Assembly (NCBI GenBank): GCA_036924285.1
Contig: JAYKYS010000024.1
Location: forward strand, 186,001-250,000
Direction of reading: 5' to 3'
Source: Asterella californica
Lineage: Eukaryota; Streptophyta; Marchantiopsida; Marchantiales; Aytoniaceae
Length of the DNA: 64,000 nt
Under the pieces are notes generated by a model. It did no database searches, was not told the origin of the DNA, and saw nothing but the letters and a program-made list of their open reading frames with translations. A program made the position numbers and the translations under genes. This document shows positions 1 to 64,000 of this stretch, piece by piece (position 1 is the first letter of the stretch; every line of letters starts with the position of its first letter).

Positions 1-183
1 AATCTTTTATATGTTGTTGGAAAGGTCCTTGATCAAAGAACTATTTCATTGTTGTTTGTATTCGATTTATCAGGTTTTGCTTGGGTTTGGTTTCTTATCA
101 GACTTGAACTCTCATCCGGATATTATTCCATTCCGTGAGAATAACAGAAAACTATCTGAATTATCATTGTGACGTTGTAGTAC
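1..183 (+). repeat. C2: 3'-terminal part of a family-C LTR (left piece)
   Basis: This stretch matches the last part of the C1 LTRs (27605-27790 and 43950-44170). Its continuation lies at 20381-20469, where the LTR ends in GGTTGTTACA. The two pieces were separated when element B inserted, and GTAC is found on both sides of B (180-183 and 20377-20380). Whether C2 is a solo LTR or a full element cannot be told because it continues left of the window. Confidence 0.85.
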
Positions 184-1304
184 TGTAAACCCTCCGTGGT
201 CCTATCGATCAACTACCCCCCCCCCCGATCTCTCAACCTCCACGATCGTCATCCACGAATCTGCAACATGTCGGGCCTGTCTCTCACTCAAGGGTCACCT
301 CTGATGGCTTTGATGGAAGCACACCATGAACTTGAAGGGAAAATGCTGAGTCCACTCATTCATACACTCACAAACTTATCAACTAAAAATCTCCTTAAAC
401 ACATCAACTAAAATCCTCCATTCTAACGACGTCTCTCAAGTTCTCACATGCTAAAAATATCCCACACTCTCTATATTACTCAAGTTGTCATTACGACAAT
501 GTGAAAACAAGGATGAGGAGCTCTTCTCTACTCCTCTATTTATACATTCTAGGTTTTTACTTTGGTACCCTCCGGTAATTCAGCCATAACTACTTTTACC
601 GGGTTTTACTAAGATATTACTTTAAGGTAAAAGCATTAATCACATGGGCTTTTAACCTTTTCACATGGGCTTATTCCTTCAAAGTCAACAACTTCTAGAA
701 GGATCCTGGAATATTCTCAAGGAATCTCGAATTTCCACCCCCCTCTACATTAGGATCCACTAAAAAGGAAACATGTGGAATCTCTTCTTGTTTTTAATGC
801 CCACAAAGTCCACAACTTTAATCCAACCACTAATATCAAGTCAAAAAGGAGATAAGGGATACTTTCCACCTCCTTTCTACCTTTTAGACAAGATGACAAG
901 ATAGTAGTGCTCACTCTTTAGGAAATATTTGATTTCCACCCCCTCTCTACACTAGGACCCACTAAAAAGAAAACATGTGGAATCTCTTCTTGTTTTTAAT
1001 GCCCACAAAGTCCACAACTTTAATCTAGCCACTAATATCAAGTCAAAAAGGAGATAAGGGATACTTTTCACCTCCTTTCTATCTTTTAGACAAGATGACA
1101 AGATAGTAGTGCTCACTCTTTAGGAAATATCTGAATTCTGCCAAAAGTACAGCTAAGTTTAATCATAACTAACTTTTAGCTAGTCATGACTAACTTGATA
1201 CCTCCTTAAAGTACTTGGGCAGCAAATAAACATTCTCAACACTTAGTTATAACTAAATACTTTACTAATAGACAAACTTCCTATGTGTAACATAGGTCGT
1301 TACA
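184..1304 (-). repeat. Element B 3' LTR
   Basis: It pairs with 19259-20376. It contains two tandem copies of a 202-bp unit (about 727-1131), including the phrase ACATGTGGAATCTC at 771 and 973. A minus-strand TATA box (TATAAATAG) lies at 536-544. A C-run at about 220-228 is longer here than in the partner LTR. Confidence 0.92.
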
Positions 1305-1320
1305 TTTTACCCCCGGACTA
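1305..1320 (-). other. Element B polypurine tract
   Basis: On the minus strand the sequence next to the 3' LTR is TAGTCCGGGGGTAAAA, a purine-rich plus-strand primer directly before TGTAAC. Its position fits the expected second-strand primer of an LTR retrotransposon. Confidence 0.7.
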
Positions 1321-1442
1321 AATTTTCGCTCCGTCCTCGGAGTGAAGAGAGAACTTTCGTCGATGAAACAACTTCAACTTGTCATGATTTACCCGATCGA
1401 ATCTCCTTCCTCCCAGCTCCTAAGGTCATATGTGAAGTTGCT

Positions 1443-3060
1443 CTACACCTTATCTACAACAAAAGGACCAAAATATCGCGGAAGAAACTTCTTCCTAGCC
1501 CTCTTGAACCTGATAGCATCATACAACATTACCCAATCCTCGACTTGAAAAGGTTTTACCTCCTTCTTGCCCAATCGTTTGTCGTAACTCTTCTTTTGAT
1601 ACGCTTGAGCTCGTTCCATCCGGATCATTGCTACCGCTCGGATCTCTTCCAACTCCATGAGTTGCTCCCTTCTTGATCTGACCACGTCTTCTCCTCTCGA
1701 CCTCTTCAACTTTCGTTGAATAGTTTGAAAAGTATCCAATTCGAATTGGATCGGCAACTTGGACTCCACTCCATAAACCAGTCGAAATGGAGAGTACCCA
1801 GTAGAAGTCTTTGTTGTCGTTCGGTACTCCCATAAGATGGCATGTAGCCTCTTATCCCAAGTATGTTTCGCAATCTCAACACCAGCATCTTTGGCGAGCA
1901 TCATACAAAGTGTAAGATTGGTCTTCTCCGCAAGACCATTAGCATTTGGTTTGTATGAGGTTGTTACTCGTGGCTTGATAGAAAAGTGTTGTAGCATAGC
2001 AGTAGTCATGCTCCCTACAAACTCTCCTCCTCTATTCGAGACCAACTCTAACGGACATCCAAATCTTGTGATGATCCTCTCTCATAGGAATCTACCGACT
2101 TCTGTTTCATTGGTCTCTCTCAAAGGTCTAGCCTCTACCCACTTGGTACAATAGTTAGTGACGACTACAATGTATCTATTGCCTCGAGGTGTCTTATTAA
2201 GAGGACCTACAAAGTCAATACCCCACTTCTCAAATGGTCCTAACACGAGAATTGATCTTAACGGAGGTGTTCTAGTAGACTTCAGAGCAAATGCTTGACA
2301 TACGTCGCAAGTTTTGCAATAGTCTAAACACTCTTTGAAAATCCCTTTCCAGTGGTAACCCGCATCCAAAATCTTGAAGGCTGTTATCTTACCAGCAAAG
2401 TGATCTCCGCAAACAGTTCCGTCGTGAAACTCGTGCATTAGCTTGAATGTCTCCTTCTGACCAACTGCTCTCCTTAGTAACCCATCTGCTCCTTGATGAA
2501 ACAGAATTCCCTCCACCATGGTGTAAGGTTTGCATCTCTTGATCAACGTGTTACGTTCTCGGGTATGCATACCTTTTGGAAAAGAGCCATCTGCAAGGAA
2601 ACTCCAGATTTCCTTGTACTCGTCCGGTATCTCCTCAATGCTTGTGATGGTCATCAAATATTCGTCTGGAAATGAATCATCAAATGGTTCTTCTCCCTCA
2701 TCATCATAAGCCCTCGACAAAAGATCAGCATTCGCATGTTTTTTTCCCTGGTCTATCTTCAATCACGTAATCGTATTCTGTTAGAAAGATCTTCCAACGA
2801 GCAATACGACCTTCGGCATTAGGCTTATTAAAGATATACTTTAAAGCCTTGTGATCTGTGACTATGGAAAATTTCCCTCCTAGCAAGTAATGTCGAAATT
2901 TCTTCAATCCAAAGATCACCGCTAATCCTTCTCGTTCAGTCACGGAGTAATTCTTCTCCGCTGGCACCATCTGCCTACTAGCATAAGCTATAGGATGATC
3001 ATGCCCATCTTCATCTAACTGACTTAATGTACACCCGATAGCTACATTGGAGGCATCCGT
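1443..3060 (-). pseudogene. Element B RNase H (C-terminal part) and integrase
   Basis: Reading down from 3060, the frame starts with TDASN of RNase H, continuing exactly from 14079 once element A is removed. RNase H motifs YASRQ, NYSVTEREGLAV, VTDHKAL and a NADLLSR end are visible. Integrase follows with an HHCC zinc region (FHDGTVCGDHF, CKTCDVC), core IDFVGP, a second Asp region written SNRGGEF (the usual D is N), and NGLAEK with Glu. A GPF module lies near 1455. Damage: an extra A in an A7 run (T-run at 2739-2745) shifts frame, TGA at 2082-2084, and an early TAG at 1443-1445. The D-to-N change in the integrase would by itself remove activity. Confidence 0.9.
3057..3060. other. Target-site duplication of element A (left copy, CCGT)
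   Basis: CCGT directly before the 5' LTR at 3057-3060 is repeated directly after the 3' LTR at 14075-14078. Deleting A plus one CCGT restores an uninterrupted RNase H reading frame in element B, which proves the boundaries. Confidence 0.95.
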
Positions 3061-3351
3061 TGTCGTGTTGTGGTTTGGCTAGGGTGTGAAACCACCACAT
3101 ATCCTTCGTACGTGTTTAGTGTTGAGGAGCCACTGGGACCTTATCTGGTCAAAAGATAAGACTCCACGTGGACGATCCGTGTACTCTTCGCTGAGTGGAG
3201 ATAAGAGTAGTACTCTTGTCGTCACATGGGGAGATTGATGTATAAGAAGAGAGGTGCGCGGAGCTTGAGGGACAGAGTGTAGAGTATCCAAGTCTAGGGT
3301 GAGTGTGATCAGTATCATTGGATGAAGTAAGCGGCAGTGCGAGTGGTAGGC

Positions 3352-3567
3352 ATGAACGGAGAGCCCTTTCGTGCTCCTGATCTTCCACTTGCGCATCCAT
3401 TCGTCATTAAGATTCATTGTCTGCCGCGGGATCATTTTCGAGTATTTATGGTAGCTCACTGGGGCGAGTCGTTCATGACCGCGGTGATGGCTACTCCAGA
3501 CCCTATCATTCTTCCTATTGTCACATACGACGCGGTTTGGGATCTTACTGTCTATATCTTGCTTTGA
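3352..3567 (+). CDS. Small LTR protein A1 (71 aa), member of a new conserved family
   Basis: ATG at 3352 gives 71 residues, the same length as its counterpart K1 in solo LTR K. The two share APDLP, HRDHFR/PRDHFR, a central glycine (WGES/FGDK) and the C-terminal block ILPIVTYD followed by DLTVYILL/DMTLYILL. Without gaps the last 54 residues also align to B2, and the VMATPDPIILPIVTYDA part matches MLATLEPFVYPVVIYDA of B1. No signal peptide is obvious; the C-terminal third is strongly hydrophobic. I do not recognise the family. It lies upstream of the likely promoter, so it would be read from the 3' LTR at the end of genomic RNA or from its own promoter. Conservation across diverged LTRs is the reason to call it coding. 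Confidence 0.7.
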   Translation: MNGEPFRAPDLPLAHPFVIKIHCLPRDHFRVFMVAHWGESFMTAVMATPDPIILPIVTYDAVWDLTVYILL

Positions 3568-3573
3568 TGTAGT

Positions 3574-3789
3574 ATGGATCCTCCATTAGATCTGAACTTT
3601 CCAGCGAGAGTTCCGTTCAACACCTGGGTCGAAATACGTTGTTACAGTCGACCTAAGATGGCGCATCGAGAGTTTGTCGTCAGGAACTTCGGAGAGGATT
3701 ATTACAACCAGATAATAGCTTCGTCCGTTCCTTTTGTAGTTCCGTTTATTGTCAACCGTTTTAGAGTCGGGATTCTGACTCTCTATTGA
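3574..3789 (+). CDS. Small LTR protein A2 (71 aa), second member of the pair
   Basis: The ATG lies 6 nt after the TGA of A1, and the same 6-nt gap is kept in solo LTR K. It matches K2 closely: VPFNTWVEIRC/VPFNLWVDVRC, VVRNFGEDYYNQIIAS versus IVRNFGQEYYNRVIAS, and PFVVPFIVNRF/PFVVPFIVERF with a shared ILTLY end. It is also a distant paralogue of A1: same length, RC or HC before an Arg, FG at the centre, then P-x-x-x-P and a hydrophobic aromatic end. The spacing suggests a two-cistron unit with reinitiation. The function is unknown. Confidence 0.7.
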   Translation: MDPPLDLNFPARVPFNTWVEIRCYSRPKMAHREFVVRNFGEDYYNQIIASSVPFVVPFIVNRFRVGILTLY

Positions 3790-4552
3790 GTGTAGTTTGT
3801 ACTTCGTGTTTACGTGCTTCGTTGCCGACGGCATCATCAACGGCACGTGTTTGTAGTTTGTTCAATATAAACTTTGAGGCCTAAATGGTACTCTTGGATA
3901 AAAAATTCGTTCTTTGTGTGTTTGTCATGTGAGTGAAGACAAAACCCTTTTGTCAACTTGTTTCTCATTGGTCGAAAGTTTGACCAATCACCTTCTACCA
4001 AGTTCCTTTCACGTTTTGAGGGTTAGAGGCACTTCCCGTGGTCCATTCGCGGAGTGTGAGCTATGGTTGGAAAGCTTGGGAGACGAGGATGCCCGTGGAC
4101 TCAATGGTTGCTGGATTTGAAGCGCGGATGAGAAAGTTACGATCAATTGAAGCTGAGGGGGTCAAATTCGTGACCAATTTCATTTCCGTGAGGTTTTTTT
4201 CGCTTTCTGGGAGTTCTGTGAGGTTGCTGGAGATGAATTGACTGTTGCTGGAAAGCTCTTGAGATGGGCTTGCCGATGGACTCCGAGATCGATCGATTCC
4301 AAGCCGGAGTGAAAAAGTTATGGCCAGCTGAAGTTGGGTGTCTCAAATCGGAGGTTATGATAGTAGGCGACTGTAAACATGAGACATTGAGAGAGATATG
4401 GGGAGTTTGAGGTCGAATTTTTCTATGAAACCTTCCAGGGCCTGAGAAGGTACAGTCAGCTACCTACCTGTGAAATTTTGGATTATTGGGTTGAAGGGAA
4501 ACGTTGTTTTTGTGTACAAGGGTCTGCATATCGCCTTGTGTCATTGACGAAA

Positions 4553-4905
4553 AGGGCTTGGATCGTTCCGAGAGTTTGGTTGAAGATCTGCTGGTGAAAT
4601 TTTAACAGAGTGGTAGTGATGGTGACACATTAGCTTCCTGAGAAGTTTGAGCTGTTTTGATCGAGCGGTTTGTGAGGAATCGAACAGCAAAGTTCTGTCA
4701 AAATAGTATCATGTTATAAAAACAGCGATAAGGGCTTGATCGTTCCGAGAGTTTGGTTGAAGATATGCTGGTGAAATTTTACAGAGTGGTAGTGATGGTG
4801 ACACATTAGCTTCCTGAGAAGTTTGAGCTGTTTTGATCGAGTGGTTTGTGAGGAATCGAACAGCAAAGTTCTGTTGAAATAGTATCGTGTTATAGAAACA
4901 GCGAA
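4553..4905 (+). repeat. Tandem duplication of about 176 bp inside LTR A
   Basis: Two copies start with AAGGGCTTG(G)ATCGTTCCGA and end in AACAGCGA, with the join near 4728. They differ by a few substitutions (for example GATCTG/GATATG). The same pair is present in the 3' LTR at 13057-13409. Confidence 0.85.
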
Positions 4906-5572
4906 CTTTGGAAGAGCATAGATGCCAACTCAGAGATGATCTCTCTGCATGTAATACCTTAATAGAGAGATTATTCTACAGGCTATCTGCTGGCCTTGGT
5001 TTCATCTCATTCTGAGCTGTGGTTGAGGAGTGACAGCGAGTTAAAGTTGAGAGTTTCTTGCTCCGAAAGGCGCAAGAGTTAAGATTCTTTTGGAGAACAG
5101 GTCGACCTGGAGGTTTTGCCAGTGCTTCAGAGCACTTGATCATGGGTATGGAGAGTTGTTGACTGTATTTCCTGTGTTTGGATCCTCTCCATACCCGCAT
5201 GCCTGTTTGTACGCCCAGTTGGTTTTGATTGGATTTGTGTGCGGGCGTTGCGCTTAGGTTTCTTTTCTATTAGGAGTGCTGGTATTTCTCTTGTGGTGAG
5301 GCTGGAGTGATGACCAGCAGACCCAAGAATGCTTGCGGTGATGGCAGGAACAGGTTGCCTGTGCTTGTTACCCCGGTTCTATTCCTAGTCAAGTAAGAGA
5401 GAGATCTGCCGAGAGGACGTGAGGATATCGTAGCGAGAAAGGTTCAAAGTGTACTTGGAGGTCAGAGAGAGGTTTGGGTGGTTGCTGGTTCTGAGTCACG
5501 GAGTGCGACACGTACTCTCTACAGCTAGATACCCGGTGTATTCCCAGATAAGAAAGCACGTCACACGACAGT

Positions 5573-5590
5573 TGGTGAACTCGACGTGAA
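5573..5590 (+). other. Element A primer-binding site, complementary to tRNA-Trp
   Basis: TGGTGAACTCGACGTGAA starts 2 nt after the 5' LTR. From memory, plant tRNA-Trp ends in TTCACGTCGGGTTCACCA, which pairs with one mismatch. The same site follows the LTRs of E1 (30007-30024, one more change) and E3 (63189-63206). Confidence 0.75.
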
Positions 5591-5635
5591 ACTTCTGGGG
5601 TGGAGAGTTAGTGAAGTTCTTCTCAGAACTTTACC

Positions 5636-8002
5636 ATGGCCGAGAGACAAGGAGTTGGAAACCCTTCCGGCACGATTCCGCTGCAGCTTGATCCTGCTAT
5701 AGGGCAAATGTTCCAAGCATTTGCTCTGTACATGGATCAACAACAAGCTGTTCAACGGAAGGAGGCGATGGCTACCAAGGCTTTGCATTCGGTGGTGGGG
5801 ACATTGGATCAGTTTGAAGGGAGAAACATCTCCAAGTACCTGAAGTTCTATTCTCGAGAGATGGAGCTGAGTAAGGTACCAGAGAGGGAGATGGTACGGA
5901 CGTTTGAGCTTGCTGTTGTCCCGGAGTTACGGGAACATGTGAAGGGGCTCATTCAAGCTCATGGAGCTAACTGGGAGGAGTTTTCTCTTCAGTTGAAGGA
6001 GGAATACTCTTTGGAGGATGCAGATCGAGTGACTAAGAAGTCATTCATGGAGTGGGTGAACAAACCCAGCAAGGAACTAGTTGCTACCGAACTACTTCGG
6101 GAGTTTGAGAGACAGTTTCTTCAACTATCTCGGATGGAGAAGCTCACACTTGAGAATGACAAAGTGGAGCTATTTTTACAGTCAGCCAACAGCGAGCTAC
6201 AGAGGGAGTTAGAGTTGCTGTTGGAAGATCGGACGAAAGACAATGGTCTTACATCTGATTGGAAGAATGTTAGTGAAGCAGTGGGAGTACTTGCAAAGCG
6301 AGAATACCGAAGAGGGAAGGTGGTTGTGAGTCAAGCACCAAGACCGCCGCCTATTGTGATACCACGAAGGCAATCAACGGTGCAGACTGCTCCTCTACCT
6401 ACTATTTCGCTTCCTACTATTCCTATCACTACGATTGTACCACAACGGAATCAAACAATGGAAGATTTGGAGAAGAAGATGAGAGACTTACAGATCAAGT
6501 TGACAAGGTTGGAGGAGAAGGATGGGGCACCTGAAGGGAGACCTGCACCAAAACAAGGATATGTTCAGAGGTGTATTTGGTGTGATAACACCGATCATCA
6601 ACGGAAGGAATGCGGGAGTTTCACTGATGCCTTGCAGCAAGGCATAATTTTCTGGAAGGAAGGAAAAATCGCCTTGAGAGACAACGGAGAGACTCTGAGG
6701 ACCAACTTCGGTAGAGGAGGGATGAAGAAAATTTTGGAGGATCATCTAACAGTGCATGATGTGGCATCGGTAGAAGTTTCTACCTATGGAGTCGAGGTGA
6801 TTAGCAAAAAGGAGAGTACCTTTTTGAAACATGAGGATACCACTGATATGTGGAGTCACGCTGTGAGCACGAACAGAAAGGGGAAAATGGCAAGGGAGGA
6901 GTTGCTCAGAACAGCCACAGCAATCAGGAGTGCTACTGGATGGGATGATCCCGTAGATGCTATGTCCGTTCATGCCTACGTAGCCAAGGCTCAACATGAA
7001 GCTATCATGGAAGAGAAGCGTAGGAGAGACGAGGCTGGTCCAAGTGAGGAGAGAGCGGCTCCCAAGAGGCAACTAAGAGGAGATAGACTCCGACAGGAGA
7101 CTGCACCTCTACGAGAAGAAGCTATGGATGACGTCCTACCATCTGGGAGTACAGAGAAGGGTAAGGGTAGGGAGAAGGGCAAAGCTCCCATGTATAAGCT
7201 GCAATCAGACATTGAAGCAGCAACCAACATGAAAGAGGTGTTGCAGGAGAAGGTGCTCAATACAAAGATTGAGTTTACCTTGCGAGAGATCCTCGGGATT
7301 GCGAAGAAGGAGTTTCATGATGTCATCATTGACATTATCAAGCGGAAGAGACAATTGACGGGAGAGACCGCAGTGTCCAGTGCTCTAGACACAGTGATTA
7401 CAGAGGAAGAGGAGCGAGAGTTGGTTCATTCTTACAACACTCGTAAAGTTCGGTTTGATGTGGATAAGGAAGAGGACGATAAGATCTCTAGTCATTACAC
7501 TAGAGGGCATTGGGCAAGAGCCACGACTGAAACCTTAGTGAATGTAGGAGAGATGAAAGATCCGGTGGTTGCTCTCATCGATCATGGATCTGAGATCAAT
7601 ATTGTCTCTAAAGACATCTACAAGCAGGGTGGATGGCCTGTTGATATAGATCATGGTTGGATGATCCGAGCAGCAAACAACACACGAGGAGAACTCTATG
7701 GTGCTTGTCCGGATGTGAAGGTGAAGATAGGGAATGTGGTACTTGAACAAAACTTCTTTGTTCAAGATACTACTTCCTATCCGGTTATTCTTGGTCAACC
7801 ATTCATTACAGCTGTAAGGATGGAGACTAAGGTGTTGGATGACGGTTCTGCTTATGCTCGAATCAGGAGTCAGGATGGCAAAACAACGGTACAGTTCTTG
7901 ACTGTGTCTGCTAATCATGAGCGTAACCGAGATTACTTGCGGAGCGTGTCTCTACCCAAAGTCACTGAAGAGTTTAAGGATTTTTCCAGAGGGCCACTAT
8001 AG
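5636..8002 (+). CDS. Element A gag-protease polyprotein (788 aa)
   Basis: ATG at 5636, 65 nt after the LTR, is the first good start and matches the start region of the homologous ORFs in E1, E3 and F. Residues 1-230 are a helical capsid-like gag. A proline-rich linker and a coiled-coil stretch follow, then a zinc knuckle CIWCDNTDHQRKEC at about 313-326 (CX2CX4HX4C) and the conserved FGRGGMKK. An acidic/basic variable region precedes a second conserved block (FTLREILGIAKKEFHDVII). The retropepsin-like protease has ALIDHGSEINIVS at about 649, with DHG where DTG or DSG is usual, followed by VILGQPFI. It would form the particle and process it. The C-terminus overlaps the open pol frame by about 25 nt. 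The ORF is intact. Confidence 0.95.
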   Translation: MAERQGVGNPSGTIPLQLDPAIGQMFQAFALYMDQQQAVQRKEAMATKALHSVVGTLDQFEGRNISKYLKFYSREMELSKVPEREMVRTFELAVVPELREHVKGLIQAHGANWEEFSLQLKEEYSLEDADRVTKKSFMEWVNKPSKELVATELLREFERQFLQLSRMEKLTLENDKVELFLQSANSELQRELELLLEDRTKDNGLTSDWKNVSEAVGVLAKREYRRGKVVVSQAPRPPPIVIPRRQSTVQTAPLPTISLPTIPITTIVPQRNQTMEDLEKKMRDLQIKLTRLEEKDGAPEGRPAPKQGYVQRCIWCDNTDHQRKECGSFTDALQQGIIFWKEGKIALRDNGETLRTNFGRGGMKKILEDHLTVHDVASVEVSTYGVEVISKKESTFLKHEDTTDMWSHAVSTNRKGKMAREELLRTATAIRSATGWDDPVDAMSVHAYVAKAQHEAIMEEKRRRDEAGPSEERAAPKRQLRGDRLRQETAPLREEAMDDVLPSGSTEKGKGREKGKAPMYKLQSDIEAATNMKEVLQEKVLNTKIEFTLREILGIAKKEFHDVIIDIIKRKRQLTGETAVSSALDTVITEEEERELVHSYNTRKVRFDVDKEEDDKISSHYTRGHWARATTETLVNVGEMKDPVVALIDHGSEINIVSKDIYKQGGWPVDIDHGWMIRAANNTRGELYGACPDVKVKIGNVVLEQNFFVQDTTSYPVILGQPFITAVRMETKVLDDGSAYARIRSQDGKTTVQFLTVSANHERNRDYLRSVSLPKVTEEFKDFSRGPL

Positions 8003-8046
8003 AGCGAGAGTATAGTGGTACCGATACACAAGAGAAGGTACTCTCG

Positions 8047-11000
8047 TTGGAGAAGGATAGTGCCTTTTGTACAGGAGTGGTGAGATATTCGGAGAGTGGA
8101 TTTGCTGTGTATACACAGCTTGCTGATCTTCAGAAATGGGAGAAGAAAGCTGTGCAAAGAACCCAAAAAGATCTAAAAAGAGTTGGTGTGCTTAGTGAGG
8201 AGGATAAGATAGAGGGCGTTTACATGGAGATGGATTTGGATGATCCTTTGGAAGAACTTCGTAAGGCTGAACAAGGGAATGAAGACCAAGTTGTCTACAT
8301 ACGTTCTATGGAGCTTTACTCGGCTATAGAGTCATTCCAGATACCTGAAGTCAGAGTTGAGACCAGGTATAAAACGGTGGATAAAAAGGTGAAGCCGGTT
8401 GCACAACCGCTACCTAGCGACTCTGACCAACGAGTTCAACAAGCCTCAAAGGAGAAGAGCTTACGGTATCCTGATCAGATAGGTCACAAGTTTACAGAAG
8501 CTACGCTTAAGGAGTTGAAGGTTGGTTCTACAAATTTTCTTCTACCTGCTGAGGAGAAGGAGTTCAAGGAGATGTTAAGTAGGCACGGGAAAACATTTGC
8601 TTTTGAGCCTTCAGATATTGGGTGTGTAGATCCAAGCGTTGTAGCACCGATGATCATATTTACGGTACCGCATACGCCGTGGGACTTGAGACCAATTCCC
8701 GTACCTAGGGCACATCTGCCTAAGCTTATGGAGCTTCTAAAGGAGAAGATGCGGATGAGAATCCTTGAGCCATCGTTTGCACCGTATTCCAGCCGCTGGT
8801 TTACAGTGCCGAAGAAGAGCGGAGCGCTACGGTTCATTCAGGATATGCAACCGGTGAATCAGGTGACCATCAGAAATACGGGGATCGGACCTATTGTGGG
8901 AGAGTTCGCTGAAGCATTCGCTGGTAGAGCCATTTACTCGATAGGAGACCTCTACTCTGGATACGATCAGTTTCAGCTTGCTGAAAAGAGTAGAGATGTC
9001 ACTACTATGAGGACACCGTTGGGTTTGGTGAGGATGTGCACATTGCCGCAGGGGGCAACAAATTCTGTTGCGCACATGATGAACGGGATGAACAAAGTTC
9101 TTCGAGACTTCATCCCGGAGAAGACCATGCCTTTCTTAGATGACATTCCAATCAAAGGATGTGTAGAGGAGCAGAAGGATGAGAGAGTCGATCAGAAGGG
9201 GTGTCGAAAATTTGTGGCTGATCATATTCTAGATTGTGATCAGATTTTATCACGGCTCGGGGAGGTTCACTTGACACTATCTGGTGCTAAGTCTTCGTTT
9301 GGAGTTCGAGAGGTTGTGATTGTGGGGCACTTATGCGGATGGTTTGGTCGCAAACCTGATCCTAACAAGGTGGATGCCATACAGCGGATGAAGGACACAT
9401 GTAGCTCAACAACAGAGGTGCGAAGGTTCTTAGGAGCTTGCGTGTTTTATCATGTGTGGATTCCTCATTTTGCTCATGTATCAGATCCACTCTATGGTCT
9501 GTTACGGAAGAGCACGAAGTTCAGATGGGAGGAGAGGCATATCGAAGCGGTGCAGAAGCTGAAGCAGTTGTTGTCTTCTCCACCTGTGCTACGAAGGGTG
9601 AGTTATGAAGATGGCAAACACGTGATAATCACGGTTGATACAAGTCCGATAGCCATTGGGTGGGCAGTGGGACAAGATGATGAGGATGGAAACCGGTTTG
9701 CAATCAGATTTGGAGCCAAAGTGTTGAGTGAGCGACAGCGAAACTACCCACAAGTAAAGCGAGAGCTATGGGGGGTAGTTACTGCGATGAAAGTTGAGAA
9801 GGACTATTTGATTGGAGCACCGGTGATAGTGGAGACGGATTGTTTGCCACTGTTAGGGATGATTACGAATTGTAACACCCCTGATATCGCTATGTTGCGA
9901 TGGATTGCCTATATCAAGTCATTGAATCCGGAATTTAGACACATAGCGGGAAAAGATAACCCGGTAGCAGATATGTTGTCTAGGGCCAGATATGAAGATG
10001 AAGAGGAATTGACAGAAGACACAGAGGATATAGGCACGACCGTCTTTTGTAGAGCTCAGAAGGGAATGAAGGAGCATCGAAACTCATTCATGGAGGAGCT
10101 ATACGAAGGAGAATGGTTAGACATTGGGCGTTATCTTGGTTCGTTGACCAAGCAACCAGAATGGAATGATGCTCAGTTCAAACAGATCAGGAGGAAGGCT
10201 TACAACTACATACAACAAGGGGGCTATCTATGGAAGCGCGCCAAGCGGAGTGACGAGATGCCGCAACGGGTTGTGTGTAAGCAAGAGATGCAAACCCAGC
10301 TCATTCAAGAATTCCATGAGAGCTTATGGGCTGGACATCGGGGTATTTATGCCACCTTTACCAAACTCAAAGAGAGATATTGGTGGCGTAACATGTACAG
10401 AGATGTGGTGCGATTTGTGGAGACGTGTGTAACTTGCCAGATGTACTCTGACATCCGACATCGAGATGAGCTTCATCCTACGTATCCACTTGCAATGCAT
10501 TACAAGTGGGTAGTAGATCTAGTTACGATGCCGGTGGGGATATGGCAGATGAGATACTTGGTTTTGGCACGGGAGGATCTATCGAACCAAGTCGAAGGAC
10601 GCGCTCTGCGCACAAACACTACAGAAGGGGTGTGCAGATTTCTACTTGAAGATGTGATCTGCAGATACGGATGTGTTGGGAAGATCACAGCAGACCGCGG
10701 AGAACTGAATGCTCACGAAGCTGATATGTTCTTCAAGAGGCGGGGAATCAAGTTAGCTCTTACCATGGCTTACAACCCAGAAGGAAATGCGAAGAGTGAG
10801 CGCGGTCATCCTCCCATCAGGAAAGCGATTGTGAAAGCTTGCAACGGAAGGGTGAGAGAATGGCCAAGGCTTCTACCATTTGCTCTATGGGCCGATCGTA
10901 CAACTCATAGCTCGGTGACCGGATACATGCCAGCAGAACTAATGCAAGGGCAAAAACCGATCATGCCTATCGAAGAGCAAATACCTACTTGGAGTGTTCT

Positions 11001-11499
11001 ACCTTGGGACGATAATCTCTCTAGAGAGGATCTTCTCGCTCTTAGGATTCGTCAGTTGGAGCGGAGACCAGAGGATGTAGAGCTAGCTCTAGAACGGTTA
11101 CGAAAAGCTCGCTTGAAGAACAAAGACAGATTTGATAAGCGACATCGACTACGACCTAAGAAGATCCAGGAAGATGATTGGGTATTGGTATATGATAGCA
11201 GCTTGGATAACCAGCATAGAGCGTTGAGAAAGTTTTCTAAACGCTGGTTTGGGCCTTACGTGGTTGTTCGTATTCATGACAATGCCACATACGTACTACG
11301 TGAGTTGGATGGTGCACAGCTTAAAGTTCCGATTGCAGGAAAACGGATAAAACTCTTTAAGCGACGAGATGAAGATCCAAACATTGAGGAGATCAGTAAC
11401 GAGTTTGATCTCTCTCAAGATCAAGATGAGAGTCCAGATGAGAGCGTAGAGCCTGAAGGGGAGACTCCCGAAGAAGAAGATGAGGAAGAAGTGGTATGA
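8047..11499 (+). CDS. Element A RT-RNase H-integrase polyprotein (about 1150 aa)
   Basis: The frame is open from 7978, so the given start (a TTG at 8047) is arbitrary. It lies in the -1 frame relative to gag, so frameshifting or reinitiation is likely. RT: YSIGDLYSGYDQF with Asp about 301, LPQGATNS, and FLDD at 363-366. RNase H: TVDTS (Asp about 531), KRELWG, ETDCLPL, NPVADMLSRA. Integrase: a zinc region with FHESLWAGH and CVTC, then Asp 824 (WVVDLV), Asp 883 (TADRGE) and Glu 918 (KSERGH), a DDE triad. A GPY module (RWFGPYVVV) follows near 1065. There is no chromodomain; the tail is very acidic (DEEEVV end). All catalytic residues are present. It copies element RNA into DNA and inserts it. 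Confidence 0.95.
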   Translation: MEKDSAFCTGVVRYSESGFAVYTQLADLQKWEKKAVQRTQKDLKRVGVLSEEDKIEGVYMEMDLDDPLEELRKAEQGNEDQVVYIRSMELYSAIESFQIPEVRVETRYKTVDKKVKPVAQPLPSDSDQRVQQASKEKSLRYPDQIGHKFTEATLKELKVGSTNFLLPAEEKEFKEMLSRHGKTFAFEPSDIGCVDPSVVAPMIIFTVPHTPWDLRPIPVPRAHLPKLMELLKEKMRMRILEPSFAPYSSRWFTVPKKSGALRFIQDMQPVNQVTIRNTGIGPIVGEFAEAFAGRAIYSIGDLYSGYDQFQLAEKSRDVTTMRTPLGLVRMCTLPQGATNSVAHMMNGMNKVLRDFIPEKTMPFLDDIPIKGCVEEQKDERVDQKGCRKFVADHILDCDQILSRLGEVHLTLSGAKSSFGVREVVIVGHLCGWFGRKPDPNKVDAIQRMKDTCSSTTEVRRFLGACVFYHVWIPHFAHVSDPLYGLLRKSTKFRWEERHIEAVQKLKQLLSSPPVLRRVSYEDGKHVIITVDTSPIAIGWAVGQDDEDGNRFAIRFGAKVLSERQRNYPQVKRELWGVVTAMKVEKDYLIGAPVIVETDCLPLLGMITNCNTPDIAMLRWIAYIKSLNPEFRHIAGKDNPVADMLSRARYEDEEELTEDTEDIGTTVFCRAQKGMKEHRNSFMEELYEGEWLDIGRYLGSLTKQPEWNDAQFKQIRRKAYNYIQQGGYLWKRAKRSDEMPQRVVCKQEMQTQLIQEFHESLWAGHRGIYATFTKLKERYWWRNMYRDVVRFVETCVTCQMYSDIRHRDELHPTYPLAMHYKWVVDLVTMPVGIWQMRYLVLAREDLSNQVEGRALRTNTTEGVCRFLLEDVICRYGCVGKITADRGELNAHEADMFFKRRGIKLALTMAYNPEGNAKSERGHPPIRKAIVKACNGRVREWPRLLPFALWADRTTHSSVTGYMPAELMQGQKPIMPIEEQIPTWSVLPWDDNLSREDLLALRIRQLERRPEDVELALERLRKARLKNKDRFDKRHRLRPKKIQEDDWVLVYDSSLDNQHRALRKFSKRWFGPYVVVRIHDNATYVLRELDGAQLKVPIAGKRIKLFKRRDEDPNIEEISNEFDLSQDQDESPDESVEPEGETPEEEDEEEVV

Positions 11500-11551
11500 T
11501 GCCAACCACAACGTATGATTAAGTTGGTGCATACCAGAGGATGCACAGGTT

Positions 11552-11564
11552 CAGAGGGGGTGGA
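11552..11564 (+). other. Element A polypurine tract
   Basis: CAGAGGGGGTGGA lies directly before TGTCGTG of the 3' LTR. A near-identical tract (TGGATGGGGTGGA) precedes the 3' LTR of E1 at 32431-32443. Confidence 0.85.
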
Positions 11565-11855
11565 TGTCGTGTTGTGGTTTGGCTAGGGTGTGAAACCACC
11601 ACATATCCTTCGTACGTGTTTAGTGTTGAGGAGCCACTGGGACCTTATCTGGTCAAAAGATAAGACTCCACGTGGACGATCCGTGTACTCTTCGCTGAGT
11701 GGAGATAAGAGTAGTACTCTTGTCGTCACATGGGGAGATTGATGTATAAGAAGAGAGGTGCGCGGAGCTTGAGGGACAGAGTGTAGAGTATCCAAGTCTA
11801 GGGTGAGTGTGATCAGTATCATTGGATGAAGTAAGCGGCAGTGCGAGTGGTAGGC

Positions 11856-12071
11856 ATGAACGGAGAGCCCTTTCGTGCTCCTGATCTTCCACTTGCGCAT
11901 CCATTCGTCATTAAGATTCATTGTCTGCCGCGGGATCATTTTCGAGTATTTATGGTAGCTCACTGGGGCGAGTCGTTCATGACCGCGGTGATGGCTACTC
12001 CAGACCCTATCATTCTTCCTATTGTCACATACGACGCGGTTTGGGATCTTACTGTCTATATCTTGCTTTGA
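11856..12071 (+). CDS. Small LTR protein A1, 3' LTR copy (71 aa)
   Basis: The protein is identical to the copy at 3352-3567. Being in U3 of the 3' LTR, downstream of pol and the polypurine tract, this is the copy that genomic RNA would contain. The position is comparable to nef or the MMTV sag gene, which lie in 3' LTRs; that comparison is about position only, not homology. Confidence 0.68.
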   Translation: MNGEPFRAPDLPLAHPFVIKIHCLPRDHFRVFMVAHWGESFMTAVMATPDPIILPIVTYDAVWDLTVYILL

Positions 12072-12077
12072 TGTAGT

Positions 12078-12293
12078 ATGGATCCTCCATTAGATCTGAA
12101 CTTTCCAGCGAGAGTTCCGTTCAACACCTGGGTCGAAATACGTTGTTACAGTCGACCTAAGATGGCGCATCGAGAGTTTGTCGTCAGGAACTTCGGAGAG
12201 GATTATTACAACCAGATAATAGCTTCGTCCGTTCCTTTTGTAGTTCCGTTTATTGTCAACCGTTTTAGAGTCGGGATTCTGACTCTCTATTGA
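12078..12293 (+). CDS. Small LTR protein A2, 3' LTR copy (71 aa)
   Basis: The protein is identical to the copy at 3574-3789 and again starts 6 nt after the stop of A1. See A1 and A2 for family features. Confidence 0.68.
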   Translation: MDPPLDLNFPARVPFNTWVEIRCYSRPKMAHREFVVRNFGEDYYNQIIASSVPFVVPFIVNRFRVGILTLY

Positions 12294-14078
12294 GTGTAGT
12301 TTGTACTTCGTGTTTACGTGCTTCGTTGCCGACGGCATCATCAACGGCACGTGTTTGTAGTTTGTTCAATATAAACTTTGAGGCCTAAATGGTACTCTTG
12401 GATAAAAAATTCGTTCTTTGTGTGTTTGTCATGTGAGTGAAGACAAAACCCTTTTGTCAACTTGTTTCTCATTGGTCGAAAGTTTGACCAATCACCTTCT
12501 ACCAAGTTCCTTTCACGTTTTGAGGGTTAGAGGCACTTCCCGTGGTCCATTCGCGGAGTGTGAGCTATGGTTGGAAAGCTTGGGAGACGAGGATGCCCGT
12601 GGACTCAATGGTTGCTGGATTTGAAGCGCGGATGAGAAAGTTACGATCAATTGAAGCTGAGGGGGTCAAATTCGTGACCAATTTCATTTCCGTGAGGTTT
12701 TTTTCGCTTTCTGGGAGTTCTGTGAGGTTGCTGGAGATGAATTGACTGTTGCTGGAAAGCTCTTGAGATGGGCTTGCCGATGGACTCCGAGATCGATCGA
12801 TTCCAAGCCGGAGTGAAAAAGTTATGGCCAGCTGAAGTTGGGTGTCTCAAATCGGAGGTTATGATAGTAGGCGACTGTAAACATGAGACATTGAGAGAGA
12901 TATGGGGAGTTTGAGGTCGAATTTTTCTATGAAACCTTCCAGGGCCTGAGAAGGTACAGTCAGCTACCTACCTGTGAAATTTTGGATTATTGGGTTGAAG
13001 GAAAACGTTGTTTTTGTGCACAAGGGTCTGCATATCGCCTTGTGTCATTGACGAAAAGGGCTTGGATCGTTCCGAGAGTTTGGTTGAAGATCTGCTGGTG
13101 AAATTTTAACAGAGTGGTAGTGATGGTGACACATTAGCTTCCTGAGAAGTTTGAGCTGTTTTGATCGAGCGGTTTGTGAGGAATCGAACAGCAAAGTTCT
13201 GTCAAAATAGTATCATGTTATAAAAACAGCGATAAGGGCTTGATCGTTCCGAGAGTTTGGTTGAAGATATGCTGGTGAAATTTTACAGAGTGGTAGTGAT
13301 GGTGACACATTAGCTTCCTGAGAAGTTTGAGCTGTTTTGATCGAGTGGTTTGTGAGGAATCGAACAGCAAAGTTCTGTTGAAATAGTATCGTGTTATAGA
13401 AACAGCGAACTTTGGAAGAGCATAGATGCCAACTCAGAGATGATCTCTCTGCATGTAATACCTTAATAGAGAGATTATTCTACAGGCTATCTGCTGGCCT
13501 TGGTTTCATCTCATTCTGAGCTGTGGTTGAGGAGTGACAGCGAGTTAAAGTTGAGAGTTTCTTGCTCCGAAAGGCGCAAGAGTTAAGATTCTTTTGGAGA
13601 ACAGGTCGACCTGGAGGTTTTGCCAGTGCTTCAGAGCACTTGATCATGGGTATGGAGAGTTGTTGACTGTATTTCCTGTGTTTGGATCCTCTCCATACCC
13701 GCATGCCTGTTTGTACGCCCAGTTGGTTTTGATTGGATTTGTGTGCGGGCGTTGCGCTTAGGTTTCTTTTCTATTAGGAGTGCTGGTATTTCTCTTGTGG
13801 TGAGGCTGGAGTGATGACCAGCAGACCCAAGAATGCTTGCGGTGATGGCAGGAACAGGTTGCCTGTGCTTGTTACCCCGGTTCTATTCCTAGTCAAGTAA
13901 GAGAGAGATCTGCCGAGAGGACGTGAGGATATCGTAGCGAGAAAGGTTCAAAGTGTACTTGGAGGTCAGAGAGAGGTTTGGGTGGTTGCTGGTTCTGAGT
14001 CACGGAGTGCGACACGTACTCTCTACAGCTAGATACCCGGTGTATTCCCAGATAAGAAAGCACGTCACACGACACCGT

Positions 14079-14726
14079 ATACAGAATAAATGCTTTACTC
14101 CACTCAGGTTTAGCAAGTATAGGAGCTGTCACCAATGCCTTTTTCAGCTCCTCAAATGCTTCCTTTGCCTTCTGATCATGCACTATCAAGTCAAAATCAA
14201 CACCCTTCTTCATGTACATAGTCAAAGCTATTGCTTTGTTTGAGAAGGAAAAGACAAACCTACGATAATATCCAACCATCCCAAGAAACTGTCTCAACTT
14301 TGTCAAGTTGATTGGAAATGGAAGATCCACAATCTTCTTCACCTTCTCAGGATCTACCGCAATCTCCTTCTTGGAAATGATGTGTCCTAACAGCAGACCT
14401 TCTTCGCAGCCAAAGATTCACTTCTCTGGATTCAAAGAAGCGTTAGCTTGCTCCAACCGCTGCAGAACTTTGATCACATGATCAAAGTGGTCCTCCTTTC
14501 TTCCGTACACACAGAAATCATCAATGAAATCACGAACAAACTTTCCTATGAATGGTTCGAACACCTTGTTCATGAACCTCTGAAACGTGGTCGGAGCATT
14601 ACACAGTCCGAATGGCATCACTCGAAATGTAAATGTTCTCCACGGAGTAGTGAAAGTAGTCAACTGCTGGTACTCCTGTGCTATCTTGATCTGGTTGTAT
14701 CCACTATAACCATCACCAAAGCTGTA
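14079..14726 (-). pseudogene. Element B RT (catalytic part) and start of RNase H
   Basis: Directly after a TGA at 14727 the same frame continues with YSFGDGYSGYNQ (first RT Asp), MPFGLCNAPTTFQ, and the active-site FIDDFCVYG. After another TGA at 14418-14420 it goes on with LLLGHIIS, the connection region FLGMVGYYRRF, and the start of RNase H up to FILYT. There element A is inserted. Both TGA codons sit where relatives usually have cysteine (HE-C-YSF and NPEK-C). The frame otherwise stays open. Confidence 0.9.
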
Positions 14727-17222
14727 TCACTCATGACCAGCAACTTCCTCCAAAATCTCATCTATAAATGGTAGAGGATAATAATCCTTCTTGGTAACTG
14801 CATTCAACTTCTTATAGTCTATGCACACTCGCAGCTTATCATTCTTCTTCTTGACAATCACAATGGATGAAACCCATTCTGAGTTCTCCACCTCATAGAT
14901 GAAACTCGCCTCCTTCAACTTGTCTATCTCCTCCTTGACCATCATTGCTGTTGTAGGATTGACCCTTCTCTGCTTCTGTCGAACTGGTCTTGCGTTCTCC
15001 TCCAATTCGATTCGATGAGTCTCGAGAGTCACCTCCTTCAAATCCTTGTAGCTGAAAGCAAACACATGGATATATTTTCGAAATATATCTAGGAATCTAC
15101 TTTTCTCCTCTTGAGTGACATTGATACCAAACTTCAGGGTAGAGAGTCTTCTCACAATCTCTGCCTCACTCAACTCTTCTTTGTCAGGATCTTTCTCCAC
15201 TGCTGGTCGAGACAACAAGTCAATAGCACTAAGCTGATGTAATGATTCATCTCGACCAAATCCTTCGTCCTCAGACGAGGATTCTTGATCGTAAGAATCT
15301 CCGGTATCTACTTCTGAGACACTCTGATCGTCCTCTGTATCAGATTCCCAGTAGTCACTAGTGGGTCTATCAGAGTCAGAAGTCACAACTCCAACACCCG
15401 AGAGAGGAACTATCACTCTATGATCTCTAGACCCAATCCGTAAGTATCCCTTGTGCCACCTATCAGTGGTGCGCACAGCTCTCAACCAAGGCCTACCTAG
15501 GAGCAAATCATAACTAGAGTCCTTTAACACTTGAAAGGACATCAATGTTTGAACTCCCATCACAGACACGACCACCTTCTCTAACACACCAAGAGGTCTT
15601 ACCCGTTGCTTGTTAGCCATCCCCACAACAATGCTAGCCGGGCGAGTTGGTTCCATCCCCAACTTCTTCATCAACCTCTCCGATATGGCGTTTACAGCCG
15701 ACCCTCCATCCACCAATACGTCAGATACGTAGTGACCATTCAACCGGACTTCAATCTTTGAAGCCCTAGTGCATACCTCTGAAGCATGCACATCCACCAC
15801 ACCAACTCCCACTGACTTTGATGTCTTGCTCTTGGGTTTCTTCTTCTTGCTTCTTTTAGAACTCAGTCCTCCTCTGAGTTCCCTTCGTAAGCTGGGATTA
15901 AGTGCGATCAGTTGTCCAACAGTGATGTTGGCTTTCTGAGCACCCACATCTTCAACCACATCATATCCCGCTTGGGAAGATGAAATGGTGAAATCCGCCA
16001 TCTCCAACTTCCTTCTTGGCTCCCTTGGTGTACTCGAAACATTACTCGAACGAGTATTTCTACTTGTTGACTCCTCCATGAAAACCGGTTCATCAGAAAA
16101 TCGAGTTCTTTTCCTTTCTTGAGCTAAAAGCTCCATCGGTGCATGAGAAGAGTTTGAACTCTCTCCTTTCTCGTAGATGGGATCTCGCACTACATCGATA
16201 GTAGCCACTCCCTTGTCTCGTCCTTGTGATGGATTTCCTCCACCCACATTCATTCTGACCGCTTCGGCACTTCTTGCTCCGTTGTTAGGACAGTTTCGCT
16301 GGAAATGAGAACCTCCACACGTCCAACAAGTGATTCCTCCAAAATTACCTTGGTTGCCTCCAAAGTTACCTTGATTTCCTCGGTTAGGATTGTTGTCGTA
16401 ACCTCTTTGACCTCCTCCTCCACCTTTGTTTCTCCATTCTCGTAACTGCACCACATTTATCTTGAGATCCGCAAGAGTGTCAGTGATGCTCTTCAGCTCG
16501 GCATGAAAATCAGAGGTGGCAGTAGATATCGTTGTTGGGACAAACGGTCTTGGCACCACCGCTGGAGTAGGAGCTGACGTTGAAGCAATCACCAATTGTG
16601 ATGGTGCAGGTGCGATCGTTGTGGCTACACCAGGAGTCGAAGTTGACACCAGAGCAGCATGATGAGGTTGGATGATATCTCCTTCATCCAAACTCTCCTC
16701 CATATTTGTCGCAATCTTGATGGTCTCCGCTTTGGTTGTTGGCTTCTCGTACCTCACTTGGGTTCGAATTGAAGGCCTCAACCCTCCCACCAAGTTCTTG
16801 GTCAACACTGCTCCAATCCCCGCCATCGTTAACTCCACACTGTCTCCACTCTTCCGTAGGACCGTCCGAAACCGTTGCTCCAACTTATCCACCCTTTCGG
16901 CATATTGCCGAACTTTCTCGTCGTCTCGTTGCTTCAAATGAGTAAGCTCCACCATGAGCTTCTCATAACTCTCTTCTGGAAGAAATTATTCGATGAGTGC
17001 ATTACTCAACGTCTCCCATGTGTCCTCAACTGCACCAGGTATCTGGCTCTTCACTCGGTCTTCATACCACGTAAGAGCAAAATCTTCTAAAAACTCTGGC
17101 AGTAACAACACCCATTCTTCCTTCCTTCTCACGTTGTTTCCGATGCAACCCCTTTTGAAGTCTCGTACAAATGGTTCTACATCTTCATTGTCCTTCCCAT
17201 GAAACACTGGTAACTTCCCCAT
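14727..17222 (-). pseudogene. Element B gag-protease and N-terminal RT
   Basis: ATG at 17222 begins MGKLPVFHGKDNEDVEPF, typical of gypsy gag, with a WYEDRVKSQ segment. A TAA at 16983-16985 interrupts it, then 742 residues are open. A zinc knuckle CWTCGGSHFQRNC has one residue fewer than usual between the second Cys and the His. The linker is rich in Gly and Asn. The protease has VLVDGGSAVNAIS (DGG, known in plant gypsy elements) and LLLGRPWL. The RT start follows (RQKQRRVNP, EWVSSIVIVKKKND, CIDYKKLN). It stops at TGA 14727-14729 before the catalytic motif. Confidence 0.9.
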
Positions 17223-17271
17223 CTTGTAACTATTCTTTCTACCCTTCTAATTTTTGTGCAATAACTACTCG

Positions 17272-17436
17272 CTAAAAGAGTACGAACATCACCAATTCCA
17301 TTCGCGAATAATCTACCATAGGTAACATGAAAGGAAATGGTTGTAACAACACCTCTTGTGCCATCTCTTCTCCCAAGGTAATCATGAGCCTGAGTCGCAT
17401 CATCGTCTTCTCCACCATCCGAATGACGATCTCCAT
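17272..17436 (-). CDS. Small protein B2 (54 aa), same family as LTR proteins A1/K1
   Basis: ATG at 17436-17434 overlaps the TGA of the upstream zinc-knuckle ORF by one base (TGATG), an arrangement that favours stop-restart translation. The 54 residues align without gaps to the last 54 of A1 up to the tyrosine of the PxVxY block. They share a central GE, then P-x-P-x-x-L-P-x-V-x-Y (PFPFMLPMVDY against PDPIILPIVTY) and a hydrophobic MFVLF end. It ends 49 nt before the gag ATG. The ORF is short, so the alignment and the coupled start are the evidence; the function is unknown. Confidence 0.6.
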   Translation of the reverse strand: MEIVIRMVEKTMMRLRLMITLGEEMAQEVLLQPFPFMLPMVDYSRMELVMFVLF

Positions 17437-17912
17437 CACAACTCAGCCGAGTCCTTTTTTGAAGTCGACAACTTCTCCGTTTCAGCTCTTTGAGTCTCGT
17501 CCAACTTCTCGACTACTGACGTAAGTAGGGCGGCCATATCGACGCACTTGTGTCCTCTTGATAGATCACCCATTCCACAACTTGGACAAGGATCTTCGCC
17601 TAGAAGATGAATTGGCGCTGGTGACGATGGACCCACTCGAAGACTTAAATCAGTAAACTCCCGCTTCCCTTTAGCTCTCTCGGTTCTGATTCTAGTTGGA
17701 CAATTCACTACTTTGTGTCCCAACCCTCTACAGAAATAACACCACAAGTCGGTTTCTACTCTTCTCCTCAGAGATTCTACTTGAGGTTTAGTACTAGGGT
17801 TTTCAAACTCGACGATAATCTCTCTCGAACTTTCTCCGACACTTACTATGACATCTAAACCTTGAGGAAGGTTTCTAAGTCTAACTTTCCAATCTTTTGA
17901 ATTTCCACTCAT
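17436..17912 (-). CDS. Element B leader ORF with zinc knuckle (158 aa)
   Basis: From ATG 17912 this ORF carries CYFCRGLGHKVVNC, a perfect CX2CX4HX4C zinc knuckle, and a second Cys/His group CPSCGMGDLSRGHKC near residue 110. The C-terminal part is hydrophilic and probably helical. It lies upstream of gag, where Ogre/Tat-like plant elements often have an extra ORF, but I do not recognise this one. It may bind nucleic acid. It ends in the TGATG overlap with B2. It is intact, unlike gag-pol of the same element. Confidence 0.65.
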   Translation of the reverse strand: MSGNSKDWKVRLRNLPQGLDVIVSVGESSREIIVEFENPSTKPQVESLRRRVETDLWCYFCRGLGHKVVNCPTRIRTERAKGKREFTDLSLRVGPSSPAPIHLLGEDPCPSCGMGDLSRGHKCVDMAALLTSVVEKLDETQRAETEKLSTSKKDSAEL

Positions 17913-18050
17913 GTTGCACCTTCTCAACCATTAAGTGGACAAAATATCATAGAGGAAAATAATTCTACATCACTTTCTTAACTCTTCCGAGCTTTATATT
18001 GGAAATCGTGTTTTATACATGCTATACACGAAATAAAATTTAATCTAAAA

Positions 18051-18368
18051 TTAACTATCAAAGATATGATCCTCCTCACCCTCTTTTGTACTCATCACAA
18101 CAGACATCTTGAACTCACTCTTGTAAGGATCCAACTCTATTTCACCAGGAGCATTCGTGGCTTCCATAGTGAATGATGCTTTAAACTCGACTTTCTTCAA
18201 ATCTGTGCCAATGGTCGCGGAAGCTTCTTCATATAGGATAAAGAGGGCACCCCAAGTGCTATAGATGCGTGTTCGTAACTCATCTATACTTAACTTGGGC
18301 TTCTCCGTCTCTGTTCGAACTCCTAAACGTCTCTTCTTCCACCTCGTCATTCGAACTGGATTCTCCAT
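18051..18368 (-). CDS. Element B leader ORF (105 aa), unknown
   Basis: ATG at 18368 opens a 105-residue frame with a basic start (RMTRWKKRRLG) and an acidic end (KEGEEDHIFDS). The middle may fold into beta strands (KKVEFKASFTM, SEFKMSVVM). I recognise no family. It is listed because it lies in order with the other leader ORFs of B, on the same strand. It could be chance. Confidence 0.4.
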   Translation of the reverse strand: MENPVRMTRWKKRRLGVRTETEKPKLSIDELRTRIYSTWGALFILYEEASATIGTDLKKVEFKASFTMEATNAPGEIELDPYKSEFKMSVVMSTKEGEEDHIFDS

Positions 18369-18585
18369 GGAGTATCTTCAAGACCTCCTTGTATGTCGAA
18401 ACGTATATCTCTTAGTTGGTAAGAGATCTCTCCAAGAATTTTTTTGGTCTCCAGTAGCTCACCCTCCAAGCTACTAAATCATGAAGTTTCAACAGAAACT
18501 TCCCTAATCAGAAGAGATGGTGATGACTGTACAAATTTTCAAAGAACTGAAATTTGTATATTTTTACTTCCCTCATGGTTGTCAA

Positions 18586-18945
18586 CCCCCTCCACTTTGA
18601 AAAATTCTTTCTCCCTCTTCAGACCTCATCTTCTCATGATTTCTTTTCTCCTGGATAGCTTATCAGCCACTCTAAAACATTGGAAAGTTTCTCAGGAAAA
18701 TAAAATTCACAGAAAATCTGACACTGACTGTAAATTTTGTTTTCAGAGAACAGAATTCCTCAACTCTCACGAATAAACCCCCTCAACTTTGAAAATTCAT
18801 TGCTCCTTCTCTAGACCACCTTTTCCTATGATTTCTTTTGTCCTAGATAGGTTATTAGCCAATTTAAAACACTAGAAAGTTTCTCAGGAAAATAAAATTC
18901 ACAGAAATGTTGACAGCGACTGTACAAATTTTCCAGAGAGCACAA
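18586..18945 (-). repeat. Diverged tandem repeat in the element B leader
   Basis: Two copies of about 160 bp (from about 18590 and 18785) share GGAAAATAAAATTCACAGAAA and TGATTTCTTTT blocks. The leader between B1 and the 105-aa ORF otherwise shows no convincing coding frame. Confidence 0.7.
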
Positions 18946-19042
18946 TTTCTAAACTCACAAATTTCTCTCCTCTAATAACTTTTCTCTCCTCCTTTCCCTA
19001 CAACTCTTGTTGTACCCTCTTTCAACTCTCCTCAAACCCTTT

Positions 19043-19213
19043 CTAAGTGAACAAGACGTAAAGAATGACTTCGAACGCGTCATATATCACTACGGGATAC
19101 ACGAAAGGTTCTAGCGTTGCTAACATCGCGTTAGCTCTCTCTCCTCCCAACGTTCTCTCCATGTGCTCTCTCATAATCTCCTTTTGTCTAATATAGAACT
19201 GAACTCTAAACAT
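19043..19213 (-). CDS. Small protein B1 (56 aa from ATG), same family as A1/K1
   Basis: The first ATG is at 19213. The frame is open back to a TAG within the LTR and overlaps the primer site, and the upstream LPGPHLKG resembles the N-terminus of A1 and K1, so an older start may be lost. The core MLATLEPFVYPVVIYDA aligns to VMATPDPIILPIVTYDA of A1 without gaps, and both end in a hydrophobic YVLF/YILL. It is the first ORF after the 5' LTR. The function is unknown. Confidence 0.6.
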   Translation of the reverse strand: MFRVQFYIRQKEIMREHMERTLGGERANAMLATLEPFVYPVVIYDAFEVILYVLFT

Positions 19214-19236
19214 TTTCAATGATCCCTTCAAGTGAG

Positions 19237-19254
19237 GTCCTGGCAACGGAACCA
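19237..19254 (-). other. Element B primer-binding site, tRNA-Asp-like
   Basis: TGGTTCCGTTGCCAGGAC on the minus strand, just after the 5' LTR, resembles the common plant gypsy site TGGCGCCGTTGCCGGGGA (tRNA-Asp) with a few mismatches. Confidence 0.65.
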
Positions 19255-19258
19255 AAAA

Positions 19259-20376
19259 TGTAAACCCTCCGCGGTCCTATCGATCAACTACCCCTCCGAT
19301 CTCTCAACCTCCACGATCGTCATCCACGAATCTGCAACATGTCGGGCATGTCTCTCACTCAGGGGTCACCTCTGATGGCTTTGATGGAAGCACACCATGA
19401 ACTTGAAGGGAAAATGCTGAGTTCACTCATTCATACACCCACAAACTTATCAATTAAAAATCTCCTTAAACACATCAACTAAAATCCTCCATTCTAACGA
19501 CGTCTCTCAAATTCTCACATGCTAAAAATATCCCACACTCTCTATATTACTCAAGTTGTCATTACGACAATGTGAAAACAAGGATGAGGAGCTCTTCTCT
19601 ACTCCTCTATTTATACATTCTAGGTTTTTACTTTGGTACCCTCCGGTAACTCAGTCATAACTACTTTTACCGAGTTTTACTAAGATATTACTTTAAGGTA
19701 AAAGCATTAATCACATGGGCTTTTTATCTTTTCACATGGGCTTATTCCTTCAAAGTCAACAACTTCTAGAAGGATCCTGGAATATTCTCAAGGAATCTCA
19801 AATTTCCACCCCCCCTCTACACTAGGATCCACTAAAAAGGAAACATGTGGAATCTCTTCTTGTTTTTAATGCCCACAAAGTCCACAACTTTAATCCAACC
19901 ACTAATATCAAGTCAAAAAAGAGATAAGGGATACTTTCCATCTCCTTTCTACCTTTTAGACAAGATGACAAGATAGTAGTGCTCACTCTTTAGGAAATAT
20001 CTGATTTCCACCCCCTCTCTACACTAGGACCCACTAAAAAGGAAACATGTGGAATCTCTTCTTGTTTTTAATGCTCACAAAGTCCACAACTTTAATCTAG
20101 CCACTAATATCAAGTCAAAAAGGAGACAAGGGATACTTTTCACCTCCTTTCTATCTTTTAGACAAGGTGACAAGATAGTAGTGCTCACTCTTTAGGAAAT
20201 ATCTGAATTCTGCCAAAAGTACAGCTAAGTTTAACCATAACTAACTTTTAGCTAGTCATGACTAACTTGATACCTCCTTAAAGTACTTGGGCAGTAAATA
20301 AAAATTCTCAACACTTAGTTATAACTAAATACCTTACTAATAGACAAACTTCCTATGTGTAACATAAGTTGGTACA
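19259..20376 (-). repeat. Element B 5' LTR
   Basis: Pairs with 184-1304 and contains the same 202-bp tandem pair (about 19800-20205). It is followed on the plus strand by GTAC, the other copy of the target duplication. Confidence 0.92.
19607..19615 (-). promoter_or_regulatory. TATA box of element B 5' LTR
   Basis: TATAAATAG on the minus strand, conserved at 536-544 in the 3' LTR, is a close match to the plant TATA consensus. Transcription toward gag would start about 30 nt further along the minus strand. Confidence 0.6.
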
Positions 20377-20380
20377 GTAC

Positions 20381-20469
20381 TGTGTTTTGTGTAATTGTTA
20401 ACTGTATCTTCGTGGGAACGATTCTTTATTTACTATTTTTGATACTTTGTGTCTCTCTGGGTTGTTACA
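20381..20469 (+). repeat. C2: end of a family-C LTR (right piece)
   Basis: It continues 1-183 after removal of element B and ends CTCTGGGTTGTTACA like C1. It sits inside RNase H of element D: on the minus strand D reads GMIAN up to the junction and then runs into the LTR. Confidence 0.85.
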
Positions 20470-22104
20470 GTTTGCTATCATACCCAATAAAGGCAAACAA
20501 TCTGCTTCTAGTATCACATGAGCTCCTATAAAAAACTCTCGATCTACCTTCATAGCAGTAACAGCTCTCCACAACTCACGCTTTACTTGAGGATAGTTAC
20601 GTTGTCTATCTGTTAAGATCCGAGCTCCAAACCTTGAAACAAACCGCACACCTTCTGCATCTTCTTGGCCAACTGCCCATCCAATCGTCTTTGGACTCGT
20701 ATCAACGGTCAGTACCACAGGTCTCCCGCTCTCGTAGCTAAGTATAGGTGGAGACTTCAGAATCTCCTTCAGTTGCTCCATCGTCTCGTGATGTTCTTGC
20801 CGCCAAGTAAACCTCCTTCCCTTTCTCAGAAGTGCATACAGAGGCTCGGCAATGTGTGCATAATGAGAAATACTCACACGAAAGAACACACAAGCTCCCA
20901 AGAACCGTCGAACCTCAGTGATGTTGGTGCAGTCAGCTATCCTTGCTATAGCATCTATCTTCTCTAGGTTCAGACGCCTCCTAAAAGTACCACACAAATG
21001 ACCCACCACCACAATCTCTGACATACCAAAATGAGATTTGGTACCTGATAGAGTGAGGTGTACCTCTTCCAAGCGCATCAGAATCTTCTCCACATCTCGA
21101 ATGTGGTCAGCAACGAACTTTCTGCAACCATCAGAAGTCATAACGTCGTCCTTGTCCTCCCCGGATAGCCTTTCATGGGAATATCATTCAGAAATGAGAT
21201 AGTGATCTCAGGTACAAACTCACGTACATCTTATGCATCGCATTCTGCATACGGGCTACTGAGTTTGTTGCACCCTGAGGAACAGTACACATCCGCATCA
21301 ATCCCAAAGGTGTACGTATGGTAGTCAACTCTCTACTCTCCAGAGCAAGCTGAAACTGATCTCCATTAGAATAGATTGACCTTCCAGCAAACGCCTCAGC
21401 TACTTCATCAACCACAGGACCTGTCCAGACATTCCGAATCATGATGTTGTTGGCAGGCTGTAAGTCTTGGATGAAGCGTAGAGCTCCTGTCTTCTTAGGT
21501 ACCGTGAACCATCGACTAGAGTATGGAGCCATAGATGGTTCAAGAATACCCATTCGTATCCTCTCCTTCAGCAACTCAGTGACCTTCGGTAGTAAGGCAC
21601 GAGGAACTGGAATCGGCTTCAAGTCCCAAGGTACGTGAGGAACAGTGAAGATAACCATCGGAGCTATCACACTAAGATCCACGCAACCAATCTCCTCAGC
21701 TGAGAAAATGTCTTACTATGACTAACTATCATCTTCTCGAAAGCTCGCTTTTTCACTTCAGTCAAGAAGTCACCTCCTCCTATCTGAAGCTGCTCGAGTG
21801 TCTCTTGAGTAAACTTGTGTCCTACATGTGTAGGATCTCTAAGCACAAGCTCAGCAGCCGCTAACTCCATCTGCTCTTGAGAATCAACAGGTAATTGGTT
21901 CGGCACAGGTCTCACCTTCCTCGCTACAACTTTATACTTGACGTGTACTTCCGCTTCCTGATGAGAGCCACACCAACAGACTACATCTTTCCATCCATTC
22001 TCCAGTCTCAGATGAGGACGATATCGCAAGTACGAGACAATCTCCTCATAGACTTCACGAGAATGGATGGGGATCACCACCCTACCTCCCATCTGCTCCA
22101 TCAA
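20470..22104 (-). pseudogene. Element D RT and partial RNase H
   Basis: Three overlapping open pieces (22104-21667, 21682-21188, 21141-20470) match element A pol. Motifs: TVPHVPWDLKPIPVPRA, RWFTVPKKTGALRFIQD, LPQGATNS written VPQGATNS, RRFLGACVFFRV, and RNase H TVDTSPKTIGWAVG, KRELWRAV, EADCLPLLGM. Two changes kill the RT. First, about six residues of motif A are deleted (YSNGDQFQL against YSIGDLYSGYDQFQL). Second, after a frameshift near 21190 the active site reads FLND instead of FLDD. Confidence 0.9.
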
Positions 22105-22438
22105 CCTATCTACATCATCCAGCCAACGAACAAAAGACTATACATCTACAAACTCCTCATAAACACCAAAAATCATCTTTTCTTCCTTCAGAACTCCTGT
22201 ACAACATAGATTTGCTGCGTACTTCTCCATCTGTCTTCTACTTTTCTCAGTCAGATCATCTACTTGCGTGAACTCACCCAATCATCAGAACTGAAAGTCA
22301 TCAAACTAGATCTCCAACTATGTACAGCACAACTACTTTCTGAATCTTGAACAGCCTTTCCATCAACCTCTTGTGATCCCTTAGGCTGCTCAAGCGGGAT
22401 CATAGTAGCAGTAGATCCATCACTCTCGCTATCCCGTC

Positions 22439-24993
22439 TTACGAGAGTGGTTTCAGAAAATCCTTACTCCTACAGATAGGAGAATCTCTCAAGGTCTGTC
22501 GGTTTCGTTCGTGATTCGTACGAACGGTCAGAAACTGCACAGAACATCTATCATCTGGACTACGGATCCTAGCATAATGAGATCCATCATCCATCACCTT
22601 GGTCTCCATTCGAACCGCAGTGATATAAGGCTGACCAAGAATCACAAGATATGAAGCAGAAGATTGCGCGAAGAAGTGCTGATCTACATCCACATCACCT
22701 ATCTTCACCTTCACGTTAGGACAAGCGCCGTATAACTCACCCTTCTGGTTGTTTGCAGCACGTAACACCCAACCATGGTTCAGCTCGATAGACCACTGAC
22801 CTCTGTCGTACACCTCTCGTGACATGATGTTGATCTCAGATCCGTGATCAACTAAAGCAGCAACAGGTTCAACCAAACTTCCAAGACGAACTCGTGTAGC
22901 AGTTGTAGCACGAGCCCAATGTCTCCTTCTGAAATCACTATCAGTAGCTGGACTCTCCTCGCCAGCTTCCTCATCATCGAACTCAATAGTGTTGGTATCA
23001 GCAACCAACGCTTCTTGCTGGTATCCCTTGTCATCAGCTTCCTGAAAATGTCACCTTTCCAAACGCTGCATCATTCAGAGAAGCTCCTACTGCATCTATC
23101 ATCTGACTCTCTACCTGCTCGAACATTACCTGTCTCTTGCGCTTGATGATGTCGATGATCAGTTCGTGAAACTCCCTCTTTGCAATACCAAGAACTTCTC
23201 GAAGAGAAAGCTCGATTCGTGCATCAAGTATCCTCTGCTCCAAGATGCTCTTCAGATCAGTAGAAGTTTCAATTTCAACTGCCAACTTGTAAGCCGGTCC
23301 CTTCTCCTTCTCTTGGGCAGTAAATTGCCTACCAGCAGTCGTTGGCTCCTGCTGGGATCTATGCACGTCCTCCATCGGACTTAGTGCAGGTGGAGGAGCT
23401 TGAGAAGTAGAGGGAATGTCGTCTGGAGGAGCTGCTCGTCTCCTTATGACCCTCCGTCTATCTCCAGTCTCTGCAGGAACTCCAGTATCAAGTTCAGAGG
23501 CCTCTCGTCGCCTCTTTTCCTCCACAGAAGCATCTTGCCAGTGAACGTGTCTATCTACATCCAAGAATGCTCTGATAGAAGCAGCATCTACAGGATCTTC
23601 CCATCCTGTGACCCTACGAATAGACTCGGCTCCTCTCTTCAGTATCTCAGAAGGAACTGGAGCCACACTCTTCTCAGCAGTCTTATCTAGCAAGGTAGGA
23701 CTAGAAGAGACTTCAATATCTCCAGCATATACATCAGAATTTACCAGCCGTGCCATTAACGCAGTTGCTGTTGCAGCCGCAGCAATCTGAGGTAGACTCC
23801 TCATGCCTCCTCGCCCAAATTGCATGCTCAACGGCTCTCCAGTAGAAGAAAGGTGTAGCCTACCATTCTGATAGCGAACCACACCATCTCACAAAGCAAC
23901 TGTGAGCTCTTGACAGTCTCCTCGGAAATGATCAAGACTGTCACACCAAATACATCTACGAACCGGAGCTCCTCCTAGACGTGCAGTAGCAGGCACCGGT
24001 GGCTGTTCTCTATGCAATCCAGCTAGCTCTACCTTCAGCTCTCGCATCTGCCGAATCAGGTCTTCAATCTGATTCTGTTGACCATGGTTCTTCGCATGTC
24101 TCTAAACAAGTGCCCTTTGTGCCGGAGCTGGCACAACTGGCATCAAAGGAACTGCAGCTAGGACAACAGGTCTAGGAGCAGGGGCCAAAAGCTGCTGTAC
24201 TTGAGGAGCAACATAAGGTGGAGTGACCACTTCTGCAAGCGGACGTCTCTCACAACCACTCTTCCCTCCTCTGTCTTGTCAGTACAGCCACAACATCCTT
24301 AACTCTCCCCCAATCCATAGTAACACCTCCCTCAGCAGATCGATCGGTCAACATAAAACATAACTGATCTACCGTAGCATCATCGGTAGCTTGCAGGAAA
24401 AGCTCTGTTCTCCTAGCATCTAGGGTTATTCGCTCTAGAGTTGAAAGTTGCCGGTATCTCCGATCAAACTCTCTTAGCAACTCACTCAGGCTCATCACAC
24501 GACCAGGTTGCTTCTCAACCCAGTCTAAGAACGTCCTCCTAGTAACTCTCTCTGAATCTTCTTCAAGAAACTCCTCTCGAAGAGATCGCCCAAAACTCAT
24601 CCAGATTGTAAGGTTTCTTCTCTGTACATCCCTAACTTGGTCCCGCAACTCAGGAATGACAGCTAACTCAAAACTTGCTATCATTTCAGCATCAGTAACC
24701 CTAACCAGCTCCATCTCTCCTCTATACTCACGCAGATATCTAGAAATATCTCTACCTTCAAACCTTTCACATCTGTTCACAATAGCTTGCAAAGCCTTGG
24801 TGGACTTTAACTCACCCCCTCCAACGATCGAATGTTGTTGGACCAAGGCCGCAAACGTCTTCAAGATCTCAGCCGTGTCCAGACCAGATGCAGATGTCGC
24901 TGTAGAAGACGCAGGTGCAGTTGACGGTGCAGTAGTAGACGTTGATGCTCCAGCCCTAGAGGCAACAGCAGCAGCTCCACTCTTGCGATCCAT
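22439..24993 (-). pseudogene. Element D gag-protease
   Basis: A likely start is the Met at 24993 (MDRKSGAAA). The capsid-like part is open to 24250, where a frameshift occurs. A further TAG near 24102 and a TGA near 23888 (ALRDG to AL-stop-DG) interrupt the linker and the knuckle region, which reads RRCIWCDSLDHFRGDC. The stretch 23882-23034 carries FGRGGMRS and REVLGIAKREFHELI. After another frameshift, 23008-22439 has the protease ALVDHGSEINIMS and VILGQPYI. Layout and sequence follow the intact gag-protease of element A and are closest to element F. Confidence 0.9.
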
Positions 24994-25040
24994 CTCTTCT
25001 CCTTGTAGCAACTCAACCTTCTCAATCAATCACCCCAAGA

Positions 25041-25059
25041 GCTCTCAGTGGAAGCACCA
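25041..25059 (-). other. Element D primer-binding site
   Basis: TGGTGCTTCCACTGAGAGC on the minus strand lies 2 nt from the LTR end. The identical site follows the F LTR at 58696-58714. I could not assign the tRNA. It differs from the tRNA-Trp-like site of A and E although the proteins are related. Confidence 0.75.
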
Positions 25060-25061
25060 GA

Positions 25062-26539
25062 TGTCGGGTTGAGAGTTTTCTTGGGAAGAGCAGAACCTTC
25101 TAGTTGTGATATGATCGTAAAGGTTGTGATGCGACTACTTGGGAAAGTGTTGGGCTTCAGGCTCCGGTTGTTTACATCCAGAGGTAGGCTTCAGGTCATA
25201 AGGGGCACTATAAACCTTCACACAGGTCGAATGGACCCTCCAGTATGTTCAGGACGTGAAAATCAGATCAGACTAGCAGTAATAAGGTCAAACAGTGAAC
25301 TTTAACAGTCAAGAATCAGGAACATAAGATGGTTTAGGCTTCAGAACTTCTCCTACATGTAAATGAAGTCCTACTAGATACACATACGAAGTTTCAGCTT
25401 GAGATCAATTCAGAGCACCGGGATATGGGTAGAAACTTTCTAAACAAAGAAATTACGGCAATTTCTGATACACAGATAGCTATTTCGACCTATAACAGGA
25501 AATTGGCTCGATCACTTTTGAAGATTCTTACAGGATTTTGAGTTCGCAGCCTGCTGAACACCCTTGTGAAGTTGGGACTCTTGATTGTGCACAGAACTCC
25601 AGATCTCGTTCTCTGAAGTTGCTGCTCTAGATTGAGAGCTTTTCAGACCCCTTTTGCTTCAGCAGCCGCCCTGAATTACTCACTCACTCAAATGACACGG
25701 AAGTTTTTGGACAGTCGTAGCCCTGCTGACAGTGAACGCAACCACAAAGGTTTGAAGCGATTTCCTCGATTCTGCTGCAATTGACACTCAAAACCTCAAA
25801 ATCAACAAAAGTGATGCAGTTCTGGCACAATCCGAACTTCAATTGGACATAACTCCTTGTTTATTGATCCAAATCGATCAAGAATTTCACTGACAGTGCT
25901 TGGCTCGACAAGCTCTATCTCCCTGTGCTCTCAGATTTTGCAGTGCCCTCACCAATTGCTCGAAATCCTCTTTAGATCTCTGTTTCTAAGTTTAGAGTTA
26001 CACAAAAGACAAAAATGAACCAATGAGAGTTCATAGCTCCTTTTGGTTGTCCTTTTGTGCCTTAAACCATGTGGTATTTTAATTCAACTCATAGGCTACC
26101 ACGTCAAGTCCCCTAAAGCGCCAGCATATAACCTAAACTACCTAAAATGACACATAACCTTGAAAGTAAACTAAAACTAGCTAAAAGCGTGCATGGACAA
26201 CACGTAGGTACAACCCATGAACTTAAACCTATCTACATGACAAATCTAAGTCATGTACATTGAATATCATAGATAAGTATGAATTCACTTGCACAAGCGT
26301 ACGAATGCTTGAACAAGATAAATAACATACTACCAACCTACTAGGACCCAAAATATATGACAGAGTTAACACCATATGCAAAAGGTGTCAAACATAAGCA
26401 TAAAAGACTAAGAACAGTACAGAGCAAGCTTCTAAGACTACTAAACATCAAGTGTCGGAGTAGAAGTAACATGCGCCAAGTAACGCGACAGCAGTGATCA
26501 ATTAATCATTTACTATGTCAAATGATTCACATCACGACA
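25062..26539 (-). repeat. Element D 5' LTR
   Basis: On the plus strand it runs TGTCGGGTTGAG...ATCACGACA (1478 bp), with TGTCG/CGACA ends. It ends at CCGT inside the C1 LTR. No conserved ORF is visible in it, on either strand. Confidence 0.85.
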
Positions 26540-26961
26540 CCGTGGTGAAGACAAGGGACGAGGAACTCAAGGTCTCGACGAAGAGCTTCTCCGACCGCCT
26601 CAAGATGTTGTTTAACGAGAAAGCTGAACTGCACCGAAGTCGAGAAGAGTACTTGGTTACAGTCGTAGAGCTCACAAAGGAGAAAGAAGATCTTCGGGCG
26701 AAGGTTGAAGACTCAGAAGAACTTCAGAAGAAGTTAATGCTAGTGTTATCCGCGTACGTGACTTCGGGACTTGATGCTGAAGAGCTTGGTCTTCTTCGAA
26801 CACTCAGGTCGGAGGTAATGCAAGCGGACACGAACCCGGATGGTGTGAAAGCACGCCTTTCTCGACTTAGACAGAAGGCAGATAGGGAGTTAGGAGAGAT
26901 ACGAGCGAACGCGGAGGTTCAGTTAGAAGAGTTCATAGCACAGTTAGGCTTAGGAGTGTAG
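26540..26961 (+). pseudogene. C-family LTR ORF (orfX), C-terminal coiled-coil part in C1 5' LTR
   Basis: From 26540 the frame reads through 140 residues homologous to the end of the ORF in the 3' LTR, without the frameshift seen there. Heptad-like charged helices (KVSTKSFSDRLKMLFNEKAE, ELTKEKEDLRAKVEDSEELQ) are followed by LDAEELGLLRTLRSEVMQA and end EEFIAQLGLGV. The N-terminal part was cut off by element D. Because this copy lies before the primer site, the ORF is inside the LTR and not an internal gene. Confidence 0.7.
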
Positions 26962-27067
26962 ATTTAGTGAAGATGAAGACAGATCGTAGGGTAGCGAAGG
27001 TTTTCCGTCTTCTTAGGAAGATAAGCAGTTAGCTTAGATAGAAAACAGTTAGGTTAAGAAAAAGAAG

Positions 27068-27075
27068 TATATAAG
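27068..27075 (+). promoter_or_regulatory. TATA box of C-family LTR
   Basis: TATATAAG (followed by C) is conserved at 43402-43409 in the C1 3' LTR and, on the minus strand, at 50740-50747 in the diverged C3 LTR. It lies about 110 nt after the orfX stop, so orfX is in U3. Confidence 0.65.
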
Positions 27076-27906
27076 CAGCGTGATTCTTATCCCTCGTGCC
27101 TTTTCCATGTTTTTAGTTCTTTATTAATTAATTTCCATTTCCCAAAAGTGCGGAGCGATGTTGTGAATGTTTTGGGCGAAGATATTTTCCTCCGAATATT
27201 CGGAGTTTGCTTTCGCAGGTGTAATTCTGATTGACGAAGATCTTCGTCTTCAAACTTGAACGAAGAGACTTTGGTGTATAAACTTGAAAGAGACTTCGAC
27301 CAAAGACGAATTGGAGTCTTCGTGAAGGTGTTTGAACGAAGATCTGAGAACAAATCAGTTACTGTGAAGTGGAAGAGATAAGTTAAATTGTAATGAGAGT
27401 TTGGAATATGGTGGCTTAGTCTTAAGTTTGCCTTCTTCAAATAAGTGGAGTTCTTAAGAGTGAGGATTTAGATGGAAGAACACTCTTTAGGAAGAGTAGG
27501 GGCTTAGTCTTGGAACCTTGATGTGAAGTCCGTATTCTTCTGACTTTTCAGAAGAAGACTAGTAACATTTCAGCAGTATTTTACATTCTTCATTTATTCA
27601 CACAACTGTCTTCTCAAATCTTTTCTTTGTATTGTTGGAAGGGTCTCTGATCAAAGAACTATTCATTGTTGTTGTGTTCGATTTATCAGGTTTTGCTTGG
27701 GTTTGGTTTCTTATGAGACTTAAACTCTCATCCGGATATTATTCCATTCCGTGAGAATAACAGAAAACTATGTGAATTACTATTGTGATATTCTTATACT
27801 GTGATTTGTGTTATTGTTAATTGTATCTTCGTGGGAACGATCTTTAATTTACTATTTCTGATGCATTGTGTTTCTCTGGGTTGTTACATAAAGAAACATA
27901 AAATTT

Positions 27907-27924
27907 TGGTGCCGCTGCCGAGGA
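27907..27924 (+). other. Element C1 primer-binding site, tRNA-Asp-like
   Basis: TGGTGCCGCTGCCGAGGA, 18 nt after the LTR, differs at three positions from the tRNA-Asp site common in plant gypsy elements. It fixes the end of the 5' LTR. Confidence 0.75.
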
Positions 27925-28211
27925 TACAAATTTAACTTTTACATAAGTTCAGTACATTGTTACCGTCGACATGTATGTCGGGGGGAGCAAGAGCGCCTTC
28001 TGAAGAAGACCAGAAAATGAGAAGGACAAGACAAGCGCTAAAAACAAGATTGGTTCGTGAATAACTGTTGGAAGAAGTCCAACTCCAGAAGGAGGCCACG
28101 AAGGAGCGAAGACGTCAAGCACCTCAGAAGTGACAGGAAGTGAAGAATCTATCTGAAGGAACTTCATCTTCGCTTGGAAGAAGTTCGGTACCTATTTCAC
28201 CACGAACACGT

Positions 28212-30003
28212 TGTCGTGTCGTGGACCGGCTTCTACTTGAAATTCAAACTTCGATGCTTGTCGCTCCGAAGACACTCATAAGAAGACAAGCTAGGCCCTA
28301 GCTTACGGGTTTTTGGCACCATTTTGGATCTTTGCTTTCATCGCATCAGTGGATACACCCCTCGCATCAGTGGATACACCATCAGCTAGGCCCCAGCTTA
28401 CGAGCTTTTGGCATCATTTCGGATCTTCGTTTGCATCACATCAGTGGATAGAGCTCCTTGTCAGCATTCCATAGGCACTTTGTCTACTTCATTTGGACGC
28501 CTAGTGGAGAAGTTACAGGACTCGAAAGATGGAGAAAACAAGCTAAGCCCCAGCTTACGAGCTTTTGGCATAACTTCGGATCTTCACTTTTATCGCATAG
28601 ATGGATAGAGCTCATTGTCAGCTTTCCATGGGCATCTTGTTTACTTCGTTTGGACGCCTACTGGAGAAGTAACAAGACTCGAAAGATGGAGAGAGCAAGC
28701 TAGGCCCCAGCTTATGAGCTTTTGGCACAACTTCGGATCTTTGCTTTCATCGCATCAGTGGATAGAGCTCCTTGTCAGCATTCCATGGGCACTTTGTCTA
28801 CTTCGTTTGGACGCCTAGTGGAGAAGTTACAGGACTCGAAAGATGGAGAAAACAAGCTAGGCTCCAGCTTACGGGCTTTTGGCACACTTCGGATCTTCAC
28901 TTTTATCGCATAGATGGATAGAGCTCATTGTCAGCTTTCCATGGGCATCTCATTTACTTCATTTGGACATCTAGAGAAGAAGTTATGCGATTCGAAAGAA
29001 GGCAAAATCAAGCTAGGCCCTACTTACTTGATTTTTGTTCGCCTGCGACCTGAGGTTGGGCTATTCTTCGCGATTGGTGAGCCAAGCTCTTTGTTCTTGG
29101 TGCCTACGCGATCAAGGAGTCTTCATCAACTTATAGGAGAAGACCGTGTGTGGATTGGATTGTTGGTTTGGGTGTGGTGAGCGAGTTTGAGCCGCAGGGA
29201 GCTGATTTACGTCAGGTTTTTGCAATCTGCGACCAAATTTCTCGATTGGTTTTGCAAGGGGAACTCCAAACGGCTTGTTTGGAGTCTTGTTGGGTTCAGG
29301 GTAGCTAGATCTATCTACCAGAGAAGATAGATATCAGTTTAGACGATCCGTTTGTGCGGGGTGGGCGGTTTTAAGTCGCTTGGAGGAGTTTTTGAAGGTT
29401 CGATCACCTGCGACCGGAAATCGGCGATATCTCGACTATCAAGAGTCGGGTCTGAAGGTTTCTTGAGCCAAAGGAGTCAGGGACGGAGACCCTATCAACA
29501 TTTGAAGATCGTTTGACGAAAAGAGAAAGTTCTCAGATAGGTCTTTTTCGGTTCCTTCGCTACGGATTTCGTCCTTTTGAGTTCGTTAGGGATTTAGTTG
29601 GTTGTGTACGGCTTGTGGTAGCTAGCTTTAGCCAAGAGCTAGTGCATGGATGTGGTTTGGACTTGGGTTTGGATCGCGTGATACTGTTGTGGCTCTATTT
29701 GTTAGCAAAGAGAAGTTTCTCTTGCTTTGAGCTACGCTTCGGCGATTTTGGGTTAGGGTTGTGATTCAGGGGTTTGTTTAAGGGCTTTGAAGTAGGATAC
29801 AGACCGCTCTGGTCTGTTCATCAGTTTTGGGCTCTTAAGAGAAAGAACTGGTAGTGTACATATATTTCGAGTTGGTATATATCGCAACGTTCGTTTCGTG
29901 GTTGTTCTTCTCTGTCTTGTCTCCGTTCGGCACACATCATCTCCACAGCCAGGAACCTCACGTTTTCCTGGATATCCTTCACGCAAAAAAATCCGACACG
30001 ATA
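28212..30003 (+). repeat. Element E1 5' LTR (shortened)
   Basis: It is 1792 bp against about 2150 bp for the 3' LTR without its plastid insert. A segment of about 480 bp, present at about 33376-33855 and in E3, is missing near 29033. It carries the 157-bp tandem repeats, and a TATATATC element near 29877 that is conserved in all three E LTRs. Confidence 0.9.
28384..29030 (+). repeat. 157-bp tandem repeat array in LTR E
   Basis: Units begin at AGCTAGGCCCCAGCTTA-like sequence at 28384, 28541, 28698, 28855 and 29011, giving a period of 156-157 bp. A truncated unit starts at 28289. Open frames here are short and shift between units, so I do not call them coding. Similar arrays are at about 32519-33360 and 61009-61640. 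Confidence 0.9.
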
Positions 30004-30175
30004 CGGTGGTGAACTCTACGTGAAGGTCTGGGGTGGAGATATTTGTGTGTTAGAACTGGGCAGAAGAGATCAGCAATCATGAATGAGGATGAAGATGGAT
30101 TTGGTTGTTCGGGAGGATGCTGTGGACCTGGGATGATGGATTTGTAGACGGTTGGGATCATAGGAGGATGGGAGG

Positions 30176-31775
30176 ATGGGACGAGCCATGACTATGGACG
30201 GGATGGACGGATCAGAGGGTATATCAGGGATGCAGTTGGATGCAGCAACTGCACGATTGTTTCAAGCCTTCACTTTGTTTATGCGACAAGAGCAAGAAAA
30301 CCAACAAAAGGAGGCTTTGGGGATGAAGACGCTTCGGAGGATGATCGACAAGCTCGATCTATTTGATGAGGAAGACATCTCAAAGTACTTGAGATGTTAC
30401 AAGATGGAGATGGATTTGGATCAGGTATCGGAGAAAGAGATGATCGAGACGTTCGAACTCGCTGTGGTGCCTGAGATAAGGGAGCATGTGAAGGGTCTAG
30501 CAAAGCATTTTGGGAGGAACTGGGATACATTTTCACATGCGCTGATGGAGGAGTATCTCTTGGGAAACTCAGATCGAGTAACCAAGAAATCATTTTTGGG
30601 ATGGGTCAACGGATCCAGCAAGGATTTACAGCCTATAGAGTTGTTAAAGGAGTTCGAGAGACAATTCTCTCAACTACCTCGGGTGGACAAGCTAACCTTG
30701 GAGAGCTATAAGACGGAGCTGTTTCTTCAAGCTGCGGATGAACCATGGCAGGAACAGTTGGAGCTACTTCTGGAGGATGGGGATGAAGAAGAAGGGTTGA
30801 CACAAAATTGGGAGGTTGTGCATGAAACTGTTGAGCTTCTTGTCCGGAGACAGACAAAGGGAAAGGGCTACAAGCTCGACACCTATATCGCTGACTACCA
30901 CACCAGTTCAGGTAGTATCTGAGGTTCAACCTCCAGTTGTGGTTGTAGAGGAGAAGGATCCAACCATTGAGGACCTGCGACAAAAGATGCAAGATCTGCA
31001 AGCTAAGGTTACTAGGTTGGAGGATAAGAGATCGTCGATCAAGATGGAGCTTGTACCCAAACCAGCTTGGGTACATCACTGCGTGTGGTGTGATGATACT
31101 GACCATCAACGAGATGATTGTATCGACTTTGTAGAGTCTTTGCAACAAGAGGTTATTTCTTGGAAGGATGGAGATGTTCGGTTCAGAAGTACGGGTACTC
31201 TCCTTCAAGCCAACGTTGGTAAAGGAGGGATGAAGAAGTTTGTGGATGATTACTTTGCGGCACATGCAGTTGTAGCTATCGAAGCTACAAGTTATGATGC
31301 TAGGGTGGAGGAGATTGAGCATGATCTCCATAGGGATTATTTGGGTGAGCACGAGGATCTAAACGAGCTCAGGTTGGATACTGCATCCACGATGCAGAGC
31401 GAGAAGAAGGGACAAGAAGAGATTTTTTCAGAGAAGCAAGTTGGGGAGGATAAGGTTCAACAGAAAACTATTCTTCTTGAATTGGCAATGGAGGATTATC
31501 TTTCACAACCGGAGGAGATGGTTGAGGTGCAGATAACGAACGTGGGTGATCTGATTGCTGACAAACAACAACCAGATGCAGAGATTACGAGGATGGATGT
31601 GAAGGGAGGTTGGGAGGAGCGCATTCGAGATGTTAAGATTGGGTTCTTATCATGGGAGGTCTTGGATGCGACTACAAGAGAAATCCATGATGTTTACATC
31701 GGCTTCATCAAGGACGGACACGCTGAGGGTGAACGAGAGTGGATGGATGCTTTCGAGGCTACGGGTATAGGATGA
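30176..31775 (+). pseudogene. Element E1 gag (protease and pol absent)
   Basis: From ATG 30176 the capsid-like part follows element A (RLFQAFTLFMRQEQ, VTKKSFLGWVN, ELLKEFERQFSQL). A one-base shift near 30865 moves the frame to the one ending at 31775. That part contains the knuckle CVWCDDTDHQRDDC, a GKGGMKK version of FGRGGMKK and a divergent version of the REILGIAKKEFHDV block (FLSWEVLDATTREIHDV). It stops before any DHG protease. Restoring one base is not needed to recognise it. Whether the shift is real or an assembly error is open. Confidence 0.85.
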
Positions 31776-32443
31776 GGGTAAGGATGGCTTACAGGGGAGG
31801 GCCATTGCTGAAGATGATTTGTGTTGAGAGAATGATGCTTGGAAGTTTGTAAGGGTTTTCAGATGAAGGATCAGGGAGGATGATGGTTGAGGAAGATATC
31901 ATTGTACAACAAGATAATTATGGTTGCGTTTGAGGATTTTGGTTGCAGTGGTGTGGTTCTTTTTTTCCAGAAAAACAAAAAAGAAGAGAGGATTAGGTAG
32001 GATGACATGTACAGACTTGAGGTTGAGGGTTACAGTCAGGATACGCTGATGATTGGCAGGATGGAGGATGTCTACTACGACACCTGGGTTACAAACCTCG
32101 ACGGTGAAGTTCTACATGGCAGATGGAAGACAATTCTATGGTATGATGGGTTATTCTTTCTATGTCTTTACATATTGAAGATGTGTAGATTTAGAGGGGG
32201 TGATTGGATGGGAGGTTCGAGGTGAAGATCGATGAGCATGGATCTAGGGAGGATCATGGTAAGATAGAAACTTCAAGATGACGATCAAGTTGCAACTTTG
32301 AGGATGAGGATTATGCAGAAGACCTTGCACATGAGGTTGGTTACGATGGGAAGTAAGGCGATATGACGAATTGTGTGCCGGTCCACTCCTTGGTTGGTAT
32401 CTCTGGTGCATACCGGAGGATGCACAGGTTTGGATGGGGTGGA
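31776..32443 (+). other. E1 internal non-coding region replacing pol
   Basis: No pol motif and no convincing ORF is visible here. The last part (GCATACCGGAGGATGCACAG) closely matches the sequence before the element A polypurine tract, consistent with an internal deletion of an A-like ancestor. Confidence 0.75.
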
Positions 32444-34821
32444 TGTCGTGTCGTGGACCGGCTTCTACCTGAAATTCAAACTTCGATGCTTGTCGCTCCG
32501 AAGACACTCATAAGAAGACAAGCTAGGCCCTAGCTTATGGGTTTTTGGCACCATTTCGGATCTTTGCTTTCATCGCATCAGTGGATAGAGCTCCTTGTTA
32601 TAAAATAGAAAATAGATTATTGAAAAATAGATTATTGAAAGTAAAGAAATTTTAATTTATGAAATTAGCTTATTGGATGTATGCTGGTCCTGCTCATATT
32701 GGAACTCTCCGAGTAGCTAGTTCTTTTAAAAAAGGTTTACAGCTGCCTGCCAAATGGACACCTGTATATTTGCTTCTGCAGGCGTACCCCATTTTGAAAT
32801 AACAAGTCTTAAATATATAAGTCAGCATTCCATAGGCACTTTGTCTACTTCGTTTGGACGCCTAGTGGAGAAGTTACAGGACTCGAAAGGTGGAGAAAAC
32901 AAGCTAGGCCCCAGCTTACTTCAGACCTTCACTTTTATCGCATAGATGGATAGAGCTCATTGTCAGCTTTCCATAGGCATCTTGTTTACTTCGTTTGGAT
33001 GCCTACTGGAGAAGTAACAGGACTCGAAAGATGGAGAGAGCAAGCTAGGCCCCAGCTTATGAGCTTTTGGCACAACTTCGGATCTTCGCTTTCATCGCAT
33101 CAGTGGATAGAGCTCCTTGTCAGCATTCCATAGGCACTTTGTCTACTTCGTTTGGACGCCTAGTGGAGAAGTTACAGGACTCGAAAGATGGGAGAAAACA
33201 AGCTAGGCTCCAGCTTACGGGCTTTTGGCACAACTTCGAATCTTGACTTTTATCGCATAGATGGATAGAGCTCATTGTCAGCTTTCCATGGGCATCTCAT
33301 TTACTTCGTTTGGACATCTAGAGAAGAAGTTATGCGATTCGAAAGAAGGCAAAAACAAGCTAGGTCCTACTTACTTGCTGACTGGGTATTTGAGGCTTCA
33401 GGCGCTATATCAAAGACGCAAGGGGCTTGCTTCTTAAAATTCAAGGTGAACTTCATACTTACAGAGACTGTAACAAGGGGGCAGCTTAGGGACTTGCGCC
33501 TGCGACCTATCAACGGACGGTTCGGGAGATTTAGGAGTCCAATGCAAGCGCGCAAGGCGTCGTTGAGTTCAGATCTGTGCAGAATACGCACTGGTTCAAA
33601 CGGTTTGGGAAGAGACAGATCAGGGGTGTGTACTGAGTGAAATTGAGACGCAGGAAGCAGATTTAAGAATTACAATTACATGTGAAGGAGAGTTGGACCG
33701 TTGGGACCGTTTCGGAGTCCAAACTTGCTGTACTTGGATCCAACGGGATCAGAACACCGAGTTCTACAGGAAATTGAAGACGATACCAGTTTTCATCGGA
33801 CAGTTTGGAAGTTCTAAGTGAAATTGGCTGGTAGAGAAGCGCTTACATCAGATTTTTGTTCGCCTGCGGCCTGAGGTTGGACTATTCTTCGCGATTGGTG
33901 AGCCAAGCTCTTTGTTCTTGGTGCCTATGCGATCAGAGAGTCTTCATCCACTTATAACAGAAAACCGTGCGTGGATTGGATTGTTGGTTTGGGTGTGGTG
34001 AGCGAGTTTGAGCCGCAGGGAGTCGATTTACGTCAGTTTTTTGCAATCTGCGATCAAATTTCTCGAGTGGTTTTGCAAGGAGAACTCCAAACGGCTTGTT
34101 TGGAGTCTTGTTGGTTCAAGGTAGCTAGATCTACCTACCAGAGAAGATAGATATCAGTTTAGACGATCCGTTTGTGCGGGGTGAGCGGTTTTAAGCCGCA
34201 GGGAGGAGTTTTTGAAGGTTCGGTCACCTGCGACCGGAAATCGGCGATATCTCGACTATCAGGAGTCGGATCTGAAGGTTTCTTGAGCCAAAGAAGTCAG
34301 GGAAGGAGACCCTATCTACATTTGAAGATCGTTTGGCGAAAGGAGAAAGTTCTCAGATAGGTCTTTTTCGGTTCCTTCGCTACGGATTTCGTCCTTTTGA
34401 GTTCGTTAGGGACTTAGTTGGTTGTGTACGGCTTGTGGTAGCTAGCTTTAGCCAAGAGCTAGTGCATGGATGTGGTTTGGACTTGGGTTTGGATCGCGTG
34501 ATACTGTTGTGGCTCTGTTTGTTAGCAAAGAGAAGTCTCTCTTGCTTTGAGCTACACTTAGGCGATTTTGGGTTAGGGTTGTGATTCAAGGGTTTGTTTA
34601 AGGGCTTTGAAGTAGGATACAGACCGCTCTGGTCTGTTCATCAGTTTTGGGCTCTTAAGAGAAAGAACCGGTAGTGTACATATATTTCGAGTTGGTATAT
34701 ATCGCAACGTTTGTTTGTGGTTGTTCTTCTCTGTCTTGTCTCTGTTCGGCACAGAGCATCTCCACAGCCAGGAACCTCGCATTTTCCTGGACATCCTTCA
34801 TGCAAAATATCTGACACGATA
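32444..34821 (+). repeat. Element E1 3' LTR
   Basis: The 2378-bp copy includes a 224-bp plastid-derived insert. It ends CTGACACGATA followed by ACGT. It contains the full middle segment missing from the 5' LTR. Confidence 0.92.
32599..32822 (+). other. chlB: Plastid DNA insert carrying the start of chlB
   Basis: The uninterrupted LTR reads CCTTGTCAGCATTCC. Here about 224 bp of A/T-rich DNA sit between CCTTGT and CAGCATTCC, with a 2-bp GT overlap. From 32658 it encodes [20 protein letters not shown] and then SSFK, the N-terminus of the plastid ChlB subunit of light-independent protochlorophyllide reductase, preceded by A/T-rich leader-like sequence. After SSFK the match stops at an A-run, and a second unidentified segment follows (about 32732-32820), perhaps another organelle piece. 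Only a gene fragment is present, so it is not functional. Confidence 0.85.
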
Positions 34822-34978
34822 ACGTTACGAGAAAGACGAACGTACATACTAAAAGAAGAAAAGTGACATCGAATCTCCAAGCTCGAGCGTACGGAGTGGA
34901 GAGAGTTCACCTAAAGACGCATCATGGCTATCATTCCTTTCAAGGACCAGAAGTTCAGACAAGTCAGAACCCAATATT

Positions 34979-37042
34979 TTGACTACTCTTGCGGACAATC
35001 CAAATCCGAAAGCGGAAGCTGCCTTAGAATTGATCGTTCGACATGGACCAGAAATCACAAATTTTGTGGAGCTTCAGAAGAAACAAAGAGGAGAGGATTT
35101 AATTCAAGAATTGTTACCCTTGAGATCACCTGCGCTTCAAATCCCGAATCTCAGACCGCACGGGACTCTAGGAGTATCACTTTTCAAATTACGGAGCCAA
35201 GGGACCTCCATATCGTCCTCATCAAAGAAGATAGACGAAGTTCGCGGAGTAGAGAGCAAATCAATTGAAGAGCATTCGGCCGAAGTTCATTCATCCGAAG
35301 CGAATTTAAGAGTTCTTGATTCTAAGAGTTCTTGATTTAAGAACAAATAACGTTGTTGTAAACACTCTTGCAAATCTGACTCTTCAGCCGTCGCTGAATT
35401 TGTTCAACACTAGGCTAGTGGTGCCTTCATCTTTGCCAGTACAACCAATACACAGGCGGAAGCAGCACCCATCAATCACACTCCCTACAGTACCTCATCC
35501 AATGACAGGGGTACCACCACCGTCAGGAACGCCACCGTTCACTTGCCAAAACTATCCTAAATTTGGCGATGAAGATTCTGACAGTGATGGAGATGGAGAG
35601 GGTGCCGATTCTTTTGTTAAACAATTTGAGGTGGTATCACATGCGAACAAAGAAGATAATGATCTTTATCGAACGAGAACTTTTCCTAGTTTGTTGAAAC
35701 ACGCAGCTGGAAAATGGTATAGTCATGCCAATCTAACCCCAGCAATCATATCTACTTGGGATTTAATGAAAAACGAATTCCTAAAGAGATTCGGGGAACT
35801 GAATTATAACAGGCATGTGCTACATAAAGTAAATAGCGTTAAACGTAAGAGGAAAGAATCCTTGAAAAGCTACGTCCAAAGATTTTATGGAATCTTGGAT
35901 AGATTACCTACCAACGGAGCACATCCAGCCTACATGCCGGCACAGGCAGTAAAGTGATTTGTGAAGGGGTTGCCTTCAAAGCAACAAACATGGATTAGAT
36001 GGTTTGATATATCAACCTTGGAACGAGCCATTGATTCTGCTGAGAATTACGAATCTTCCAATATCCTGAGCAGAGATCGTGAAAAGACCTCGAAGTCGAG
36101 AAAGAAGAACTTCAAAAGTCCAAGAGCAGTCGCGAGGAAGAGAAGAAGAAGAAGAAGAAGAAGCTGAAGAGAAAGAACAGAAAATTTTCATCTTCGGAAG
36201 AATCTTCAGAAGACGAGTTCTCGGACGAAAGCTCATCGTCTAAAGACGAAGATACCTCGTCTTTGGATGAAGAGAAAAGACACAAGAAGCGGAAGAGAAC
36301 AGCAAAGTCCAGACCTCCGATGGTGATGAGAACACAGTCACCTAAAGATAATGCACTTGATGATTTTCTCAAGAAATTCGAAGACCTCAAGGTGCAGTTG
36401 GTCAGAATGCCAGAGAGGCAAAAATCGCCAACTACTTCACGTCCGAATTTGTGGTGTACTAACTGTGGTAAACCTGGACATGTCAATATGGAATGTTTTA
36501 ACAGTAAATCATCTTATAATACACATTCAATGGAGTGGGCGGCAGTATACGAGCCGAATTACTTTGTGGAATGTGAAGATGAGGTCTATGGAGTACAAGC
36601 TCAAGATGGTGCTATGATGCCTACACAGTCTCAACAATTCACACCCATCCCTTCGGTACATATCCAACATTTTGTACCGAGACAAATGACAACTAATGTC
36701 TCCCAATGGAAGTTTGCGCCTGCAGGTTATCAGGGACCATCGCCTCTTGGTACATCCTGTTATAATTGGGGAGCCGTTGGTCATTGGGCTCCTAATTGCC
36801 CTCATCCCAAGAAGGAAGTAGGACATATGTCATTATATGGAAAATGTGGTAAACCTGGACATGGAGCCACTGACTGTACAAATGAACCAGCGCAAAAGAC
36901 CGGAGTAAGATTCCAACCACCTGTCGTCCAGACACGAACAGATGCAAGAGTAAATATGATCGACTTAGTGGATGAACTAAAGATGAAAGACTCAAAGAGG
37001 AAGATGGAAATGGTTGACCAGAAGTTAAAGACATTCAGATAA
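34979..37042 (+). pseudogene. Element C1 gag
   Basis: Open pieces at 34979-35335, 35316-35957, 35961-36167 and 36263-37042 together form a gypsy gag. The capsid part has LLKHAAGKWYSH, W-x-x-M-KNEFLKRFGEL and RKESLKSYVQRF. A TGA at 35955 breaks AVK-FVKGLP. A basic run of arginines and acidic serine-rich stretches follow. Three zinc knuckles are visible: an intact CTNCGKPGHVNMEC, one with the second Cys changed to Trp (CYNWGAVGHWAPNC), and one lacking the first Cys (YGKCGKPGHGATDC). Frameshifts lie near 35330 and 36170. Confidence 0.85.
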
Positions 37043-37527
37043 ACAAAGTAGAGACTCAAAGTGGGAAGAGACTTCTTCGAAAGGGAGAGACTTTAGCAGA
37101 AGCTGCATCTCAAGAGACGAAGGACCTTAAAAACACTGAGTGGAAGCAACTGAAGAAAGAGAAGAAAGCGCACAAGACTCCGACCGAACAAGTGCGAGAG
37201 TTGACAGAAAAACGGACAAAGTTGGATTCAGCCGAAGTCTGCGGAGAAGAGACAAAGAAGACCACAGCAAGACTACCTGCTGACATTTCGGAAGAAGTGA
37301 AGACACTACTCAGTAAAGAACTGAGTAAACAGAAGAATGGAGCAGAATAAGGTCAAGAAAAGCTAGAGAAGATGAAGGACGAAGACTCTTCGCCTGAAGA
37401 TAGAAGATCAGCCGAGTCCCGAAGACAGGTAACTGAGCAGAAGATGAAGACTGCTCAAGTGATAAGCCCCCACTACAATGTAGTAGAGGACTTATTGAAC
37501 CAACAGGCTAATATAACAATAAAGTAG
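37043..37527 (+). other. Linker between C1 gag and protease
   Basis: The gag frame continues past a TAA near 37040 as a Lys/Glu-rich helical linker with further stops (near 37348 and 37527). No domain is recognisable. Confidence 0.5.
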
Positions 37528-38211
37528 TTGGTCAAAGATAATAGGCTGTACATGAAGTTGTTGCTAGCAGCCTTAAGAAAACCAGCAAAGGCTAGAACGA
37601 AGAAACTGCCTTCAGTGTTTCAAGTGGGGTTGGAGGACTTAGGATCCTCAGAAATAGACATAGAAATAGATGGATGTCTAATAAAGCATGTGCCTATAGA
37701 CTCTGGTTCTAGTGTGAACATTATTACAGAGGATACAACACATGGATTGGGGTACACAAAATTTGAATCAACACCAAGAGTGTTGAGGATGGCTGATCAG
37801 AGCCGACGAAGACCTTTGGGGGTACTGCAAGATATTCCTACAACAATTGGTGGGATAGTCTTCAAACTTACCTATATTGTGCTAAGGCCATTGGTTAAGT
37901 CTAGCTATGGAGTGCTTATAGGTCGACCTTGGCTATACGGTGCTAAGGTAATTACTGACTGGTATAAGCAGAAGTTATCCTTTAATGATCTTATGAAACC
38001 TAAGGATAAGAGTGTCTCTGTAAACTGGAAGAAGATGTCACACCAGGGCGAGACATCTTCAACAGATTCAGGATACACTTCGGAAGAAGGCTCTTCGTCT
38101 TCAAACACTAGCTCGGAGAATGAAGGATCAAGACCCTATATAGTCATGAACTACTTACAATGTTATGAGATAGAAGAAGACGAAGAGTGCAAAGGGCCTG
38201 AGGAAGAATAG
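37528..38211 (+). pseudogene. Element C1 protease
   Basis: VPIDSGSSVNIITEDT holds the canonical DSG of a retropepsin, followed by LRMADQSRRRPLGVL and VLIGRPWLYGAKV. The C-terminal part is Ser/Glu-rich. The frame is open for 227 codons but belongs to a broken polyprotein. Confidence 0.88.
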
Positions 38212-38306
38212 CAATCACAGTTGGGACAGAGAAGTTCAGAGGTAAGCCACACAAAAGGAATGGTACTGAAGTCAGCAATAGTGGACTTAGTCCTTGAAGA
38301 AGGGTC

Positions 38307-39844
38307 TTGAAGATCACCGCGAAGTTACAAGGAGCCGAATTGGAGGTGTACTACGACATGTTAACATACTACCATGATGTCTTCGCTTGGAAGATAGAAG
38401 ACATGAAGGATATTCTTGCGAAGTGGGGTCAACATCGAATTGACCTACTGGAGAACTCTATACCTGTGAGACAACGACAGTATCGACTAAACCCCAAACA
38501 CTCCCTCTTAGTCAAGGATGAGATTGATAAGTATTTAAGTGCTGGTATTATGTTTCCTGTCCTTAGCAGTGAATGGGTATCACCTATAGTGATAGTACCC
38601 AAGAAGAAGACTGGTAAAATCAGAGTATGTCAAGATTTTCAAAAACTAAATGCAGCAACTAGGAAAGACCACCACCCCTTACCTTTTACAGATTCTATTT
38701 TGGATAGGTAGCTGATCATGAGTGCTATAGTTTTCTCGATGGATTCTCATGGTATAATCAGTTATCCATCAGAGAAGAAGACAAAGATAAGACTACTTTT
38801 ACTATTGACTGTGGTACTTTTGCATATCATAAGATGCCCTTTGGTTTGTGTAATGCTCTTGTCACATTTCAGAGAATAATGACAAACATTTTCTAGGAGT
38901 ATCTTAGGAAGTTCTTAGAAATTTTTATAGATGACTTTTGTGTTTTTGGTCCAAGAGAAGAACATGTAAATTCCTTGGCTGTAGTTTTTCAGCGTTGTAG
39001 AGATGCTCAGTTAGCATCGCATCCAGAAAAGTGTTTCTTTGCCATGTCAGAAGATGTCTTGTTAGGACATAGAGTCTCACAGCGAGGCATTGAAGTAGAT
39101 GTAGACAAAGTTCAAGTTATAGTAGCTTTGGATCCTTCCTCCATGTTAGCGAGTTGCGGGGATTTTTAGGACATGTCGGTTACTACCGGAGGTTTATCAA
39201 AGACTATGCAACCCTGGCAGCACCACTAACCGAATTGTTGAAGAAGACTACTGAGTACATCTGGCAGGAACAGAGACAGAAAGCTTTTGAAACGCTGAAG
39301 ACGAAGTTGATTGAAGCTCCAGTAATGAAGGCACCAGATTGGAGTCAACCATTTCAAGTGTATGTGGATACTTCAACATTCGCTATTGGAGTGATACTGA
39401 GTCAGAAAGACAACGAAAAGAAGGACCATCCGATTTACTATGCGAGTAGACAGATCTTCTGCTGCAGAGAAGAACTACTCTACTACAGAACGTGAAGCAC
39501 TAGGGATGGTGTATTCTGTCAGAAAATTCAGACACTACTTGTTGGGATGCGAGTTTATGTTTTACGTGGATCACTATGCTTTAAAACATCTGGTGCAAAA
39601 ATCTGATTTGTCGGGAAGAATAGCAAGATGGATGTTGTTATTGCAGGAGTTCAAATTCACAGTTCAAACTCGAGCAGGCAGACATCACGAGAATGCAGAC
39701 TACTTGTCTCGGTTGAGGACAGGAGAACGTCAAGACAACGTAGCAGACGACTTCCCAGATGAAGAACTTTTCCAGCTTACAGTAATCCCCACGAGCAGAT
39801 ATCATGAGATATATAGATATCTGTATACATTGCAGTGTCCTTAA
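38307..39844 (+). pseudogene. Element C1 reverse transcriptase-RNase H
   Basis: RT motifs in order: FPVLSSEWVSPIVIVPKKK, CQDFQKLNAAT, HECYSFLDGFSWYNQ (after a shift near 38708), MPFGLCNALVTFQ, IFIDDFCVFG. A TAG near 38894 interrupts, and shifts occur near 39160 and 39460. RNase H: VYVDTSTFAIGVILSQ, KNYSTTEREALGMVY, YVDHYALKHL, NADYLSRL. Catalytic Asp pairs remain, but the frame is broken at least four times. Confidence 0.88.
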
Positions 39845-39847
39845 GGG

Positions 39848-41034
39848 ATGGATGTGGAACAGCGTACGGTGTTCATACACAAAGTCGGACCGTACGAGCT
39901 GAAGAGCGGTATTCTATTCAAAAGGGGCACCGATGATGAACTACGAAGATGCTTGGAGGAAGAAAAAGTAGGAAGAGTGGTGGACGTCATGCATTCCGAA
40001 TCAGCAGGAGGACAATATGCCCTTCGCAACACAGTGAAGAAGATTTTGAATGCAGGATACTGGTGACCCATCATGTACAAAGATGTGCAAGCGATCATTA
40101 AAAGATGTGACAGTTGTCTGCGAGTGGGTAAGCCTACTCGAACTACTCAGTGGTCACTTTATCCTATCTTACCTCTTGCACCATTCGAAAAATGGGAAAT
40201 TGACCTATTCAGCCAGCAACAAAGAAGACACGAAGAAGATACATATTGGTTGCTATAGATTATGCAACCAAGTGGGTGGAAGCCGAAGCAACAAAGAAAG
40301 ATGATGCGGTGACAGTGGCAGCTTTTCTACACAAGAACATCATCATCAGGTTTGGATGTCCATTGGAACTGGTGAGTGATAGGGGTACACATTTTTTGAA
40401 CAATACCATAGAGACACTGATAGAGTATTTCCTGATCAAGCATCGAAAGACTACTCCGTATAATCCTAAGGCGAATGGACTTACTGAGAAAAGCAATGGG
40501 TTGTTGTGTAAGATTTTGAACAAAGTGACTGTCAATCATGCTTATGATTGGGACACCAAGTTGGATGTAGCGCTGTGGGCATTCAAAAATACAGAGAAGA
40601 TAACAACACGGCAGACGTCGTTCTTTCTAGCTTACGGAATGCATCCCATTATGCCCATTGAGTTCAAAACCCCTACTTACAGAATTCTGTCACAGGATAG
40701 ATTGTCTGCAGAAGATAGTCAGTTCATCAGACTGCAAAGTTTAATGGCACTAGAAGAAAATCGTGAAGCATCTCTGGAGTTAACTAAGGATATAAAAGAG
40801 AAGCGGAAAGAGGTATATGATAAGAGGTTGAGGAAAGTGGATGTGAACAACAGAGACTTAGTCCTGCTATATGATAGTAGACATATTAATTTTCTAGGGA
40901 AATCACAGCTGTGATGGATGGGACCATACAAAGTTTCAGAACGTTATGATAATGGTTCAGTTCAAACTTGAAGACTTGGAAGGAAATCTTTTTGCTACTC
41001 AAGTAAATGGAGGAAGAATCAAACGATATTACTG
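39848..41034 (+). pseudogene. Element C1 integrase
   Basis: The zinc region has MHSESAGGQYA and CDSCLRVGK. A TGA at about 40064 falls in GYW-PIMYKD, and a shift lies near 40230. The core has IDYATKWVEAEA, the second Asp in LVSDRGTHF, and NGLTEKSNGLL with Glu. The first Asp is in WEIDLFS. The GPY-like module WMGPYKVSERYD follows a TGA at 40912. Most stops fit C-to-T changes (TGG or CGA to TGA), typical of methylated DNA decay. Confidence 0.88.
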
Positions 41035-41061
41035 CTGATGTGTTCGTGAGGTCGCTCACAT

Positions 41062-41076
41062 CTAGGGGGAGAAGTA
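41062..41076 (+). other. Element C1 polypurine tract
   Basis: CTAGGGGGAGAAGTA lies directly before TGTAAAGCCCAC, the start of the 3' LTR. Confidence 0.75.
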
Positions 41077-41997
41077 TGTAAAGCCCACTTTTTCAATTTT
41101 TGATAGAAGAAGATCGAAATATAAAAGTTTGTAGAAGAAATAATGAAGATAGAAGAAAAATAGCTTAGTTTTAGTGAAGAAGAGCGATTGTGAAGAAGAG
41201 ACTGCTTAAGAAGACCTTCACTGGAAATATCTGAATAGAAGATAGAGGAAGACTTCTTAAGAATATCTCCCTTGAAGTATAGTCTCTTCACGAATAAGTC
41301 AAATAATGTTATATCAGAAGATGGTCGGGGTAAGATCAATTTCTCTAGCCGAAGACGGAAAAGAATGCAAGTGGCGAAGACGAAGATAGTTTGCGCATAT
41401 TCTTGTCAGTCATATAGCGGGGGAACAAGTGATGACTTCAGCACGTGTGAGGTGTTCGAACCTAATTATACACCTACAAATCTAGCTCATTATCCAAATC
41501 TACTTTTAGCGCATAGTGATTTCACATCTGCGAAGAGAGTTCACACGGAGGTAGTGAAATTTGGACGAAACCTCACATTTGGACGAAGGCTAACTTGAGC
41601 GAAGACTAGCGCATTAGGCGAAGATCATCCCAGAGTTTGCAGGGTGCGATGTCTACCTCTTCAAAGTTACCATGCATTCGAGCTTTCGAGTTAGACCAGG
41701 AAGAGCTAAGGGCCGAAGCTGAAGGAACTAGGTTTGTTTCTTGACATGGAGAGGTTGGACCCGAGTGTCTGGCAAGTCCATCAGCCATATACGAATGTGT
41801 GAAGACCATGGTGGCGAAGACGTGTATGCAAGACCAGAGAACTGGACGATCGAGAATTAGGAGAAGGTCTTGCTCGACGAAGCATTCGAGAAGAGAGATT
41901 TGCTCTTCGACCATGCGTCGAATGAAGAGCCTATTGAAGGAATGCTAGGACTATGGAGAGCTCTTCACACATCCTCTTCACCCGACGAATGACTACA

Positions 41998-43295
41998 AGT
42001 TAGCCGATTACCGCGATCTCGTGAAGAAGAAGATCACCGAAGCTGTGATGTTGATTCTAAGTCATACTTGTCTACATGGAAGGTATGCTTCTTCGAGAAC
42101 ATCTTCGCCGATAAGCGAGCACATTGGACGAAGATCTTTCACGAAGAGGTACAACGAATATGGACGAAGCACGACTACGTCTACTTGGGAGGATACGTTA
42201 GCGTCTTCTACTTCGGTTGGGATGGCTAACGGAGAAAGACGCCAAGCAGTTGGGCTTCGGCGAAGACGAAGAGTGCGAGGGCGAAGAACTTTCATCAGCC
42301 CGGAAAGAAGAACATGCAGAAGCAACTCAGCGAGCGGAGACTTCGACGAATGCACCTACCGAAGATAAACCTGAGATACCACTGGTGGAGATCCCCGAGT
42401 CAGTTGAAGATATGGAGAAACGCCGTGGTAAGAGGAAGCGGAGCCTTCCAACTTCGCCAACGGAGAAGTCAGTGGAGAAGCCGAGGGTGAGGAAGAAGGC
42501 GAAGGGCACCAAGAAGGAGATTGTCGAGCTAAGTAGCTCAGAGGCGAAGATGGAGGGTACAACCAACTTTGGCGAAGGTACTTTTCAAGGACCAGCACTT
42601 GGAGAAAGCGACAAGTTTCAGAAGATGATGCTATTCGGCACAGAAGTGGTAGTTCCGATACTTAGACTTTTGGAGGAGAACAGAGTCGAGTATGAAGAAG
42701 AAGTCGGGAAGAAGCTCTCTTTGCCCGAATTGCTCGCCAAAGCACATTTCACCAAGGAGACTTGGCGGCAGGAGAAGAACAATCTTCACGAAGAGACGAG
42801 GAATGCGACGAAGCTTCGATTGGAAGTAGAGAAGAAACTTGACGGTCTTCGGCGTCAATGCGAAGAGCTCAAGACCGTGATGAACACAAAGGACGAGGAA
42901 CTCAAGGTCTCGACGAAGAGCTTCTCCGAACGCCTCAAGGAGTTGTCGAACGAGAAAGCTGAACTGCACCGAAGTCGAGAAGATTACTTGGTTACAGTCG
43001 CAGAGCTCACAAAGGAGAAGAAGATCTTCGGGCGAAGGTTGAAGACTCAGAAGAACTTCGGAAGAAGTTAATGTCAGTGTTATCCGCGTACGTGACTTCG
43101 GGACTTGATGCTGAAGAGCTTGGTCTTCTTCGAACACTCAAGTCGGAGATAATGCAAGCGAACACGAACCCGGATGGTGTGAAAGCACGCCTTTCCCGAC
43201 TTAGACAGAAGATAGATAGGGAGTTAGGAGAGATACGAGCGAACGCGGAGGTTCAGTTAGAAGAGTTCATAGCACAGTTAGGCTTAGGAGTGTAG
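41998..43295 (+). pseudogene. orfX of family C: LTR-encoded coiled-coil protein
   Basis: An N-terminal globular part (YKLADYRDLVKKKITEAVML, then HWTKIFHEEVQ, YVSVFYFGWD) shifts frame near 42225 into an acidic stretch. It is followed by a strongly basic region (KRRGKRKRS, KPRVRKKAKGTKK) that could be a nuclear signal, and a long coiled coil. A lost A near 43020 shifts the frame before LDAEELGLLRTLKSEIMQA, ending EEFIAQLGLGV at 43295. The diverged LTR C3 encodes the same order (AYWTKIFHEHVQK, FVVVFYWGMK, coiled coil, MELLQRLQTEL). The total is about 430 residues or more; the N-terminus is unclear. I recognise no family. Confidence 0.7.
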
Positions 43296-44005
43296 ATTTA
43301 GTGAAGATGAAGACAGATCGTAGGGTAGCGAAGGTTTTCCGCCTTCTTAGGAAGATAAGCAGTTAGCTTAGTTAGAAAACAGTTAGGTTAAGAAAAAGAA
43401 GTATATAAGCAGTGCGATTCTTATCCCTCGTGCCTTTTCCATGTTTTCAGTTCTTTATTAATTAGTTTCCATTTCCCAAAAGTGCGGAGAGATGTTGTGA
43501 ATGTTTTGGACGAAGATATTTTCCTCCAAATATTTGGAGTTTGCTGTCGCAGGTGTAATTCTGATTGACGAAGATCTTTGTCTTCAAACTTGAACGAAGA
43601 GACTTCGGCGTAGAAACTTGAAAGAGACTTCGACCGAAGACGAATTGGAGTCTTCGCGAAGGTGTTTGAACGAAGATCTGAGAACAAATCAATTATTGTG
43701 AAGTGGAAGAGATAAGTTAAATTGTAAGGAGAGTTTGGAATATGGTGGCTTCGTCTTAAGTCTGCCTTCTTCAAATAAGTGTGGTTCTTAAGAGTGAGGA
43801 TTTAGTTGGAAGAACGCTCTTTAGGAAAAGTAGGGGCTTAGCCTTGGAACCTTGATGTGAAGTCTGTATTCTTCTGTCTTTTCAGAAGAAGACTAGTAAC
43901 ATTTCAGCAGTATTTTACATTCTTCATTCATTCACACAACGTCTTCTCAAATCTTTTGTTTGTATTGTTGGAAGGGTCTCTGATCAAAGAACTATTTCAT
44001 TGTTG

Positions 44006-44033
44006 TTTAGGGTTTAGGGTTTAGGGTTTAGGG
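44006..44033 (+). repeat. Interstitial telomere repeat (TTTAGGG)4
   Basis: Four perfect TTTAGGG units plus TTTT interrupt the LTR sequence. The 5' LTR (near 27680) and the C2 LTR (near 50) lack them. TTTAGGG is the common land-plant and green-algal telomere unit. Confidence 0.95.
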
Positions 44034-44264
44034 TTTTGTTTGTATTTGATTTATCAGGTTTTGCTTGGGTTTGGTTTCTTATCAGACTTAAACTCTCATC
44101 CGGATATTATTCTGAGAGAATATTCCGTGAGAATAACAGAAAACTATGTGAATTACTATTGTGACATTCTTATACTGTGATTTGTGTAATTGTTAACTGT
44201 ATCTTCGTGAGAACGATCCTTAATTTACTATTTCTGATACATTGTGTTTCTCTGGGTTGTTACA

Positions 44265-45040
44265 TGAAGTGTTTGCATGAAGAGCAATTTACTCAATGGG
44301 AGATCTTTACTCAAGATATGATCAGTTTCAACTAGCGGAGGAGAGCAGAAGCTTCACGACAAAGAAGACATTTGTGGGGTTGGTTAGGATGTGTATCTTA
44401 CCACATGGAGATACTAACTCAGTAGCACACATGATGAATGAGATGAATCGAGTTCTAAGGGACTTCATCCCTGAAAGACGATGTCGTTCTTGGATGACAT
44501 CCCCATCAAAGGATGTGTAGAGGATGAAACATTAGATCTGAGGGGGTGTCGATGAATGTCATCGATCACATAGTAGATTGTGAGAAGATCCTATCTCGAC
44601 TTGAGGAAGTTCATCTCACGCTGTCAGGTGTGAAGTCTACATTTGGGGTTAGAGAACTCTTGATCGTTGATCATTTGTGTGGATCGTTTGGTTGGAAGCC
44701 AGACCCGAACAAAGTGGATGCGATTGAGAAGATGAAGGAGGTTTGCAACTCGTTGACAGAAGGTTTTTGGGTGCTTGTGTATTCTATCACATTTGGATTC
44801 CTCATTATGCGTATGTGGCAGATCCATTATATGGGTTGTTACGCAAGGGTCATAAGTTCAGATGGGAGGAAGAGCATACTGATGCGATGCGGAAGCTGAA
44901 GTTCTTACTATCTTCTCCTCTAGTTTTGGGAAGGATTTACAAGGGTGCTAAGCCGGTGGTTCTTATTGTAGATACAAGTCCGATTGCAATCGAATAGACA
45001 ATAGGACAAGATGATGAGGATGAGAGGATGAGATGCAGGA
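44265..45040 (+). pseudogene. Element G: RT-RNase H remnant of an A-like gypsy element
   Basis: Starts inside RT motif A (AIYSMGDLYSRYDQFQL, after an in-frame TGA). It continues through GDTNSVAHMMNEMNRVLRDF, FLDDIPIKGC after a shift near 44478, LTLSGVKSTFGVRE, RRFLGACVFYHIW, and RNase H LIVDTSPIAIE ending in a stop. It closely follows element A pol. Its upstream part was separated by the C1 insertion and lies beyond the window to the left. Shifts and stops make it non-functional. Confidence 0.88.
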
Positions 45041-45050
45041 ATGAAATTGC

Positions 45051-45265
45051 TCAAAACTTTGTTCATGCCATTCATCATATGTGCTACACAATTGGTAGTA
45101 CCTTGTGGCAAGGTGCACATCCTTAGTAACCCCAAAGGTGTCCTCATTGTAGTCAAGTCTCCACTCTCAGAGGATAATAGAAACTGATCATACCCTGAAT
45201 ATAAATCCCTCATTGTATAGATAGCATGACCAGCAAAAACATCTGCAAACTCGTCTACAATAGAC
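45051..45265 (-). pseudogene. Fragment H: RT motif A-B region in inverted orientation
   Basis: The minus strand encodes MRDLYSGYDQFLLSSESGDL, LRMCTLPQGTTN and AHMMNGMNKVLSNFIPA, the same RT segment as at 44280-44480 but facing it. The two form an inverted pair about 570 bp apart. They are related but not identical, so they are probably different old copies. Confidence 0.85.
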
Positions 45266-45289
45266 GAGTAACCTTTGTAACTCTTCCAA

Positions 45290-45690
45290 ACACACCAGAG
45301 ATCAATGTACGCAAGATCAAACTGTTAATTGAGCAGGCTGGGAAGAAGACGATGAGAGATATCTACAAGATCCAAGTGGAGAATCCTGCTACAGGATCGA
45401 GATGATACAACCTTTCACTCCTTCGCCTCCTGCTTAGTTTAATCGTTATACTCTTAGGGACAGGGTTGGTACACTACAGACCAGGACCCTTGGCAACCTA
45501 TTTCATCACAATGACCTCTAAATCTTCTTCTTGGAGCTTGTAATGATTGAGGAGAGATCGGACACTGGTGGTCCACCTGTCCTCATCCGAGAAGACAGAT
45601 TGAGCAACTGCTCTTGTGTGGAAATTGTAAGGAAGCAAGACACTTCACAAGGAATTGCCTTCAAACTCTACGCCCACGACAGATGATAGA
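45290..45690 (+). pseudogene. Element J: gag remnant with zinc knuckle
   Basis: Near 45617-45660 one frame gives CGNCKEARHFTRNC, a CX2CX4HX4C knuckle preceded by a degraded gag tail. No continuous ORF is left. It probably belongs with the integrase remnant downstream, with protease and RT lost. Confidence 0.5.
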
Positions 45691-46268
45691 TTTACAAAGA
45701 CCACATCTCTTGCAGAAGCCGCATCAGCTTAGTATTTCTATGAAAAAAAAGATGAAATAATTTTAAATCTTCTCGTATTTTACTGAAAGAGAAATATTAT
45801 TTTCTTGATTTTGCACCTTCCTTCTTATCTCTCTGAACTGAACTTCACTCCAATCTTCCTATCTTTCAATGAACTCAAGTAGTACCTTATGTCACAAAGT
45901 CTACATGTGTAAAACTCTTCCCTAAACAGAGGGAGAAAGGGAGAAGACTTTTGTGGTCAAGATATATCACAAACCTTTAGTCTATTTGGAGACAAAGAGA
46001 TATATCTGTTGAGTAGAATGAAGGCAGTGATTCAACATGACTATCACACATGTTTCAGCGTGTACATCATCTTGTCGTGCATAACATAATCTCTAAAGTG
46101 AAGGTGGATTCTGACCTCTCGGTAAAATGATTGATGGCACAAGGTCTGATGCACAGATAGTAGTATTCAAATTTCAAGAACCATTATTCACAATCATGGA
46201 TTGGTATTTCATGAAGAGAAGTTATGGATTCTCGAGGATCCAGAACTACATACCACCATATTAATTGA
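45691..46268. other. Degraded A/T-rich stretch between J fragments
   Basis: I see no ORF or motif, apart from possible integrase N-terminal codons near 46140-46268 (CHDSAIAG). Presumably a deleted part of element J. Confidence 0.4.
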
Positions 46269-47350
46269 ATGTCACGATTCAGCAATTGCAGGATAGGCGG
46301 GAGCAGGAAAGACTATGGAAGTAGTCCAACGAGTGTTCTATTGGTCCAAGTTGACAGAGGATGTTGTAGATATACTAGAAGTTTTGCAATGTGTCAACAA
46401 AAAAAGACTACAAATCAAGCACCCTCTGTCTTCTTCAACCCCTTACGATTCTTTCCCAACGTTGAGAACATGTTAGTATGGACTTAGTGTTTGAACTACG
46501 CATGATCAATTCTAATTTTGATTCCATAGTCGTGTCCATAGATAAGCTTAGCAAGATGATCCACATTCGACCAACCACGAAAGATGTCTCAACTCCTCAA
46601 CTTGCCCAGTTATACTTGGAACACCATTTTTCTAAGCATGGTCCGTCTCGAGTGATCATAATAAATAGAGGTCTTCAATTTACTAATCTATTTTGGAGAA
46701 CCCTATTTGGTCTGTTCAAATCCAAACTCGTCATGTCTATTGTCTATCATCCACATATCGAAGGACAAACTGAAGAGCCAGTCGAACAAATGAGGACATG
46801 TTACGAGCATTTACTCTAGAGGAGCAAGCGAAATAAGACACCTAACTTCCTTTGGTAGAATTTACCTATAACAACTCACTCAATGCATCTACTCATAAAA
46901 CCTCTTTTTATCTCATGTACGGATAACACTCTCTCACACCAACAAGCTTGACACAATTAGGATCATCATCGTCAGTCAACACAAAAGTGGATGTTGTCAA
47001 CGAATTTCTTGCATGAAATCAGCAAGGAGTGAAAAAGCCAAGGTGAAACTGCAAGTTGCTTAGAATTGACAATATGGATGGACAGGGCCGACATGAAGAG
47101 TTCAGGATTGGTGATCAAGTATGGTTATCCACAACCAACACTATGTTGTTCGGTAGTCGTAAATTCAACTCTCTTTTCATCAGACCTTTCTCCATCGTTC
47201 ATGGAGTAAGAGCAGTTGCATATCAACTCGAACTTTCATCTTACATGAAGATTCATCCGGTCTTTCATGTCAAAAATATCATATGTGTGGCTTCTGTCAA
47301 AGGTGGTGAGCAAGGACAGAAAGACCAAAATCATATCTTATTTTATTGAT
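46269..47350 (+). pseudogene. Element J: chromovirus-like integrase remnant
   Basis: Fragments show VFYWSKLTEDV, a CQQKK end of the zinc region, SIVVSIDKLSKMIHIRPT, VIIINRGLQFTNLFWRTLF (the usual SDRG Asp replaced), and YHPHIEGQTEEPVEQM. The C-terminal module EFRIGDQVWLST, FIRPFSIVHGVRAVAYQLEL and IHPVFHVKNI is typical of chromoviruses. The chromodomain itself is not recognisable after 47300. Several shifts and stops are present. This lineage differs from A to G. Confidence 0.85.
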
Positions 47351-47569
47351 GAAAGGAAGGAGAAGAAAAATACATCCATTTGGATCTCCATTAAGATTAC
47401 AGTGGTGCATCCTGATATGCACCATCGTAGACTTCTTGGTTGACAATGATGGGTTGCTGAAATCATACATTCTGTTTGTGGCTGATTTGTCTTGGAATGA
47501 GATGGTATGTAGCTCCTTCAAGACAAATATAGGCACTGCGTTTGAGGAAGAGAATGTTAGATAATGCTA

Positions 47570-48239
47570 TAGGGCTTTGATTGTTTTGCGCTCATAAGGT
47601 CGTGATGCTTGGTTTCTTCTACTTAATCTCTAGTTCTGTTTTGCGCTCATAAGCATTCGTCTCTCTGGAACTCAAGTTATATTTTGAATCAAGTCACCAC
47701 TACTATTACGCCTTTCAAGTTGCATCTTGTCGTTTACATGCATATGCAGTCAAGTTTAATTTGTTTGAACCGTGCTCGTATGTTTCTTTTGTCACTTCTG
47801 TCGGATCATCTTATGCATGCAAAGTGGACATGCTGCAAAGTTGCATTTTCTAGGTTCCTTCTTAGAAGCTAAATTGTTCTGATCTCTATGTTTTTGCACT
47901 CATAAGGTGAGGTGTTCCAGTTTCTTCTTTTTCTTCCTCGCTCTCTTTACAGTTGGTTGACTTTTTGAAAGATTTTATGCTCATAAGGGTGGTGTGTTCT
48001 AGATTATCTTTTCATCTTTTCTTTATTTGCTGGTTGACTTCTTAAAAGCTTTAGGGCTCATAAGGTGCTTATCTCCTGTCTCTGTCAGTCAATGACGTTA
48101 ATAGAATTTGTGATCGCTTTGTTCTCCTTTCATCATTTTCGCACAACATTTGTTTTTGCATGTATCACTCTTTGTTTCCTATGTTGCTCATCTTGGTAGT
48201 GTTTTCTTGTAGTTTGTGGATTTTCTTGATGACTGGTAC
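47570..48239. other. Non-coding stretch with dispersed CTCATAAG motifs
   Basis: CTCATAAG occurs at 47591, 47646, 47899, 47980 and 48057, each after a T-rich run and often followed by TTTCTTCT-like sequence. The spacing is irregular, suggesting decayed repeat copies. No gene is seen. Confidence 0.5.
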
Positions 48240-49190
48240 GACACATACCATGACAAACATAAACTGGAGAGAGATTCCATAAAGGTTGCTCTCAGCTGAA
48301 TATTCAGAAAGATCTATTGTCAAGAGGTACCAGTGTTCAATCTTCCTTGTCTTTCCTTGACTATGAAGAGCTCGATGCGGTCATACATGTGAGAACTCGT
48401 GAGACATTGGTAGCAGCGAAGGTGCTAATACAAGCGATGAGGGTCCATGTGCAAGTGTGTACGTTGACATCGAACGGATGTTAGTAGGCAAGTTCCTCCT
48501 TTTCCAAAGAGATCACATGTTTCTCCTTGTCAAAAATCTCTTGAAGCAGAAAGTTCTCAAGAACCTGGAACGTCACATCATTCTCTTGGTGGGCAATCAT
48601 CGTTGGTTATGTCACAATGTGCTTTGTCAGGCCGTGGTCTTGAAGTATCATCTTGGACCTTAGTGCATCAACGCAGACAATTTCTGATATCTTTTGACAT
48701 GTCGAGGAGCAGCCTCATTTGCTTAAGGAACTAGATGTCACCCATCTACAGACATTTGGTGTCTTGGACAAGAACCATATGTGGAGAAAGGTCATACAGA
48801 GGTGTCAAGTACGGCAAGAAAGATTATCACTAATTTGGACCAACTCCATATTGAAACTCTCACAAGGAGAATTGATTTTCTTATCAAATTCAACAGCTGA
48901 ATGAGAGTCCTGTGGATCTTCATGTTGAGAAGATGCTTAGGCAGAATGCTCCTTTGCACAATATATTGATTGTCCTTATTGATGATGCGGAAGGTCTCAG
49001 CGGTCCTAAAGATTTTGAGGTTTCAAAAGTCAATTTTGATTGTTATTATGTTCTTGATGGTAATCACACGGCCACTGCGAAGGCCAAAATCATGAAAAAG
49101 TTTCCTGTTGAGAACGAGACCTTTCGTTTATGTAGTTATTTTGTTTGCGTTGACATCTGTAGTGTCTCAAGATTTCTCCTTTAGCCCATT
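48240..49190 (+). pseudogene. Unidentified broken gene with a YYVLDGNHT motif
   Basis: Fragments in several frames include SFLDYEELDAVIHVRTRETL, LDQLHIETLTRRIDFLIKFN and, after a shift near 48900, 90 residues up to 49184 with LHNILIVLIDDAEGL and CYYVLDGNHTATAKAKIMKK. The DGNH segment resembles the substrate loop of ParB/sulfiredoxin-type proteins (xVxDGxHR), but this is only a motif resemblance. It could be a host gene remnant or a transposon gene. Stops near 48470, 48660 and 48900 show it is dead. Confidence 0.4.
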
Positions 49191-49965
49191 GTAGCATAAC
49201 AGATTTTGTTCTCCAAGAAGGTTTATACTAGTTACGTTGCTCTAAGTTCTAAGATCTGTCCAAACTCACAAACGCTCGAGTTTTGTCTAGAAATCTCTTC
49301 TTCTCACAAAACCACACTGCTTCAGACCCTTCAGAAGGTGCTATGGACCATAAGATATGATTATTACTTAAAATACCATACAAATATCTATTGAGAAGTC
49401 CGAGAAGACGATTACGACATCCAAGTTACGACTTTCAGTCTTCTCACGTCGGCTTCCAGAAGCAATTCTCATCTTCTGGAGGTGCAATTCGGGTTCTGAC
49501 ACCTTCAGATCACAAGTCACTCTCATGATTTCCAACGGGTTAGATTAATCACAAGGTGTATGTCCCTTGTAGTCTTCCCCGGCTTTTGCTTGCTGAAATG
49601 ATCTTTTGGCAACACTACAGTGACATTCATTGATATCCAAACGAAGCTTCGGAATCAAATAGAAGAAGGGATGAAGATGAGAAGATGAGAAGATGAGAGA
49701 AGAGGGGGAAGAAGAGAAAATCTAAACAAGAGAAAATAAAAGAAAAGGGAGAAATTAAGATTCCGATAGGCTTCCAGTCCGATCTTGACTAACAAGCCAT
49801 CCCTACTTGTAGTAAATTGGAGAAGAAGACCACCAAAGATCTTCTTACATACTCATTGTTTTCTGGTTGAGGATGACGTCTTGTGCTGTGGAAAGAAATC
49901 TTCTTGCTTCTTCTGTCGTTGCTCCGACTACTCTAACTAAGAGGACCAATCTCCCATGTACAGTA
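49191..49965. other. No gene recognised; purine-rich tract at 49660-49760
   Basis: The strand is nearly all A and G from about 49665 to 49755, with tandem GAGAAGAT units. Nothing else is recognisable. Confidence 0.5.
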
Positions 49966-52900
49966 TGTAACAACCCAAAGAAATACAATGTATCAGAAAT
50001 AGTAAATTAAGGATCGTTCTCACGAAGATACAATTAACAATTACACAAAACACAGTACTACAACTTCACAATGATAATTCTGATAGTTTTTTGTTATTCT
50101 CACGGAATAGAATAATATCCGGATGAGAGATTAAGTTTGATAAGAAATCAAACCCAAGCACAACTTGATAAATCGAATACAAACAACAATGAAATAGTCT
50201 TGATCAGGGACCCTTCCAACAATACATATAAAAGATTCAAGACGATAGACGTATGAACAAATGAAGGTATCAAATACTGCTGAAATGTTACTAGTCTTCT
50301 TCAGAAAAGACAGAAGAATACATATTTCACATCAAGACCAAAGAATAAACCTCTATTCTTCCAAGAAGTGTTCTTCCAACTAAATCCTTATTCTTAAGAA
50401 TCCCACTTATTTGAAGAAGGCAGACTTAAGACGAAGCCATCATATTCCGAACTCTTCTTACAATTTAACTTATGCTCTTCCACTGCACAATAACTAATAT
50501 GTTCTCAGATTCTCGAAATGTCCTTCACTGAAATAGTCCGAAGACTCTCTTCGCCGAAGGTCAACTTCGGAGATTCTGCATCAATCAGATTTACACCTGC
50601 GACAGCAAACTACGTCCTTCGTAGGTAATTGCGTTCGTCCAAAACATTCACACTCTCATCCCGTAATCTTGCGTAATCAAAAATTAACTAACAAAAAACT
50701 GAAAATATGAAAAATGTATAATGTTTGAGAATTGCATCGCTTATATAGCCTACGTCTCGAAGATGACGGATCTCATTTTCTACAAAGAAAAGATTACATC
50801 TAGAACGTATGATCACATCTCCCCACTTGGCGGAACCAAAGTTTCTACTCTACCTAACTGTAATGTCTGTCCTATACAGCATAACGTAAATTTAACTGTC
50901 TCTCTAAGCTCTTTCAAATCTCGAATAATTCTCTCGGCTAGTCTAACTATGATACTCTTCGCCGAAGGATCTAGCGCTATCGTCAACTCTGTCTGAAGTC
51001 GCTGGAGAAGCTCCATTTCTGTCGCGTTGAATTCGATGGCGAAGTATGTAGTCGTAACCTCATCCATCTTCGTCCAAAGCTCTTCGGCTCTCGTTTCTGC
51101 AGTCTCCTTTGTCTATTGAGCACCCGCTATCTCCTCGTCCCTTGTGACCAACTGTTCTAGTAAAGTCTTCTTTTCCGACTTCATGTCGTGAAATCGTGAA
51201 GTCATGAGATTGAACTTTGCCTGCAAATCTTGTATCTCCTTAGAAGCTTTGACCTGATCTTCAGACCTTACGACCACCAAAGTATCGCGCTCCGTTGTGA
51301 ACTTCTTCACTTCGTCCGAAGAGCCCTCTAGCTTCTTCATTAAGATGTCCTTCTCTGCAAGTCATCTCTGTCGTTCGAAGTACCCGCTAAGAAGATCGTT
51401 TAAAGACAAAGGTACCTTCGTCTCATTCTCATACACATGCCGCTGCATGTCAAATTGTGCCAGAATGGATAACGCGGTATCGCTGAGAAACTCCAAGGTC
51501 TTCTCAAACATGCGTAGCTCCTTCCTTATACTCGGATCTCGCTGCGCCGAAGTCGTGACTTCATCGGATCAGGACGAAGTCCGAACTGCTTCCTAAGGAG
51601 GTTCTCGAAGTGTAGCCCCCGAAGATACTCTTCTTATTACAAATGCTTCCTGGTCCTTGATCGGCTGACTTCCTCCTGGACCTATTTCTCTTACGATCTC
51701 CACTGAAGAAGATCTTACTGGAGTCTGAACATCTTCGGCTCCTTCGTCCGAAGTCGTGGTCGTCCTCTTCGCTTTCTTCTTTTGTCGCGAAGTTGCACCA
51801 CCTGAGGTTCTTGCTTCTGTCATCTTCCTCTTCGCTCGGGTGCTAGGTCCCATCGAAGTCACTGGAGTCCTCAGCTCTTCCCTTCGAGGAGTCGGCTCCA
51901 TCAAAAGTTTATCTTCAGACGTCGTTCTTCGTTCGAACTTCTCTTCTTCTTCCGGAGAAAGTAACTTCATCCCCCAATAGAAGACCACTACGAAGGCCGC
52001 GAAGTATGTCGACCGACCATCGTTGAAGGTAGCGTACAACTTCTGAACGTGCTCGTGGAAGATCTTCGTCCAATATGCCTTCCTACCTTCAAAGATCTGC
52101 TCAATGAAATGTATCTGTTAATTGACCAGATACGAAGTCCGCTGCGGATTGAAGATGGTGTTAAGTGCAATCGCGACATCTCTCTTGAACGGATCGATGT
52201 AGCTGTGCACCTTGAATCCGTTCGACCCACTAGCATCATCAAGAACAAGTCACTATACTTCATCACTTCATCCGAAGACAGCTTGCAGATGCGACGAAGC
52301 TCCACTATGATAGTGTCCAATTGAGTGGTCTTGTCCGAAGATCTTCGGAAGGATGCCCCTTGCAGATGAGAAACTCCTGCATCAGATCCAAAGAGATCAC
52401 CTCCCAGTTCTCCATCAAGAACGTCATTCTCATTTCTTCCAGTCGTTCTCGATACGGACTGAAGTCCGGCCACTTCGTCGCTATGGTCTTCAACTTTGGC
52501 TTCCTCAACGTCTGTATCCTTCTCATCTTCTCTGAAGATCCGAAGTTCTTTCGCCTCTCGAGATTATGAAACTTCTCGGCACTGAACGTAAAAAGATAAA
52601 CTTCGCGGAAGACAGTTCTCACTTCTCCTTCGCACTAAATCCTAGGAAGACTCTCTTCGTCGAAGACAGCCTTCGCCTCTCTCGTATCGATCGTTGCGGA
52701 GCGCTACAATAAACTCGCAAGTGGAAATAGTAAAAGTGATTTGCTTTTGACTCTTCTTATAGCTTTTCCTCTCGCTTCCTCACGTGCAAAGTCCCTCGAC
52801 CGCGAAGTTGCATGAATTTTTGTCCTATTTTGGACCTTCTTCTCATGGCCATAACTTCGTCGTTCGACATCCGTTCTCAGCTCATGAAGTATCCCTGGAA

Positions 52901-53080
52901 AGCTCTTTGTCTGAAGAATGCAGCTAGGTTATTATTCCAAAGATATACACTTTATAGGTTTTGTATTCTTGCTCAGCATCATTCTTCGACTAAGAAACTC
53001 TGTACTACAACTAAACTTATCCTATCTATTATCTATACTAACTAATCTACTGTTTTATCTAACAAAAACAAAAATTTTGT
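49966..53080 (-). repeat. C3: diverged family-C LTR on the minus strand
   Basis: The lower end is exact: TGTAACAACCC at 49966 is the reverse complement of the C1 LTR end. The next 700 bp match 43300-44264 in reverse, including the TATA box. No primer site follows at the lower end, so it is a solo LTR or a 3' LTR; no C-type internal sequence is seen above it. The upper end is set at about 53080 from the expected length (3.1-3.2 kb) and a TTTTGTTACC stretch; no target duplication was found. Confidence 0.7.
50813..52622 (-). pseudogene. orfX homologue in LTR C3
   Basis: Pieces on the minus strand, in order: FSPYRERLEEMRMTFLMENW (52622-52305), SSDEVMKYSDLFLMMLVG, then AYWTKIFHEHVQKLYATFND and FVVVFYWGMKLLSPEEEEKF (to 51593), a basic TRAKRKM and RQKKKAKR region, a coiled coil (51340-51113), and MELLQRLQTELTIALDPSAK ending near 50813. 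Order, basic patch and coiled coil match orfX of C1 although DNA similarity is low. Several shifts and stops are present. Retention of protein similarity suggests past selection. Confidence 0.65.
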
Positions 53081-53359
53081 TACCAACTAGAAATCCAAGG
53101 CTTCACACAGTCCATACGTAGATCCGCATTGCTCCACTGGATGAGACAAGCTTGAGTTCTATACAGCTTCTAACAATCATCGCCATTCAACAAGAAGGCT
53201 TCTCATGCACAATTGGGTATGAATTCGATGAAATCCACTCCCCAAAAGATATAAACAAAGCTTCTGAAAACAAAATCTGAAATCCAAGCTCCGAGAAGAA
53301 GTTACATTGGCTTCTGGAAGCTCACACCATCAACTTTCTGTCACTACCTCTCGACACGC
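53081..53359. other. Flanking DNA without a recognisable gene
   Basis: I see no ORF or repeat. It contains the ACGC target (53356-53359) of solo LTR K and continues at 55769. Confidence 0.5.
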
Positions 53360-53681
53360 TGTCGTGTTGTGGTTCGGCTCCTGGGTGAAATTCCTGTGTA
53401 ACCTATGTTGTGTTTCTTTTCTGTGTTTCGTGAACCGTATCGCGTAACTCGCCGAACGGTGTGATGAGTGCCACGTTTGTGATTATCTATTTAAGTGATC
53501 GCACGGTAGAGGAACGTTCCAAGTCATCGATCTGTGTGCGTTCACTTCAGTGGTCCTTGTCGCCGCAATTGTGTATAAAATGGTGGGTCGAAGGTTCATA
53601 CGACATTCTCTCTCAGCGGGTGATTCGTAAGAGTTCTCGGTGGTCTGCATGGAGGAGTGAAGAACTACAGGAGTGGTGGTT

Positions 53682-53897
53682 ATGGACGGAGGTGTGTTAC
53701 CGGCTCCGGATCTTCCTTTCCCGAATCCGTTTCACATCAAGCTTCATTGCATCCACCGCGATCACTTTCGACAGTGGTTAGTTGCATACTTTGGCGATAA
53801 ATTCATGGGAAGAATGATGGAGTTACAGCTTCCGGTGATCCTTCCGATCGTAACATACGGAGAGACTTGGGATATGACGCTGTACATTTTGTTGTGA
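53682..53897 (+). CDS. Small LTR protein K1 (71 aa)
   Basis: ATG at 53682 gives exactly 71 residues, as for A1. Conserved parts: APDLP, PFHIKLHC, HRDHFR, YFGDKFM, VILPIVTYGETWDMTLYILL. Many third-position and neutral changes separate it from A1, yet the frame and both ends are kept, which argues for selection on the protein. The surrounding LTR is much less alike. The function is unknown. Confidence 0.7.
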   Translation: MDGGVLPAPDLPFPNPFHIKLHCIHRDHFRQWLVAYFGDKFMGRMMELQLPVILPIVTYGETWDMTLYILL

Positions 53898-53903
53898 GGA
53901 ACA

Positions 53904-54107
53904 ATGGATCTCAACTATCCATCGAACGTTCCTTTCAACCTTTGGGTCGATGTCCGGTGCCATTGCAGACCGAAGATCAATCATGGGGCTTGGATCGTGA
54001 GAAACTTCGGGCAAGAATATTACAATCGAGTGATAGCTTCACCGTTTCCTTTTGTCGTACCTTTTATTGTAGAACGTTTCCAGGTTGTAATATTGACGTT
54101 GTATTAG
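53904..54107 (+). CDS. Small LTR protein K2 (67 aa)
   Basis: The ATG is 6 nt after the K1 stop, as in LTR A. MDLNYPSNVPFNLWVDVRCH, IVRNFGQEYYNRVIASPFP and VVPFIVERFQVVILTLY match A2 over almost the whole length; four residues are missing near the N-terminus. The intact frame in a solo LTR means it could still be expressed if the LTR promoter works. Confidence 0.7.
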   Translation: MDLNYPSNVPFNLWVDVRCHCRPKINHGAWIVRNFGQEYYNRVIASPFPFVVPFIVERFQVVILTLY

Positions 54108-55768
54108 TCTGCGGCTCACTGGTTTCATTCTGGTTGAGCGCTTCTGTGTAATTATGGACCGCAAAGAATCCTTCGACATGCCTCAAGGATTTTCTGAGGT
54201 CTTAGAGTGTTGTTGATGTCTTGTGTCTCCTTGGGGAGTAAAAATTCGTTCTAAGGGAAAAGTTAAGAGGAGAAAAGACAAAAAGTAAAGCTCTTTTTGC
54301 TCTTATTGGTCCACTTTTGGACCAATGGTGTTCTAGTTGATCCTCGCGACGTTTTTGTGGTTTCTGGAGGCTCCGGAGGTCCATTCGCAAAACGAAGGAT
54401 ATGGTTGGAGAGCACTCGACCGGGGCTACAATCTGGGCTGAAGAATCAGTCGATTTCATGGAGGGATGAGCGCGTTATGATCGATTGAGTGGAGGGGGGT
54501 GAAATTCGTACCTACTGCTACGTTTCTGGTTATTCCGAGAGACTCGCGAGGAGTTTTGAGGAGCTGTCTGTTGGGTTGGAGAGCTGACGACGTGCTAGTC
54601 GTTTTGATATCAATTTGATCAGATTCTTGATCGATTTGGATTCTGAACCGACCGATTGAAGTTGAGAAGTGCAGACGGGATAAGACGAGAACAGCGAACT
54701 GTGATAGTCATGGGTAGATTGCTATTGCTTAAGTTTTGGGTCGAATTTCTGAGTGAAACTTTCCAGGACTGAAGCATGTCTTATCAGTAAGATACTTGGG
54801 AAGTTTCACCTCAAATGGTCGAGTAGTTTGTTCAGAATCTTGGATCAAATGTACCTGGGTCTGTAAAGCTCTGAAGTTAGCACAGATTACGGTTTGATCC
54901 ATATCTGAGAATTGGTTTGAGATTTCGACTTGAAAATTGTTCAGGGTAGGATTGAAGGGTCCAATCAAGCTTCCTGTGAAGTTTGATCATCATTGGTCGA
55001 TTGGTTTGGGAGGACTGATGTCTCAAAGTTCGAAGATACTTCTGTTATTAGCAGTTTCGGGTTTTTCGGTATCATCTATTGTCATTTTGGTCATCTTCAA
55101 GCAATTTGGAGAGGAGTTTGTTGCTGAAACTGCCATGCCTGCATCCAAATCGACATTGGAGGGTGTGGGGCTGATTTCAGCTCTTGGTGATGAAGGAGAC
55201 CGAAGTTACCGTGAGTCTTAAACCACTGTTTGAGTTCTCGGAGCTGCCAGGTATTACCGCCGTTGGTGTTATATTGAGATCTGAGTAGTGTCTTGGAGTA
55301 TGCATGCTTTACCTTGCTGGAATGCTTGGTAGACCAGGGTGTACAACAAGTTTTATCGATGCTCTATCAAGTTGATTGAGTGATCTTATAGTATCTTCTG
55401 TTTGTACTATGGAGTTGTGATAGTTGGATTGATGGGCAGTTAGCGTCGCTGGGTAGCTATTCAGAAGTCATGCTTCCAGTGATATAGAGAAATAACTTCA
55501 GTTAGATAGTACAGAGTTGAGTATTTTAGTTAGAGTACAAAAGATCTGTTTGTAACACAAGTTTATGCAACCTATACGTAACCTTGGATCGTAGCAAGCT
55601 TTAAACTTGAGCCGAGCGGATACAAGGTCACTCGGGCTAGAAGCGTAAATAGTGAAACATTTGAGTGGAAACATCCAGATCTAGATCCAACCTTGTCAAT
55701 CCACATACCTCTGCACAGCCATATACCCAGTGTATTCCTAGACAGAAAAACACGTTATACGATAACGC

Positions 55769-56189
55769 CAGCTTAGAAGCAAGATAGCACGATGATGCAG
55801 TTCCTTGTCCATGCTATCTACTCTTGTTTACATTCTCACGATCTCCTCTTGGAAGCGGAGGTGTAGACCTACTATATGTGTAACCAAACTCTGCATAATG
55901 TGTGTAGTGTGATATGTGTGCTCAAAATTCTACATTGAGATCGATCTTATACAGTGCCTTGAGTCGTAGGGGAGAGATCCCTTCCATTCGCAACCACAGC
56001 CCAGAGAAAAGTGAGGTGCTGTCAAAAGGCCACCACCTCTTAGACTTCGGTTCTCCTGAGTTTTAGAAAGTAATCTTACTTCTACCATAGCTAATCTAAA
56101 AATATAAGGGGGGAGTTGCTCAGCTTAAAATAACTAACTCCGATTTCTTACAAAATATCCAAGTATAAACAACTAATTATATATACTGC
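55769..56189. other. Flanking DNA, no gene recognised
   Basis: I find no ORF, repeat or RNA gene here. It joins 53081-53359 after removal of solo LTR K. Confidence 0.5.
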
Positions 56190-56767
56190 CTACTCCTGGT
56201 CACTAGGTGTGATCTCCATGAGATCCATATGTACCTCACACTTTAATTCAGCTTTTGGCATCGCAGGTGGCTCCACTGGTACCTCTGACGTGGCTAAGGT
56301 GACATCCGTCTCAATGCTAGTCATGTGCATTTCTGTCATGGCTTCGGAAGCCAGAAGATGTCCTTTGGAAGCCGAATCCACTCGTGCTTCATGACTCTTA
56401 TGCACGACCTGCTGAATATTGGGAGCTGAGCAAATCTCATAGGGGTCAGAGGTAGTCATCTCCTCCACTCTAAACACCTAAGAAGCCATCTCTTCTGCTT
56501 GTCCTCCAGAAGACGTCTTGTCTTTTGGAGCTTCCTTGCTCGTCTTCTCCGCTTCCAAAGCTGTCACCACCAAGTGAAAAGCGAGGTTGAACTCCTCTTT
56601 GTTGAGATCTTTCACAATGGTTGGTCCTAGTGCATCAAAAGACGTAGCTGCAGAATGGCGGACCGAGGAAAAACCGTAGAGATTCTTCATACCCTTGACT
56701 TGCGGATCCTGGTAAAGGAACATGCTCTCTTTACAGTTCACCAACATCTCATTGGAAGCGTGTGCGG
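56190..56767 (-). pseudogene. Unidentified gene fragment, cut by element F
   Basis: The minus strand is open over about 190 codons with a single TAG at 56478-56480 (EEMAS-stop-VFRVEEM). The first part is KSYYGFSS-like folded sequence (KGMKNLYGFSSVRHSAATSF, LNKEEFNLAFHLVVTALEAE), the second hydrophilic (ETDVTLATSEVPVEPPAMPK) and ends SDQE. I do not recognise it, and it has no retroelement motif. The upstream part was separated by the F LTR at 56768. It is the best candidate in the window for a host gene exon, but could be part of another old element. Confidence 0.45.
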
Positions 56768-57253
56768 TGTCGTGTTGTACATGGGTCTGTACAATGAAAA
56801 CTAGTTGCAAAGAGATCTTTTCTGTAAAGGAAGCTGCCCTGCAGCTTAACAAGCTAGGCAGGAGCTAAGCTGGGGCCATGCTTGACAAGCTGCCCCCTAG
56901 CTTGGGTTGGAGTATCACCCCTAAGGGAGTCGAAAGACACCAGGATGTAAAGCACGACGAGGAGAGCGACCTCATGCTTCTAGTTTTGACAGAAAGTGTT
57001 TTAAGTAATAGTTAGTACGAGTTTTAGGCTGTGAAATATGTGAAAGAGGGAAATCTGTCGATTCTGGCTCGAGACTCGAACTGAGAATCTGATAGCGTGG
57101 GTGTGTAGGTTTTCCTGAATACTATAGTTTTGACTCCTTGTTCATTAAAAATGGAGTTGTATAGAGGAGTTTGCACAGAAAAGGCTAGTAAAGACTTTGC
57201 AGGAAGATTTCTACAGTAAAAGCATATGTACAAAGTTTAAATCCTTTTAGAAC

Positions 57254-57606
57254 GGAACTAGAGGCCATCCCAGTGATAGGGCGCCTGCCTAGGAGGGAAG
57301 TGGTCTCAGGATCAATCCCTCCTGGCCTCTGGTTCCTATTCTGGCATGTTGGTCTCCCGGATGGGAGTCTATGTTGGGTATTCAGCCATGTCCTGTATAC
57401 CTAGGGGCGGGAGACCGGTATCTCCCTTAATCGTGGGCTTCCTGGCCTAAGCCTCCGCATGCCATCCTGAATATACTATGGGAGATACCTGGTGCGCATA
57501 TGGGGGGGCTGTAAGCCCTGTGGGGCAGCCTCATAAGTGTAGGGGCTTCGGCCTACATTGGATGGCTTGTAGTATATTCAGGATGGCATCAAGATGGCAT
57601 CAAGAG
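57254..57606 (+). mobile_element. Putative tRNA-derived SINE inside LTR F
   Basis: GAGGCCA (57261-57267) pairs with TGGCCTC (57323-57329) like a tRNA acceptor stem, and the pairing extends outward to 13 of 14 bp. CAGTGATAGGG (57271-57281) resembles box A, and GATCAATCC (57310-57318) fits the box B consensus GWTCRANNC. The spacing of 39 nt suits a polymerase III promoter. The 3' body has a perfect 20-bp inverted repeat (57459-57478 with 57570-57589) and ends in ATGGCATCAAG repeats. No target duplication was found, so the limits are approximate. Confidence 0.55.
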
Positions 57607-57970
57607 CACAGGAAACTTTTGTTAAATAGTTAAATAATCGTCGAGTAGGCTTGGGATGAAGAATGAGGTTATGTGAACCTTTATTAGTGTAGGGGTAGAG
57701 TTTGTGGAGACAACTGTGAAACTTGTGTTAAAAAGGGGCCAACTTTGTAAAAAATGCTCTGTACGCATAAGGACAGCAGGGGGGCAGCTTAAGCTAGGGC
57801 CCTGCTTGTGATAAGTGATTGCACTTATAAGGACAGCAAGGGGGCAGCTTAAGCAGGGGCCTTAACTTTTAGGTTTAATACCTGCGACGGCTGGAGATCG
57901 GGGACACTTTTCAAGGGAGTTTTCTGAGAGAACTGAGGCGGAAGGAGAAAAAAGGAGCAGAATTAAGGAT

Positions 57971-58262
57971 TGAGGAGAGGAGACGCTGAGAAGCTTGGAG
58001 GCTGAGCAGGGATTGATTTTTCTGACAGAATTGAGTGGATTGAGGAGAAGAGACGCTGAGAAGCTTGGAGGCTGAGTGGGGGTCAAATTTTCTGACAGAA
58101 TTGAGTGGATTGAGGAGAGGAGACGCTGAGAAGCTTGGAGGCTGAGCAGGGATCGATTTTTCTAACAGAATTGAGTGGATTGAGGAGAGGAGACGCTGAG
58201 AAGCTTGGAGGCTGAGTGAAGATCGATTTTTCTGACAGAATTGAGTGGAGTGAGCAGGGGAG
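57971..58262 (+). repeat. 70-bp tandem repeats in LTR F
   Basis: TGAGGAGAGGAGACGCTGAG-type units start at 57971, 58041, 58111 and 58181, with a partial unit at 58251; the period is exactly 70 bp and identity is high. LTR D of the same family lacks them. Confidence 0.93.
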
Positions 58263-58695
58263 ATCGTGAGAGAGGCAGGAAAGTGTTTTGGAGACAAGAA
58301 CCTCATATGTTACACAGTTTTGAGGTTTGGAAGCAGTAGAATTGAACGGACAGAGGTGTTTTATTTGAAGGAGATCGTTTTTGACAAGGCTTTGGTTGTC
58401 GTAAGATCAAATTCCTTGGAATTTTCAGCTGAGAAGGACTTAGGAGAGGAGGAGAGAGATATTTTCCTGGCAGTGAAGCAGTTGACATTGAAATAAAGCT
58501 ATTTCTACTCCGGAGAGACATATTTGTGTACCTGAGTGCGTGCTTGAGTGTTTGTTTTGCAATTGGTGGACACAAGAGGCTGTGTTTTGAGATTTCATCG
58601 TCTGCAGCGATCTATCTTCCTTTCTGGTCATTTCTCTCTGATCTATCACAGTCAGGAGGTTCGCCCTCCCCAAGAAAGATTCTCGTCTCGACATC

Positions 58696-58714
58696 TGGTG
58701 CTTCCACTGAGAGC
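58696..58714 (+). other. Element F primer-binding site
   Basis: TGGTGCTTCCACTGAGAGC is identical to that of element D and starts 2 nt after the LTR. Confidence 0.8.
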
Positions 58715-58758
58715 AATTGGGATGATCGATTTGGAGGATTGGCTAGATTGGGTGGAAA

Positions 58759-60938
58759 ATGGATCACAGTGCTGCTGTACAAGGTGCGGCTGTTGCTCAA
58801 GGTGCTCCTGTTCAAGGGACTCCTGGTCAAGATGGAATTGGTTCTCAAGGAGGGCCTACGGTGGTTCCAACAGCAGCAGCACAGCCTGACACGTCTCAGA
58901 TTCTTCAGGCGTTGGCTGCTTTGATTCAGCAGCAACCTGCAATTGGGGGAGCTGAGCAGAAGTCCACAAGAGCATTACAAGCGATTGTTGGTCGATGTGG
59001 GCGGTTCGATGGAAGAGACGTTACTAGGTACCTGCGGGAGTATGTGGGTGAGATGGAGTTGGTCAGGGCACCTGAAGTTGAGGTAATTCTAAGCTTTGAG
59101 TTGACTGTTGTCTCTGAATTGAGAGAGAAGGTTAGAAATTTACAGAGAAGACATTTAGATGGGTGGACTTTGTTTGAACGTGCACTGAGAGAAGAATTTC
59201 TAGAAGAGGACTCTGAAAGAGTCACCAGAAGAACTCTCATGGATTGGATAGAGCGTCAGCCTGGACGTTCCATGGGATTGAATGAAGTGATCCGTGAATT
59301 TGAGAAGAGGTACTCTCAGCTTTCTGGTCTAGAGAGGTTGACGCTGGATGCTAGGAAGACAGAGTTGTTCTTAGGGGCTCTGGATGAGTTCACAGCAGAT
59401 AGGCTTTGTTTCATGTTGGCTGATCGAGGGGCTGAAGGGGGAGTTACATCTGATTGGAGGAGAGTAGAAGAAGCAGTATCCACCCTTGCTAGACAACGTC
59501 GTGGTAGGATGGTACTGCAGCCAGAGACCTTGCCAGAGCAGAGAGTAGCTCCTCATGTTCCGGTAGCTCCTCCTGCAATACCTCAAGCACCTATTGTGAT
59601 TCCTCAAGCACCTATAGTGGTTCCTCAAGTGGTTCCTCAAGCGCCTGCAGTACCTATCCCAGCACAGAGAGGACCTAGACAGCAACAGCGACCTGTTGAG
59701 AACCGAAATCAACATAACTTGATAGAAGAACTTACTCAACAGTTGAGAGATTTGAGGGTTGAGATGGCAGACTTGAGGAGAGATCAACGACCCGTTGCCC
59801 CAGGTGCCCGACCTGTAGGAGGAACCTTTACCAGGAGATGTATTTGGTGCGATAGTCCAGATCATCTCAGAGGAGACTGTCAAGACTTGGCGGTTGCCTT
59901 GCGAGAGGGCGTAGTTAACTATCAGAACAACAGGTTGTATCTAACCGCCACTGGGCAGCCTCTAAACACATATTTTGGAAGAGGAGGAATGAGGAGTTCT
60001 CTTCCAGCACTTACTGGTGCGAATACTACAGCGATGACTGCGGATCCTGCGGAGGCTGATGTATATACTGGGAGAGTTGAGGTGCGCTCTAATCCAACTA
60101 TGGTTGAGCAGGCTGTTGAGGTTCCGATCGAAATGATGAAGAGAGGTGCTGAAAGCATTAGGAGAGCTACTGGATGGAGAGACCCAGTAGATGCAACTTC
60201 TATTCGAGCGTTTTTAGAGACGAGTGGTGAACAAGATGCCATGATCGAAGACAAAAGAAGGCGAGACGCTTCTGACTTAGATGCAGGAGTACCAGAAGAT
60301 AGTGATCGTCGGAGGGTTACAAGGAGGAGAGCAGCTGAACCATCACCATCTGTACCAGCTGGAAGATTTCCTGCTGTAGAGGATATACCTTCTACCTCTA
60401 CAGCTCCACCACCTGCAGTAGATCCTATGGAAGGTGTGCAGGATTCGCCACAAGAGACTACTGCTACAGATAAAGTACGGGGGAAGAGGTTTACAGCGCA
60501 GGAGAAGGAGAAAGCTCCAGCTTACAAGTTAGCGGCAGACATCGAAACAGCAACAGACTTGCGTGCTGTTCTAGAGCAACGCATTTTGGATGCTAGAGTT
60601 GAGTTTACTCTTCGTGAAGTGCTCGGCATCGCAAAGAGAGAGTTTCATGAGTTGATAATAGACATCATGAAGAGAAAGAGACAGATATTGACTGAACAAG
60701 TAAGTAGTCAGATGGTTGGAGCAGAAGATGCTATTGGTGTTGATCAATTTGGAGATGATAAGTACGAGGCATGGGTTGCTGGTCCTGCTGTTATTGAGAA
60801 TGAAGATGAAGAGTTTGAAGAGGATAAGTTAGACGCAGACGGCGATTTCAAAGAGAAGCACTGGGCAAGAGCGACAACAGAGACGCAGGTTCGGCTTGGA
60901 GGACTTTTTGAACCAGTACCTGCACTTGTGGATCACGG
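58759..60938 (+). pseudogene. Element F gag-protease, truncated by E3
   Basis: ATG 58759 opens MDHSAAVQGAAVAQ. About 727 codons are uninterrupted: capsid-like gag (GRDVTRYLREYVGEMELV, VTRRTLMDWIE), a proline/glutamine linker, the knuckle CIWCDSPDHLRGDC, FGRGGMRSS, FTLREVLGIAKREFHELI and the start of the protease ending exactly at ALVDHG. There the E3 LTR begins. The frame itself has no stop, so F was intact at gag when E3 arrived. It is closest to element D. The rest of F must lie beyond the right edge. Confidence 0.92.
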
Positions 60939-63185
60939 TGTCCTGTCGTGGACCGGCTCCTACCTGAAATTATGCTTGTCGCTCCAAAGACACTCATGAG
61001 AAGACAAGCTAGGCCCCAGCTTACAGATTTTGGCACAATCTCGGATCTCCATTTTCATCACATAGATGGGTAGAGCTCCTTGTCACCTTTCCATAGGCAC
61101 TTCATCTACTTCGTTTGGACGCCTAGTGGAAAAGTTACAGGACTCGAAAGATGGAGAAAATAAGCTAGGCCCCAGCTTATGGGTTTTTGGCACCACTTCG
61201 GATCTTCGTTTTTATCGCACCAGTGGATAGAGCTCCTTGTCAGCTTTCCATAGGCACTTCATCTACTTCGTTTGGACGCCTAGTGGAAAAGTTACAGGAC
61301 TCGAAAGATGGAGAAAATAAGCTAGGCCCCAGCTTACGGGTTTTTGGCACCACTTCGGATCTTCGTTTTTATCGCACCAGTGGATAGAGCTCCTTGTCAG
61401 CATTTCATAGGCACTTTGTCTACTTCGTTTGGACGCATAGTGAAGAAGTTACAGGACTCGAAAGATGGAGAAAACAAGCTAGGCCCCAGCTTATGAGCAT
61501 TTGGCGCAACTTCGGATCTTTACTTTTATCGCATAGATGGATAGAGCTCGTTGTCAGCTTTCCATGGGCATCTTGTTTACTTCGTTTGGATATCCAGAGA
61601 AGAAGTTATGCGATTCGGAAAAAGGAAAAATCAAGCTAGGCCCCTAGTTACTTGCTGACTGGGTATTTAGGGCTCCAGACGTTTTATCAAAGACGCAAGG
61701 GGCCTGCTTCTTATTATTGAGGGTTGAACTTCGTACGTACAGACTGTTGCAAGGGGGCTGCTTAAGGAGCTTGCTTGTTCTTGCGACCTGTCGGTGGATG
61801 TTTTGGAGAATTGGGAAGTCCAATACACGCGCGCAAGGTGTCATCGGGTTCAGATCTGTGCAGGCTACGCACAGGTTAAGACGGTTCTTGAAGAGACGGA
61901 TCGGGGGTTGTGTTCTGGGAGAAATTGAGACGCAGGAAGCAGATTTGGGGTTTTCAGTTACCTGTGAAGGAGAGTTGGACCGTTCGGGCCGTTCCGGAGT
62001 CCAAACTTGCTGTCCTTGGATCCATCGGGATCAGAACAACGAGTTCTTCAGGAAATTGAAGACGATACCAGTTTTCATCGGGCGGTTTGGGAGTTGTGAG
62101 TGAAATTAGTTCACAGGGAAGCGCTTGCGTCAAGTTTTTCATCGCCTGCGACCTGAGATTGGATTGTTCTTCGCGATCGGTGAGCCAAGCTCTTCGTTCT
62201 TGGTGCCTACGCGATCATGGAGTCCTCATGTACGCATAGGAGAAGACTGTAAGTGAATTGGATTGTTGGTTTGGGTGTGGTGAGCAAATTTGAGCCGCAG
62301 GGAACCGATTTACGTCAGTTTTTTGTAGCCTGCGACCAAATTTCTTGAGTAGTTTTGCAAGGGGAACTCCAAACGGCTTGTTTGGAGTCTTGTTGGGTTC
62401 AGGGTAGCCAGATCTACCTACTAGCGAAGACGGATATCAGTTTAGACGATCCGTTTGTGCGGTGTGAGCGGTTTTAAGCCGCAGGGAGGAGTTTTTGAAG
62501 GTTCGATCACCTGCGACCGAAAATTGACGATATCTCGACTATCGGGAGTCGGATCTGAAGGTTTCTTGGGCCAACGGAGTCGGGGAAGGAGACCCTATCA
62601 ACATTTGAAGATCGTTTGGTGAAAGGAGAAAGTTCCCAGATAGGTCTTTTTCGGTTCCTTCGCTACAGGTTTCGTCCTTTTGAGTTCGTTAAGGACTTAG
62701 TTGGTTGTGTATGGCTTGTGGTAGCTAGCTTTAGCCAAGAGCTAGTGTGTGGATGTGGTTTGGACTTGGGTTTGGATCGCATGATATCCCTACTCTCAGA
62801 AAAAAAAAATAACTTCAAATCTGCCTGTAAACCACCCACCCAAAGCAAAATATGCACAAGGTACTGTTGTGGCTCTGGTTGTTAGCAAAGAGAAGTTCCT
62901 CTTGCTTTGAGCTACGCTTTGGCGATTTCAGACTAGGGTTGCGTTTTAGGGGTTTGTTTTAGGACTTCTGAAGTAGGTTACAGACCGCTCTGGTCTGTTC
63001 TTCAGTTTTGTGCTGTTTGGAGAAAGAATCGACAGTGTACATACTTTCAGAGTGGTATATATCACAGCATTCCTTTTCGTGGTTGTTCTTCTCGGTCTTG
63101 TCTCTGTTTGGCACACAGCATCTCCACAGTCAGGAACCTCGCGTTTTCCTGGACATCCTTCACGCACAAAATATCCGACACGATA
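60939..63185 (+). repeat. Element E3 5' LTR
   Basis: TGTCCTGTCGTGG...CCGACACGATA. It has four 152-157-bp repeat units (about 61009-61640), the middle segment missing from the E1 5' LTR, a conserved TATATATC near 63055 and a foreign insert near 62788. Confidence 0.9.
62788..62865 (+). other. Short foreign insert of about 75-78 bp in LTR E3
   Basis: Other E LTRs read GCGTGATACTGTTGTGG here. In E3 a segment with an A10 run and ACCACCCACCCAAAGC is placed between GATA/GATAT and CTGTTGTGG. I do not recognise the source; organelle DNA is possible by analogy with the chlB insert in E1. Confidence 0.7.
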
Positions 63186-63261
63186 AGGTGGTGAACTCGA
63201 CGTGAAGGTCTGGGGTGGAGATTTCTTCTGTGTGTGAACTTTGAAGAAGAGATTGGCAGTC

Positions 63262-64000
63262 ATGAGTGGGGATGGGAAAGGTGATGGAGATGGAGCTAGT
63301 GGTTCAAGTGGGTTGCTGAAGGTGCAGTTGGATCCAGCGACTGCATCGATGTTCTAAGCTTTCACTATGTTCTTACGGCAACAACAATCTGATGAGCGGA
63401 AGGAAGCTTTGGCAACAAAGGCGCTACAAGCGGTGGTCAGCAGGATTGACCAGTTTGATGGAAGAGATGTCTCAAGGTATCTGAGACATTATGTGAAGGA
63501 GATGGAGCTGAACCGGGTCTCAGAAGATGAGATGATTGAGACGTTTGAGTTGGCAGCAGCTCCAGAGATTAGAGATCATGTTAAAATGCTAACGAAGCAT
63601 TTTAACAAGGATTGGGAGACTTTTGCTCGTGCCTTGATGGATGAGTACTTCTTGGAGGACTCTGATCGAGTCACCAAGAAGTCATTCTTGGAGTGGGTTG
63701 AGCAACCAAGGAAGGGTTTACAAGCTACTGAGTTGCTCAGAGAGTTTGAGAAGCAGTTTTCACGGCTGACCAGGATGGAGAAGTTGACGTTGCAGTCCAA
63801 CAAGACAGAGCTATTTCTTCGGGCTGCAGATGAGAAGTTGCAGGAGAAGCTAGAGGTACTTCTGGAAGACCGGGAGGAGGACGATGGATTGACCAGCAGC
63901 TGGAAGAAGGTTGAAGAAGCTGTTGGTCTGCTTACCAAGAGGGAGCGGAGACGAGAGAAAGTTCCTGTTAGGAGACTGGCACCAGCACCTACAGCTGTAA
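63262..64000 (+). pseudogene. Element E3 gag (5' part)
   Basis: ATG 63262 begins MSGDGKGDGDGASGSSG. Codon 32 is TAA (63355-63357), where element A has CAA in MFQAF, so a single C-to-T change. After it the frame is open to the window edge: FDGRDVSRYLRHYVKEMELN, FELAAAPEIRDHVKMLTKHF, VTKKSFLEWVEQP, LLREFEKQFSRL and LLTKRERRREKVPV. The gag resembles E1 and A. Pol content cannot be seen. Confidence 0.88.

Follow-up and report, generated by a model that had tools for sequence, protein, structure and literature searches.

Do the short open reading frames (ORFs) that lie within and beside the LTRs of retrotransposons in Asterella californica encode proteins and, if so, what might those proteins do? 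The question was raised by a 64,000-nucleotide stretch of contig JAYKYS010000024.1 (hereafter the window), in which a first-pass annotation had picked out six ORFs of 54-71 aa as a new family of small proteins carried by three different retrotransposons. We found each of the six where it had been placed in the window's ORF list, with lengths of 71 aa (A1, A2 and K1, the exact equality of A1 and K1 having been remarked on before), 67 aa (K2), 56 aa (B1) and 54 aa (B2).

Carriers and kinship of the six ORFs

Element A is bounded by a 5′ LTR (3061..5570, + strand), which begins with TGTCGTGT and ends with ACACGACA, and by its 3′ LTR copy (11565..14074, +), recognised by LTR comparison. The two LTRs show 2 mismatches in 2510 bases, and the TSD is CCGT. 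Between them lie a gag ORF of 788 aa (5636..8002, +), with a DUF4100 match above the cut-off and an aspartyl-protease-like end below it, and a pol ORF of 1091 aa (8224..11499, +) with RT, RNase H and integrase zinc domains. Given that its LTRs are near-identical and that gag and pol are open, element A is a young insertion; minus-strand pol ORFs flank it on both sides, which suggests that it sits inside element B. A1 (3352..3567, +) and A2 (3574..3789, +) lie in the 5′ LTR and recur in the 3′ LTR at 11856..12071 and 12078..12293 (both +). K1 (53682..53897, +) and K2 (53904..54107, +) occupy solo LTR K (53360..55764, +; TSD ACGC). All four are supported by the ORF list, BLASTP and constraint tests.

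In element B, both members lie in the internal leader and were recognised by profile matches: B1 (19043..19213, −) shortly past the LTR end, and B2 (17272..17436, −) before a gag-like region whose identification is weak (E 0.19, below the Pfam cut-off). Between them come, in order, a 105-aa ORF (18051..18368, −; ORF list and B loci) that falls outside the small-protein family and a 158-aa CCHC-like ORF (17436..17912, −) with a zinc-knuckle match below the Pfam cut-off; neither protein has a Pfam match above the cut-off. The TGA of the 158-aa ORF overlaps the ATG of B2 (TGATG), B2 starting inside the preceding stop. Relatives of the 105-aa or the 158-aa ORF lie downstream of B1 in most of 30 B loci, and a chain of short uORFs precedes B1 (19288-19618, −), among several of which stop and start codons overlap or abut. 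The claim of three different retrotransposons holds for the number of carriers (A, K and B), but A and K are related families whose gag proteins are 75% identical, so "three different" overstates how independent these carriers are.

The window also holds other repeats. LTR A contains a direct repeat of 131 bp, spaced 176 bp apart (4598-4904 and 13102-13408), 157-bp tandem repeats with common neighbouring blocks occur at 28381-28994, 32883-33339 and 61003-61773, and a repeat in four copies at 70-bp spacing lies at 57967-58316.

That the six ORFs form one aligning family was borne out by searches of the window's own frames. When each ORF was compared by BLASTP with all window frames, members matched one another well before any other frame: A1/K1 at 55% identity (E 5e-27), A2/K2 at 64% (E 4e-33), B1/B2 at 39% over 46 aa (E 2e-7) and K1/K2 at 29% (E 5e-5). 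A profile of 19 relatives from which element B had been left out, searched against the six-frame translation of the window, ranked B2 (E 1.2e-7) and B1 (E 5.2e-7) directly after the A and K members, with the next frame at E 0.81; against ten residue-shuffled frame sets, the best E-values were 0.018 to 1.3. The glycine and two proline columns that had been put forward as shared signature residues are indeed common to the members.

The same comparisons divide the family into two related halves. A profile built from ORF1-type sequences only (A1, K1 and their like) recovered K2 (3.1e-7), A2 (4e-7), B2 (8e-6) and B1 (1.6e-4) ahead of the next frame (0.26), and one from ORF2-type sequences only recovered B1 (4e-6), A1 and K1 (about 1.5e-5) and B2 (6.5e-4) ahead of the next frame (1.5). 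Aligned with each other by hhalign, the two profiles gave a probability of 96 and an E-value of 2e-9. In profile-profile comparisons, single B1 matched the ORF1 profile with E 5e-5 at a modest probability of 68, and single B2 matched the ORF2 profile with E 1.4e-4 at a modest probability of 53. A tree of 20 rows, with the 38-aa fragment P0012 left out, separated an ORF1 group (support 87/90) from an ORF2 group (97/96). The A and K members cluster in both halves (91/85, including P0001 and P0004, and 93/78). Members of a further family, C, branch outside them in each half, although weakly supported there (80/93 and 85/71); parallel topologies of this kind would be expected if the pair is inherited as a unit. 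B1, B2 and P0013 sit on long branches, and the placement of B1 and B2 is unsettled. The profiles and the modestly supported tree make it very likely that ORF1 (A1/K1) and ORF2 (A2/K2) are a paralogous, co-inherited pair; B1 and B2 are probably also paralogues kept as a pair.

A search for further homologues, proposed together with the original claim, found them in the window's own genome and outside it. In a collection of 5.8 billion sequences we detected 13 further matching proteins (P0001-P0013), with the source labels lgn and ena; P0013 additionally bears the labels ncbi and jgi ("hypothetical protein"). No Pfam domain is listed for any of them. In the genome of the window (516.7 Mb, 773 contigs), a first look gave candidates, unconfirmed as members: 1,279 with the A pair as a DNA query, and 5,221 with B1, 6,915 with K1, 6,723 with P0005 and 6,989 with P0002. 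Among the best 40 (DNA query) or best 150 (protein queries), which alone were scored, identity was 99-100% for the A pair, 98-100% for B1, 96-100% for K1, 70-75% for P0005 and 61-65% for P0002, many of the P0002 places being the same as those of the A pair. Stop codons were absent from 150 of 150 places for B1 and for K1, 144 of 150 for P0005 and 149 of 150 for P0002, counts that are biased toward intact copies because only the best places were scored. An extra ORF besides gag-pol is kept in many copies, both at these best-scoring places and among K loci. Hits recur in pairs about 8.4 kb apart for K and about 8.1 kb apart for the P0005 type, spacings that the paired LTRs of complete elements would produce. 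Five ORF2 hits lie about 45.8 kb apart (G000 C114:2543282-2726572), as in a tandem segmental duplication.

The P0005-like sequences in the window's genome represent a fourth carrier, family C. In one copy (L070), ORF1 spans 401-616 (71 aa) and ORF2 623-826 (67 aa), the LTR ends at 959, and gag, which is 46% identical to A gag over 175 aa, begins at 1028; the order is ORF1-ORF2-gag, that is, two small sense-strand ORFs upstream of gag. The two LTRs of this copy are identical across 1,394 compared bases, a stretch that stops short of the LTR's 5′ end. Because the LTR of A, K and C contains the pair, a full element has two copies of it, and it persists in a solo LTR like K.

Protein-level constraint and predicted fold

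The first-pass annotation had named dN/dS near 1, with equal conservation in other frames, as the outcome that would speak against a protein family. Tests of codon position and dN/dS instead revealed constraint at the protein level. A1 and K1 share 0.62 of their nucleotides, and their differences are distributed 22/18/42 over the three codon positions of 71 codons; for A2 and K2 the identity is 0.67 and the differences are 18/9/39 over 67 codons. The corresponding estimates (dN 0.37 and dS 2.25 for A1/K1; dN 0.24 and dS 4.2 for A2/K2) give rough ratios only, since dS above 2 is saturated. The shifted forward frames lack the codon-position pattern; a mirror image of it appears in one reverse frame, which codon geometry would predict.

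We also placed the same substitutions at random sites in 5000 trials per pair and scored the outcome by protein identity. The observed identity was never reached for A1/K1, A2/K2, K1/C1, A2/C2 or K2/C2, and was reached once for A1/C1. Paralogous and distant pairs, for which (as for C1/C2) the alignment was optimised at the protein level, reached it in 9 (A1/A2), 4 (K1/K2), 1 (B1/B2) and 3 (B1/C1) of the 5000 trials; C1/C2 alone gave a weak paralogy result, with 303 of 5000.

The A and K versions of the larger proteins are more constrained (gag: dS 1.40, dN/dS 0.10; a piece of pol, 86% identical: dS 1.47, dN/dS 0.05), showing that the small proteins change faster than gag and pol, yet are constrained. 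Selection is also visible among copies. In 30 K loci selected on K1 score, differences per site per copy amount to 0.0194 within K2 and to 0.025-0.035 in its flanks; those in K2 fall 39/11/67 by codon position, and K2 is intact in 26 of the 30, which were chosen by ORF1. Both ORFs are intact in all eight element A loci that were fetched, the window's own two included. In 60-base windows of the A and K LTR alignment, identity is 0.55-0.68 over the ORFs, 0.38-0.43 just 5′ of them and 0.43-0.45 just 3′. The earlier statement that the surrounding nucleotides are far less conserved is accordingly right for the immediate flanks, but not for other parts of the LTR, which reach 0.57-0.72. Purifying selection acts on ORF1 and ORF2 between families, and on K2 also among copies, and the ORFs are almost certainly a real coding family under selection.

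AlphaFold2 models, built from alignments of 9 sequences for A2 and 11 for A1, present the same succession of strand, helix, helix, strand and strand. Mean pLDDT is 84.6 for A2 and 81.6 for A1, with a pTM of 0.60 each; the first 20 residues have low pLDDT, and ten-residue blocks from residue 21 onward score 90-96 (A2) and 84-95 (A1). The core is a confidently predicted beta-alpha-alpha-beta-beta fold. Neither model has a significant structural match in the PDB, nor has the A2 model one among the viral folds of BFVD. The six ORFs matched no Pfam family at E up to 1, and the 12 sequences in the ORF1-type alignment gave a best Pfam E-value of 0.17, short of the curated cut-off. In keeping with the view that no described family resembles this one, no known family emerged from Pfam, PHROGs or comparison by fold. 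Nor did we recognise the family in the literature on ORFs in LTRs and on small proteins upstream of gag, as represented by titles and abstract openings of mostly open-access articles.

Position of the pair and its proposed expression

Retroviral nef and sag encode accessory proteins that overlap or lie within the LTR, in U3 near the 3′ end. The first-pass annotation had likened the position of the small ORFs to theirs, an analogy that looks weak. In LTR A, a TATA-like box that may serve as a promoter element (TATAAG, 3241..3246, +, found by pattern match) lies 111 nt before ORF1, and in LTR K the distance is 108 nt; across the 30 K loci, TATAAA starts at −108 (29 loci) or −109 (one locus). In element B the TATA-like box lies about 400 nt ahead of B1: among 30 B loci, 27 have TATAAATA at a distance of 394-408 nt. 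In family C, no TATA-like box was found within the stretch read. TATA-like boxes upstream of ORF1 make R/U5 or leader a likelier location than U3, which is now doubtful. Together with the layout of family C, they indicate that the pair is probably transcribed in the leader (R/U5). The resemblance to nef and sag is that accessory genes lie in the LTR in both cases; the difference is that the present pair probably lies downstream of the promoter.

Tiny uORFs precede the pair. That of A has two codons (ATG AAG TAA, 3322..3330, +) and ends 21 nt before ORF1, as does the uORF of a K copy (L069), which reads MEE-stop; family C has one of three codons and one of 20 codons, the latter ending 3 nt before ORF1. 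The distance from the ORF1 stop to the ORF2 ATG is 6 nt in A, K and C, with differing bases, and the gap and ATG are kept in 28 of 30 K loci. A2 starts four codons upstream of the aligned K2/C2 start, and a one-codon ORF (ATG TAG, 3567-3572) overlaps the A1 stop; the equal gap in A therefore does not represent the same start position for position. For P0003, back-translation by hand fits the end of ORF1 in another frame and suggests a different junction, a TGATG overlap. Tight stop-start spacing is a recognised sign of termination-reinitiation, and the spacing here tips the balance slightly toward such a mechanism for the translation of ORF2.

The way from ORF2 to gag differs among families: 27 ATGs intervene in 1,846 nt in A and 21 in 1,712 nt in a K copy, compared with none in 201 nt in C. 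Gag in A and K would need splicing, internal entry or another start. A perfect inverted repeat, ATTGGTC...GACCAAT, occurs 3′ of ORF2 in both LTR A (3967-3988) and LTR K (54305-54326) with differing middles, and is perhaps a processing or regulatory signal.

A working model and its alternatives

We moderately favour the view that these ORFs are a new family of small LTR-retrotransposon accessory proteins, encoded by a two-gene module that is translated first and acts in trans. An ancestral small protein of beta-alpha-alpha-beta-beta fold would have duplicated into ORF1 and ORF2, which would since have been inherited jointly at the 5′ end of the transcript, before gag. Pol II would initiate at the LTR promoter, likely upstream of the pair in A and K; ribosomes would move past the very short uORF, ORF1 would be the first cistron of any size to be translated, and the 40S subunit would reinitiate at ORF2 after the ORF1 stop, 6 nt downstream. 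The two paralogous products may then pair through their hydrophobic hairpins, a heterodimer for which we put the chances as even, and serve the element family in trans. As to what they would do, our leading guess, a tentative one, is a host-facing antagonist that blunts, for example, silencing or restriction; it draws on evolution faster than that of gag and pol, little net charge and the potential for production without gag-pol.

Only a little less probable, though still doubtful, is that the pair help Gag to form particles or to package RNA, as small partners translated ahead of it from the RNA they share. The ORF1-ORF2-gag order in C fits this role, as do the location of the pair before gag in A and a K copy and that of the B pair before the weakly identified gag-like region. 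However, the A and K pairs lie 1.7-1.8 kb before gag, in the LTR, and a solo LTR could make the pair without Gag; moreover, net charge ranges from −3 to +3 across 21 family proteins, unlike that of a basic nucleic-acid-binding helper.

The stretch separating the pair from gag also bears on an arrangement that we consider unlikely, in which the pair, positioned in U3 like nef or sag, is transcribed from a promoter of its own and genomic RNA starts at a second promoter farther downstream in the long LTR. About 1.8 kb of ATG-rich LTR follows the pair in A and K, and LTR A has two more TATA-like matches past ORF2, at 3866 and 4715; if the genomic RNA started downstream, the ATGs would cease to be a difficulty. 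Family C leaves little room for such a promoter, however, because its LTR ends 133 nt past the ORF2 stop (826 to 959 in L070) and gag follows 201 nt past it, and the K copy L069 has no TATA-like match after ORF2 in the part scanned.

The nearest published arrangement that we found, in the text available to us, is that of the Drosophila MDG1 group (412, mdg1, Stalker and Blood), in which sense-strand sORF1 and sORF2 of about 110 and 70 aa lie upstream of gag (PMC11952523, preprint). According to the available parts of that preprint, the sORFs have a low non-synonymous rate and a short transcript ends after the first; sORF1 is predicted to be helix-turn-helix and sORF2 a hydrophobic or transmembrane helix with an adjacent polybasic region, and an N-myristoylation motif (MGxxxS/T) is present in sORF2 of several members and absent from Stalker1 and Stalker2 (PMC11952523). 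Compared by description rather than by sequence, both systems have two small sense ORFs before gag, whereas the present pair are paralogues of about 70 aa that are predicted to adopt an alpha/beta fold and, in families A, K and C, are part of the LTR. By analogy with the FAST-like sORF2, the small proteins might sit in membranes and transfer particles from cell to cell, which we regard as improbable. The layout agrees, down to a second ORF of about 70 aa (PMC11952523), and there is a hydrophobic C-terminal stretch, the 19-residue Kyte-Doolittle maximum exceeding 1.6 in 6 of 21 family proteins. Yet that stretch is confidently predicted by AlphaFold as a beta hairpin, is interrupted by conserved proline and charged residues and has no polybasic tail past it; none of the 21 proteins begins with MG, the start of an N-myristoylation motif, and the two ORFs are mutual paralogues.

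Least probable is that the ORFs are regulatory uORFs whose translation matters and whose peptides do not: chains of short ORFs with some stop-start overlaps do surround or precede them (the B leader; tiny uORFs in A, K and C), but amino-acid constraint across families and paralogues, the shared G, P and P columns and the confidently predicted fold speak against it.

Two descriptions from plants come close to the accessory-protein reading. The rice elements Retrosat2, RIRE3 and RIRE8 have an ORF0 upstream of gag-pol, LTRs of about 3 kb and faster evolution of ORF0 than of gag-pol (PMC3485330). Again compared by description and not by sequence, ORF0 resembles our ORFs as an extra, faster-evolving ORF before gag-pol, but it is single where ours are a paralogous pair, and the phrase "within the LTR" is absent from the available text of PMC3485330. 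Plant aORFs are conserved in most copies of a family and have an unknown function (PMC7264820, review); in the available text of that review their usual location is downstream of pol and upstream of the 3′ LTR, and the phrase "within the LTR" is likewise absent (PMC7264820).

Among single functions, the host-facing guess remains ahead of a part in Gag assembly and well ahead of a FAST-like membrane role. A further, equally tentative possibility is that the LTR is itself the gene: every copy, solo LTRs included, would be a promoter plus a bicistronic pair whose small heterodimer doses the cell in trans, against host defence or for the element family, independently of intact gag-pol.

LTRs are usually viewed as regulatory DNA; here, several abundant families carry conserved, paired protein genes in or by their terminal repeats. 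Our findings would add a new protein family with an unmatched predicted fold and a putative function to the few known accessory proteins of retrotransposons. If the LTR is indeed a gene, solo LTRs would be candidate genes instead of inert scars, and dispersed LTRs would supply a trans-acting factor without intact gag-pol copies.
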